Below are positions 1-46,206 of a stretch of DNA of 46,206 nucleotides, one piece after another. The notes under the pieces were generated by a model. It had not been told where the DNA came from, searched no databases, and was given only the letters and a program-made list of their open reading frames with translations. Each line of letters opens with the position of its first letter. Positions within the stretch are counted from its first letter, which is position 1. The stretch covers positions 1 to 46,206 of the forward strand of contig NZ_JAKFWS010000071.1 in the NCBI RefSeq assembly GCF_021731785.1, written 5' to 3'. The translations under genes were made by a program, and so were the position numbers. The DNA comes from Methylocystis sp. Lineage in GTDB: Bacteria; Pseudomonadota; Alphaproteobacteria; Rhizobiales; Beijerinckiaceae.

Positions 1-1
1 C

Positions 2-172
2 AACCCGGTCGAGAACCTCTGGCAGTTCATGCGCGACAACTGGCTCTCCAATCGCGTGTTCAAATCATACGACGACATCGTCGACCATTGCTGCGACGCC
101 TGGAACAAACTCATCGAACAACCCTGGTGCATCATGTCCATCGGTTTGCGCGACTGGGCGCATCGGTTCTGA
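2..172 (+). mobile_element. IS630-family transposase, C-terminal fragment
   Basis: The window opens inside a reading frame that gives the last 56 residues of a transposase. It begins NPVENLWQFMRDNWLSNRVF, which is the typical C-terminal block of IS630/Tc1-type DDE transposases (the segment after the last catalytic acidic residue), and ends ...GLRDWAHRF before a TGA stop. The catalytic triad itself lies outside the window, so activity cannot be judged. Immediately downstream is the broken end of an unrelated gene, which suggests that this element inserted into it. I did not identify the terminal inverted repeat with certainty. Confidence 0.8.
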
Positions 173-181
173 TCAGCACAG

Positions 182-511
182 GTTGGTATTAGAGGGTCCA
201 TCAATCATTTTGACCAATTAAGCGCCAAGTGCGCAGCTATCGGTATCTGGCTTGTTCCCGTCGGCGAATTGGAAGGCTTTTGTCGTACTATTCAAGCTTC
301 AAAGGGGCCGGCATTTGTCGACAAAATTTTGGATGAAAGAAATTTGGAAACGGATGAGGAGCTTCAAGAGGCGCGTTCGTTTGTAAGAAAGATATGGAAC
401 AGCAGACACATCGACGCCGCAAGTTCCGCGCAGCCATCGTTGCACGAAACGCAGCAAGGAGGTGGGGATCGGCGCTTCCTGACCCGACTGCGCAAGGCCG
501 TGGGTTTCTGA
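182..511 (+). pseudogene. OLD-family ATPase/TOPRIM nuclease, C-terminal remnant
   Basis: An open frame continues from the end of the transposase fragment with no proper start codon. It reads GIRGSINHFDQL..., then IWLVPVGELEGFCRTI, then KGPAFVDKIL and LQEARSFVRKIW. The VPVGELEGF block followed by a GP-x-F/W-V segment and an EAR-x-FV segment is what I recognise as the C-terminal end of OLD-like ATP-dependent endonucleases (an ABC-type ATPase fused to a TOPRIM domain), a group common in anti-phage defence. The ATPase and most of the TOPRIM domain are missing. A TTG at 269 could be read as a start, but homology-like sequence extends upstream of it, so this is better called a stump cut off by the IS630 element. 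The family call is from memory of the motif. Confidence 0.55.
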
Positions 512-543
512 GAAGCGCAGGTTACGCGCCGTTACACCTGACC

Positions 544-942
544 TCACCCCACTTCATAAGCCTCATCGATCGGAACGCCGAGCGCGGTGACGAGACGGTT
601 GGTCTCCGACGCCATGCCGACGATCGCCAGCAGTTCGCGATATTCCTCTTCGCTCATTCCCTTCGCGCGGGCGTTGGCGGTGTGCGAATGGATGCAATAG
701 GGGCAGGCATGGGCGATGGAGACGGCGATATAGATCATCTCCTTGACCTTCGGCTCCAGCACGCCTGGTCCCATGACCTCTTTCACGCTCTCCCAGGTGC
801 GCTTCAAGGTCGCCGGATCATGCGCGAGCGCGCGCCAGAAATTATTGACGAAGTCGCTTTTGCGCGTCGCGCGAATGTCGGCGAAGACGGCGCGCGCCTC
901 GGGCGAAAGTTCCTCGTCGGCGAGCAGTCGAACCGTGGCCAT
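544..942 (-). CDS. carboxymuconolactone decarboxylase / AhpD-like protein
   Basis: The gene encodes a 132-residue all-helical protein of the carboxymuconolactone decarboxylase family. The diagnostic block is in the middle: KVKEMIYIAVSIAHACPYC followed by IHSH, giving the CxxC plus downstream His of the AhpD-type redox/peroxidase active site. The length fits a stand-alone single-domain member. Proteins of this type act as alkylhydroperoxidase-like thiol redox enzymes or as decarboxylases of ring-cleavage products; the sequence alone does not separate these. It stands alone on the minus strand between the accessory stump and a small lipoprotein, so the neighbours give no hint of substrate. Confidence 0.85.
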   Translation of the reverse strand: MATVRLLADEELSPEARAVFADIRATRKSDFVNNFWRALAHDPATLKRTWESVKEVMGPGVLEPKVKEMIYIAVSIAHACPYCIHSHTANARAKGMSEEEYRELLAIVGMASETNRLVTALGVPIDEAYEVG

Positions 943-978
943 GATCTCTCCCGTTTGATGCGCAGCTAAGCGACGATG

Positions 979-1116
979 TCATTTGTTGGGAGGGTTCGCG
1001 GCGGCGGGCCATGAGCGCGGGCCCGGATTGATATGATAATTCACGCCGCAGCTTGAAAGCGCCAGCGCCATCGCGACGAAAAAGAACATCGATTTAAGAA
1101 GCGCGGCCAGGCGCAT
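979..1116 (-). CDS. small putative lipoprotein
   Basis: A 45-codon frame on the minus strand starts MRLAALLKSMFFF and runs into a hydrophobic stretch ending ALALSSC, a good lipobox, followed by a short mature part GVNYHINPGPRSWPAAANPP. The frame is open further upstream (to 1302), but that extension is rich in Arg and Pro and looks non-coding, so I place the start at 1116; an ATG at 1089 is also possible. Nothing is known of its function, and small frames like this can arise by chance in GC-rich DNA. Confidence 0.35.
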   Translation of the reverse strand: MRLAALLKSMFFFVAMALALSSCGVNYHINPGPRSWPAAANPPNK

Positions 1117-1441
1117 GAGCCGTCCAAGAGAAAGAGCTGCGGCGGACTTAACGTCCTCAAGCCTTATAGACGCAAATCGACGCCGACAGAATAGGATAGG
1201 AAATGGCGGAAGCGGCGTTCGCGAAAGTTGACCCGCTCGCGGGTCATTCCCGACGCGCTTGGCGCGCGATCGGGAATCCAGAGCAAGACCAGCGTTCTTC
1301 AATCGGCCCGGGATTCCCTGTCAGGCCTGCGGCCTGCCAGGAATGACAGCGCTTCGGCGGCCAGTGCGCGCCTCACAGGCGTCGCACGGCCTCCCGGCCA
1401 ACGCGGATGTCAGGGATGGCTTCGGCTACCGACAGGCGGGC
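1117..1441. other. intergenic stretch with palindromic repeat
   Basis: No convincing gene is seen in this 325-base gap. Its main content is the GC-rich palindromic repeat at 1243-1347 listed separately. Open frames on the plus strand here are short, Arg/Pro-rich and overlap the repeat, so they were not accepted. Confidence 0.5.
1243..1347. repeat. extragenic palindromic repeat (GTCATTCC...GGAATGAC)
   Basis: The stretch begins GTCATTCCCGA (1243) and ends GGAATGAC (1340-1347), which are reverse complements at the outer ends. Inner segments also mirror each other (GGGAATCCAG on the left, GGGATTCCCTG on the right), and the palindrome AGGCCTGCGGCCT lies inside. This is the form of the dispersed, non-coding palindromic elements (REP/BIME-like) common between genes in many alphaproteobacteria. 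Only one copy occurs in the window, so dispersal is inferred. Confidence 0.5.
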
Positions 1442-1582
1442 TTACGAGCCCCAGATGGTCAGCGCGGCGCACAGGGCGAAGGGCAGCCAGGCGAGCGCGA
1501 CCACGGCCGACACGCACATAAGCCGCTCAGTTTCGCTTGCCTCTCTCCGAGGCGCATTGTCCTGCCACTGAATGAACGCCAT
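1442..1582 (-). CDS. small membrane protein, copy A
   Basis: A 46-residue frame on the minus strand reads MAFIQWQDNAPRREASETER followed by a single hydrophobic segment LMCVSAVVALAWLPFALCA and a short tail ending IWGS. The sequence TTTAGGGGATCGTG precedes the ATG. It lies just downstream of a copy of the cobT 3' end, the same position that its paralog (3073-3225) holds behind the complete cobT. Near identity of the first 24 residues of the two copies (MAFIQWQDN, PRR, SE, ER, CV), including synonymous and conservative differences, argues that this is a real translated gene. Copy A keeps the membrane segment and is probably the intact form. Function unknown. Confidence 0.55.
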   Translation of the reverse strand: MAFIQWQDNAPRREASETERLMCVSAVVALAWLPFALCAALTIWGS

Positions 1583-1815
1583 CACGATCCCCTAAAGTTC
1601 AACCGACGCTCAAGGGAAACGCGCGACGCGTGGAATCGTTGCAAAAAAGTTAAGACGAAGCGCTGACGGTTAACGCCGGGCGGCGGCGCGCTGCGAGGGG
1701 GACAGCCGCTGGCTCGGCGGCGCGGGGGCGGCGCTTTCGCTGAACAGCTCGGCAAGCTTCTCGGTCATGGCGCCGCCCAGCTCGTCACTGCGCGGCGGTA
1801 GTAGGTCATGACGAA
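1500..1815. repeat. direct repeat copy A (cobT 3' end plus start of small gene)
   Basis: This stretch matches 3142-3480 in the same orientation with frequent substitutions and small indels (I judge roughly 85-90% identity by eye). It covers the last ~45 codons of cobT, the intergenic spacer and the first ~28 codons of the small membrane-protein gene. Homology to cobT fades just past the tyrosine/arginine-rich codons near 1815. The two copies bracket the lipoprotein island. Confidence 0.8.
1670..1815 (-). pseudogene. duplicated 3' end of cobT
   Basis: On the minus strand this encodes [20 protein letters not shown] and continues [17 protein letters not shown] before the stop, nearly identical to the C-terminus of the complete CobT encoded at 3307-5226 (which has [10 protein letters not shown]). 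Upstream of ELGGAM the copy has lost about 16 bases relative to cobT, so the cobT frame is broken there and the rest of the gene is absent. It is therefore a non-functional fragment left by duplication or by replacement recombination. Copy differences (AGCTTCTCGG against AGCTTCTCAG, extra SQ codons) show that it is not a very recent duplication. Confidence 0.8.
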
Positions 1816-2135
1816 TTATTTGCGGCGGCACCCGCCGGTGCAGCTGACCACCGTGACCCAATGATGCGCCGATCGTTTTGCATACTAATTCCACAGAATT
1901 TTCGCGACCGACGTATAGGGCTAGTCTTCAGCTACGCCAAACTTATAATATTGAATTTTAAGCCAATAGAGTAACAACAAAAACTTTCTGAACGCCAAGC
2001 ACGAGAGAACACACGCTTTTCTGCAAATGTGTCTTTTTTGCAACAGCCGAGATCAAGTTTTAGTAATAGCATAACGAATCAGCGTGTTTGAGTCGTTCAA
2101 AAGCTTTTCCATTATTAACTAGCAGGGGCTGACAG
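1816..2135. other. AT-rich intergenic region, 5' part of island
   Basis: From about 1870 the base composition drops sharply compared with the GC-rich surroundings (for example ttataatattgaattttaag near 1950). No gene is seen. It probably carries the promoter of the lipoprotein gene at 2136: TTGAGT (2088-2093) and ATTATT (2111-2116) lie 17 bases apart, and AGGGG precedes the ATG by 8 bases. The promoter call is weak. Confidence 0.35.
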
Positions 2136-2981
2136 ATGAACCGCTTCTCAAAGAGCGCTCGACGAGTATTTGTCGTAAGCGCGATTGCAATCGCCGCAAG
2201 TCTGAATGGTGGATGCAGATCTCTTGAGTATTTTTCTCAAATATCACATGCTGATCAGTTCGGAAATGTTTTCGACACAGATATTCCTGCTATCGAAGCA
2301 ACCGCAGAGAGTGCACAAGTCATGGGCAAGCCGCGCCGTAATGAATATATTGCAATGAAGCTTTTTGAGATCGACAGAAACTACTACAACTTCGTTACCC
2401 TACTCAACGTCAGCGATACAGGCGTAGCCTCCTTTGCTGACTTTGCTCAGCTTGGCCTCACAACAGCGGCGACTGCAATTCCAGTAGTGCAAACCACGAA
2501 GGTATTAGCGACTGCAGCAACCGCTGTTGGCGGCGCAAGAGCTGTCTACAACCAAGATCTACTCAGGACCCAAACTCTGCAAGCTATATAGACTCAAATG
2601 GATGCCGATAGGCTTAAAATAAGAGGTATTATCATAACCAGAATGGACGAGTGCCAAACATCTCAATATCCAATGGGTTTCGTTCTTGCGGATTTACAGG
2701 CTTATGCGGCTGCTGGAACGCCTGACTCTGCGATCGCGGCTCTGACGAACTCAGCAAATAAAGCAAAACAGGCGGCGAGCACTCCTTCCAACACGGCGAG
2801 TACGGATTCCAGCACGGGCGGTGGCGAAGGGTCAGGGGCAAGTGGTGGAGCGAAAAAAGGCGGACCTATCCCAGTCCCCATTGAGCCGCGTCTAGGCAAG
2901 CACTCCGTCACTTACACTCCTCCGAATAACTGCCCGTTGCCTGGGCAAAAATCCGCCACAGGAATCGCCGCCCTGTATTGA
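2136..2981 (+). pseudogene. putative lipoprotein gene split by an in-frame amber stop
   Basis: The first part (2136-2591, 151 residues) starts MNRFSKSARRVFVVSAIAIA and has a lipobox-like LNGGC near residue 27. It continues with a helical region containing AMKLFEIDRNYYNF. A TAG at 2589-2591 ends it, but the same frame stays open without shift from 2592 to 2981: TQMDADRLKIRGIIITRMDE, then YPMGFVLADLQAYAAAGTPD, a Ser/Gly/Thr-rich linker and a Pro-rich tail. The LLxT-x-QMDAxRxKxRxxI and LAxxDLxxYxxAGT order is familiar from a family of uncharacterised accessory-genome lipoproteins of about 250-280 residues, so both parts probably belong to one gene. Either it is a pseudogene or the amber is read through. 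Codon use and AT content differ from the neighbours, consistent with transfer. Confidence 0.6.
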
Positions 2982-3016
2982 TGACGATTCGCGACCCTGG
3001 TGCTCACAAGTGTCTG

Positions 3017-3074
3017 CCGCCGATGGCTCGCCCGTATGAACCCAGTTCTTCGGTCAGCATCGGCGGTTTTTTTT
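3017..3074 (+). terminator. rho-independent-type terminator
   Basis: CCGCCGATG (3017-3025) pairs with CATCGGCGG (3058-3066), and eight T residues follow (3067-3074). The loop is long (32 bases) but the 9-bp GC-rich stem plus T-run is a good terminator for the lipoprotein transcript. Confidence 0.65.
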
Positions 3075-3225
3075 ATCCAATCGGGCGATTCAGGACTCCG
3101 AGATCGTTAGGGCTAGGCAAAGTGGGAAGGGGAGCGCCGGCAACCACCGTCGCAACGCACACGACTCGTTCAATCTCAGACGTGTCTCTCCGAGGCGGAT
3201 TGTCCTGCCACTGAATGAACGCCAT
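3073..3225 (-). CDS. small protein, copy B, chimeric C-terminus
   Basis: A 50-residue frame starts MAFIQWQDNPPRRDTSEIER and then VVCVATVVAG, after which it loses similarity to copy A (1442-1582) and continues APLPTLPSPNDLGVLNRPIG. The membrane segment of copy A is thus replaced by a Pro-rich tail where the island begins (about 3142). It lies 81 bases downstream of the cobT stop on the same strand. The sequence GGGGACCCGTG precedes the ATG. Copy B is probably a damaged paralog produced when the island arrived. Confidence 0.45.
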   Translation of the reverse strand: MAFIQWQDNPPRRDTSEIERVVCVATVVAGAPLPTLPSPNDLGVLNRPIG

Positions 3226-3480
3226 CACGGGTCCCCTACGGTTCGACTGACGCTGAGGGGAACGCGTCGAATCGTTGCATAGAAGTTAACAGGCGGCGCC
3301 GACCGGTTAACGCCGGGCGGCGGCGCGCGGGGACAGGCGCTGGCTCGGCGGCGCGGGGGCGGCGCTTTCGCTGAACAGCTCGGCGAGCTTCTCAGTCATG
3401 GCGCCGCCCAGCTCCTCGGCGTCGACGATCGTCACCGCGCGCCGGTAGTAGCGCGTCACGTCATGGCCGATCCCGATGGC
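3142..3480. repeat. direct repeat copy B
   Basis: This is the partner of the repeat at 1500-1815. It contains the authentic 3' end of cobT and the first ~28 codons of the small gene copy B. The left edge near 3142 is the point where the two small genes stop being alike and marks one boundary of the inserted island. Confidence 0.8.
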
Positions 3481-5226
3481 GATCAGCTCCACCGGCGACT
3501 TCGTCTCGATCTCGTGAATGATTTGACGCAGGTGGCGTTCGAGGTAATTGCCAGGATTGACCGAAAGCGTCGAATCGTCGACCGGGGCGCCGTCGGAAAT
3601 CATCATCAGAATGCGCCGCTGCTCGGAACGCGCCATCAGCCGGCGATGCGCCCAGTCCAGCGCCTCGCCGTCGATATTCTCCTTTAGCAGCCCTTCGCGC
3701 ATCATCAGGCCGAGGTTGCGCCGGGCGCGCCGCCAGGGCGCGTCGGCGGCCTTGTAGATGATGTGGCGGACGTCGTTCAGACGGCCGGGATTGGGTTTCT
3801 TGCCCTCGGCGATCCAGGCCTCGCGGGACTGGCCGCCTTTCCAGGCGCGGGTGGTGAAGCCCAGTATCTCGACCTTGACGCCGCAACGCTCCAGCGTGCG
3901 CGCCAGAATGTCGGCGCAGGTGGCGGCGACGGTGATCGGGCGCCCGCGCATCGAGCCGGAATTGTCGAGCAGCAGCGTCACCACCGTATCACGAAAATCC
4001 ATGTCCTTTTCGCGCTTGAACGAGAGCGGCTGCTGGGGATCGATGATGACCCGCGGCAGGCGCGCGGGGTCGAGCATGCCTTCTTCGAGGTCGAATTCCC
4101 AGGAACGGCTCTGCTGCGCCATCAGCCGGCGCTGCAGCCGGTTTGCCAGTCGCCCCACCACCGACGACAGATGCAAGAGCTGCTTGTCGAGATAGGCCCG
4201 CAGCCGGTCCAGCTCCTCGGCGTCGCAGAGCTCCTCGGCGCGAATGGTCTCGTCGAAACGGGTGGTGTAGGCGAGATATTCCGCGCCGGCGCGCTCGGCG
4301 GCGTTGGTCGCAGGCCGGCGCGCCTCGGCGGCTTCCTCCGCGTCCCCGGCATCGGCCTCGCGCTCGGTCTCGCCATAGGGCGCGTCCGCCGAGTCGCTTT
4401 CGCCTTCCTGCTCGGCGTCCTCGGCGGCGAGCGCGGTATCCATGTCGGCAGAGCTTTTGGACTCCTCATCGTCCCGGTCGTCGCTCTCGTTCTGGTCGGG
4501 ATTTTGCGGCGCCTCCTCGCTGTCCTCGTCGGATCTGGTCTCGTCGGGCGCTTCGCCGCTCGCCATGTCGAGATGGGAGAGCAGTTCGCGCACGATCTGG
4601 GCGAAGAGCTTCTGGTCTTCGACCGCGCCGGAGAGCCGGTCGAGATCGGCGCCGGCCCGCTCTTCGATGGAGTCGCGCCACATCTCGACGATCTTCTGGC
4701 CATGCGCCGGCGGCGCGAGTCCGGTCAGGCGCTGGCGGGCGAGCAGCGCCAGCGCGTCCTCGAGTGGCGCGTCGTCGCGGCTAGAAATCTCGGCGGCGTG
4801 GCTGCGCTGATAGCGGTCGTCGAGCATCGCGCCGATATTGGCGGCGACGCCCGGCATCCGCATCGCGCCGACCGACTCGCAGCGCGCCTGCTCCATGGCG
4901 TCGAAGGCGGCGCGGGCGGCCGGGGGCTCCGGCGCATAGCGGCGATGCAGCGCGTCGTCGTGGCAGGCGAGACGCAGCGCCAGCGAATCCGCCTGGCCGC
5001 GCAGGATCGCCGCGTCTTTCAGGTTCAGCTTGCGCGGCGGCTCGGTCAGCCGCGCCTTGGCGCCGTCATTGCCGGCGATGAGCGAGGGCCGTTCGGGCGC
5101 GAAAATCACGTCGAGCGCCGGCGCGCGGGCCATGGCGCGCATCGCTCCGGCGACGGCGCGCTTGAACGGCTCCTGCGGCGCCTCTTTGGGCGAGGCGGGA
5201 CGGCGGTTTGTCGGCGCTGGCGGCAT
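3307..5226 (-). CDS. cobT: cobaltochelatase subunit CobT
   Basis: CobT works with CobS as the ATP-driven chaperone pair that, with CobN, inserts Co2+ into hydrogenobyrinic acid a,c-diamide in aerobic cobalamin synthesis. The 639-residue protein has the family layout: an alpha-helical N-terminal domain, a very acidic Asp/Glu-rich linker at about residues 220-300, and a C-terminal von Willebrand A domain. The metal-ion-dependent adhesion site is visible as DNSGS at residues 421-425 within [16 protein letters not shown]. Length is as usual for the family. The start ATG at 5226 gives [14 protein letters not shown]. It follows cobS and an FmdB-type gene on the same strand. Its last ~45 codons are duplicated at 1670-1815. 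Confidence 0.95.
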
Positions 5227-5358
5227 GGAGACTATATAGACCAGTTCACGCGGGCGCCGGAAGGAAAAGCCTCACGCGATGCGCGGCCCCGACGCCTTAC
5301 CGATACCGCCAGAGGCGTCCGCCATGCGTTCCCAACGAAGCAAGGATTGCGCGATTCC

Positions 5359-5586
5359 TTACAACTTCCGTTCGGCCTTGCTGAAATTCGACAGATCGCC
5401 TTCCGCCGCCGCGCGCCGGCGCCAGGCTTTCGCCATGGCGGGATATTTGATTTCCTTGGAGATGCGGGAAATCTGCTGTTGCAGCTTGTCGCCCCCGCAA
5501 TTGGGACAGGCTGGAACGTCCGATCCGCGCACCAGCAGTTCGAATTCCGCCGCGCAGGCGTCGCAGACATAGGCGTAAAGCGGCAT
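5359..5586 (-). CDS. FmdB-family zinc ribbon protein
   Basis: This 75-residue protein starts MPLYAYVCDACAAEFELLV and has a second cysteine pair in PACPNCGGDKLQQQ. The two CxxC pairs form the single zinc ribbon that defines the FmdB/CxxC_CxxC_SSSS family of putative regulatory proteins. Only the N-terminal half is conserved; the tail (SKEIKYPAMAKAWRRR) is basic. It lies between cobS and cobT on the same strand. The role is not known; a small regulatory or nucleic-acid-binding function is the usual guess. Confidence 0.85.
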   Translation of the reverse strand: MPLYAYVCDACAAEFELLVRGSDVPACPNCGGDKLQQQISRISKEIKYPAMAKAWRRRAAAEGDLSNFSKAERKL

Positions 5587-5688
5587 GAGGGCCTCGCGTC
5601 ATATGCATTCACGCCGACGCGAGCAATTTCCGTTCCGGGTTGCGGCGACTTTGAGAATTGGCGATTTGCGATCCGAGCGCCGCAGCGC

Positions 5689-6687
5689 CTACGTCATCAC
5701 CACATTCACCGCGCTTTCCGGCAGCTCCTTGCCGAAGCAGCGCTGGTAAAACTCGGCGACGAGCGGACGCTCCAGCTCGTCGCATTTGTTCAAAAACGTC
5801 ATCCGAAAGGCGAAGCCGATGTCGCCGAAAATCTCGGCGTTCTCGGCCCAGGTGATCACCGTGCGCGGGCTCATCACCGTCGAGAGGTCGCCGGCCATGA
5901 AAGCGTTGCGGGTGAGATCGGCGACCCGCACCATTTTATTGGCGATGTCGCGGCCTTCCTTCGACGCGCCATAGGATTTCACCTTGGCGAGCACGATGTT
6001 GGTCTCGGCGTCATGCGGCAGATAATTCAGCGTCGCGACGATCGACCAACGGTCCATCTGCGCCTGATTGATCTGCTGGGTGCCGTGATAGAGGCCGGAC
6101 GTGTCGCCGAGCCCCACCGTATTGGCGGTGGCGAACAGGCGGAACGCCGGATGGGGGCGGATGACCCGGTTCTGGTCGAGCAGCGTCAATCGGCCGGAGA
6201 CTTCGAGCACGCGCTGGATGACGAACATCACGTCGGGGCGCCCCGCGTCATATTCGTCGAAGCACAGCGCGATATTGTGCTGAACCGCCCAGGGCAGGAT
6301 GCCGTCGCGAAACTCGGTGACCTGCTTGCCGTCCTTCAGCACGATCGCGTCCTTGCCGACGAGGTCGATGCGCGAAATGTGGCTGTCGAGATTGACCCGC
6401 ACGAAGGGCCAGTTGAGCCGCGACGCCACCTGCTCGATATGGGTCGACTTTCCGGTGCCGTGATAGCCGGTCACCATCACCCGCCGGTTCTTGGCGAAGC
6501 CGGCGAGAACGGCGAGCGTCGTCTGCCGATCGAAGAGATAGTCGGGGTCAAGGTCCGGCACATGCTCGTTGCGCTCGGAAAAGGCCGGAACCTCCATGTC
6601 GGAGTCTATTCCAAACACCTGACGCACCGAAATTTTCATGTCCGGCAGGCTGTCGAGACCCGTTGCGGCGTGTTCTGCAGCGACCAA
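5689..6687 (-). CDS. cobS: cobaltochelatase subunit CobS (AAA+ ATPase)
   Basis: CobS is the MoxR-type AAA+ ATPase of the aerobic cobaltochelatase. Walker A is GYHGTGKST at residues 74-82, and Walker B is around [10 protein letters not shown] near residue 145. The sensor region [20 protein letters not shown] and the IDRWS-like [12 protein letters not shown] follow. The 332-residue length equals the classic CobS length when translation begins at the TTG at 6687, which has a strong AGGAGGAGG sequence six to eight bases upstream; the first ATG is at 6639. It is preceded by a J-domain gene and followed by fmdB and cobT on the same strand, the standard order in Rhizobiales. Confidence 0.95.
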
Positions 6688-6779
6688 AATGCCTCCTCCT
6701 TGCGCGGACCTTTCATCCCCGCATAATTTCGCCGAATCTGTCCTTGCCGCTGCGAAAAAACCGTGCTTGGCGCGAGCGC

Positions 6780-7379
6780 TCAGACCAGCCGGGCGGCCCT
6801 CAGCGTCTTATAGGCATGGATGATTTCCCGCAATTTTTCCTCGCGCGAGCGGTCGCCGCCGTTTGCGTCGGGATGATGGCGCTTGACGAGCTCCTTGTAG
6901 CGGGCGCGGATCGCTTCTTTATCCGCCGTCTCCTCAAGCCCCATGGCGACGAACGCCCTGATCGTGACCGGCGAATGGTGCGGCCCGCGGCGCGGCGCGG
7001 CGGGCTGCGGGCGGCGGAAGCGCTGGCGATAGACGCCGAGCGGATCGACCGCCGCCGTCTGGTCCTCGCGAAAGCCGGCCTGTCCGCGGCGCGTCCCCAT
7101 CGACCAGGTCGGGCGGTGCCCGACCGTCGCGTCCTTCATGTAGCGGGCGACCGAAGCGTCATCCATGCCGTTGAAATAGTTGTAGGTTGCGTTGTATTCC
7201 CGGACATGTTCGAGGCAGAAGCACAAATACTGCCCCTCCCGCAGCCGGCCCATCGGCGCGCGAAAGGCGCCCTCGGCCTCGCAGCCGGGCGAATCGCAGC
7301 GGACCGTGCGCTCGCGCGGGGCTTCGCGCGGCTCGCGCTGCGTTCGGATGCGATCGAAGAGGGGCGAATTCAGGTTCAT
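6780..7379 (-). CDS. J-domain (DnaJ-like) protein
   Basis: The 199-residue protein ends with a J domain: the HPD tripeptide is in [20 protein letters not shown], preceded by the helix [11 protein letters not shown]. The N-terminal half has a cysteine pair region ([15 protein letters not shown] and LCFCLEH) that could bind metal, then a linker with [17 protein letters not shown]. This architecture is the alphaproteobacterial J-domain protein habitually found next to cobS and bolA. It presumably recruits an Hsp70, perhaps for cobaltochelatase assembly, but the client is unknown. It is divergent from bolA. Confidence 0.85.
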
Positions 7380-7467
7380 GGCATTCCATTATGATGGCGC
7401 CGCAGCAAAAGCCGCAAGCACAACCGGCGCCGGATATGCACATTCGGCGTTCGACCGGGAGATGAAC

Positions 7468-7764
7468 ATGACGGATCAGAGTAAAGGCGTCGTCAAGACG
7501 CGCATTGCCCAAAAACTCACCGAAGGCCTTGCGCCCGCGGCGCTCAACGTCATCGACGATTCGCATCGCCACGCCGGGCATGGGCATCATCATGCCGAAG
7601 GCGAAACCCACTTCACCGTGGAGGTGGTGAGCGCGGCTTTCGAGGGCAAGAGCTTGATCGAGCGGCATCGTCTGGTCAATGCGCTCCTCGCCGAGGAACT
7701 CGCCGATCGGGTTCACGCTCTGGCGATTCGCGCCAAGACTCCGCAGGAAGCGTCGCGCTCGTGA
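7468..7764 (+). CDS. bolA: BolA family protein
   Basis: The protein begins MTDQSKGVVKTRIAQKLTEG and shows the BolA fold sequence: LAPAALNVIDDSHRHAGH, then ETHFTVEVVSAAFEGKSLIE, and RHRLVNALLAEEL. BolA proteins pair with monothiol glutaredoxins in iron-sulfur/iron control. I chose the ATG at 7468 because GGGAG (7457-7461) sits six bases before it; the in-frame ATG at 7462 would touch the Shine-Dalgarno sequence. An insertion rich in His (HAGHGHHHAEG) lies between the first strands. Divergent from the J-domain gene, as in many Rhizobiales. Confidence 0.9.
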   Translation: MTDQSKGVVKTRIAQKLTEGLAPAALNVIDDSHRHAGHGHHHAEGETHFTVEVVSAAFEGKSLIERHRLVNALLAEELADRVHALAIRAKTPQEASRS

Positions 7765-7794
7765 GGGTTCGCGAACTCTCGATGCGCGATTGAA

Positions 7795-7883
7795 GCCGGC
7801 CGCTCTTGACGGCCGGCCGGGCGGCGCGTAGCGCGGGCGACAGCGGCGCTTTCTAGAGCGGCGCCGCCAGAGGGGACGCTGCC
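7795..7883 (+). promoter_or_regulatory. structured leader of serC (candidate serC RNA motif)
   Basis: The leader holds two strong inverted repeats. GCCGGCCG (7795-7802) pairs with CGGCCGGC (7810-7817). GGCGGCGC (7820-7827) pairs with GCGCCGCC (7861-7868), ending just before the AGAGGGG ribosome-binding region and the serC ATG at 7884. Alphaproteobacteria carry a conserved RNA structure directly upstream of serC (the serC motif, a riboswitch or leader candidate). Position and two-hairpin form fit, but I cannot verify the consensus nucleotides. The first hairpin could instead terminate bolA. Confidence 0.4.
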
Positions 7884-9065
7884 ATGCCCGCTGCCGACAA
7901 AGTGGCGAAACCCGACGCCAAGCCGATAAATCCCTGCTTTTCTTCCGGCCCTTGCGCCAAGCGTCCCGGATGGGCGCTTGCATATCTCGCCGGGGCGGCG
8001 CTCGGTCGGTCGCACCGCTCGCAGGTCGGCAAGGAGAAGCTTGCGCGGGCGATCGCGCTGACGCGAGAGATTTTGCGTGTTCCTGCCGATTACCGCATCG
8101 GCATCGTGCCGGCGTCCGACACCGGCGCCGTGGAGATCGCGCTCTGGTCGCTGCTCGGCCCGCGCGGCGTCGACGTCGTCGCCTGGGAGAGCTTCTCGAA
8201 AGACTGGGTCAATGACGTCTTCAACCAGTTGAAGATCGAGAAGGCGCGAAGCCTCGTCGCGCCCTACGGCGAACTGCCCGATCTCGCAGAGATTGATTTC
8301 GACAATGACGTGGTCTTCGCCTGGAACGGCACGACCTCCGGCGTGCGCGTGGCGAACGCCGACTTCATTGCCGCGGACCGCAAAGGCCTGACGATTTGCG
8401 ACGCGACGTCAGCCGCTTTCGCGCAGCCCTTGGATTTCGCCAAGCTCGATGTGACGACTTACAGCTGGCAGAAGGTGCTCGGCGGAGAGGCCGCGCATGG
8501 CATGCTCATTCTCTCGCCGCGCGCGGTCGAGCGACTCGAGAGCTATGCGCCGCCCTGGCCGATGCCGAAGATTTTCAGATTGGCCACAAAGCGCAAGCTC
8601 ATCGAAGGGATCTTTCAAGGCGAGACGATCAACACGCCCTCGCTCCTCGCCGTCGAGGATTATCTCGATGCGCTCTCCTGGGCGAAATCGATCGGCGGGC
8701 TTGAGGCGCTGTTCGCCCGCTGCAACGCCAATGCGCAAGCGGTCGGCGATTGGGTGGAAAAGAAGCCCTGGATCGACTTCCTCGCCAAGGATCCGGCGAT
8801 ACGCTCCAACACCAGCGTCTGCCTCGTCTTTTCTGGAGAGAGCGCGGCGAAAGGCGCCGACAAGCAGGCGGCGCTCGCCAAGAGGATGGTCGCGATGATC
8901 GAAAAGGAGGGCGCCGGCTATGATTTTGGCGCCTATCGCGATGCGCCGCCGGGCTTTCGCATCTGGTGCGGTGCGACGGTGGAGACGTCCGACGTAGCGC
9001 TGCTGACGCAGTGGCTCGATTGGGCCTATGAGGAGGCTCGCGCCGAGGCGACGCAAGCGGCGTGA
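7884..9065 (+). CDS. serC: phosphoserine aminotransferase
   Basis: SerC converts 3-phosphohydroxypyruvate and glutamate to phosphoserine and 2-oxoglutarate in serine synthesis (and acts in PLP supply). The 393-residue sequence is the subgroup common in alphaproteobacteria: it starts [14 protein letters not shown] and [14 protein letters not shown]. The PLP-binding lysine is K197 in [16 protein letters not shown]. The pyridine-ring aspartate lies in [10 protein letters not shown]. It is followed after 192 bases by serA on the same strand; in a serine-cycle methanotroph both genes feed central one-carbon metabolism. Confidence 0.95.
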
Positions 9066-9257
9066 AATACGCGACACGCGTTCGCGAAGTAGCGGGAAGC
9101 CGACATGAATAGAAAATCTGTCTCGCCACAGGAAAAGGCCTCGGCAGACAACAACGCAAATGCGCTACAGGATTGGTCGTGGCTTGCTTCTCGGGTTGCC
9201 GCCTGAGATGCAACAGGCGGAACAATCTCCGCCAGCAAAGTAAGAAACAGGACTTTC

Positions 9258-10844
9258 ATGCCGCCGCGCGTTCTCATCTCAGATTCTCTTTCGCCCGCCG
9301 CCGCGCAGATTTTTCGGCTGCGCGGCCTCGACGTCGATTTCGAACCGACCCTGGGGAAGGACAAGGACAAGCTCGCCGCCGCGATCGGCGACTATGATGG
9401 GCTCGCCATTCGTTCGGCGACCAAGGTCACTGCCGATATCTTGGAGCGGGCGCGGCGGCTCAAGGTCGTCGGCCGCGCCGGCATCGGCGTCGACAATGTC
9501 GACGTGCCCGCCGCGACGGCGCGCGGCGTCATCGTCATGAACACGCCTTTCGGCAATTCGATCACCACCGCCGAACACGCCATCGCCCTGATGTTCGCCC
9601 TAGCGCGCGAAATTCCCGCCGCCGACGCCTCGACCCAAGCCGGCAAATGGGAAAAGAACCGCTTCATGGGCGTCGAGATCACCGGCAAGACGCTCGGCGT
9701 CATTGGTTGCGGCAATGTCGGCGCGAATGTCGCCGAACGCGCGCTCGGCCTCAAGATGCGCGTCATCGCTTTTGACCCCTATCTCACCGAAGAACGCGCC
9801 GAGGAGCTGGGCGCCGAAAAGGTCGAACTCGACGAGCTCTTGGCGCGCGCCGACGTCATCACGCTGCACACGCCGCTGACGACGCAGACGAAGAACATTC
9901 TCTCGGCGGAAAACATCGCCAAGATGTGCAAGGGCGTGCGCATCATCAATTGCGCGCGCGGCGGACTCGTCGATGAAGAGGCGCTGCGCAAGGCCCTCGA
10001 TGAGGGGCATGTCGCCGGCGCCGCCTTCGATGTCTTCGCGCAGGAGCCAGCCACCGAAAATCCGCTGTTCGGCCATCCGCACGTCGTCTGCACGCCGCAT
10101 CTCGGCGCTTCGACGAGCGAGGCGCAAGAAAAGGTCGCGCTGCAGATCGCCGAGCAGATGGCGGACTATCTGACGCGCGGCGCGATCGCCAATGCCGTAA
10201 ACTTCGCCTCGATCAGCGCTGAAGAAGCGCCGCGGCTCAAACCCTTCGTTGAGCTGGCTGAAAAGCTCGGCCTGTTCGTAGGTCAGGTCGCGCGCGCCGG
10301 CGTCGACAAATTGTCGATCGTCTATGAGGGCGTCGTCGCCTTCCAAAAAACGCGCGCGATTACTTCTGCGGCCATATCGGGATTGCTTCGGCCGATTCTA
10401 GAAGACGTCAATCCGGTGTCGGCGCCGATCCTCGCCAAGGAGCGTGGCTTGGCGATCGAGGAAATCACCCGCGAGGCGCAAGGCGATTATGAATCGCTCG
10501 TCACGCTCAGCGCGCATACCGCGCAAGGCGAAATTTGCGTTTCGGGCACGGTCTTCCATGACGGCAAGCCACGCTTCATTCGCATCGGCGAGATTGGCGT
10601 CGACGCCGAATTCGCGCCATCGATGATCTATCTGACGAATGAGGACCGGCCCGGCTTTATCGGCAGATTCGCCGGCGCGCTCGGCGACGCCGACGTCAAT
10701 ATCGCCACGTTTGCGCTGGGCCGGGACAAGCCCGGAGGCGGCGCCGTCGCGCTCGTCGCCATCGACGGCGAGTTGCCGGCGCAAGCTCTGGCAGATCTGA
10801 AGAGCCTGCCGGGCGTCAAACAGGCGACGACTCTGAAATTCTGA
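9258..10844 (+). CDS. serA: D-3-phosphoglycerate dehydrogenase
   Basis: SerA oxidises 3-phosphoglycerate to 3-phosphohydroxypyruvate with NAD+. The 528-residue protein is the long form: catalytic domain with the nucleotide-binding motif LGVIGCGNVGANVAERAL near residue 155, the catalytic Arg region INCARGGLVDEEAL near residue 235, the His region VVCTPHLGASTSEAQ near 280, an intervening domain, and a C-terminal ACT-type regulatory domain (DRPGFIGRFAGALGDADVNI). It pairs with serC just upstream. The 192-base spacer contains GCCGCC and GGCGG segments that could form a hairpin, but no clear leader motif was recognised. Confidence 0.95.
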   Translation: MPPRVLISDSLSPAAAQIFRLRGLDVDFEPTLGKDKDKLAAAIGDYDGLAIRSATKVTADILERARRLKVVGRAGIGVDNVDVPAATARGVIVMNTPFGNSITTAEHAIALMFALAREIPAADASTQAGKWEKNRFMGVEITGKTLGVIGCGNVGANVAERALGLKMRVIAFDPYLTEERAEELGAEKVELDELLARADVITLHTPLTTQTKNILSAENIAKMCKGVRIINCARGGLVDEEALRKALDEGHVAGAAFDVFAQEPATENPLFGHPHVVCTPHLGASTSEAQEKVALQIAEQMADYLTRGAIANAVNFASISAEEAPRLKPFVELAEKLGLFVGQVARAGVDKLSIVYEGVVAFQKTRAITSAAISGLLRPILEDVNPVSAPILAKERGLAIEEITREAQGDYESLVTLSAHTAQGEICVSGTVFHDGKPRFIRIGEIGVDAEFAPSMIYLTNEDRPGFIGRFAGALGDADVNIATFALGRDKPGGGAVALVAIDGELPAQALADLKSLPGVKQATTLKF

Positions 10845-11028
10845 GCCTATTGTCGCGCTTGCGCTCAACCTTACTGTTGCAACTGTGCCACAATCGCTGG
10901 AGAAACGCCGCCTCGCGGGCCTTCCCCGCTTGCTTGCGCGAACGTGCTGCGAGACTAATCATCGGCAGCGATCGCGCCGATTTTCTGAGTCGGCGCGGCG
11001 CACGCCCACTCTCGAAAAAGGGATCATC

Positions 11029-11652
11029 ATGCGGCGTCTTGCTCTTGCATTGATTTGCGCGGTCGGCGCGCTTTGCGGCGTTTCTTCCGAGGGATTTGCG
11101 CGCAGCCCGGCGCAGCAGCAGCCGGCGCCCGCGCCGGCATTCGACCCTTTCGGTGCGCTTTTCGGCGGCGGTTTCGCTCCCCAAACGAGCGACGGCCGCC
11201 CCCAGGCGGTCGCCGTTCCGCGCGAGATCGTCGCCTTTGACGCGAAATATGCGCCGGGCACGGTGATCATCGCCACCAATGAGCGGCGCCTTTACTACAC
11301 GCTCGGCAATGGCCAGGCGATCCGCTACGGCGTCGGCGTCGGCCGCCCGGGATTCGAATGGGCCGGCACGCGTTACATTTCCCATAAGCGCGAGTGGCCG
11401 GACTGGACGCCCCCGGCGCAAATGTTGCGCCGCCGTCCCGACCTGCCAAGGCACATGGTCGGCGGATTGAGCAACCCGCTCGGCGCGCGCGCCATGTATC
11501 TCTCCGGCACGCTCTACCGCATCCACGGCTCCAACGAGCCCTGGACGATCGGCCAGGCCGTGTCGTCGGGCTGCATTCGCATGACCAATGACGACGTGGT
11601 CGACCTCTATAGCCGGGTCAAGGTCGGCACCCGCGTGGTCGTGACGCGCTAA
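11029..11652 (+). CDS. L,D-transpeptidase (YkuD family), secreted
   Basis: The 207-residue protein has a signal peptide (MRRLALALICAVGALCGVSS to about FARS), a Pro/Ala-rich linker, and a YkuD catalytic domain. The active site is visible as RIHGSN with H166 and SSGCIRMTNDDV with the nucleophile C182. Such enzymes make 3-3 peptidoglycan cross-links or attach proteins to peptidoglycan in the periplasm. The frame is open upstream of 11029, but the ATG there is preceded by AAAAGGGATC and gives a proper signal sequence. It stands alone and is followed by a terminator. Confidence 0.9.
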   Translation: MRRLALALICAVGALCGVSSEGFARSPAQQQPAPAPAFDPFGALFGGGFAPQTSDGRPQAVAVPREIVAFDAKYAPGTVIIATNERRLYYTLGNGQAIRYGVGVGRPGFEWAGTRYISHKREWPDWTPPAQMLRRRPDLPRHMVGGLSNPLGARAMYLSGTLYRIHGSNEPWTIGQAVSSGCIRMTNDDVVDLYSRVKVGTRVVVTR

Positions 11653-11672
11653 GATGTTTGCAGTGAGCGTGT

Positions 11673-11704
11673 GAACGGTCGGCGCGCGTCGGCCGTTCCT
11701 TTTC
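11673..11704 (+). terminator. terminator after the L,D-transpeptidase gene
   Basis: GAACGG (11673-11678) pairs with CCGTTC (11693-11698), with further inner pairing of the CGG/CG-rich arms, followed by CTTTTCT. It lies 20 bases after the stop codon. Confidence 0.6.
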
Positions 11705-11707
11705 TGA

Positions 11708-12082
11708 TTATTTTTCTCCGGGCCGATCGCGATCGAGCCCCTTCGCCGCAAGTTCTTCGAGATAGGCGTCAAATCGCGCCGTCGCGGTCTCGCCGAGTTC
11801 GCGCAAATATCGCCAGGTGTAGATCCCGGTGCGATGCATGTCGTCGAAGTCGAGCCGCACGGCGTAATTGCCGACCGGCGCGACGGCGATGATCGCGACA
11901 TTGCGCTTGCCGCCGACCGTCTTGCGCTCTTGCGCCGAGTGGCCCTGCACTTCTGCGCTCGGGCTTTGCGTGCGCAGCAGCTCGGCGCTAAGCGCGAATT
12001 GCGCGCCGTCATCGAAAGCGACGTTCAGCATGCGTCCGCCCTTTAAGAGGCGGAGTTCAGTCGGCCAGGGCTCATGCCCCAT
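11708..12082 (-). CDS. DUF971 domain protein
   Basis: The 124-residue protein begins MGHEPWPTELRLLKGGRMLN and shows the DUF971 pattern: an LRL strand, a WRYLRELGE helix, and the block VAPVGNYAVRLDFDDMHRTG followed by IYTWRYL. DUF971 is also found at the N-terminus of gamma-butyrobetaine hydroxylases and alone in proteins linked to iron-sulfur cluster handling. Here it is the stand-alone form. It lies downstream of the broken solute-binding protein gene on the same strand, 77 bases away. Confidence 0.85.
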   Translation of the reverse strand: MGHEPWPTELRLLKGGRMLNVAFDDGAQFALSAELLRTQSPSAEVQGHSAQERKTVGGKRNVAIIAVAPVGNYAVRLDFDDMHRTGIYTWRYLRELGETATARFDAYLEELAAKGLDRDRPGEK

Positions 12083-12159
12083 GATGCGCCTCCTACGCCT
12101 CGCGCAAGCAGTTGACGAATATGTCTACCGCTTTCGGGCGCGGGCCGCCAACGCGACGC

Positions 12160-14024
12160 TTAACGAGGTTGAGCGCCCTGCGTCCACCAGCTCTCCAAAG
12201 TGAAGCCGAACGGGAACATCGGAAAGAGCGGGGTGTGCTCAGGATGGCGGAGAGCGGCGGTATGCGCGCACCAGATGGCGTTCGCATGCTGGAGCGGCAC
12301 GAAATAGAAACCGGAAAGCAATATGCGATCGAGCGCGCGCGCCGCCCAGATGCTGTCTTCGCCGGTGCGCGACGCAAGCAGATTGGCGATCGCCGCGTCG
12401 ATCGCCGGCGAAGCGGCGCCGGCGAGATTAAACGAATTTTTCCGGATGAGACTTTCCGTGCTCCACCGGTTCAACTGCTCCTGACCGGGAACCGCGGCGG
12501 GCAGCCATTGGCCGGTCATCATGTCATATTCGAAACGTTGCCGCCGGCGCTGATACTGGACTTCGTCGAATAAGCGCGGATTGGCTTCGACGCCGATGCA
12601 CTTCAACGAAGCGGCGAAATTACGCGCTAGCCGCTCTTCGTCGCGGTCACGAATCATGATTTCGAACGCGACCGGAACGCCATCCTTTTGCAGACGCCCA
12701 TCGACGAGGACGTAGCCGGCGTCGGCGAGAAGCGCTTGCGCGCGCTTTGCGACCGTGCGATCGCGCCCCGAACCGTCGTGCTGAACCGGTCTCCAGCGGC
12801 CTTCGAGAATGTCGTCGCGCACCACGCCCGGAAAATTTGCAAGAAGCCGCGTTCGGCGGCGCTCGCGGGACGCCCCGTCGAGGCATAGTCCGACTCGCCG
12901 AAGTAGCTTTCCGTGCGCGCATAGAGTCCGCCGTAGAAATTGGCGTTGATCCACTCGAAGTCATACATCATCGCAATTGCTTCACGCAGCCGCACATCGC
13001 GAAAGAGCGCTTTGCGCAGATTGAAGACGAAGCCTTCCATTCCCGTTGGCCGGCCGGGCCGCAGAACTTCCTTCACGATGGCGCCATTGCGAACGGCGGG
13101 GAAATCATAGCCGGTTGACCAACGCGCGGCGCTCGTCTCCTCGTGATAGTCGATAAGACCCGCTTTCAATGCCTCAAACAGCGCGGCGCCGTCGCGGTAA
13201 TAGTCGACGTCGACTTCATCGAAATTATACAGCCCGCGTTGGCTCGGGATGTCCCGGCCCCAATAGTCCGGGTCGCGGCGCAAAACCAGGCGCTCCCCGA
13301 CTTTAGCTTCGGAAATCAGATAAGGACCTGAGCCGAGAGGAATCGTCATATCGACATCGTCGAAGCGCTCCACATTTGTCGCTTTTTTCGACAGAACCGG
13401 CATGGCGGCGAGAACGAGCGGCGCTTCGCGATCCGTCACGCCGGTGAGGTCGAAGCGCACCGTGCGATCGTCGAGCGAAACGGCGGACTTGACCAAGGCG
13501 AAAACCGCGCGAAACGCCGGCCGACCTTTCGACTTCGGCAATTCGAATGAAAATAGAACGTCGGCGGCGACGATCGGCGACTTGTCGGAAAATCGCGCCC
13601 GAGGGTCGATGTGAAATGTGAGATGCGCGCGCGCGTCGTCGATATCGACGGACTGGGCAATCAGCGGATACAGCGAATAGGGCTCGTCCTGCGACCGGGT
13701 CATCAGGCTTTCCACGACATTGCCGATGATGAGCTGCGGCGCGACCCCGAATCTGGCGTTGAACGGATTGAGACTTTCGAATCCCCCGCGCCGGCCGAGG
13801 CGCAGCGCGCCGCCTTTTGGCGCATGGGGATAGGCGTAAGGAAAGTGAGCGAAATCTTTCGGCAGCGCAGGTTCGCCATAGAGCGCGAGACCATGCGTGA
13901 CGGCAGCGCTGGAAGGCTTATCGGCAAGCGCCGAAACTGACGGCAGGAACGCGATGGCATGGATCAAAGCCGCGAGACGCGCAGCGGCGATTATAGGTCC
14001 GATTGGGTGGCCAGCGCGAAGCAT
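12160..14024 (-). pseudogene. YejA-like peptide ABC transporter substrate-binding protein, frameshifted
   Basis: Together two overlapping frames make one family 5 extracellular solute-binding protein of about 620 codons. The first frame starts at the ATG at 14024 (AAGGAGG six bases upstream), has a signal peptide, and continues with PYAYPHAPKGGALRLGRRGG and FESLNPFNARFG, typical of YejA-like proteins. It runs as family-like sequence to SAAERGFL near 12870. The second frame takes over at LLANFPGVVRDDILEGRWRP and continues to WWTQGAQPR at 12160. A single missing base near 12845-12870 explains the break. Both halves look well conserved, so either this is a recent inactivation or a sequencing error. 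No permease genes are adjacent. Confidence 0.8.
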
Positions 14025-14195
14025 TGATCGCCTCCTTCGCCAGATCGGCGGACTGAAACTATTCGGCCCGGGCAATCTCCAATTCGAAAAACTGCTGATC
14101 GCTATCGCCGGCTCGCGCGGCGCATGATCGGTTCAGAGAGATATCGCAGCTGTGAGCGTTCTCGAAGCTTCACCTTTAAACGCTTGTGCGGCGGA

Positions 14196-14220
14196 CGCCG
14201 CCCCTAAAATGGGGGCGGCG
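14196..14220 (-). terminator. hairpin downstream of the TonB receptor gene
   Basis: CGCCGCCCC (14196-14204) and GGGGCGGCG (14212-14220) form a perfect 9-bp stem 11 bases beyond the stop codon of the receptor gene on the minus strand. No T-run follows, so it is a stabilising or terminating hairpin of uncertain strength. Confidence 0.45.
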
Positions 14221-14230
14221 CCCGATCGCA

Positions 14231-16687
14231 TCAGAACTTGAGCTTAATGCCTCCGCTGAAACCAATCGGCTGGCCAGCTCTGATGCCCGCGCCCTGCGCC
14301 AGCACCAGGCCGCCGGTCGGCCAGACGACCGGCGTTTGAAACGGGGTGCCCGCGATGAGTGTGTTGCCAAGCGCCTGTGCGCCGGCGACATAAGTCCGAT
14401 TGAAGACGTTCTGGACGTCGAAAAAGAGCTCGATGTTCTTGATATAGAAGTTTGTCAGGTCGTGATTGTAATGAGCGTTGAGATTGACCACGCTGTAGCT
14501 GGGGATAGTGGTGTAGTTGGCGTTGTCGATCGTATAGTCGCTTTTGAATACATATTCGACATAGGCGCCGAGGCCGGCGAGATCGCCGTGGGGCTGATCA
14601 TATCCATAGCGCGCCGTCAGCGTATGCGGCGGCACATTGGGAATTCTGTTGCTCGCGCGATTGTAAAGAACGGGAACGCCCCCGATCGTTCCGAGATCGT
14701 CCCAATAATTGGTGAAGATCTGATTGTTGAACGTATAGGCGGCGATCAGTCGCCATCCCTCAAACGGCCGCCAATCGGCGTTGAGCTCGACGCCGCGGTG
14801 GACAGAGGAGGGAATGTTCAGCTGATAGCTGACGAGCGCATTGTTCAACGTCAAAATTTCATTGCGGTGCCATTCGTTGAAACCGGTCGCGCTGACCGTG
14901 AGATCGGGGCTCGGCGTCCAGTCGATCCCGAGATCGACGCCCATGTTGGTCTGAGCCTTCAGCGGATTTTGTCCGACGCCGTTTCGCGTATTGGTAAGGA
15001 AGATGAATGTCGGCGTGCTGTAGCCGGTCGCATAGCGCGCTCTCACCTGCCATTCGGGACTATAGCGATAGGTGAGCGACGCTTCCGGCGCCGTGTTCCA
15101 ATAGTCATTGTCGACGGCGATCTGAGTGGGAAATCTGGGCGCGAGGTTGGCGGGGTAGTTATAGGCGGTATTGACGCCCCATACCCGGTTCCAGTTGGCG
15201 CTGAAGCCGATGACGCCGGTCAGGCCCGGCGCGAGCGCAATTTCTTCGCGCGCACGCAAACTGATGTTTGACGTGTAGGAATCCATCTTGCCGACCTGCG
15301 CGCCAATTGCGCCGCTATACCATCTATTGGCAATCTGGTTGAAGGTCGGATTGGTGGTTTTGGCGTTGTTATAGAAGAACTGGAGAAAGTGCGTCGCCGG
15401 AAATCCAAAGATCGGCATGTGACTGGTGACGTCGGTCTGCGCGGTGATGCCCACCGTCGGACCCCTGATGCCCACCGGGCCGCCCGGTCCGGCCGGCCCC
15501 AAAATCGGCGGCGTCCAAGTGCCGTTGAGAAAGTCGAAATAGTCGTATGTGAATTGCGTCCGCAACGTCGTGTCCTTGTCAAAATCATGTTCGAACTGAA
15601 CGCCGCCGATCTGTCTGAGCGTGTTCGAGTGCGTGCCGAGCTGCCAGACGCTTTGGCGAACGACGGGGGTAGATATGCCATTCACGGGCACGTTCAAATT
15701 GTTGCACAATTGGGCGTTCCAAACGGTTGGGATAGCGCAGCCTTGTTGAAAAGGATTGAGATAGAACACCGATAAATTATTTCGATTGATAAACTCCGAT
15801 CTCAAATTGTTGGCGATATATTTCACAATCACGCGATCGTTAGGAGTCACCTCCCATCTGCCGAGAAACTTGCCTTGCTTGCCTGAGAAAGAATTGCGGG
15901 CCCACCCGCTGCTATTGGCGTCGGAGGCAAAAAACGCCAGATCGAAGCCGCCGAGCACGCTGTCCTTCACAGCCTTGCCGACGCGGATGTAATTGTTGAC
16001 ATAGCCGAAGCTGCCAAATTCCGAACCCGTGTGGACGCCGTCGATTTCGGCGCCGGAAAAGGTGCGAAAATTGATCGCGCCGCCATAGGCGTAATTGCCG
16101 AAGAGCGCGGATGAGGGTCCGCGATAGACGTCGACGGCGGCGAAAGAATGCGGATCGAGCAGGTCGGTGCGGCCATTGCCGTCCGCCGTCATGATCGGAA
16201 AGCCGTCTTCCCACAGCATGATGTTGCGGACGTTGATCGGATAGCCAGTGCCGGCGCGGTTGCCGGATCCGCGAATCGAAATCTGCAGATCGCGCACGCC
16301 ATCGCCCTGCTGTATTGAAACGCCGGGGCTGTATTCCAACACCCTCCGGACATCCGCTAAGGGCGTCGGCCTTAAGAACTTGGTGTCGATGATCGTGACC
16401 GTCTCGCCAGGCGGATCGCGGTAGATGGGCAGCTTCGCGCGGGCGGCGCTAAAGCCGGGCGCATATCCCGCTTCGCCTGCCGTCGACTCCCTCACGGCCG
16501 GAGTCGTCTCCGTCGGCGTTCCGACCGTGGGTCCCCGCGGAACTGCTCGAACGCCCGGGCCCGTGCGGAGCCGGCCGCCGATATCGATCGTCGGCAGCGT
16601 CTGCTGCGCCTGCACAAGCGACGCGGAGGACAAGAGAGCGAGAGCGCCAAGCGCCGCTCCATGCATCAATTTCGACCGGGCGTTCAT
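14231..16687 (-). CDS. mbnT: TonB-dependent outer-membrane receptor, candidate methanobactin importer
   Basis: The 818-residue protein has a signal peptide (to about LVQA), a possible TonB box near PTIDIGG, a plug domain (LADVRRVLEYSPGVSIQQGD, then QISIRGSGNR and VDVYRGPSSALFGNYAYGGA) and a long 22-strand-type barrel ending in a terminal Phe (GGIKLKF). It follows mbnH by 30 bases and is the last gene of the leftward mbnP-mbnH arm, which makes it the obvious candidate for re-uptake of copper-loaded methanobactin. Unlike receptors that signal to ECF sigma factors, I see no N-terminal STN signalling domain; the plug is preceded only by a Pro/Thr/Arg-rich stretch. It could instead take up another metal chelate. 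The receptor call is firm, the mbnT name less so. Confidence 0.75.
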   Translation of the reverse strand: MNARSKLMHGAALGALALLSSASLVQAQQTLPTIDIGGRLRTGPGVRAVPRGPTVGTPTETTPAVRESTAGEAGYAPGFSAARAKLPIYRDPPGETVTIIDTKFLRPTPLADVRRVLEYSPGVSIQQGDGVRDLQISIRGSGNRAGTGYPINVRNIMLWEDGFPIMTADGNGRTDLLDPHSFAAVDVYRGPSSALFGNYAYGGAINFRTFSGAEIDGVHTGSEFGSFGYVNNYIRVGKAVKDSVLGGFDLAFFASDANSSGWARNSFSGKQGKFLGRWEVTPNDRVIVKYIANNLRSEFINRNNLSVFYLNPFQQGCAIPTVWNAQLCNNLNVPVNGISTPVVRQSVWQLGTHSNTLRQIGGVQFEHDFDKDTTLRTQFTYDYFDFLNGTWTPPILGPAGPGGPVGIRGPTVGITAQTDVTSHMPIFGFPATHFLQFFYNNAKTTNPTFNQIANRWYSGAIGAQVGKMDSYTSNISLRAREEIALAPGLTGVIGFSANWNRVWGVNTAYNYPANLAPRFPTQIAVDNDYWNTAPEASLTYRYSPEWQVRARYATGYSTPTFIFLTNTRNGVGQNPLKAQTNMGVDLGIDWTPSPDLTVSATGFNEWHRNEILTLNNALVSYQLNIPSSVHRGVELNADWRPFEGWRLIAAYTFNNQIFTNYWDDLGTIGGVPVLYNRASNRIPNVPPHTLTARYGYDQPHGDLAGLGAYVEYVFKSDYTIDNANYTTIPSYSVVNLNAHYNHDLTNFYIKNIELFFDVQNVFNRTYVAGAQALGNTLIAGTPFQTPVVWPTGGLVLAQGAGIRAGQPIGFSGGIKLKF

Positions 16688-16717
16688 CGACTTTTCTTTC
16701 CTATTCGGGGTTGAGAC

Positions 16718-17896
16718 TCATTGAGCAGGCGCACGCGTTGGACCGCTTGCGGTCGACGCCGGTTTCCACGGGTCGGCGAAGCGGGGAGAAGTCAGCAGGG
16801 AGTCGTCGGTCAGCGTTTTCAGAAAGGCGATCAGATCGCTCTTTTCCTGGGGCGACAGATCAATCGGGACGATCAGCGCGCTCTTGTTCGGGTTGTAACG
16901 ACCGTCGCCCTTCAAGGGACCGATGGCGACGTTGCGGCCGCCGGCCGCGTAGATGTCGATCACGTCCTCGAGCGTCGCGACGCTGCCGTCGTGCATGTAG
17001 GGCGCGGTGACGGCGATGTTGCGCAGGCTCGGCGCGCGAAACGCGCCCATCTCAGCGGGGTTGTGGGTGTTCTCGAACACCCCGCGATTGGGTTCCGGAT
17101 AGGCGCCCTTGCCGTCGAGATCATAAAGCCCGGTATTGTGGAACGGCGTCTCGATCTCGCGGGTTTTCGCGTGATAGAACTGATCGTCGAAATTCACGCT
17201 GCCATGGCAGTGATGGCATTCGGCCTTCTCGCCGAAGAAGAGGTCCTTGCCGCGCGTCTCCTCAGGAGTGAGCGTGGCCTTGCCGAGAAGATAGAGATCA
17301 TATTTCGAGGAGGCTGACACCACGCCGCGCTCGAAGGCTGAGATCGCCTTGATGACGTTGCCGAAGCTGATCGGGTCCGGCTCGCCGGGAAACGCCGCCG
17401 CGAAGTCGTGACGATAGTCTGCGTCGCCCGCAAAGCGCGCGAGAATCTCTTTGCGGTTATTGTCATTGACGCCCATTTCGATGGGCTCTTCGCCAAAGAG
17501 CGGCCCTTCCATCTGCTTTTCCAGCGTGACCATCGCCGGATTTGCCCAGGTCAGCGTGGCCCGCCAGGCGGCGTTCGCCACGCTGGGAGAATTGCGAGGG
17601 GTATGCTGGCCGGTGGCGCCGACGCCGACCGGCCGGCCGTCGGTGAACGCCAGGCGCTGCTCATGGCATGAGGCGCAGCTTTCCTTGCCGTTGCCCGATA
17701 GACGGGCGTCATAGAAGAGTTTGCGCCCGAGTTGGAAGCGCGCCTCCGACATCGCATTGTCCGCAGGAACGCGGGGCGGCGGCATGAACTCTGGCAAGGT
17801 CCAGCTCCATGATTCCGCGCTTTGTTTGGTTTCGCCTTGCGCGCCGCTTGCGATCAAAATCGCGGCGAAGATGGGCAGGAGAGTTCCGCGCTTCAT
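16718..17896 (-). CDS. mbnH: MbnH, di-heme c-type peroxidase-like enzyme (MauG family)
   Basis: This 392-residue periplasmic protein has a signal peptide (MKRGTLLPIFAAILIASGAQ) and two c-type heme sites: CASCHEQ near residue 69 and CHHCHGS near residue 230. The late segment MGAFRAPSLRNIAVTAPYMH followed by DGSVATLEDVI is typical of the bacterial di-heme peroxidase/MauG family. MbnH in methanotrophs oxidises a tryptophan of its partner MbnP to kynurenine. The ATG overlaps the mbnP stop (ATGA at 17893-17896), so the two are translationally coupled, and the TonB receptor follows in the same operon. Confidence 0.9.
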   Translation of the reverse strand: MKRGTLLPIFAAILIASGAQGETKQSAESWSWTLPEFMPPPRVPADNAMSEARFQLGRKLFYDARLSGNGKESCASCHEQRLAFTDGRPVGVGATGQHTPRNSPSVANAAWRATLTWANPAMVTLEKQMEGPLFGEEPIEMGVNDNNRKEILARFAGDADYRHDFAAAFPGEPDPISFGNVIKAISAFERGVVSASSKYDLYLLGKATLTPEETRGKDLFFGEKAECHHCHGSVNFDDQFYHAKTREIETPFHNTGLYDLDGKGAYPEPNRGVFENTHNPAEMGAFRAPSLRNIAVTAPYMHDGSVATLEDVIDIYAAGGRNVAIGPLKGDGRYNPNKSALIVPIDLSPQEKSDLIAFLKTLTDDSLLTSPRFADPWKPASTASGPTRAPAQ

Positions 17897-18960
17897 TTTG
17901 CGGCCTCCGAGCGGAAGATTTTCGTCTGCGCGCCGGCGGACTGGCCGGCGTCATTGGCGTCAGGCGCGGTTTCCTTGAGCCGAAGCCCGAGATTTTCGAA
18001 CATCGGCGTACATTCCGGATCGGCCGGACCGCTCATGCAGCCGGTCGAGAATCCCTTGTCTTTGCCAAGATCGATGCCGGCGAAGAGCGGCTTCAGATCC
18101 AGCACGACGCGCTGCTTGGCAGAATCGAAGGAGGCCAGTTTCACTGGAATCCGATTGGGATTCGTGCAGGAGGTGATTTCGCCCTTCGTGGCGTCGCCGC
18201 GGCAGCCCGTCGAACCCAGATGCAGCATCCAGGTTGAGACCGTGATCGTGCCGTCCTCATTGACGCGCAGCGGCGCCGCCTTGGGCGCGTCGGCCATGGG
18301 CGGCGCGCCGCCGTCGGACTTGTCGCCGGGCGCGCCGGCGCCATTCGCCGCATCCGCTGGGCTTCTCGGCTTGAGCGGCGGACGGGTCACGCCGCCTTCG
18401 GGATCGACTTCGATTTTCACGAATTTGCGGCCGGCCTGCCAGTTCCAGGTCATCGACTGCAGATCGAGCGGCGCGGGCGCGGTGGCGAAATTCGAGTGGT
18501 TGAGGACGACATCCTTGCCGTCTTTATCCTGAACGACGCTCGGGACGCCGATGACGAAGCTGATTCCCTTGTAGCGGCCGCGCGGGGCCGATCCTTTGAT
18601 CGTGTCGTTGACGTCGGCGCTGCCGATGCATTTGCCGGTCTTGTTTTCGAAATCGAGCAGGGCGAGGTTGGCGTATTGCCAGTCGTTTTGTTCGAGTTCG
18701 ATCGGAACTTCGCGGCCGGCGGCGTCGATCAGCGCCGGCGCCGAGATATAGAATCGCGCATCGCGGAGTTGGGCCGGCTGACCGCCTGCTCCGAGCCCGG
18801 CGATGTCGCGGCCGCATTCGACCGGCTGATCGCCCGCCGCAAGCGCAAAGCGTATCGCGACCGGCTGTCTTTCATTCGCGTCGGGTTTGTTGGCGGCATG
18901 CGCGACGCTAATCGCGACAAGTCCGCCGATGGCGACGGCAACTCCGTTGAATGCGCTCAT
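17893..18960 (-). CDS. mbnP: MbnP, periplasmic copper-binding four-Cys protein
   Basis: This is the partner of MbnH ('metallo-mystery pair' four-Cys protein). The 355-residue product starts at the ATG at 18960 (AGGAG eight bases upstream) with signal peptide MSAFNGVAVAIGGLVAISVA. The mature part opens PVAIRFALAAGDQPVECG, then has FYISAPALID, KTGKCIGSADV, RGRYKGISFVIGVP, and C-terminal cysteines in GSTGCRGDATKGEITSC and STGCMSGPADPEC. Trp residues lie in NDWQYANL, MTWNWQAG and STWMLHLG; one could be the kynurenine site made by MbnH. A Pro/Ala/Gly-rich insertion (PRSPADAANGAGAPGDKSDG) divides the domain. Role: copper binding outside the inner membrane, linked to methanobactin use. Confidence 0.9.
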   Translation of the reverse strand: MSAFNGVAVAIGGLVAISVAHAANKPDANERQPVAIRFALAAGDQPVECGRDIAGLGAGGQPAQLRDARFYISAPALIDAAGREVPIELEQNDWQYANLALLDFENKTGKCIGSADVNDTIKGSAPRGRYKGISFVIGVPSVVQDKDGKDVVLNHSNFATAPAPLDLQSMTWNWQAGRKFVKIEVDPEGGVTRPPLKPRSPADAANGAGAPGDKSDGGAPPMADAPKAAPLRVNEDGTITVSTWMLHLGSTGCRGDATKGEITSCTNPNRIPVKLASFDSAKQRVVLDLKPLFAGIDLGKDKGFSTGCMSGPADPECTPMFENLGLRLKETAPDANDAGQSAGAQTKIFRSEAAK

Positions 18961-19118
18961 GATTACTCTCCTGTCGGCGACGAGCATTGAGATATGTCTT
19001 GGCCGCGCGCGTAGGCGGCGACTGTCGGCGGCGCGTGAAAACACGCGCGGCGCACATCAAACGCGAGGGAATGGCGAGTGGGGTCGAAGACCCGGCAGCC
19101 GGCCGTTAACGCGCTCTC

Positions 19119-19532
19119 TTAGGAGAGAAGCGACGGGGGCGCGCGAGAGAGTCGATTACTGGGCCACTGTGCGGCCGAGGGCGCGATATCGCGCTGTTCG
19201 ACCCAGTGGGGAAGATCGTCGGACCGTGGGGCCAGCACGAGAACCACGGCGGCAAATAGAATGTTTGAACCAAGATCGCTGTCTTGCTCGCTCAGAAAGC
19301 AGGCGAGGCAGTGCATGTGTTGGACATGCGAAGCCTTGCCGTCGCCGTCGCCCTTATCGGCGCAGAGCTCGCTAGCGAACGCCACAGGGGAGCTGATGAA
19401 GGCTCCGACGTCGCCGCCCTGACGCGCTTGAGAAAAGACAAGGGCAAAAGCTTGCTGGAACAGCAGACAAGCGATTGCGGCCGTCACCAACGGACGCATA
19501 AATCGCTTAATATTTTGCCGATCCTGCCGCAT
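19119..19532 (-). CDS. DUF2946-like cysteine/histidine membrane protein
   Basis: The protein has an N-terminal hydrophobic segment (LVTAAIACLLFQQAFALVF), a metal-binding-like centre with Cys in ELCADKGDGDG and HVQHMHCLACFLSE, and a second hydrophobic segment (NILFAAVVLVLAP). This layout, TM-Cys-HxHCxxC-TM, resembles DUF2946 proteins, which are often found with copper genes. The start is unsure: ATG at 19532, a later ATG at 19499 and a TTG at 19571 are all in frame, none with a good ribosome-binding site. It is the first gene of the leftward arm, 158 bases before mbnP, and mirrors the similar gene at 19770. Confidence 0.55.
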   Translation of the reverse strand: MRQDRQNIKRFMRPLVTAAIACLLFQQAFALVFSQARQGGDVGAFISSPVAFASELCADKGDGDGKASHVQHMHCLACFLSEQDSDLGSNILFAAVVLVLAPRSDDLPHWVEQRDIAPSAAQWPSNRLSRAPPSLLS

Positions 19533-19769
19533 GATGAATTTTGTGTGCACGGCAATTGGCTTGTCAATCAAGTTTAGCGTCGCATAGTCTTAATATTCGT
19601 AGTTGTTGCGCTTCCGCCACACTTGGACTTTGCAGTTGGTCGGTCTTCGCCGTACGACGTCGACACGCGTCGAGATCGTCGGCAAAACCGCTGATGCAGG
19701 TTTTTCGACCTTGCTCAGAATCGTGAGGCGCCTTGCTGATCGATAAGAGAGGGAGCGCCGACCTTTTGA
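19533..19769. promoter_or_regulatory. divergent control region of the methanobactin locus
   Basis: This 237-base region separates the leftward mbnP/mbnH arm from the rightward mbnI/mbnA arm. On the minus strand TTGACA (19567-19562) lies 17 bases from ACAAAA (19544-19539), a partial -10 box, which would place a transcript start near the 19532 start codon. A GC-rich imperfect inverted repeat (CGACGTCGACACGCGTCGAG around 19659-19678) could be an operator. No other motif was recognised. Confidence 0.35.
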
Positions 19770-20231
19770 ATGTCGACAGCAACCCCCTTAGCGATCGTTC
19801 CGCCATGTGGGCGGCGCATAAGGAGTTTTCGTATTGCCGGCGGCGCGTTTCACGCCTATGATCCGGGCACCGTAAGCAGTGGTTGGCGGCATCCATGCTC
19901 GTTCGGATTTTTCTTTTTACTGGCGACATTGCTGCAGGCGGCGGGCGTTTCGGCCGGCGCGGCGCACGCCCATTTCCAGCATCCCACGCTCGCCGCCCCC
20001 ATCTGCAAGGCCGACGCGATTCCAGCGGCGCCTCATTCGCCGCTTGAGCCCAACGGCTCATGCGCCGACTGCATCGCATGTTGCAGTTCGCATCCGCCCA
20101 TCCTTTCCGTCCTTAACGAAATTTCGCACCTAACCCCTTCGACAAGCCGAGCCGTCGTTCCTGCCTCCGTAGCTCTTCTCGCGCCCCCGAAGCATTCGGA
20201 CACGCCGCCGGCGCGCGCCCCTCCCGCCTAA
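19770..20231 (+). CDS. second DUF2946-like cysteine-rich membrane protein
   Basis: The 153-residue frame has a hydrophobic segment FGFFFLLATLLQAAGVSAGA, then a His/Cys region AAHAHFQHPTLAAPICKADA, the cysteine cluster GSCADCIACCSSHPP, and a second hydrophobic segment near ASVALLAPP. The order is the same as in the divergent gene at 19119-19532, so both may be related copper-binding membrane proteins. The ATG at 19770 lacks a close ribosome-binding site (GGGAG is about 15 bases away), and the first ~50 residues look weakly coding, so the real start may be further in. It lies 126 bases upstream of the sigma factor gene. Confidence 0.5.
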   Translation: MSTATPLAIVPPCGRRIRSFRIAGGAFHAYDPGTVSSGWRHPCSFGFFFLLATLLQAAGVSAGAAHAHFQHPTLAAPICKADAIPAAPHSPLEPNGSCADCIACCSSHPPILSVLNEISHLTPSTSRAVVPASVALLAPPKHSDTPPARAPPA

Positions 20232-20357
20232 GTCCAAGCGACGCGATTCGGCAGCGAACCGTCGCGGATGATCAAGACCGCGCATCGCCGAAGGCCGCCT
20301 GAGGCCGTTTGCGATCGATGCGCTTTCATTGGCGGCGCACTTGGGAGGGATGCGCTG

Positions 20358-21197
20358 ATGCTCAAGTCTCATGAGACAATCGACCGACTGTTTAGAAGTC
20401 ATCACCGCGATCTGATCACGCGGGCCCGCAGCGTGATCGGGTCTGACGACGCCGAAGACATGGTCCAGCAGGCCTATCTCAAAATGCTCGAAGGCGACCA
20501 TGGCGAACTCGTCGCCAACGCGCGCGGCTATGTGTCGAAAATGACGTGCACACTCGCCATCGACAGTCTTCGAAGACGGAAGACGCATGCCCGAGCCCTT
20601 GCCGAAGACAGCGCATGGGTCCAGTCGGCCGTTCAAGACACGCTGATCGCGTCGGCGTCAGACACGTTCGGGCTGGCGTCCGACGTGCAGGCGGCCCTTA
20701 TGCAGCTGCCGCGATGTTGCCGTCAGGTGTTTTTTATGAGCCGAATACTGGGCTTCAGCCATTCGGAGATCGCGCGGGAAATCGGCGTTTCCCTGAGAAC
20801 GGTCAATCGCAGCCTGGTTCGGGCGCTCGAACACTTCGATCGCGCCTTCGAGATCGCGCGCCCGAGCGCCCCGGTGGGCGCGCCGCCTTTCAAGGCGGCG
20901 GATTCGCCGCGCGAGTTCTTGGCCGCGCCATCCGACGCGCGGTCCGTCGCCCGGGATTTGACGGAGATCAAAATCCCGACGCCGCGAAAAAATTCTCGGC
21001 GCAGGCTGTCCGATTTTTGCGGCCTCACTCGTCATACCATTCGGGTTCCGCATTCCGCGAACCCCGTCTGGACTTTCCAGACGAATTCAAAGAGGGAGGC
21101 TCCTATGACCATCCGTATCGCCAAGCGCATCACCCTGAACGTTATCGGCCGCGCCAGCGCCCGTTGCGCGTCGACCTGCGCCGTCAGCAACGGCTAA
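20358..21197 (+). CDS. mbnI: MbnI-type ECF sigma factor; frame runs on through mbnA
   Basis: The frame starts at the ATG at 20358, eight bases after GGGAGGG. Sigma region 2 is DRLFRSHHRDLITRARSVIG followed by DDAEDMVQQAYLKML and TLAIDSLRRRKTHAR. Sigma region 4 is ALMQLPRCCRQVFFMSRILG followed by HSEIAREIGVSLRTVNRSLV. These are FecI-type ECF sigma features, and the position fits MbnI of methanobactin clusters. A FecI-like protein would end near residue 175, but here the frame stays open for about 75 more residues (APVGAPPFKAADSPREF to TFQTNSKREAP) and enters mbnA at 21105 in the same frame, ending at 21197. G/C preference at third positions persists to roughly 21020, then weakens. No anti-sigma gene (mbnR) follows. 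Confidence 0.8.
   Translation: MLKSHETIDRLFRSHHRDLITRARSVIGSDDAEDMVQQAYLKMLEGDHGELVANARGYVSKMTCTLAIDSLRRRKTHARALAEDSAWVQSAVQDTLIASASDTFGLASDVQAALMQLPRCCRQVFFMSRILGFSHSEIAREIGVSLRTVNRSLVRALEHFDRAFEIARPSAPVGAPPFKAADSPREFLAAPSDARSVARDLTEIKIPTPRKNSRRRLSDFCGLTRHTIRVPHSANPVWTFQTNSKREAPMTIRIAKRITLNVIGRASARCASTCAVSNG
21066..21082 (+). promoter_or_regulatory. short hairpin upstream of mbnA
   Basis: GTCTGGA (21066-21072) and TCCAGAC (21076-21082) form a perfect 7-bp inverted repeat with a 3-base centre, ending 22 bases before the mbnA start codon and just upstream of its AGAGGGAGG ribosome-binding site. It could be an operator for a dimeric regulator or an mRNA 5' stem-loop. Confidence 0.4.
21105..21197 (+). 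CDS. mbnA: methanobactin precursor peptide MbnA
   Basis: MbnA is the ribosomal precursor of methanobactin. The 30-residue peptide has the leader MTIRIAKRITLNVIGRASA (19 residues) and the core RCASTCAVSNG (11 residues). Two core cysteines at positions 2 and 6 are the sites converted by MbnB/MbnC to oxazolone/thioamide pairs that bind Cu(I); the Thr at core position 5 is the expected sulfation site in SB2-type methanobactins. From memory, the leader is the Methylocystis SB2-type leader and the core of SB2 is RCASTCAATNG, so this core differs at two residues (Val-Ser for Ala-Thr). GGGAGG lies six bases before the ATG. A strong hairpin follows before mbnB. Confidence 0.95.
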   Translation: MTIRIAKRITLNVIGRASARCASTCAVSNG

Positions 21198-21206
21198 GGA
21201 CGATCG

Positions 21207-21241
21207 GCTTGCGCCGTGGGCCCCCGGCCAGCGGCGCAAGC
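21207..21241 (+). terminator. hairpin between mbnA and mbnB (candidate attenuator)
   Basis: GCTTGCGCCG (21207-21216) and CGGCGCAAGC (21232-21241) form a perfect 10-bp GC-rich stem with a 15-base loop, starting 9 bases after the mbnA stop. Only a weak T-rich stretch follows (GATTTCGG). It probably limits read-through or protects the mbnA message, giving more precursor mRNA than enzyme mRNA. Confidence 0.6.
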
Positions 21242-21275
21242 GATTTCGGCGTATCCAGACGAAGGCGGCAAATAG

Positions 21276-22103
21276 ATGCGGCTTGGCTTCAATTTCACGC
21301 TCGGCGACACTCATGAGATGGTCCAAAGGCTCATCGCCGAAAGACACATCGATTACTGCGAATTCCTTATCGACAATTTTTTCTGCGTCGAACCGGACGA
21401 ATTAGCCAAGGCGTTCGATTGTCCCGTCGGCTTGCATATTATGTATTCCAAGTTTCTCGAAGCCGACCGGCCGACGCTTGTCGACTTCGCCGCTCGGCTT
21501 CGAGATTATATCGACGCGCTCAACCCGATTTACGTCTCAGACCACATTTTGCGTTTTTCTCACGAAGGACGCGCGTTTTTTCACCTGGGCGAAGTCGACT
21601 ATTCAACAGAATATGAGTTGGTGCGCGACAAGGTCCTGCAATGGCAGGATCTCGTCGGTCAACGCATTCATTTCGAAAATTATCCGTCCATCATGGATGG
21701 CGGGGTGGAAGCGCCCGCCTTCTTCGAGCGCCTGACCGAGGAAACCGGCGCGGGCGTGCTGTTCGACGCGTCCAATGCCGTCTGCTCCAATCGCAATTGC
21801 GGGACGCCGTTCGAAGCGTGGCGCAACGTCATAGCCGGCGCCAAGCATTTTCACGTCGCCGGCTACAGGCAGTCGCTGATCGAACCCTTCATCTCGCTCG
21901 ACACCCACGCCGAGGCGCTGGCGCCGGACACGCTCGCCTTCCTTGAAAAGTTCCGTTCGGTCTTCGACAAGCCTGGCGCAACGATGACCTACGAGCGCGA
22001 TGACCAGATCGAGTTTGACGACATAGTCGCCGATCTGAAACTCTTGCGAAATCTGTTCGGCCAACCGGAAGAAAGGCGTCATGACCTCGCTCTCTCTGCC
22101 TAG
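21276..22103 (+). CDS. mbnB: MbnB, DUF692-family iron enzyme of methanobactin synthesis
   Basis: MbnB is the TIM-barrel (DUF692) multinuclear iron oxygenase that, with MbnC, uses O2 to convert core Cys residues of MbnA into oxazolone and thioamide groups. The 275-residue protein begins MRLGFNFTLGDTHEMVQRLI and shows family blocks: DYCEFLIDNFFC, PVGLHIMYSKF, YVSDHILRFSHEGRAFF with metal-ligand candidates, RIHFENYPSIMDGG, GVLFDASNAVCSNRN, and KHFHVAGYRQSLIEPFISL with DTHAEAL. GAAGGCGG precedes the ATG. It overlaps mbnC by 23 bases. Confidence 0.95.
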   Translation: MRLGFNFTLGDTHEMVQRLIAERHIDYCEFLIDNFFCVEPDELAKAFDCPVGLHIMYSKFLEADRPTLVDFAARLRDYIDALNPIYVSDHILRFSHEGRAFFHLGEVDYSTEYELVRDKVLQWQDLVGQRIHFENYPSIMDGGVEAPAFFERLTEETGAGVLFDASNAVCSNRNCGTPFEAWRNVIAGAKHFHVAGYRQSLIEPFISLDTHAEALAPDTLAFLEKFRSVFDKPGATMTYERDDQIEFDDIVADLKLLRNLFGQPEERRHDLALSA

Positions 22104-22662
22104 TCGAACTGACCGCGACCTGTATCCCGCGCTCATGTCCCCGGAATTGTGCGCGAGTTATCCTGCGCACCATAAGGCTTTTGTGCGGATCGACGTGAGC
22201 CTGCGCGTCTATTGGCATACGCTATTCGATATCTGTCCCGAACTGCTGGAGCTCTCCGGTCCCGACGGCATGTCGATCTTTCGGCCCTTCATGGCCTGGG
22301 CGGGAGAGAAAAAGCTCGCCTTCGACTGGTCCTATTATCTGTGGGTCTATGTCTGGCCGCGCCAATCCCCATTCAAGGAAAGGCTGTTGGCCGACCGCAA
22401 ATATCTGAGGTCGATCATGGGAGCATCCGCGGCGCGTTGGGCGGTGCTCGATCGCGGCAGAGATTGCGGAATCGTGATCGGATGCGTCGACACGACGGAT
22501 ATTGTTATCGGCTGGAAGTGCCGCAGCGTTCTTCTCGGTCGAGAAATCGAGCTTATCGAGCCCGAGGAGCCCTTGCCGGCGCCGCCGGATATTTTCGGTT
22601 ACTTTACCTTGCCGACTTTTGAACTCGACATTTTTCCGGGGTGGCAAGGCCTCGCGCGATGA
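22081..22662 (+). CDS. mbnC: MbnC, partner of MbnB
   Basis: MbnC forms the heterodimer with MbnB that binds the MbnA leader. The 193-residue sequence begins MTSLSLPSRTDRDLYPALMS and includes AYHK-like YPAHHKAFVRIDVSLRVYWH, DICPELLELSGPDGM, and AWAGEKKLAFDWSYYLWVYV, ending FPGWQGLAR. Its size and its place after mbnB are standard for the family. The ATG at 22081 lies inside the mbnB end and has AAAGG five bases upstream; an internal ATG at 22135 is less likely. The stop overlaps the mbnM start (ATGA). Confidence 0.9.
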   Translation: MTSLSLPSRTDRDLYPALMSPELCASYPAHHKAFVRIDVSLRVYWHTLFDICPELLELSGPDGMSIFRPFMAWAGEKKLAFDWSYYLWVYVWPRQSPFKERLLADRKYLRSIMGASAARWAVLDRGRDCGIVIGCVDTTDIVIGWKCRSVLLGREIELIEPEEPLPAPPDIFGYFTLPTFELDIFPGWQGLAR

Positions 22663-23960
22663 CCGGCGCGCCGCTGTGGCGCGGATACTGGTTACTGTTC
22701 GCCAGCACTTCCGCAGCCGCCTTCATTATGCAGATCGATCTCGCCATGGTTGCGAGACTGGGCGGCCGCGCGTCGGGCGCCTATGCGATTCTGATGCGCA
22801 TCACGCTGCTTGATGTCGCGGTCACCATCGCGTGCGCCGCCGTCGCGGCCATTGCGCTCGGCCATGCACAAAAGAATGGCGCGACCGCCGACGCGATTGA
22901 AAAGACTTGCGCGCTCTCCCTCGTGCTTGGCGTCGCGACAGCGATTTTCGGCTTCTTCGCCTATCCGGTCTTCCTTGACGCCCTGATGGGCGACGCCGCG
23001 GCCGCTCCCTATATCGGCGCCCCGATCGTATGGCTTGTCGCTGGCGCCCCTTTTCGCGTTCTTTCGAATACGCAAGGATTTTTGTTGCATGCGCTTGGAC
23101 GCGGCGGCACGGTGCTCGCTTGGAAGCTCGCGGAAATTCCAGCGAAAGCTGCGGCCAATATCCTCTTCATGCAGACGCTTGGGTTGGGGTTCGCTGGCTG
23201 CTTTCTTGCGGGCTGCATCGTTGCGACGGCTTCGTCATTCTGGTTGTGGAGCCGGCTGCAAGCGCATGGCGCGCGAAGAATTCGCATTCCCGAAATCGCT
23301 TTCGTACGCTCCTTTCTGAGCGGAACCTTCTGGGAGGCGCTGCGGGTGCTCTCGCCGCAAGCGGCGATGCTCTTCGCGCTGACGCTCTTCTCGCTTCCTT
23401 GGCCCAACGGCGCCAATGGTCATCGTCTCGACTCATTTGCGGCCGCCCAAACCTTCATGCTGTTCATTCTTGGTCCGTTGATTACGTTGACGCGCTTTCT
23501 CGCCATTCACCTGCCGACGAAATCTCAGGGCGACTGGTCGCCGGCGCTCGCGCCAGTCGTCCGGGTCGGCGCGCCAATCGCGCTGACGGCCGCCATTTTG
23601 CTACTGCTCGGGTGCGATTGGATCGGCGCGACTCTCTACCGCCAACAGGGAGCTTGGTGGTCCGTCTTCGTCGCCTGCCTGGCCCTTTCCTTGCCGGTCC
23701 GCTTTGTCGGAAGCATCGTGCGCGGACTAACGCTCGCTCGCAGCTCCTTCGCAGAGCTGACCTCCGTGGATGTGCTTTCGCAGTGGCTCATCGCGCCGCT
23801 GTTCATTCTAATTGGTCTTTCAGTCAACCGTCCTGAGATCGCCTATCAATCTCTGATCTGGCCCGAAGTCTTCGCCGTTTTCTTGCTCTGGCGCGGTCTT
23901 CGATCCGCGCCAGAGGATCCGATGGGCGTTTCGTTGCCTTCAGAAGGACATGTCCGATGA
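22659..23960 (+). CDS. mbnM: MbnM, MATE-family exporter
   Basis: The 433-residue inner-membrane protein has about twelve hydrophobic segments and begins MTGAPLWRGYWLLFASTSAA followed by FIMQIDLAMVARLGGRASGA, the typical first helix pair of MATE transporters. The second half opens with FWEALRVLSPQAAMLFALTL. It is the candidate exporter of mature methanobactin. I start at the ATG at 22659, which overlaps the mbnC stop (ATGA); an upstream in-frame start at 22641 also exists. Its own stop overlaps the mbnF ATG, showing tight coupling. Confidence 0.9.
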   Translation: MTGAPLWRGYWLLFASTSAAAFIMQIDLAMVARLGGRASGAYAILMRITLLDVAVTIACAAVAAIALGHAQKNGATADAIEKTCALSLVLGVATAIFGFFAYPVFLDALMGDAAAAPYIGAPIVWLVAGAPFRVLSNTQGFLLHALGRGGTVLAWKLAEIPAKAAANILFMQTLGLGFAGCFLAGCIVATASSFWLWSRLQAHGARRIRIPEIAFVRSFLSGTFWEALRVLSPQAAMLFALTLFSLPWPNGANGHRLDSFAAAQTFMLFILGPLITLTRFLAIHLPTKSQGDWSPALAPVVRVGAPIALTAAILLLLGCDWIGATLYRQQGAWWSVFVACLALSLPVRFVGSIVRGLTLARSSFAELTSVDVLSQWLIAPLFILIGLSVNRPEIAYQSLIWPEVFAVFLLWRGLRSAPEDPMGVSLPSEGHVR

Positions 23961-25609
23961 GCGTCGAGCGAGTCCCTGTTCTCATTGTCGGCGCCGGCTA
24001 CGCCGGCTTGTCGGCGGCGACGCTGCTCGCATGGCGCGGCGTTCCCTGTCTTCTGGTGGAGCGACGCCCGTCAACGTCGCGACTGCCGAAAGCGCATGGG
24101 ATCAACCGGCGCAGCATGGAAGTTCTGCGAGTCGTCGCGGGTCTGGAAGATGCGCTGTTCGCAGCAAGCCGCACGGGCGCCAATGAATCCACGCTCATCA
24201 TCGCCGAGAGCGTAGCAAGTCCGCCGATCGAAACGCTCGTGACCAAGACGTCGCTCGACGCGACGCGCGTGTCGCCGAGCAAAATATGCACCGCGGGTCA
24301 GGACCGGGTCGAACCGGTCTTGCTGCGCTTTGCGCGCGAGAATGGCGCCGATATCAGATTTTCCACCGCGCTGACGCGCTTCTCGCAGCGCGATGATGGC
24401 GTCGAGGCGATCCTGCGCGACGAAGCGTCGGGAATAGAGACGACCGTGCTTGCGGACTACATGATCGCGGCGGACGGCGCCGGCGGAACGATCCGCGACG
24501 CCGGCGGCGTGAAGATGGAAGGCCCGGGATTCCTTGCGGATACGATCTCGGTGCTGTTCGAGGCCGATCTCAGCGCGATCCTGCCAAGTGATGGATTTGT
24601 ACTCTACTATTTGCGCAACTCGGCGTTCAGCGGCGCGTTCGTCACCTGCGACGAAGCCAATCACGGCCAAATCAACATCGAATATGATTCCACGCGGGAT
24701 CAGGAGTCCGATTTCGACGAAGAGCGATGCCGAGAACTCGTTCGACAATCTCTTGGCGTCTCCGACCTCGCGGTGAAAATTCTCGACATTCGGCCCTGGC
24801 GGATGGCCGCTCTCATCGCCGATCGCATGTCCTTCGGTCGGGTGTTTCTTGCGGGCGACTGCGCGCATATCACGCCGCCGGTCGGCGGGCTCGGCGGACA
24901 AACCGCAATTCAAGACGGCGCAGATTTGGCGTGGAAACTGGCGCTCGTCGTCAAGGGCGATGCGGCTCCCGCGTTGCTCGATACCTATCAGATCGAGCGC
25001 AGGCCAGTGGCTCGAATCGCAATTGCGCGAGCAATCGCCAATTACGTCGAGCGCCTCCTGCCTGATCGTCAGGAACTGCGCATTCGGGAAGACGAATACG
25101 GTCTTCTCGAAACCGCGATGGGCTATCGGTATCGCTCGGACGCGATCATCGCAGACGAGGCCGATGACGGCGCGTCGGTCGAAAATCCTCTTCGTCCGAG
25201 CGGCGCGCCGGGAACGCGTCTTCCGCATGTCTGGCTGCGGCGCGGCGAAGAGACGATCTCCTCTCACGATCTGATTGGACGCGACTTCATGCTGTTCGTC
25301 GGAGAAAAGGGTAGCGACTGGATCGAGGCGGTGCGGAAAATTCGCGCGAGCGCCAAAGTCTCGCTTGGCGTCTGCCGCCTGGGATTCGACGTCGACGATC
25401 CCGAAGGCCTGTTTTTGCCGCGCCTGGGCGTCTCGTCCGAAGGCGTGCTTCTTGTTCGTCCCGACGGCTACATCGCCTGGCGCTCGCGAGGCCGAAGCGC
25501 CGACGCTCTCGCGACGCTCGAGGCGAGTTTTGCGCGCGCCAGAGGCGAAAAACGCGCCGAGCAGCGCTCGGCGCGTCACGAGACGGTTCTCGCTGGAGCA
25601 TCCGAATGA
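23957..25609 (+). CDS. mbnF: MbnF, FAD-dependent monooxygenase
   Basis: This 550-residue flavoprotein monooxygenase belongs to the PheA/TfdB type. The FAD-binding GxGxxG is in VPVLIVGAGYAGLSAATLLA near residue 12, an LVERRP acidic strand end follows, and the second FAD motif is GRVFLAGDCAHITPPVGGLG near residue 295, followed by the QDGADLAWKLALV helix. A C-terminal thioredoxin-like tail (RDFMLFVGEKGSDW, LLVRPDGYIAWRSRG) completes the form. In SB2-type methanobactin clusters MbnF is thought to convert an oxazolone ring to the pyrazinedione/imidazolone-type ring. The ATG overlaps the mbnM stop. Confidence 0.9.
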   Translation: MSVERVPVLIVGAGYAGLSAATLLAWRGVPCLLVERRPSTSRLPKAHGINRRSMEVLRVVAGLEDALFAASRTGANESTLIIAESVASPPIETLVTKTSLDATRVSPSKICTAGQDRVEPVLLRFARENGADIRFSTALTRFSQRDDGVEAILRDEASGIETTVLADYMIAADGAGGTIRDAGGVKMEGPGFLADTISVLFEADLSAILPSDGFVLYYLRNSAFSGAFVTCDEANHGQINIEYDSTRDQESDFDEERCRELVRQSLGVSDLAVKILDIRPWRMAALIADRMSFGRVFLAGDCAHITPPVGGLGGQTAIQDGADLAWKLALVVKGDAAPALLDTYQIERRPVARIAIARAIANYVERLLPDRQELRIREDEYGLLETAMGYRYRSDAIIADEADDGASVENPLRPSGAPGTRLPHVWLRRGEETISSHDLIGRDFMLFVGEKGSDWIEAVRKIRASAKVSLGVCRLGFDVDDPEGLFLPRLGVSSEGVLLVRPDGYIAWRSRGRSADALATLEASFARARGEKRAEQRSARHETVLAGASE

Positions 25610-25690
25610 CGTCGCAAACTTCGTCCCGGCTCAATTGCAACCATGAGCCGACGGACATAATCTACGCCTATTGACGAAAAGGAGCGGGGC

Positions 25691-26323
25691 ATGCGGTACG
25701 CGCCTCCCTTGGACGATGCGATTCTGATCGATCCCAAGCGGCGGTCAATCGCCGTAACAAGACGCGAGCGATCGATGATCAAGGGCCAGCGTCCGGCGGT
25801 CGTCTGGCTTACGGGATTGTCAGGTGCGGGCAAATCGACGATCGGCAATCTCGTCGAGCGCAAACTGGTGATGAGCGGCGCGCATACGTTTTTGCTTGAC
25901 GGCGACATGCTGCGCTGCGGGCTGAATGAAGATCTGGGTTTCACCAGCGTCGATCGAAGAGAAAACATCCGCCGCGTCGGCGAGGTCGCCAAGCTCATGA
26001 CCGAGGCAGGCCTTATCGTCATCTGCGCGCTCATCTCGCCGTTCCGCGCCGAACGACTTGCGGTGCGGCGGCTATTCGCGCCCGGCGATTTTCTTGCAGT
26101 ATTCGTCGACACGCCGCTCCAGGCGTGCATCGAGCGCGATCCGAAAGGGCTGTACAAGCGCGCGCTCGCGAGCGAAATCGAGAATTTTACGGGGATACAT
26201 CAAGCCTATGAGCCTCCGGAGCGGCCTGAACTGGTCTTACAGACATTGGATGGTTCGCCCGAGCAAATGGCCGATCGGCTCCTCGAAATCGTTCGACCGT
26301 TTTTGTCCGCCCCCAGCCTTTGA
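25691..26323 (+). CDS. adenylylsulfate kinase (CysC-like), probably dedicated to methanobactin sulfation
   Basis: APS kinase phosphorylates adenosine 5'-phosphosulfate to PAPS, the donor for sulfotransferases. The 210-residue protein has the P-loop GLSGAGKST at residues 42-50, LLDGDMLRCGLNEDLGFTSV, RRENIRRVGEVAKLMTEAGL, ALISPFRAERLAVR and FVDTPLQACIERDPKGLYKR, all standard CysC blocks. The N-terminus carries an extra ~35 residues compared with a minimal CysC. GGAG lies before the ATG. It stands 81 bases after mbnF and 31 bases before the sulfotransferase gene, so it probably supplies PAPS to MbnS. A housekeeping copy may exist elsewhere. Confidence 0.9.
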   Translation: MRYAPPLDDAILIDPKRRSIAVTRRERSMIKGQRPAVVWLTGLSGAGKSTIGNLVERKLVMSGAHTFLLDGDMLRCGLNEDLGFTSVDRRENIRRVGEVAKLMTEAGLIVICALISPFRAERLAVRRLFAPGDFLAVFVDTPLQACIERDPKGLYKRALASEIENFTGIHQAYEPPERPELVLQTLDGSPEQMADRLLEIVRPFLSAPSL

Positions 26324-26354
26324 CGGCTGCGTCCGCCCGATTGGAGAATGACGC

Positions 26355-27359
26355 ATGGTTTGCGCGTCCGACATTTCCTTGAACGGAACCCCTTCCAGCC
26401 TCTACGTCGATCCCAAAAGACTCGACACGCTTCACCGTCCTTATCAGGACTTCCGGCGGCGAACCGACGCCGCCGGCGCCTGGCGCAATCTGCCCTTGGC
26501 GGTCGCGCATCAATTCAGACGCTACTATTTTTTCAATCCGCCAAAATGGCGTGTTTGGGCGCGGACCCTCGGTTCCAGCCAACGCATGGAGCCGTCCTTC
26601 GCATCGATCGGCGCAGTGCGCTCCGGCACGTCTTTCCTGTCCTCTTATATTCTTCAGCATCCGCACGTGGTCCTGCCGCTGTCGAAGGAAATCTCCTTCA
26701 CGGAAACGATGCGCGAGCTGATGGCCTATTTCCCGACGCTCGCGGCGCGAGGGGAGGCGGAGCGACGAAACGGCGGCGCGATCACCGGTTACTGCACGCC
26801 CGTGATGCCCAACCCGCTCTGGATATTTCTAGCGCGGTCGATGTTTCCAAACATGCGGATCATATGCGTGCTGCGCGATCCGGTTGAGCGCACGTTTTCT
26901 CATTGGCGGTGGGATCAGAAGCGTTTCATGAGCCGCAGGGCGAAGGATCCGCACTGGAAGGGCTTTCCAGATTTCGAAACCCTGGTTAAGACCGAAATCG
27001 CGACGATACGGGGCGGTGGGATGGAGCCGCATGCGTTCTCGGGCGCGCGCGCCGGCTATTTGCGGCACAGCATCTACGCGCCCTTCATGCGTCTGCTCTT
27101 CGAGCATTTTGGGAGAGAGAGCGTTTTCATCGTCGATGCGGCGGAGTTTTTTCAAGACCCCCAATCGACGGCGAAGCGGATTTACGCGTTCCTCGGGCTG
27201 CCTATAGTCGAGCCGCTCTTGATCGAGGAGCGCAATCCCGGGCCGTCCGGCGAGCTAGATGATGGCGTTCGGGAGAATTTGGCCGCGTTTTTTCGGCCCT
27301 ACAACGAAGAACTCTACTCGCTGCTCGACGAGGATTTCGGCTGGGGCGCCGGGAAGTAG
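26355..27359 (+). CDS. mbnS: MbnS, PAPS-dependent sulfotransferase
   Basis: MbnS is the sulfotransferase of Methylocystis-type methanobactin clusters and is expected to sulfate the core threonine. The 334-residue protein has the 5'-phosphosulfate loop [18 protein letters not shown] at residues 82-99 and the 3'-phosphate-binding segment [20 protein letters not shown] near residue 175. The block [20 protein letters not shown] followed by [12 protein letters not shown] is typical of heparan/N-deacetylase-like sulfotransferases. GGAG precedes the ATG by eight bases. It is the last gene of the rightward methanobactin arm. Confidence 0.9.
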
Positions 27360-27484
27360 AGCCCACGCCCCGACGAAATTCTCCTCGGCCCGGTTCCGCC
27401 CGGCCGCTGGGCGGGTGGGCTTCACGCGCCCGCGTTCCGGCAATATATGGAGGACGCAGAAACTTCTCCCGGTTCGAGGATAGG

Positions 27485-28522
27485 ATGAACGCCCACGCCA
27501 GGACGCCCGCGGTCGCCGCGCCGGCGCCGCTTGTCGACCCCTTCGGGCGGACGATCTCCTATCTCCGCGTCTCCGTCACCGACCGGTGCGATTTCCGGTG
27601 CGTCTATTGCATGTCGGAACATATGCAGTTCCTGCCGCGGCGCGATCTGCTGACTCTCGAGGAGCTCGATCGACTCTGCTCCGCTTTTGTCGCGCGGGGA
27701 ACCAAAAGGCTGCGCATCACCGGCGGCGAGCCGCTGGTGCGGCACGACGTGATGAAGCTGTTTCGGGCGCTGTCGCGCCATCTTACATCCGGCGCGCTGG
27801 AGGAGCTGACGCTGACCACCAATGGCTCGCAGCTTTCGCGCTTTGCGGGCGAACTCGCCGACTGTGGCGTGCGGCGGGTCAATGTCTCGCTCGACACGCT
27901 CGATCCGGACCGTTTCCAGATCCTGACCCGCACCGGCGCGCATGCGCAAGTGCTGGCGGGGATCGCCGCCGCCCGCGCCGCCGGCCTCAAGGTGAAGCTC
28001 AATGCGGTGGCGCTGAAAGGCGTCAATGAAGACGAATTCGTCCCGCTCGCGCGCTTCGCGCATGACAGCGGAGTGGACATGACCTTCATCGAGGTGATGC
28101 CGCTCGGCGAACTCGACGGACCCGAACGCGCCGACCAATATCTGCCGATGCAGGCGGTTCGCGATCGGCTGAGCGAAGCCTTCACGCTCGACGAGATCGA
28201 CTATCGCACCGGCGGACCGGCGCGCTACATGCGCGCGCGCGAGACCGGCGGGCGCATTGGCTTCATCACCCCGCTCACGCATAATTTCTGCGAAAGCTGC
28301 AATCGCGTCCGCGTTACCTGCACCGGAACGCTTTATATGTGCCTCGGTCAGGAGGACGCAGCCGACCTGCGCGCGCCGCTGCGCGAAAGCTCAGACGATG
28401 CGCCGCTGCATCAGGCGATCGAAGCTGCGATCCTGCGCAAGCCCAAGGGCCACGACTTTATCATCGACCGCGCAGCGCCGGCGCCCTCCGTCTCCCGCCA
28501 CATGAGCATGACGGGCGGCTGA
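27485..28522 (+). CDS. moaA: GTP 3',8-cyclase MoaA
   Basis: MoaA is the radical SAM enzyme of the first step of molybdopterin synthesis. The 345-residue protein has the SAM cluster motif CDFRCVYC at residues 35-42, the GGEPLVR block, [28 protein letters not shown], and the C-terminal second-cluster cysteines in [20 protein letters not shown]. The final GG, required in MoaA, is present (SMTGG). It begins 125 bases after mbnS and is not obviously part of that operon; the next gene starts three bases after its stop. Confidence 0.95.
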
Positions 28523-28525
28523 TAG

Positions 28526-29401
28526 ATGGAGCCCTCATCCGTCGCCTTTGTCGGCCTTGGCGTCATGGGCTATCCCATGGCCGGCCACCTTCATCGCGCC
28601 GGCCAAAAGCTGCGGGTCTACAACCGCACCGCCGCCAAAGCCGAGAAATTCGCCGCCGCCCATCCCGGCGCGGAATGGTTTTCGACTCCGGCCGAAGCGG
28701 CGATCGGCGCGCAATTCGTCTTTTCCTGCGTCGGCAATGATGACGATCTGCGCGCGGTGACGATCGGCGCAGAAGGCGCCTTCGCAGGCATGTCGGCGGG
28801 CGCGATCTTCGTCGACCATACGACGGCGTCGGCAGAGGTTGCGCGGGAGCTGCACGCAGCGGCGGCCGAGCGCGGCCTCGGCTTCATCGACGCGCCGATC
28901 TCCGGCGGGCAGGCCGGGGCGGAAAAGGGCGCGCTGACCGTGATGTGCGGCGGCGATCCCGCCGTCTTCGCCAAGGCGGAGCCGGTCATCGCCTGCTATG
29001 CGCGCGCCTGCCGGCTGATGGGACCGCCCGGGGCCGGCCAGCTCACCAAAATGGTCAATCAGATCGCCATCGCCGGCCTGGTCCAAAGCCTGGCCGAGGC
29101 GCTGCATTTCGCCGGCGCCGCCGGGCTCGACGCGGACAACGTCGTCGATCTTCTCAAGAATGGCGCGGCGCAGTCGTGGCAGATGGAAAATCGCACAAAA
29201 ACAATGCTAGCGGGCGAGTTCAACTTCGGCTTCGCCGTCGAATGGATGCGCAAGGATCTGGCGATCTGTCTCGGCGAGGCGCGGCGCAACGGCGCGCGCC
29301 TGCCGGTCGCGGCATTGGTCGATCAGTTTTACGCCGAGGTCGAACAGATGGGCGGACGGCGCTGGGATACGTCGAGCCTTATCGCGCGGCTTGAACGATG
29401 A
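28526..29401 (+). CDS. NAD(P)-dependent beta-hydroxyacid dehydrogenase (HIBADH family)
   Basis: The 291-residue enzyme has the N-terminal Rossmann motif SVAFVGLGVMGYPMAGHLHR, the substrate loop FIDAPISGGQAGAEKGALTV near residue 115, and the catalytic-lysine segment GAGQLTKMVNQIAIAGLVQS near residue 170. These mark the 3-hydroxyisobutyrate / tartronate semialdehyde / glyoxylate reductase family. In a serine-cycle organism a hydroxypyruvate or glyoxylate-type substrate is possible, but the sequence does not decide. It starts directly after moaA, probably co-transcribed. Confidence 0.85.
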   Translation: MEPSSVAFVGLGVMGYPMAGHLHRAGQKLRVYNRTAAKAEKFAAAHPGAEWFSTPAEAAIGAQFVFSCVGNDDDLRAVTIGAEGAFAGMSAGAIFVDHTTASAEVARELHAAAAERGLGFIDAPISGGQAGAEKGALTVMCGGDPAVFAKAEPVIACYARACRLMGPPGAGQLTKMVNQIAIAGLVQSLAEALHFAGAAGLDADNVVDLLKNGAAQSWQMENRTKTMLAGEFNFGFAVEWMRKDLAICLGEARRNGARLPVAALVDQFYAEVEQMGGRRWDTSSLIARLER

Positions 29402-29557
29402 GCCGGCTTGAGGCGAAATCTTAAAAATTCGTGACTACGGCGGAACCATTGCGGGGGCGGCGCGTTTCCCCCCGGCAAAAAGAGGAAACGTCCAGGGTCG
29501 CAGTGTTCGCGTCGCGATCCGCGGTTGAATTCCCGGTCACCCTGTGGGGAGCCCTAA

Positions 29558-29878
29558 ATGGCCGTTTCGCGCGAAAGCCCTTTCGCAAGCCGTACGTCTC
29601 GGATTGTCCTCGGATTCACCGTCGCCATTTGCGCGGTCGCTGCTGTCGCTGCTGCGCCGTCGGCGACGTCTGACCCGAAGATGCAATCCTCCGCCACTGG
29701 CGTCCAAGCCGCCGTGAGCCTCAATGACGTTGGCATGCGTCCGCTGGCGCGTGGAGCGGCGATCCGAGTGGGGCGCGCCTATGGCGCGGAGGATGAAGAT
29801 TGCACGCTCGTCATCACGCCGAAAGCTGACGAGCGGGGTCGCGTCCGTTACATGCGTAGCGTCTCCTGCGCGAATTGA
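29558..29878 (+). CDS. small secreted hypothetical protein
   Basis: The 106-residue frame has a signal-like N-terminus (RIVLGFTVAICAVAAVAAAP) and a small mature part that ends GAEDEDCTLVITPKADERGR followed by VRYMRSVSCAN, with two cysteines that could form a disulfide. The ATG at 29558 follows GGGGAGCCCTAA. A good terminator lies 45 bases after the stop, which supports it as a real gene. I do not recognise the family. Confidence 0.6.
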   Translation: MAVSRESPFASRTSRIVLGFTVAICAVAAVAAAPSATSDPKMQSSATGVQAAVSLNDVGMRPLARGAAIRVGRAYGAEDEDCTLVITPKADERGRVRYMRSVSCAN

Positions 29879-29922
29879 CGCCGAGAGTCGCGCACCCGGA
29901 TCAGGCCAAAGGGCAGGCCTTG

Positions 29923-29957
29923 GGCGAGGATCGTTTGGAAACGATCTTCGCCTTTTT
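29923..29957 (+). terminator. rho-independent terminator
   Basis: GGCGAGGATCGTTT (29923-29936) pairs with AAACGATCTTCGCC (29939-29952), one G-T type mismatch, followed by TTTTT (29953-29957). It ends the small secreted-protein transcript and lies just before the convergent porin gene. Confidence 0.85.
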
Positions 29958-29978
29958 GTTTTCTAAGCTGCCGTTTTC

Positions 29979-31340
29979 CTAAAACTTCGTCTGCAGACGC
30001 AGGCCGAGATAGCTCGCCCGCGCCCGCAGCGGATTCCACGGATCGATGATCTGGACGTCGCCTGAAAGCCGCAGCCATCGGGTCACCGCGAAATTATAGA
30101 AGGCCTCGACGCCGCCTTCGCTGCGGCGAAAAATCCGCCGCGCCTGTAGTCCGGAAAGGAGCGGCTGGGTCAGGCCGTAATGGTAATAGCCGACGCCCCA
30201 CAGATCGTCTTCGCGGCCCGTCATCAGATTACTGCCGGCGAGTCCAACGAGCATGCTCCATCTGACAGGATTGGGATTGCCGTCCGAAAGGGTCGCGAGC
30301 GTGAACAGGCCCCATCCCAGTTTGGGGTTCGTTTCGCTCTGCACCAGATATTGCTGGACCGCGTAGGAAACGAACCAGAAGCCCTTTTTGGTCAAGCCGC
30401 GGAGCCGGGCGATCGACTGCCGTGTCTCGCCGATGTCGTCGAGGTCGAAGCCCCTGGCGTTGCTGTAGGCGAATCGCAGCGTATGGAAGCCGCGCAGACC
30501 GCCGATCTCGACAGGCACGGTCGCCATCAGACCGGCGCCGACGCCGCGCTCGAACGGCCGCTCAATGACCCGCGGCTGCTGGGCGTTTCGCGGGTCGGCG
30601 ACCATCACCTTGAGGTCGAAATATTTGGTCTTGAGCGCGGCGACGCCGCCCAAAAGATAGGGCGGCGCGATAATCAGCCGGTCGGCGACGCTTTCCGGCG
30701 AGCTGACGCCGATGCCGGTCGATGGCAGCGCGAACGCCCGGTTCATAAAGGTGTCGATGCCGCCGCCGCCAACCAACGGCGTCTGCGCGGCGAGGGTCAA
30801 CATGTTGAACTTGCCGATCGTCACCGAAAGCTCATCGCTGAGCTCCTGCGTCAGCGTCATCGACAAGGCCGAGTGATAGCCGTCGATCTCGATAAACGCC
30901 TGGGCGACATTGACCGGCAGCAGCGCCAGATCCTGCCGGTTCACGTTGCGGCCGAAATAATGCTCATATTGCGCGTTGAATTTGAGCCCTTTCCAGAAGC
31001 CGAGCTTCTCGCCGTCGACGCGCAGAAACATGTCCATCTTGCCGCCGTAGCGCGCTGTCCGATCAATCGCGCCGGCAGGGATGCCCTGATAGAATTGCGT
31101 GATCCAGACGTCGACGTCGATCCCGAACTTGCGCAGTTGGTCCTTGGGGCCGCCCGGCGTGTCGGTCAGCGACTTCTGCTTGGCGAGAGAGACGGCGTTG
31201 TCTTCGGCGCGGGCGGGGACGCCTATGGTTGCGATAAGGCCGGCTGGGACAATGACCCAGGCCGCGGCCATGAGGCTGCGTGTTCCTGCCCGTCGCCTTT
31301 TTGCGGAGGCCGGCCCGCTCGACTCCCTCCGCCGCCACAT
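29979..31340 (-). CDS. OprB-family carbohydrate porin
   Basis: The 453-residue outer-membrane protein has an Arg-rich n-region and hydrophobic signal core (SLMAAAWVIVPAGLIATIGV, cleavage near ARA-ED). The mature part is typical of OprB: GIDVDVWITQFYQGIPAG near the start, KFNAQYEHYFGRNVNRQDLA, ELSVTIGKFNMLTL, and a terminal Phe (SYLGLRLQTKF). Such porins let sugars or other small organic solutes pass. The start at 31340 gives a long n-region; an ATG at 31271 is an alternative. No sugar genes are adjacent. It converges with the small secreted-protein gene. Confidence 0.85.
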   Translation of the reverse strand: MWRRRESSGPASAKRRRAGTRSLMAAAWVIVPAGLIATIGVPARAEDNAVSLAKQKSLTDTPGGPKDQLRKFGIDVDVWITQFYQGIPAGAIDRTARYGGKMDMFLRVDGEKLGFWKGLKFNAQYEHYFGRNVNRQDLALLPVNVAQAFIEIDGYHSALSMTLTQELSDELSVTIGKFNMLTLAAQTPLVGGGGIDTFMNRAFALPSTGIGVSSPESVADRLIIAPPYLLGGVAALKTKYFDLKVMVADPRNAQQPRVIERPFERGVGAGLMATVPVEIGGLRGFHTLRFAYSNARGFDLDDIGETRQSIARLRGLTKKGFWFVSYAVQQYLVQSETNPKLGWGLFTLATLSDGNPNPVRWSMLVGLAGSNLMTGREDDLWGVGYYHYGLTQPLLSGLQARRIFRRSEGGVEAFYNFAVTRWLRLSGDVQIIDPWNPLRARASYLGLRLQTKF

Positions 31341-31556
31341 TCTGTTCGGCCCCGCTAAGCCTGATGGTGAATCACAAGCGCCGCAAAGCTTAGCGCCGCA
31401 GCCGCGCTTGTCTATCGATTGCGCGCAACAGTCGCGAGCTTTCGTTCGCCGACGCCCCCGCCCTCGGCCGAAGATGGCCGGCTTATTCGTTGACGCCCCG
31501 AGGCCCTCTCCCTACTGTGCCGCGCTTCCCTATACAGATTGGCCAGTTCGCCTCCC

Positions 31557-33245
31557 ATGTCCGCACCGCTCCTGTTGTCGCCCGAACTCGTCGAAGCCGC
31601 GCGCGTCTCGCCCGCCTGGCCGTTCGAAGAGGCGCGAAAGCTCGTCAAGCGGGTGGAGGCGAGCGGTCAAAAGAGCGTGCTGTTCGAGACCGGCTACGGC
31701 CCGTCCGGCCTGCCGCATATTGGCACCTTCGGCGAGGTCGCCCGCACCAGCATGGTGCGCCGCGCCTTTGAGGTCCTGACCGAGGGCAAAATCGCGACTC
31801 GGCTCCTCGCCTTCTCCGACGACATGGATGGGCTGCGCAAGGTCCCCGACAATATTCCGAACAAGGAGCTGGTTGCGGCGCATCTAGGCAAGCCCTTGAC
31901 GCAGGTGCCGGACCCTTTCGGCACGCATGATAGTTTCGGCGCGCACAACAATGCGCGGCTGCGCGCCTTTCTCGACGCCTTCGGCTTCGATTACGAATTC
32001 GCGTCGTCGACGGAATATTACAAGAGCGGCCGCTTCGACGCCGCCTTGAAACATATGCTCGCCCGCTACGACGCCGTGATGAAGATCATGCTGCCGAGCT
32101 TTCGCGAAGAGCGCGCGGCGACCTATTCGCCCTTCCTGCCAATCCATCCGAAGACCGGCATCGTCATGCAGGTCGCGCTGACAGGCTATGACGCAGAAGC
32201 GGGCACGATATCCTGGACCGATCCCGATACGGGCGAGAAGTTCACCACGCCCGTCACCGGCGGCCAGTGCAAGCTGCAATGGAAGCCCGACTGGGCGATG
32301 CGCTGGTATGCGCTCAATGTCGATTACGAGATGGCGGGCAAGGACCTTATCGACTCGGTGAAACTTTCCGGCGCCATCGTGCGGGCGCTTGGCGGGCGCC
32401 CGCCGGAAGGCTTCAACTACGAACTCTTCCTCGACGAAAAGGGCCAAAAGATTTCGAAGTCGAAGGGCAACGGTCTGACGATTGAGGAATGGCTGACCTA
32501 CGCCAGCCCCGAGAGTCTGGCGCAATTCATGTTCCAGAAGCCGAGTGCCGCGAAGCGGCTCTATTTCGACGTGATCCCGCGCGCCGTCGACGACTATCTG
32601 AATTTCCTGGACGCCTATCCGCGCCAGGACTGGAAGAACCGACTCGGTAATCCGGCGTGGCACATTCATGCAGGCGATCCGCCGGAGGCGGAAGTACTCG
32701 TGCATACGGGCGAGACGAAAGGGACGAGCGTCTCCTTCGCCATGCTGCTCAATCTCGCCGCCGTCGCCAACGCGGAAGATCCAGCAGTGCTCTGGGGCTT
32801 TCTGCGCCGCTATGCGCCCTCAGCGACGCCCGAGAACCATCCGCGACTCGACAGGCTCGTCGGCTACGCCGTCGCTTATTTCCGCGATTTCGTGAAGCCG
32901 GCGAAAACCTATCGCGCCGCCGACGAGGTCGAGCAGGGCGTGCTGCGCAAACTGGACGAAACGCTTCAAGACCTGCCGGAAGGCGCGAGCGCCGAGGATA
33001 TACAGGCCGCGCTCTATGATGTGGGGCGCGCGGCGCCGCGCTATCAGGACTTTGCCGCCAAGGGCGCGACGCCGGAGCGTCCCGGCGTCTCAAACGATTT
33101 CTTCAACATGCTTTATGAAGTGTTGCTCGGCGAGAAAAAGGGTCCCCGCTTTGGCTCCTTCATTGCGCTCTATGGCGTCGCCGAGACTCGCAAGCTAATC
33201 GAAGACGCGCTCAATGGCGCTTTTGTTGCGCGCGAAACCGCCTGA
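31557..33245 (+). CDS. lysS: lysyl-tRNA synthetase, class I
   Basis: The enzyme charges tRNA-Lys. It is the class I form, found in archaea and many alphaproteobacteria, not the common class II form. The HIGH-type signature is [17 protein letters not shown] and the KMSKS-type signature is [11 protein letters not shown]. The 562-residue length is usual for this class. I start at the ATG at 31557 ([20 protein letters not shown]); a TTG at 31539 is in frame but without benefit. The stop overlaps the next start (TGATG), so the following hydrolase is translationally coupled. Confidence 0.95.
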
Positions 33246-33793
33246 TGCGGGTCGCCGACACTGACATTCTCGTCGTGTCGGGCTGGAGCGATTCCGGCCC
33301 CGAACATTGGCAAAGCCGGTGGCAGGCGAAACTCTCGACAGCCAGACGCGTGACGCAGCGCGACTTCGAGAAGCCGATCCGCGCCGAATGGGAAGAGAAA
33401 ATCACGCGAGAGGTTCTCGAAAGCGCGCGGCCGGCGGTGATCGTCGCGCATTCGCTCGGCGTCATCGCGACGCTGCATGCGGCGCAGCGCGTCGGCGAGA
33501 AGATCGCCGGCGCCTTTCTCGTCGCGCCGCCCTCAGAGGCGGTAATCCGAGAAATGCCATCGATCGATTCAGCCTTTCTGCCGGTTCCCCGCGCTCGGCT
33601 TCCTTTCCCGGCGACGATGGTCGGCAGCAGCGACGACCCTTACGCCGATCTGCTCTTCGCCCGCAATCTCGCGCAGGATATCGGCGCGCAGTTTATCGAC
33701 GCTGGCGCGAGCGGACATATCAATGTCGACAGCGGTCATGGGCCCTGGCCGGAAGGTTCGCTCGCCTTCGCCAATTTCATGACGAAACTCTAG
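33245..33793 (+). CDS. RBBP9/YdeN-family alpha/beta hydrolase
   Basis: The 182-residue protein is a small alpha/beta hydrolase of the RBBP9/YdeN type: ILVVSGWSDSGPEHWQSRWQ at the N-terminus, the nucleophile elbow VIVAHSLGVIATLHAA (Ser in HSLG), the acidic residue in VGSSDDPYADLLFARNLAQD, and the catalytic His in ASGHINVDSGHGPWPEG. The natural substrate is unknown. It overlaps the lysS stop by one base and is in the same operon. Confidence 0.9.
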   Translation: MRVADTDILVVSGWSDSGPEHWQSRWQAKLSTARRVTQRDFEKPIRAEWEEKITREVLESARPAVIVAHSLGVIATLHAAQRVGEKIAGAFLVAPPSEAVIREMPSIDSAFLPVPRARLPFPATMVGSSDDPYADLLFARNLAQDIGAQFIDAGASGHINVDSGHGPWPEGSLAFANFMTKL

Positions 33794-33915
33794 CGCGCGT
33801 CATCAATTCAAACTATTGAAGCCTTATTGGCGATCATCGGCGCTCGCGCGCTGGACTGGCCGAAGCGCATTTTTCATCGGCGTTTTGCAGCGGCCGTTCA
33901 TTGAGAAGATTTGAG

Positions 33916-35673
33916 ATGAGCCTGAGCAAAGTCTTCCGCTCCGCTGCGCTTGCCGCCGTCATTCTCGCCGCAAGTTCGTCCGCTTCGATGGCGTTCGAAC
34001 GAGTCGAACAGCCATCCTCGATTCCGGGCGCCGGTCCCTGGGACGAGAAGGCCTGGAACGATTACTACAGTGTGAGCCAGGGCTCGCGCCTCATTCCCTG
34101 GAACTGGATCAAGGCGCTCAAGCAGGTCGACGGCCAGCCCTTCCTTGCGGATGGATTCGCCCGTTACGGCTATCTCGCCAATCCTGCGAGCCCGACGCCG
34201 GGGGCGCCGGTCGGCTTCGTCGTCGCCGATGGCGTGTTCGGTCCGACATGCGCCGCATGCCATACCAGGCAGATCGAGGTCGAGGGTAAGGCCTATCGCA
34301 TCGACGGCGGCCCATCGTTCGCCGACATCGGCGCGCTTTGGGCCGATCTCGATACGGCGGTCGGGAAGGTTCTCGCGGATACAACGGCCTTTTCGGAATT
34401 CGCCAAGGCCGTTGTCGGAAACGCCTACGATCCGCAAAAGGAAATCAAACTGCGCGCCGAAGTCGATCTTTGGCATGCGCGCCACCACGCCATCACCGAC
34501 AAGGGTCTGCCCAAAGACAGGCCCTGGGGCGCCGGACGCATCGACGCCGTCGGCATGATCCTCAATCGCGTCACCGGCCTCGACATCGGGCCGGGGCCGA
34601 CGCACATGATTCCCGAAAACATGCGAAAGGCCGACGCGCCGGTGCGGCCCCCGTTCTTGTGGAACGCGCCGCGGCAGGATCATACGCAATGGCTGGGATT
34701 CGCCGATAATGGCGACCGCATCCTGGCCATGTCCAGAAACGTCGGTCAGGTCTATGGCGTTTTCGGCGAATTATTTCCCGAGAAGGACGCCTCGCATCTC
34801 CTCGGTTTCAACTATGTCAAATCCAATTCCGTCGACTTTAAAGGGCTGATCGAGCTGGAGCGGCTCACAGAGCGGATCGGTCCGCCGAAATGGCCATGGC
34901 CCGTGGACATCACGCTCGCCGGGCGGGGCAAGCTCATCTATCAGCGTCCCTATGAAGAGGGCGGATGCGCCGACTGCCACGGCGTTGACCAAGGACAGCC
35001 GCGACTGCTCAACCCGGAAACCTGGTGCACCCCGGTTCAGGACGTCGGCACCGACGCGCGCGAATATCAATATTTCGCGCCGGACTGGAAGGTCGACACC
35101 GGCGTGTTGACGGGCGCCGCTATCCCCTTCGTGTCGCCGCCGCTCGAGAAGACAGACGCGCCGGTCTCGGTCCTCGCGACCGCGACGCGCGGGGCGATGC
35201 TGCAGCACTTCATGCCGTTCACGATGGATGCGCCGGAGCGCCAGAGAGCGGACGTGGCGCTGGCGCTTATGCAGCCCCTGATCGAAGAGTTGAAGGGCGT
35301 CTTCAAAATTCCCGGCACGCCCGGCGCCGGACGCTGGGCCTGCCGCCGTGCGCCGGAAACGGACGGCAAGATCAGATATGAAGCCCGCGTCCTTCAAGGC
35401 GTCTGGGCTGCGGCGCCCTATCTGCACAACGCTTCGGTGCCCTCGCTCGCCGAGCTGTTGAAGCCGCCGCAGGAGCGCGTCAATGATTTCAAGGTCGGTC
35501 CGGCCTATGACATTTCCGCTGTCGGCTTGGCTGCTCAGCAAAAGCCCTCGGCGTTCCCGATGAAAACAGATTGCGACAGAGGCTCGGGCGTCAGCCATTG
35601 CGGCCATGACTTTGGAACGGCGTTGAGCGCGGCGGACAAGCGCGCCCTGCTCGAATATCTGAAGACGCTTTGA
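33916..35673 (+). CDS. RoxA-like di-heme c-type cytochrome / peroxidase-like protein
   Basis: The 585-residue periplasmic protein has a signal peptide (MSLSKVFRSAALAAVILAAS) and two c-type heme motifs: CAACH at residues 112-116 and CADCH near residue 355. The late block GRWACRRAPETDGKIRYEAR followed by VLQGVWAAAPYLHNASVPSL is shared by RoxA/RoxB-type rubber oxygenases and related di-heme 'cytochrome c peroxidases'. The length is close to that of RoxA rather than classical peroxidases (~330). The substrate is unknown, and members occur in many bacteria without rubber degradation. The start is at the ATG at 33916; the TTG at 33901 is less likely. Confidence 0.8.
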   Translation: MSLSKVFRSAALAAVILAASSSASMAFERVEQPSSIPGAGPWDEKAWNDYYSVSQGSRLIPWNWIKALKQVDGQPFLADGFARYGYLANPASPTPGAPVGFVVADGVFGPTCAACHTRQIEVEGKAYRIDGGPSFADIGALWADLDTAVGKVLADTTAFSEFAKAVVGNAYDPQKEIKLRAEVDLWHARHHAITDKGLPKDRPWGAGRIDAVGMILNRVTGLDIGPGPTHMIPENMRKADAPVRPPFLWNAPRQDHTQWLGFADNGDRILAMSRNVGQVYGVFGELFPEKDASHLLGFNYVKSNSVDFKGLIELERLTERIGPPKWPWPVDITLAGRGKLIYQRPYEEGGCADCHGVDQGQPRLLNPETWCTPVQDVGTDAREYQYFAPDWKVDTGVLTGAAIPFVSPPLEKTDAPVSVLATATRGAMLQHFMPFTMDAPERQRADVALALMQPLIEELKGVFKIPGTPGAGRWACRRAPETDGKIRYEARVLQGVWAAAPYLHNASVPSLAELLKPPQERVNDFKVGPAYDISAVGLAAQQKPSAFPMKTDCDRGSGVSHCGHDFGTALSAADKRALLEYLKTL

Positions 35674-35800
35674 GAGGCGCGACTCGGGACTAGCCGTTGT
35701 CCCGAGACCTTTGCTGTCCGAGAGCGGCTTTTCCTCGCGGCTGCGTCGCCTATATCGACCTTCCTGGCGTCGCTTGGGACGCTGCTGGCGCAAAGCACAC

Positions 35801-36478
35801 ATGGAGAAATCTGGACACGTCATCCGAGCGAAGCCTCCGCCCGCCGTCGGCCCATTCGTTGAATCCCATTCGCTTTCGGCGCTGGCTGAGCAAGAGGCGG
35901 GCTGCACGCGCTGCCTGCTCTATAAAAACGCCACTCAGGTGGTTCCTGGAGAAGGATCGCCTCAGTCGCGCGTGCTGCTGATCGGCGAGCAGCCTGGAGA
36001 CCAGGAGGACTTGTCGGGACGCCCGTTCGTCGGACCCTCCGGCAAGCTCCTCGACATTGCGCTGGAGCGCGCCGGCGTCGCCCGCGACAAATGCTTCGTC
36101 ACGAATGCGGTGAAACATTTCAAATTCGAGCAGCGCGGCAAGCGCCGCCTGCACAAGAAGCCTGACGCCAGCGAGATCGACGCCTGCCGCTGGTGGCTCG
36201 ATCGCGAACGCGCTCTCGTCCGCCCGGGACTGATCGTGGCGCTCGGCGCGACCGCAATTCGCGGCGCCCTCGGCCGGTCGGAGACGGTGTCGCGCCTGCG
36301 CGGCGAAATCATCGACCTCGACGGCGGCGCGCAATTCTTGGCCACCGTTCACCCTTCCTCTCTGCTACGCTTGAAGGATGAATCAGATAAGCGCGAGGCA
36401 TGGCGAGGCTTCCTCGCCGATCTTCGGAAAATCGCCCATTGGATCGAAAAAGACGACGCCTTGCGCGCGGCGGGCTAA
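35801..36478 (+). CDS. udgX: uracil-DNA glycosylase, UdgX type
   Basis: UdgX removes uracil from DNA and, in studied members, becomes covalently bound to the abasic site through a histidine in a special loop. The 225-residue protein has motif A GEQPGDQED (62-70) and the R-loop KRRLHKKP (114-121) with the candidate cross-linking histidine H118. Four cysteines for a 4Fe-4S cluster are in place (C35, C38, C98, C129), and motif B is HPSSLLR. The start at 35801 avoids the Arg-rich upstream extension. Its 3' end overlaps the open frame of the next gene by about 100 bases. Confidence 0.9.
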   Translation: MEKSGHVIRAKPPPAVGPFVESHSLSALAEQEAGCTRCLLYKNATQVVPGEGSPQSRVLLIGEQPGDQEDLSGRPFVGPSGKLLDIALERAGVARDKCFVTNAVKHFKFEQRGKRRLHKKPDASEIDACRWWLDRERALVRPGLIVALGATAIRGALGRSETVSRLRGEIIDLDGGAQFLATVHPSSLLRLKDESDKREAWRGFLADLRKIAHWIEKDDALRAAG

Positions 36479-37592
36479 ACGAACCGCGCTGATCCTGTCG
36501 CTGGCCTACGCCGGCGCGGCGCAGGCCGAACTCTTAAAATTCGAGACGCGACCCAACGGCGCGGACGAGGCGGTGTCCGCGACAGGAAAGCTCAGCGGCG
36601 AGTCCTATGAGATTCTGGGAACGCTATCGAAGCCGGCGCAGCCGCCAAATGGCGGCGTAAAGTCGATTCTGATCGAAACGCAGCCGAGCGAAAATGTGAA
36701 ACCCCTCGCGCTTGAGCGTGGGCTCGCCGTGCTGACGCTCGATTTCGCCAAGCTCGCCGCCGAAGCCAAAGAGCCGGTCCTGCGCGACATCCTCGGACAT
36801 CTTCGCGGCGCGCTTAAGATGAAGCGCATCCTTGGCCGCGCGCAAGGGACAGACGCCGATGCAATGTCGGGCGCGGGTTCGGCATTCGACGGCTTGCTGC
36901 TGCATGACGCCAGTCGCGAGCCCGCCGCCCCGACGCGCTTCATCGCAACCTGGAACGCCGACGCCTATTGGGGCGAGAAGCCCCGCATCGAATTCGCCGC
37001 CAACGCGCCGCCGAATGGTCGGCGCTTCTATCTCGCCGGAATCGCCTCTTCGACGAGCGCGCCGAATTGCGCCGCGCCCATCGACGCGCGCGCTTTTGCG
37101 CCGGCGCAGCGGGCGCTTTTCGTCGCGCTCGACGAATGGACCGCGAAGGGCGTCGCGCCGCCTGGCTCGCGCGCCCCGCTCGATGGCGATCTGACGCCGG
37201 CGCAGGAATTGAAATGGCCGAAAGTCCCAGCTTTGCCGCCGCCGCCGGAAGGGGTCCGCCGCGTTCCGAAAATTGACGCCGACGGCAATGAGCTCGCCGG
37301 CCTGCGGATGCCCGACCTCGCGATGCCTGTCGCCACCTTCGCAGGCTTCAACGCGCAAAAGGACAAGAAGGGACCGCGCTGCGCCGCGGGCGCGGCGATT
37401 CCTTTCGCCGCCACCAGGACGGATCGGGAAAAGACCGGCGATCAGCGTCCTTCGCTTGTCGAGCGCTATGGATCACGCGCCTATTTCGTCGCGACGATGC
37501 GGGTCGTCGCCGACAAGCTCGTCAAGGACCGGCTGCTGTTGCAGAAGGACGCCGACGCCTATGTCGCGGCCGCGCGATCGGCGCCGTTTTAG
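36378..37592 (+). CDS. secreted alpha/beta hydrolase domain protein
   Basis: The mature part (ELLKFETRPNGADEAVSATG onward) resembles proteins annotated as 'alpha/beta hydrolase domain' (Abhydrolase_10-like): the block GSAFDGLLLHDASREPAAP, and the C-terminal GRRFYLAGIASST, then VPALPPPPEGVRRVPKIDAD, MPVATFAGFN, and RYGSRAYFVATMRVVADKLV. A signal-like segment (ALILSLAYAGAAQAE) lies near residue 38. The start is doubtful: the ATG at 36378 makes a long n-region and lies inside udgX, while non-ATG starts nearer 36480 are possible. It converges on tspO with a four-base overlap of stop codons. Confidence 0.65.
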   Translation: MNQISARHGEASSPIFGKSPIGSKKTTPCARRAKRTALILSLAYAGAAQAELLKFETRPNGADEAVSATGKLSGESYEILGTLSKPAQPPNGGVKSILIETQPSENVKPLALERGLAVLTLDFAKLAAEAKEPVLRDILGHLRGALKMKRILGRAQGTDADAMSGAGSAFDGLLLHDASREPAAPTRFIATWNADAYWGEKPRIEFAANAPPNGRRFYLAGIASSTSAPNCAAPIDARAFAPAQRALFVALDEWTAKGVAPPGSRAPLDGDLTPAQELKWPKVPALPPPPEGVRRVPKIDADGNELAGLRMPDLAMPVATFAGFNAQKDKKGPRCAAGAAIPFAATRTDREKTGDQRPSLVERYGSRAYFVATMRVVADKLVKDRLLLQKDADAYVAAARSAPF

Positions 37593-38092
37593 GAGTTGAG
37601 GATGAATATCCCGACGTTGAGATAGGTGGCGAAAGCCACCCAGAAGGCGGTCGGGGCCAGGGTATAGCCCGCGACGCGGTCGAGCCGATAGAACAGAACA
37701 ATCGTCGCGATGAGGAGCGCCTCCATCGGCACAATGACGATGAGTCCGAGCAGCGGGCTTCGCGCGTAGAAGAAGGCGAAGGACCAAGCCGTGTTCAAAA
37801 CAAGCTGAACAAAAAAGATCAAGATCGCGGCGCTACGGCCTGGCGCGCCCGGCTCAAGCCGCAGAATGCGGTAAAACGCGTAGGCCATCAGAATGTAGAG
37901 GGTCGTCCACGCCGGCCCGAACACCCAATTCGGCGGGTTCAATGGCGGCTTGGCGAGCGTGTCGTACCAAGGCGCGATGTTCGGCGTCGTCGCGAAACTG
38001 CCGAGCAGCGCCGCGGCGAGCACGGGCGCGGCCGCGGCGATTGCAGCGACGAGGGGCGACGACCGATCGCGAAAAGACGTTGAACGGCTCAT
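37589..38092 (-). CDS. tspO: TspO/MBR family protein
   Basis: The 167-residue inner-membrane protein has five hydrophobic segments and the family signature APWYDTLAKPPLNPPNWVFG followed by PAWTTLYILMAYAFY. TspO proteins bind tetrapyrroles and in alphaproteobacteria modulate pigment genes and stress responses. The ATG at 38092 is preceded by AGGAGG; the longer open frame to 38143 is not needed. It follows the outer-membrane barrel gene by 47 bases on the same strand. Confidence 0.95.
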   Translation of the reverse strand: MSRSTSFRDRSSPLVAAIAAAAPVLAAALLGSFATTPNIAPWYDTLAKPPLNPPNWVFGPAWTTLYILMAYAFYRILRLEPGAPGRSAAILIFFVQLVLNTAWSFAFFYARSPLLGLIVIVPMEALLIATIVLFYRLDRVAGYTLAPTAFWVAFATYLNVGIFILNS

Positions 38093-38139
38093 TGCGCCTC
38101 CTGACGCTGCGCCCGCATATCGGGCGCGGCGCGTCGGCT

Positions 38140-39039
38140 TCAAGGCTGCAACGGCGCCGGTAAAAACACCGGCGCGGCGCCGGTGCGAACGCTGTTCTGC
38201 GAGGCGAACATGTCGTCCTTCAGCCAGTTGGTCGGGTCGTCCTCGCGGTGCCTGGCGATCAGCGTCTTGTCGCTCTGGCCGAGATAGATGCGCACGCCGC
38301 CCCAGACGGCCTTGTAGTCATTTTCGCCCACGCGGCTTTCGATGAAGCCGGTGACCGCGGAATTGCCGAGATTCCAGATGAGCGCCTCGCCGCCGAGCGC
38401 TGCGGCATGGCGGCCGCCGACATAACGATGGCCGACCGAGATTTTGACATTGTAGGTCGGATAGACGCTGATATCGAACATGTCGAAGAAGCGCCCGCGC
38501 CGGGGCTGCCACTGATAGGCGAGAACCCCCGGCCCATAGCCCAGCGGCGTGAGGAAGTGTCCCGAACTCTCCTCATAGCCGGCGACGCTGGCGAGAGAAA
38601 ACGGTCCGTAATAATAGGCGCCTTCCGCGCCCAGGCGGAAACGCGTGTCGTCGAGACGCTTGTCGTTGGCGATCGCTCCATAGGCTCCAAGGAGGCCAAC
38701 GCTCGGATCGCGCCAGAAGGCGTGTCCGGCGCCGGCGGCCACGAAGAAGCCGCGATGGCCCGCCGCGAGCGCGTCGATCTGAAAACCGAATCGGTCGCCG
38801 GCCGGGGCGGTAATCGACCCCATCCCGCCCGCCGAAGCGTTGTTCAAACGCGCGAAGCCGAGCCAGTCCGAGCCGCCGCCGAAACCTTCGAGCTTGCCGT
38901 TGACTCCGTCGACCGCGCGTTTAGGGCCGGCCTTTTCCGAGAGCGGCGGCTTCCACCACGAAAGATTGTCCTCGGCCCGCGCTGAAGACACGGCGAAGGC
39001 GACCGCCAGAACGGCGAGAAGCTGACGCGTGAATGACAT
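38140..39039 (-). CDS. putative outer-membrane beta-barrel protein
   Basis: The 299-residue protein has a signal peptide (MSFTRQLLAVLAVAFAVSSA-RAED) and alternating amphipathic, Gly/Tyr-rich strands (GGSDWLGFARLNNASAGGMG, RLGAEGAYYYGPFSLASVAG, YNVKISVGHRYVGGRHAAAL). Near the C-terminus it has VRIYLGQSDKTLIARHREDD, a phrase seen in uncharacterised alphaproteobacterial barrel proteins, some labelled BcsS-like. The last residues (VFLPAPLQP) do not end in an aromatic, unlike classical porins. Function unknown. Confidence 0.6.
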   Translation of the reverse strand: MSFTRQLLAVLAVAFAVSSARAEDNLSWWKPPLSEKAGPKRAVDGVNGKLEGFGGGSDWLGFARLNNASAGGMGSITAPAGDRFGFQIDALAAGHRGFFVAAGAGHAFWRDPSVGLLGAYGAIANDKRLDDTRFRLGAEGAYYYGPFSLASVAGYEESSGHFLTPLGYGPGVLAYQWQPRRGRFFDMFDISVYPTYNVKISVGHRYVGGRHAAALGGEALIWNLGNSAVTGFIESRVGENDYKAVWGGVRIYLGQSDKTLIARHREDDPTNWLKDDMFASQNSVRTGAAPVFLPAPLQP

Positions 39040-39168
39040 GTGATTGATGTTCCGTGCGCTGATCGTCGCGAGCGTTTGACCCTAACCGGGTTCAGTCTCG
39101 CTGGCTGTCACATTGTCGCAACAGAACGCGAAAAATAGAGGCGTTTCGGAACCAAAATCGCTGGGCAG

Positions 39169-40386
39169 TTAATATTGCGGATCAAGGCTTTGGCCGGCGG
39201 CGTTCAGGTGTTCGCTTAAGTTCTCGCGAGTCGCCGGGTCGATGACCGCGAACGGCGCGGCGACCGCCGCGCCGGCCACGCCGCCGACCGCCGAAACCGC
39301 GCCGGCGGTCATCAGCCCGAGACGATCGCCGACGCCGGCCTGGCCGTCCTTGAGCGGCTGCCCCTGTGCAAGCCTGATTCCGATCGAGCGCACGACCGCC
39401 GGGGAGGTGGCGAAGGTGCTGTGCCCCAAAGCATCGCTGGAAGCGACGTTGGTCAGATCGATGACTTTGATTTGATCGCGGTAGAGGACTTCGTTGTAGG
39501 GCGGCGCGCTGGGATCGACGGCCCCCAGTCGCGTATTGCCCCAGAACCGGCGAGACGCGGCAAGCGCGTCATCGTCTCGCGAGGCGAATAGCGTGAAGAC
39601 AGAAGGCCGAATCCCGATCGCCGCGATTTGGCGCCGGAAGACGTCGAAATCGACGTCAGGCGCGGCGAGCATGACATTCTCTATTTTCGATCCGATCTGG
39701 CCGTTGCGGATCGCCATCTGGCGCAGCGCCTCCAGCGTCACCCAATTGCCCATGGAATGCGCCAGGATCGAGATTTCGCCGACGTCCTGGTCGCGCTGCA
39801 GCGCCTGAAGAACGCTTTCCAAGGCGTCCCGTGAGTAGCTGGCGCTCTCATGATCATAGCCATATTGCAACAGCCGGCCGCGCGACGGCCAGGTGAACAG
39901 CACGGGCGTCACGTCGGCGCGCGAGTCGTGGACGATCTGCGCGAAACGATAGACGGCTTCCTCGAAACGCGTGTTGTAGCCGTGAACGAAGAGCAGCACC
40001 TGGCGCCTGGGCGTCTTGCGGATGCGCGCGTTGAACGCGGCGATCGCCGCCTCCTTGCTGAGGACGTCGGCGTGAACGGTGGCGAATTGGGTGGCGGGAT
40101 CGGGAGTCGGCGCTTGCGGCCATTGAACTTCGCCGATCACGCGGGCGGAGTCGGGCGGGATCGATACCGCGATGTCGGCGAAGTGGACGCCCCGTCCGCG
40201 TTCGCCGGAGAAGATGACGCCGGGCTCCGACGGGTCCGGTGCTCTGGTTGTGATGACGAGCAGGTCGACGACGCTTGCGCCGGGCGCGACCCGATGCGTC
40301 GCGACGAGCGTTCCGTGCGGGCGGCTCGCGCAAGCACTGACGGCGAGCGCAAAAAATGCCGCCAATATAATCCGTCCGCGCCCCAT
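39169..40386 (-). CDS. alpha/beta hydrolase lipoprotein, DUF900 family
   Basis: The 405-residue protein starts MGRGRIILAAFFALAVSACA, with a lipobox VSAC, so it should be anchored in a membrane facing the periplasm. It has the DUF900 pattern: LLVITTRAPDPSEPGVIFSG, then RQVLLFVHGYNTRFEEAVYR, and VLFTWPSRGRLLQYGYDHES. The nucleophile region is ISILAHSMGNWVTLEALRQM and a late segment reads VMLAAPDVDFDVF. These are esterase-like hydrolases of unknown substrate. The upstream open frame to 40461 is not needed because the lipoprotein signal starts at 40386. Confidence 0.85.
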   Translation of the reverse strand: MGRGRIILAAFFALAVSACASRPHGTLVATHRVAPGASVVDLLVITTRAPDPSEPGVIFSGERGRGVHFADIAVSIPPDSARVIGEVQWPQAPTPDPATQFATVHADVLSKEAAIAAFNARIRKTPRRQVLLFVHGYNTRFEEAVYRFAQIVHDSRADVTPVLFTWPSRGRLLQYGYDHESASYSRDALESVLQALQRDQDVGEISILAHSMGNWVTLEALRQMAIRNGQIGSKIENVMLAAPDVDFDVFRRQIAAIGIRPSVFTLFASRDDDALAASRRFWGNTRLGAVDPSAPPYNEVLYRDQIKVIDLTNVASSDALGHSTFATSPAVVRSIGIRLAQGQPLKDGQAGVGDRLGLMTAGAVSAVGGVAGAAVAAPFAVIDPATRENLSEHLNAAGQSLDPQY

Positions 40387-40599
40387 CAAACCGCCGTGCT
40401 CGAAAAATCGTCGCGCCGCCAAGGCCGTCGAGGCGAAGCTAACTACGCTCCACTCCGTCATTTTTGCGGCGCAATTGCGGCGCGCCGCCTAGGCTGTGCG
40501 CAAGCGCACTGATTTCTAGGGAGAAATGCGGCATGATCGCAACGCTCGCACGAGAGTGGAGCGTCGGCGGCGGGGCTGGGACGAATCGCCGCCGGCTGC

Positions 40600-40630
40600 G
40601 CAGGGGAGAGTCTTGAAGGCTTTCCCCTGC
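40600..40630 (-). terminator. hairpin downstream of the host-attachment-family gene
   Basis: GCAGGGGA (40600-40607) and TCCCCTGC (40623-40630) form a perfect 8-bp stem immediately beyond the stop codon at 40634. No T-run follows on the minus strand. Confidence 0.4.
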
Positions 40631-40633
40631 CTC

Positions 40634-41083
40634 TCAGCCGCGAGTCAGCGCCTTTTCGATATCCTTGAGCGGATGGCGGGTCAGGTCCTTGGCGAGTTCG
40701 CCGACGACCTTGCTTTGCGCCTTGGCCGACAGCTCCTTGCGGATTTCTCCCAGGGCGCGCGGCGGCGCGACGATGGCGATGGCGTTCAATTCGCCCGATT
40801 CGGCCGCCCGATTGATGCGCTCCGCCATCGCGCGGGCGAAGCGCTCTTCCTCCAGCTCATGCCAGTCGGCGTCTTCCACCGCGCTGCGCACGCCGCCTTT
40901 CGAGGCGAAGCTGCGGCCTGGTTTATCCGTGCCCTGTTCGCGCGTCGCGGGATTTTCGTCGATGCGGGTCTCGACGACCCGAAGATCAAGCAGATCGGCG
41001 TCGCCGTGGTTTTGGAAAAAGAGCGCGCGGCGGCCGTCTCCGACCAGGACCCAGGCGCCGTTGCCGACAGAAAATTCGATCAT
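40634..41083 (-). CDS. host attachment family protein
   Basis: The 149-residue protein reads MIEFSVGNGAWVLVGDGRRA followed by LFFQNHGDADLLDLRVVETR, then DWHELEEERFARAMAERINR, IAIVAPPRALGEIRKELSAK and ELAKDLTRHPLKDIEKAL. This is the family named after a plant-attachment protein of Agrobacterium (host_attach). The fold resembles archaeal release factor-like domains, and the true role is unknown. GGCGAGGA precedes the ATG. It stands alone. Confidence 0.9.
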   Translation of the reverse strand: MIEFSVGNGAWVLVGDGRRALFFQNHGDADLLDLRVVETRIDENPATREQGTDKPGRSFASKGGVRSAVEDADWHELEEERFARAMAERINRAAESGELNAIAIVAPPRALGEIRKELSAKAQSKVVGELAKDLTRHPLKDIEKALTRG

Positions 41084-41348
41084 GATGTGTCCTCGCCTTC
41101 TATATTGTTCGCATTGTTCTTGGCGCTTTTTTTTTGCGCTTGTTTTCTAGCGCTTACGCGGGCGATTTGTCCCGCTGGCGCTGGTTCGCGCCGGCAGGCT
41201 CTCGTTTCAAGGATAGTACGCCGCGGGGCGCTCTCAAATCGACCGTTGCGACCAGATCGTGTTGTATTGGACGCAATCGTCCAATTGTAAATGACGCAAT
41301 CGGTCTCAAAAGCTGGAGCGGCGCGCTCATTGCACAAAAAACCGGGCT

Positions 41349-41642
41349 CTATGCGGCGAGCTTCTCCTCCTTGCCGGCCGGCTCTCTCATCTGCTGCAGC
41401 GCGGCGTCGAGCGCGCCGGCGCTTGCGGCGTCGCGCGGCCCATGCCGTTGCAGGGCGGCGCTCCGCCTGATCGAGCGTTCATTAAGCGCCCAGAGCAGCC
41501 AGCACGCGCCCAAAATGCTCAGCAGCGCCGTATAAGGTTCGCTAGGGGCCAAGGATGAAAGGAACGAGAAATCGGGAACGCATTCCTTGGCGTATTCGCA
41601 CGCGTCCGACCAATCCTGAAACCACTGTCTGATCGATTCCAT
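41349..41642 (-). CDS. small single-span membrane protein
   Basis: A 97-residue frame starts at the ATG at 41642, with AGGAGG six bases upstream. It reads MESIRQWFQDWSDACEYAKE, one membrane segment (PYTALLSILGACWLLWAL) and a charged cytoplasmic-type tail ending KEEKLAA. The strong ribosome-binding site supports it. I do not recognise the family. The frame is open further upstream, but that part is out of character. Confidence 0.55.
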   Translation of the reverse strand: MESIRQWFQDWSDACEYAKECVPDFSFLSSLAPSEPYTALLSILGACWLLWALNERSIRRSAALQRHGPRDAASAGALDAALQQMREPAGKEEKLAA

Positions 41643-41879
41643 CGAGACCTCCTTGCCGCGCAGCATTCGAACAGCGCACGCCCCGCCGTCGAATGTATAG
41701 CGCAGGTACATTGCAAGGATTGTGCGAAGCAGCATGTCGCACGTCAATCGTCGCAGGCGCAGACAAATTGGCGCACTGCCTTGAAATTAGGCAAAAAACT
41801 AGCGCGTCGCTAAGACCGCCAAATGGGATCTGGCGCGCAGAATTCGTCGATTATCTCGCCGAGACGTGGTGAGCGCCGA

Positions 41880-42683
41880 TCAGGACGCTTCGCTGATCGG
41901 CCATTCGCCCTTATAGACGCCGCCCTTGCTGTCGTGCGCCTCGACGCGAATCGTCTTCGCGCCGTTCGGCGCATAGGTGAAGCGGAACGTCGGGTCTTCG
42001 GAGAGCGAGATGCCGCCTTCCATCTTGAAGATCGGCGCATCGCCCTGAAAGACTTCGACGGAGTCGATAAAATGAGCCGGCAGATAGGCGCGCGAGACCG
42101 GGTCCATCTGCATTCCCGAGGCGTTGGGATGGCGGATCATGATCTGCGCTTCTCGCGTCATTGGATCGGCGCTTTTGAACTCCCGATATTTCATCTTGCC
42201 GATATTGGCGACCGCCTCGTCTTGATCCTTGACGGCGGGCGCCGAACAGCCGCCCGAGGCTTTGACGAATTTGGCGTCGGCGCGAAGCTTGCCGTCGCCC
42301 ATCTCGGCCACCGCATGGACGTTGGAGTAGGAATTCACCCGCACGCGGGTTTCGATGAAGCCGACGCCGGATTTGTCGCCGAGCGTGAAGGCCGCCGCCA
42401 TGGGCATCGGGTTCTGGTCGATGACGAGCGTCGCGACCTTGATCTGCGAGGGATCGGGAAAGCGCAGGGTCATCGGCACGATCGCCGCGTCCTCGGCGCG
42501 CGCCGGCGCGTCGAGCGTTATGGCGCCGTCGGCCGCCGAGATCGGCCGGTTTTGGAAAATGTCGACGACGAGGCCGGGCCAGGGATCAGGCGCGGTTTGG
42601 GCGAGGGCCCGGGTCGCAAACAGGGCGAAGAGGGCGCCGGCGGCGCAAAGGGCAGTTTTGTTCATCCGGCATCCTCCAAACAC
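41880..42683 (-). CDS. quinoprotein dehydrogenase-associated SoxYZ-like carrier
   Basis: The 267-residue periplasmic protein (signal peptide MNKTALCAAGALFALFATRA) fuses a SoxY-like and a SoxZ-like half. The SoxY half has the swinging-arm type cysteine in SGGCSAPAVK (C140). The SoxZ half runs from EFKSADPMTREAQIMIRHPN through HFIDSVEVFQGDAPIFKMEG to FRFTYAPNGAKTIRVEAHDS. Such fusions are known next to PQQ dehydrogenase genes of the Xox type and are named for that link, though their chemistry is not established. It follows the zinc metallohydrolase gene by 52 bases on the same strand, divergent from xoxF. Confidence 0.9.
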   Translation of the reverse strand: MFGGCRMNKTALCAAGALFALFATRALAQTAPDPWPGLVVDIFQNRPISAADGAITLDAPARAEDAAIVPMTLRFPDPSQIKVATLVIDQNPMPMAAAFTLGDKSGVGFIETRVRVNSYSNVHAVAEMGDGKLRADAKFVKASGGCSAPAVKDQDEAVANIGKMKYREFKSADPMTREAQIMIRHPNASGMQMDPVSRAYLPAHFIDSVEVFQGDAPIFKMEGGISLSEDPTFRFTYAPNGAKTIRVEAHDSKGGVYKGEWPISEAS

Positions 42684-42735
42684 GTCCGGCAGAATAAGCG
42701 GGAACTGTCTTCGCCGTCACGTGACAAAGTCATTC

Positions 42736-43659
42736 TCACGGCGCTTCCCATTCAAGCTCGGCGAATCCGGCTGTCGCGTTGCGGGCATTGTAGTCGTCAA
42801 ACAGCCGCCATTTCTCCCGTTGTTCCGCGCCCGCCGTCTTGGCGGCCGCCGCGACGCTCTCGCCCTTCTTGATCGCGGCGCGAAGATCGGCGGTGAGCCG
42901 CATCAGATAGGCGCGCTGATCGTCGAGCGCCTTGGGCCAGGGCGCGGGCAGGGGCCCATGGCCGGCGACGACCTGAGTCGCCTTGATCGCCGCGAGCCTG
43001 TCGGCCACGTCGAGAAAGCCGAGCAGACTGCCGTCGACGACCGGCACATGCTGGAGAAAGAGCAGGTCGCCGGAAAACAACACGCCGCTTTTTGGATCGA
43101 GAATGGTGAGGTCGCATTCGCTATGCGCCGTGCGCCAGGCCTGCAGGACGATCTCGCGATGACCGAGATCGAGCGTCATCGTCCCTTCGACGGTCACGGT
43201 CGGCGCCACGATCGTGACGCCGTCGAGCGCGTCGCCCATTTGCGCGCGAAAAGCTGAGAGATAATGCGGCCCGCGCGCGGCGAGCGCCCGCGGCAGATTC
43301 TTGTGCCCGACGAAAATCCCCCCGGTCTCGACGAAAGCGCCATTGCCGAACGTATGGTCGGGATGGGCGTGGGTATTGATGACGTAGCGGATGGGCTTCT
43401 GCGTCGTCTCGCGCAGCGCGGCGAGAAAGGCGCGGCCTTCGATCACGCTGCCGCCCGTGTCGATCACCGCGACCGCGTCGTCCCCGACGATCGCCCCGAG
43501 ATTGGCGATGTCGCCGAGATTTTCCCGCGTCATGAGGGAAGTTTTCCCCTCATGCGCGTAAACGCCGGGCGCGATTTCATTTAAGGAGAAGGCCGGCGCG
43601 GCGCTTGCGGCAAAAAGCGCCGCGAACGCCGCGACAAGAGCCAGCATGATATGCAACAT
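42736..43659 (-). CDS. quinoprotein relay system zinc metallohydrolase
   Basis: This 307-residue exported metallo-beta-lactamase-fold protein has a signal peptide (MLHIMLALVAAFAALFAASA) and the zinc motif NTHAHPDHTFGNGAFVETGG (HxHxDH). A downstream His lies in TAHSECDLTILDPKSGVLFS with the metal-bridging Asp region GDLLFLQHVPVVDG, and the final His in VVAGHGPLP. With the SoxYZ-like carrier it forms the pair regularly found near PQQ-dependent dehydrogenases. The ATG at 43659 follows AAGGCTAACAAC; the longer open frame to 43707 is less likely. It may act on a sulfur-linked or PQQ-related substrate, but this is unproven. Confidence 0.85.
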   Translation of the reverse strand: MLHIMLALVAAFAALFAASAAPAFSLNEIAPGVYAHEGKTSLMTRENLGDIANLGAIVGDDAVAVIDTGGSVIEGRAFLAALRETTQKPIRYVINTHAHPDHTFGNGAFVETGGIFVGHKNLPRALAARGPHYLSAFRAQMGDALDGVTIVAPTVTVEGTMTLDLGHREIVLQAWRTAHSECDLTILDPKSGVLFSGDLLFLQHVPVVDGSLLGFLDVADRLAAIKATQVVAGHGPLPAPWPKALDDQRAYLMRLTADLRAAIKKGESVAAAAKTAGAEQREKWRLFDDYNARNATAGFAELEWEAP

Positions 43660-43730
43660 GTTGTTAGCCTTGGCTGTTTGCTGAGCCGGCGCTGCAACGC
43701 ATCGCACGGTTGCGCCATTGTTTTTTGCGA

Positions 43731-43759
43731 TTGCGATTCAACCGTTAGCGACATATTAT
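43731..43759 (+). promoter_or_regulatory. candidate sigma-70-type promoter of xoxF
   Basis: TTGCGA (43731-43736) and TATTAT (43754-43759) are separated by 17 bases in the 291-base divergent region. They match four and five of six consensus bases. A start near 43766 would leave a leader of about 185 bases before the xoxF ATG. The rest of the region shows no recognised motif. Confidence 0.4.
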
Positions 43760-43950
43760 CCCGCCGTTTCCGAGTAAAAGATGCCTCCCGGACGGGAACT
43801 GGGAGCTTCTCGCCGCTGGCGGAGTTTTCGTCCCGCCGGCATGAGACATAAACGGAAATCGCCTTCCCAATGTCGAGGCGCCTAGGAGGCGCGACGTCGG
43901 CGGCGGCGCAACAATAACGCGCGCCACGGCGTCGTCAGGAGGAAAAGCTC

Positions 43951-45759
43951 ATGCATAAACTGTTGTTGTCGACTTCGGTGGCGGTGCTCGCGCTCGCCGG
44001 CGCGGCGAAAGCCGACGAATTGCTGACCCTGCAGAAAGACCCCAAGCAGTGGGTGATGCCGACGGGCGACTACGCCAACCTGCGCCATTCCGCTCTCAAA
44101 CAGATCACGACCGAGAACGTCGGCAAGCTCGCGCCGGCGTGGCAGTTCTCGACCGGCGTTCTGCGCGGCCATGAAGGCGCCCCGCTCGTCATCGGCGACG
44201 TCATGTATCTGCACACGCCGTTTCCCAACATCGTTTATGCGCTCGACCTGAAGGATCCGGACCACAAGATCATCTGGAAATATGAGCCCAAGCAAGACCC
44301 GTCCGTCGTGCCGGTGATGTGCTGCGACACGGTCAATCGCGGCCTCGCCTACGGCGACGGCAAGATTTTCCTGGCCCAGGCCGACACCACGCTCGTTGCG
44401 CTCGACGCCAAGACCGGCAAGCTCGTCTGGTCGGTCAAGAACGGCGATCCCTCGAAGGGCCAGACCTCGACCGCGGCTCCGCACGTGTTCAAGGACAAGG
44501 TGTTTGTCGGCATCGCCGGCGGCGAGTTCGGCGTTCGCGGCCACATCACCGCTTACGACGTCAAGACCGGCCAGCAGGTGTGGCGCGGCTATTCGATGGG
44601 CCCCGACGCCGACACGCTCATCGAGCCCGGCAAGACCACCCATCTCGGCAAGCCGGTCGAAAAGGACTCAGGGATCACGACCTGGGAAGGCGAGCAGTGG
44701 AAGATCGGCGGCGGCACCACCTGGGGCTGGTACAGCTATGATCCGGACCTGAACCTCGTCTACTACGGCTCGGGCAACCCCTCGACCTGGAACCCGGCGC
44801 AGCGTCCGGGCGACAATCGCTGGTCGATGACGATCTGGGCGCGCGACCTCGACACCGGCAAGGCGAAGTGGGTTTACCAGATGACGCCCCACGACGAGTG
44901 GGACTATGACGGCATCAACGAGATGATTCTCGCCGACCAGGATATGGGCGGCCAGAAGCGCAAGACTCTCGTCCACTTCGACCGTAACGGATTCGCCTAT
45001 ACGCTGGACCGCGTGACCGGCGAGCTGCTCGTCGCCGAAAAATATGATCCGGCGGTGAACTGGGCGACCAAGGTCGACATGGACAAATCGTCCAAGACCT
45101 ATGGCCGTCCGCTGGTCGTCGATAAATATTCGACCCAGCACAACGGAGAAGACGTCAACACGCAATATGTCTGCCCGGCGGCGCTCGGCTCCAAGGACCA
45201 GCAGCCGGCGAGCTATGACGCGGCGACCGGCCTGTTCCTGGTCCCCACCAACCACGTCTGCATGGACTATGAGCCGTTCCGCGTGAGCTATACGGCGGGC
45301 CAGCCCTATGTCGGCGCAACGCTGGAAATGTTCCCGGCGGGCAAGGACAAGGGCGAGACCCACACCGGCAACTTCATCGCGTGGGACGCCAAGACCGGCA
45401 AGATCGTTTGGTCGAACAAGGAGCAGTTCTCGGCCTGGGGCGGCGCGACGTCGACTGACGGCGGCGTCACCTTCTACGGCACGTTGGAAGGCTATCTGAA
45501 GGCCGTCGACACGAAGACCGGCAAGGAGCTCTATAAGTATAAGACTCCGTCGGGAATCATCGGCAACGTCACCGTTTATGAGTCTGGCGGCAAGCAGTAT
45601 GTCGCGGTGCTGTCGGGCGTTGGCGGCTGGGCCGGCATCGGCCTCGCGGCGGGACTTTCGAAGAGCAACGAAGGCCTCGGCGCCGTCGGCAATTATGCGT
45701 CGCTCGCCAATTATACGGCGCTCGGCGGCGTCTTGACGGTCTTTGCTCTGCCGAATTAA
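43951..45759 (+). CDS. xoxF: lanthanide-dependent methanol dehydrogenase XoxF
   Basis: XoxF is the periplasmic PQQ enzyme oxidising methanol with a rare-earth ion. The 602-residue protein has a signal peptide ([20 protein letters not shown]) and the eight-bladed propeller with repeated W-type motifs (for example [15 protein letters not shown]). The vicinal disulfide is C124-C125 in [11 protein letters not shown]. Metal and catalytic residues are visible: E192 (GGEFG), N276 ([11 protein letters not shown]), D318 and, decisive for Xox, the extra D320 in PHDEWDYDG; the calcium enzyme MxaF has a non-acidic residue there. AGGAGG precedes the ATG. xoxG follows; the SoxYZ-like/metallohydrolase pair is divergent. 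Confidence 0.97.
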
Positions 45760-45786
45760 GCAAGACGCGAAGCTAACGAAGGTCGG

Positions 45787-45821
45787 CGCTCGGCGCGCAC
45801 CATAAAGGTGCCCGCCGAGCG
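45787..45821 (+). terminator. hairpin between xoxF and xoxG
   Basis: CGCTCGGCGCGCACC (45787-45801) and GGTGCCCGCCGAGCG (45807-45821) pair over 15 positions with one mismatch around the loop ATAAA. Only TTT follows a little later. It probably protects the xoxF message or lowers read-through into xoxG. Confidence 0.55.
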
Positions 45822-45863
45822 TCGGCGTTTAGAGTGTGTGGGAAGAGACCAAGGAGACAGGTA

Positions 45864-46206
45864 ATGAGATCGCCGCTGGCCGGAGCGTTGGCTCTGTGCG
45901 TCATTTTGTGCGCGGGAGGCTCCGCGATGGCTGATCCGCCGGGAGATCCCAAGGCCGTCAAATCAACGGACGGCAAATATTTGGACGCCAAAGGCGACCC
46001 AACCTACAATGTCGGCCCTGACGGCAAGGTGGACTGGTACACCTTCTCAGGCTACCGCCGCTATCATGCGGAATGCCATGTCTGCCACGGTCCGAACGGC
46101 GGCGGCTCGACCTATGCGCCGGCGCTCAAGGATTCGGTGAAGCGTTTCAATTACGCGGAATTCGCCGGCATCGTCATCGGCGGCCGCCAGAACGGCAACA
46201 GCGTCA
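45864..46206 (+). CDS. xoxG: XoxG-type cytochrome c, cut by window end
   Basis: The first 114 codons are present. The signal peptide is MRSPLAGALALCVILCAGGS-AMADPP, and the heme site is CHVCHG at residues 71-76 in YRRYHAECHVCHGPNGGGST. The spacing and its place directly after xoxF fit XoxG, the cytochrome cL-type electron acceptor of XoxF. AAGGAG lies 7 bases before the ATG. The methionine ligand region lies beyond the window, and a third gene (xoxJ) would be expected further on. Confidence 0.85.
   Translation, partial: MRSPLAGALALCVILCAGGSAMADPPGDPKAVKSTDGKYLDAKGDPTYNVGPDGKVDWYTFSGYRRYHAECHVCHGPNGGGSTYAPALKDSVKRFNYAEFAGIVIGGRQNGNSV

Follow-up and report, generated by a model that had tools for sequence, protein, structure and literature searches.

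The methanobactin locus in the window, i.e., in the whole 46,206-nucleotide stretch of Methylocystis DNA that was analysed, is probably a locus of the SB2/SV97 type with a slightly different core peptide, in which an ECF promoter embedded in a sigma factor gene drives the mbn genes and MbnA is made both as a free peptide and as a sigma-MbnA fusion protein. The mbnA gene forms the in-frame C-terminus of a gene for a 279-residue ECF sigma factor. An ECF-type promoter within the C-terminal linker of the sigma factor probably drives mbnA-B-C-M-F, and most likely it would be recognised by the sigma factor encoded around it. The resulting short leader would carry a hairpin just ahead of a strong ribosome-binding site, and the free 30-residue MbnA would thereby be made without the sigma part, while a transcript starting further upstream may additionally encode the fusion protein. 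The fusion as such is already known: it is noted for strains SC2 and SV97 in the part of Kenney and Rosenzweig (2013; PMC3621798) dealing with these strains and is represented by the NCBIfam model NF040705. New here are the test for an open frame, the embedded promoter-like element and the hairpin before the ribosome-binding site.

The locus consists of the rightward series mbnA-B-C-M-F, APS kinase and sulfotransferase and the leftward series mbnP-mbnH-TonB receptor (Table 1). MbnB and MbnC score above their curated cut-offs and adjoin MbnA, as expected of a Group II methanobactin locus, and the further members of the Group II gene set, MbnF, the sulfotransferase, MbnM, MbnP, MbnH and the TonB receptor, were all found. 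The gene set, order and strands of the original prediction were thus borne out by NCBIfam and Pfam matches, and for mbnS also by 81% identity to its counterpart in Methylocystis rosea SV97. The prediction had not included the in-frame ECF sigma factor upstream of mbnA (20358-21104), whose fusion to mbnA is the most unusual feature of the locus, nor the APS kinase, nor the mbnE orthologue, which lies just beyond the predicted coordinates. The mbnE orthologue is frameshifted, the frame switching near 12831-12846; its intact relative in locus L006 matches the MbnE structure PDB 5ICQ with 793 bits. For mbnP the true start is likely the ATG at 18960, which by eye is preceded by an AGGAG site, and the APS kinase likely supplies PAPS to the sulfotransferase.

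Table 1. Features of the methanobactin locus, with positions in the window.
Feature	Position	Strand	Evidence
mbnE orthologue, periplasmic solute-binding protein, split over two frames	12160..14075	-	SBP_bac_5 matches both pieces
TonB-dependent receptor (mbnT)	14231..16687	-	Pfam Plug and TonB barrel only
mbnH, di-haem enzyme	16718..17896	-	TIGR04039, 477 bits (cut-off 362.85)
mbnP	17893..19044	-	TIGR04052, 269.7 bits (cut-off 140)
sigma-MbnA fusion gene, 279 aa	20358..21197	+	NF040705, 504.1 bits (cut-off 350); start codon picked from alignment
ECF sigma domain, regions 2 and 4	20358..20858	+	Pfam Sigma70_r2 and Sigma70_r4_2 above cut-off
Linker, sigma domain to MbnA	20859..21104	+	without in-frame stop
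ECF-promoter-like element in sigma coding region	21008..21033	+	GTCCGA-N16-CGTC; here GTCCGATTT-N13-CGTC
8-bp inverted repeat (hairpin) in predicted mbnA leader	21065..21083	+	stem conserved among sigma loci
mbnA ribosome-binding site, GGGAGG	21094..21099	+	
mbnA, core RCASTCAVSNG	21105..21197	+	translation MTIRIAKRITLNVIGRASARCASTCAVSNG; PF25751, TIGR04071
mbnB	21276..22103	+	TIGR04159, 445.9 bits (cut-off 325); PDB 7FC0, 364 bits
mbnC	22081..22662	+	TIGR04160, 285.8 bits (cut-off 185)
mbnM, exporter	22641..23960	+	NF045578, 524.5 bits (cut-off 285)
mbnF, flavin monooxygenase	23957..25609	+	NF045577, 881.1 bits (cut-off 800); PDB 8FHJ, 1039 bits
APS kinase, between mbnF and mbnS	25691..26323	+	PF01583
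mbnS, sulfotransferase	26355..27359	+	Pfam Sulfotransfer_1 and Sulfotransfer_3

The comparison covered 19 distinct sigma-linked sequences of the genus, which are the 21 genomes with a match to MbnA minus G592 and G684. The codon and stop tests exclude L059 and L064, which have mbnA and no sigma factor in the frames read, as well as L060, and L014 and L050 lie outside the main-clade figures, their linkers not being alignable. Two further loci (L013 and L058) start too near a contig end to show mbnA, and L015 is a distant relative. G624 (L070) has mbnB and also, read by eye, an mbnA missed by the MbnA search.

A single open reading frame combines the ECF sigma regions 2 and 4 with the C-terminal MbnA, and this fusion frame is open in 18 of the 19 distinct sigma-linked loci. 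The linkers of these 18 span 62-83 codons in eight different lengths, and none contains an in-frame stop. Counting against the inference, shuffling of six of the 18 linkers showed that the chance of any one linker staying open is about 0.1. In the 16 main-clade loci no stop-creating change was seen in the linker against 8.5 expected (P ~2e-4), based on 361 parsimony substitutions in the linker on a tree made from the fusion genes themselves; for the last 42 linker codons taken alone the main-clade deficit is weak, at P 0.05 with 2.9 such changes expected. The frame of the fusion protein appears to be kept by selection, and the stop deficit gives indirect support to the idea that the fusion protein is made in the cell. 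The alternative is that the in-frame fusion is incidental, i.e., that promoter, hairpin and ribosome-binding site had to be placed at the end of the sigma gene and the frame merely runs on, the fusion protein being functionless or absent. This is a real possibility, if an improbable one. Strong internal start signals would yield free MbnA without any fusion, where the linker is conserved it is kept as DNA and not as protein, and the variable linker has a pooled dN/dS of 0.69, compared with 0.16 for the sigma domain. Moreover, in one genome (G631; L060) a frameshift breaks the sigma factor within region 4, and the element and an intact mbnA are retained. Against an incidental frame stand the absence of linker stops where 8.5 are expected, the survival of the frame through the length changes of the linker in all 18 loci, and the fact that two clades both keep it despite the element lying in a different frame in each.

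In a structure model of the fusion built from 10 sequences (mean pLDDT 53.8) the sigma domain is folded; linker and MbnA are disordered and undocked at a pLDDT of 29-37, at which docking is not readable from the model. As a candidate for the unfused ancestor, a locus of another genus (G463; L062/L108) was considered and set aside as merely suggestive, its sigma-like reading frame itself looking frameshifted. That reading frame shares the frame of mbnA and, by eye, ends at a stop six codons before the mbnA ATG.

Within the linker the element GTCCGA-N16-CGTC occurs in all 19 sigma loci, at -97 from the mbnA ATG in 17 and at -98 in two. It is therefore read in different frames in the two clades, and judging from these alignments it is conserved as DNA. 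Furthermore, the sigma domain has a pooled synonymous divergence of 0.33 and the conserved linker part one of 0.15, which fits a constraint at the DNA level. A looser pattern of the element was found in all 17 sigma loci tested, compared with a single one of the 11 mbn loci that lack the fusion, and between 19863 and 21400 no sigma-70-like site was found. We infer that the element is a promoter and that it is used by the sigma factor of its own host gene. In the genome the sole exact match to the long form is the mbnA site. With at most one mismatch there are 12 sites (one exact, 11 with one mismatch), against three for a reversed control pattern, and 10 of the 11 one-mismatch sites lie under open reading frames of at least 120 codons; the remaining one (L106; C60:17866-17891) does not lie under a long reading frame, and one begins about 225 bases downstream of it. 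We take the one-mismatch sites to be mostly chance, though they might include a small wider regulon. A scan of the window with up to three mismatches gave 17 matches against 20.8 expected, i.e., the chance level, and found no copy just upstream of mbnP; the leftward genes would therefore need other control.

Between the putative promoter and the mbnA ribosome-binding site all 19 sigma loci have a hairpin with a stem of 7-8 bp, and the mbnA ATG is preceded by GGAG in 18 of them and by GGGAAG in L060. Aligned by eye, three of seven pairs are changed on both sides between the two clades, which are compensatory changes and show that the stem covaries. Rfam models at gathering scores gave no match from 14000 to 27500. 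The inverted repeat might instead be the DNA operator of a dimeric repressor, a reading that would suit its nearly perfect palindromic form and its closeness to the promoter-like element and that we consider unlikely: the half-site differs by clade (GTCTGGA and GTCCGAT), and in L005/L006, L007, L061 and L050 a total of four one-sided changes keep G-U pairing but break the DNA symmetry. The loss of the innermost pair in five sequences counts against RNA. By the overall pattern of changes the repeat would act as an RNA hairpin.

The MbnA core contains the two cysteines, the CASTCA motif and the conserved threonine described in the corresponding part of PMC3621798. The original prediction of a variant core, RCASTCAVSNG, agrees with the translation; the SB2-type core that it used for comparison, RCASTCAATNG, is that given in the same source and found in M. 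rosea SV97 (L008), and the leader, said to be unchanged, is identical to that of L008. The variant core is seen once among the 19 distinct sigma-linked MbnAs, a relative having RCASTCSVSNG; it is absent from MbnA of the other 20 genomes with an MbnA match (21 of the 39 genomes of the genus searched), and a PMC text search for the core string found no paper. That Val-Ser reflects a sequencing or assembly error over a standard core is highly improbable: the source genome is a draft of 197 contigs and mbnE in the same window has a frameshift, but it would take single-base errors at two separate places (GTC for GCC and AGC for ACC), and both codons are also present in the separate assembly of L007. 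A different mass had been predicted, and the Ala8 to Val shift was computed (879.23 Da for the Val8 version, 851.20 Da for the other). These are monoisotopic apo masses for a product that stops at residue 8; with Ser9 retained as last residue the predicted value is 966.26. The product would be a Cu-binding peptide carrying a sulfated Thr and two heterocycle/thioamide pairs. The likewise predicted change of the C-terminal tail was overstated, because according to the pertinent part of PMC10167746 the last two core residues were never observed in the SB2 product and the third only partly; for the product structure presumed here, the difference in the mature molecule is expected to be mainly Ala8 to Val. 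By itself the core change is a minor variant. As a further natural change at residues 8-9 it is useful for probing the tolerance of the modifying enzymes.

Kenney and Rosenzweig (2013) left cleavage of the precursor from the sigma factor and the function of the sigma factor as questions in the section concerned (PMC3621798). With a promoter-like element inside the sigma gene, followed by a hairpin and a ribosome-binding site, free MbnA would require no cleavage, which is a specific answer to the first of these. Moreover, the element gives exact positions for mapping the transcript start, and the old question of the fusion becomes concretely testable.

Compared with known systems, the locus shares with M. 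rosea SV97 (L008) and SB2 the common gene content except for the APS kinase, the order, the strands, the leader and the core start RCASTCA; it differs in Val-Ser instead of Ala-Thr at core residues 8-9 and in having a gene for an APS kinase after mbnF and before mbnS, a place where L008 has none. The fusion belongs to the same protein family as NF040705, "methanobactin precursor domain-containing sigma factor", and no difference at the protein level was found. MbnI-MbnR-MbnT of Methylosinus likewise links an ECF sigma factor to methanobactin genes in the parts of PMC3621798 and PMC9601215 describing it. As to the features of such FecI-FecR-FecA (MbnIRT) systems, a Pfam scan of 18 ORFs of the window found no anti-sigma gene beside the sigma gene, and the receptor has no Pfam match to an N-terminal signalling domain; SB2, as stated in the relevant part of PMC9601215, has neither the signalling receptor nor the sigma/anti-sigma pair employed by Methylosinus OB3b for its second receptor. 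The sigma-MbnA protein could be a self-sensing regulator, in which MbnA serves as C-terminal sensor and its cysteines, bound to copper or modified by MbnBC, which grips the MbnA leader, switch the sigma factor that transcribes mbnA. We regard this as rather doubtful; if true, it would be a CorE-like way of working without membership of the CorE family, with the promoter inside the regulator's own coding sequence. According to the respective part of PMC8999054, CorE-like ECF sigma factors (former ECF44, now ECF238) carry a CXC motif in the stretch separating sigma regions 2 and 4, and by eye the window protein has none there. Both are ECF sigma factors tied to copper with a cysteine-containing C-terminal extension and, in the window ORFs scanned, no anti-sigma gene. 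The fusion tail contains the two cysteines of MbnA and one in the linker. It is a methanobactin precursor with two cysteines, where CorE-like proteins have a Cys-rich domain that binds copper.

An open reading frame in the window encodes an ECF sigma factor that runs into MbnA without a stop codon. Translation probably begins at the ATG at position 20358, giving a fusion of 279 residues. The frame scores 504.1 bits against NF040705, "methanobactin precursor domain-containing sigma factor" (cut-off 350), and the same product name is carried by a relative from a 320-kb plasmid of M. iwaonis (NZ_AP027143.1). On this plasmid, the methanobactin locus including the fusion (L114) lies near an IS3 transposase, and the gene after mbnP (L114 7046-8230) is annotated as MbnM, yet it shows a 78% match to MbnH. 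The fusion was reported in 2013, and in the portion of the methanobactin literature searched neither a later discussion nor an explanation of it was found. It is the main interest of the locus, now with precise sequence elements that can be tested.

The last ~110 bases 5' of mbnA are unusually conserved, and the pooled synonymous divergence is 0.15 in the conserved part of the linker compared to 0.33 in the sigma domain. This stretch holds the element GTCCGATTT-N13-CGTC, which we take to resemble an ECF promoter, with a -35-like box, 16 bases from GTCCGA to CGTC and CGTC as -10-like box. The start of GTCCGA-N16-CGTC is at position -97 in 17 loci; in L014 and L050 it is at -98. These two form a second clade, with linker proteins hardly similar to those of the main clade. 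Due to this one-base shift the element is read in a different fusion frame in each clade, so its conservation is that of DNA; nonetheless the frame from sigma to mbnA stays open in both. The looser pattern GTCCG-N15..19-CGTC was found at most 200 bases before mbnA in all 17 sigma loci tested, compared to one of 11 fusion-free mbn loci at most 500 bases before mbnB, and this single match (L063) is probably due to chance. The genome has a single copy of the exact long form of the element; allowing one mismatch adds 11 sites, versus three for the reversed control, and ten of the 11 are under long open reading frames. A 148-codon frame begins, on the same strand, roughly 225 bases past the sole near-match outside a long frame (L106, G000:C60:17866-17891). 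A search of 19863-21400 yielded no sigma-70-like site.

Moreover, all 19 sequences contain an inverted repeat of 7-8 pairs that ends 21 bases before the ATG of mbnA (23 in L014 and L050) and that was equalled in 0 to 6 of 300 dinucleotide shuffles. Such a repeat might act as a DNA operator or as an RNA hairpin. The arms read GTCTGGA...TCCAGAC in the main clade and GTCCGAT...ATCGGAC in the L014 clade; when aligned by eye, the two differ on both sides in three of the seven pairs. Furthermore, four one-sided changes result in G-U pairs (L005/L006, L007, L061, L050), and the innermost pair is missing in five sequences (L008, L009, L048, L078, L084). The balance of these changes favors an RNA hairpin over an operator. 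Before the ATG, 18 of the 19 sequences have GGAG, and L060 has GGGAAG.

Sigma and mbnA are in frame in 18 of 19 distinct sigma loci. The exception is L060 from genome G631, in which a frameshift falls within sigma region 4 while linker and mbnA are intact; in this genome, the TonB receptor gene is present in two adjacent copies beside the mbn locus (L112 14-5046). L059 and L064, also of the genus, have an mbnA with no sigma gene in the upstream frames read. The linkers of the 18 in-frame loci range from 62 to 83 codons in eight lengths and contain no stop, compared to totals of 9, 19, 23, 23 and 28 stops in the other five frames; when individual linkers were shuffled (six of the 18), the frame stayed open by chance at a rate of about 0.1. 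On a sequence tree, the linker shows 361 parsimony substitutions within the 16 main-clade loci. Without constraint 8.5 of these would be expected to create a stop, and none did (P about 2e-4), in a test that treats changes as independent and uses averages across extant sequences. The variable part accounts for 4.65 expected stops and the conserved part for 2.91 (P 0.05). The pooled dN/dS is 0.16 for the sigma domain and 0.69 for both linker parts. Taken together, we regard these results as good evidence for translation of the linker, but as weaker evidence where its final 42 codons are concerned.

Features in and around the methanobactin locus
Feature	Position	Strand	Remarks
mbnE orthologue	12160-14075	-	adjoins receptor; two frames in window
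DUF2946 member	19119-19571	-	between mbnP and sigma gene; recurs in related loci
Unnamed small protein	19770-20231	+	between mbnP and sigma gene; CADCIACC stretch, no Pfam match; recurs in related loci
Fusion reading frame	20268-21197		ECF sigma factor and MbnA
Promoter-like element	21008-21033		inside sigma coding region, within conserved stretch before mbnA
MbnA	21105-21197		MTIRIAKRITLNVIGRASARCASTCAVSNG
APS kinase	25691-26323		also L005, L006, L013, L014 (L014: after sulfotransferase gene)

The predicted methanobactin locus was borne out, as MbnB, MbnC, MbnM, MbnF, MbnH and MbnP exceed the curated NCBIfam cut-offs and the sulfotransferase and the TonB receptor were both identified via Pfam. 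The best solved-structure matches by sequence are 7FC0 for MbnB and 8FHJ for MbnF. Two genes add to the original prediction. An APS kinase gene lies between mbnF and mbnS; it was not found in the stretches L007-L012 or L110-L113, some of which stop close to the locus. Apart from this gene, the order is common to M. rosea SV97 (L008), strain B8 (L006), L43 (L009) and M. silviterrae (L012). Beyond the predicted boundaries lies an mbnE orthologue, which is split by a frameshift in the window, due to either a draft sequence error or a genuine loss; it is in a single frame in L006, L008, L009 and L012, the intact L006 relative matching PDB 5ICQ at 793 bits, and L011 has the C-terminal part only.

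The predicted variant core, RCASTCAVSNG instead of the SB2-type RCASTCAATNG, is likewise real. A search of 39 genomes of the genus gave MbnA matches in 21. The 19 distinct sigma-linked MbnAs carry the cores RCASTCAATNG (eight), MCASTCAATNG (four), RCASTCAMTNG (two) and, once each, RCASTCAVSNG (the window), RCASTCSVSNG, DCGATCSATNG, HCASTCSATNG and DCASVCTSVNG. Val-Ser at core positions 8-9 thus occurs in two of the 19, and differs from Ala-Thr by one base per residue (GTC for GCC, AGC for ACC), with the same codons in L007. This RCASTCSVSNG locus, and likewise L113, has a short mbnM-like remnant between mbnC and mbnF (3313-3507) and a full-length mbnM after the sulfotransferase gene (6427-7737). 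The core string of the window appeared in no paper in a text search of the PMC literature. Under the assumption of two ring/thioamide pairs, a single sulfation and the loss of two more hydrogens, SB2 methanobactin has a computed mass of 851.200, in agreement with the value of 851 for this compound. If the window product carries the same modifications, as we infer, the same calculation yields a mass of 879.231 for RCASTCAV and of 966.263 for RCASTCAVS. For the SB2 product, the last two residues were never observed and the third only in part, according to PMC10167746. On its own, the core variant is an ordinary addition to the known methanobactin group.

Under low copper, transcription would most likely start from the embedded promoter, driven by the sigma factor whose coding region contains it, and a short leader transcript would yield free MbnA. 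This would be modified by MbnB and MbnC, finished by MbnF, APS kinase and sulfotransferase and exported via MbnM, and the copper complex would be taken back by the receptor and MbnE (roles of the Mbn proteins following excerpts of PMC3621798, PMC7558416 and PMC10167746). As a whole, an embedded promoter used by its own sigma factor, free MbnA and a fusion frame kept by selection form the best explanation, which we consider reasonably probable. A Pfam scan revealed neither an anti-sigma gene among the window frames scanned nor a signalling domain in the receptor, suggesting that the sigma factor needs another control. The structure model of the fusion shows a disordered tail only. As MbnC binds the MbnA leader (PMC8888699, in part), the tail could conceivably report MbnBC activity. 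Unlike the CorE family, the fusion protein of the window does not have the CXC motif; the likeness would lie in the C-terminal tail as control of an ECF sigma factor (PMC8999054, in part), and by analogy to CorE the tail with its copper-peptide precursor is a natural candidate that might control the sigma factor.
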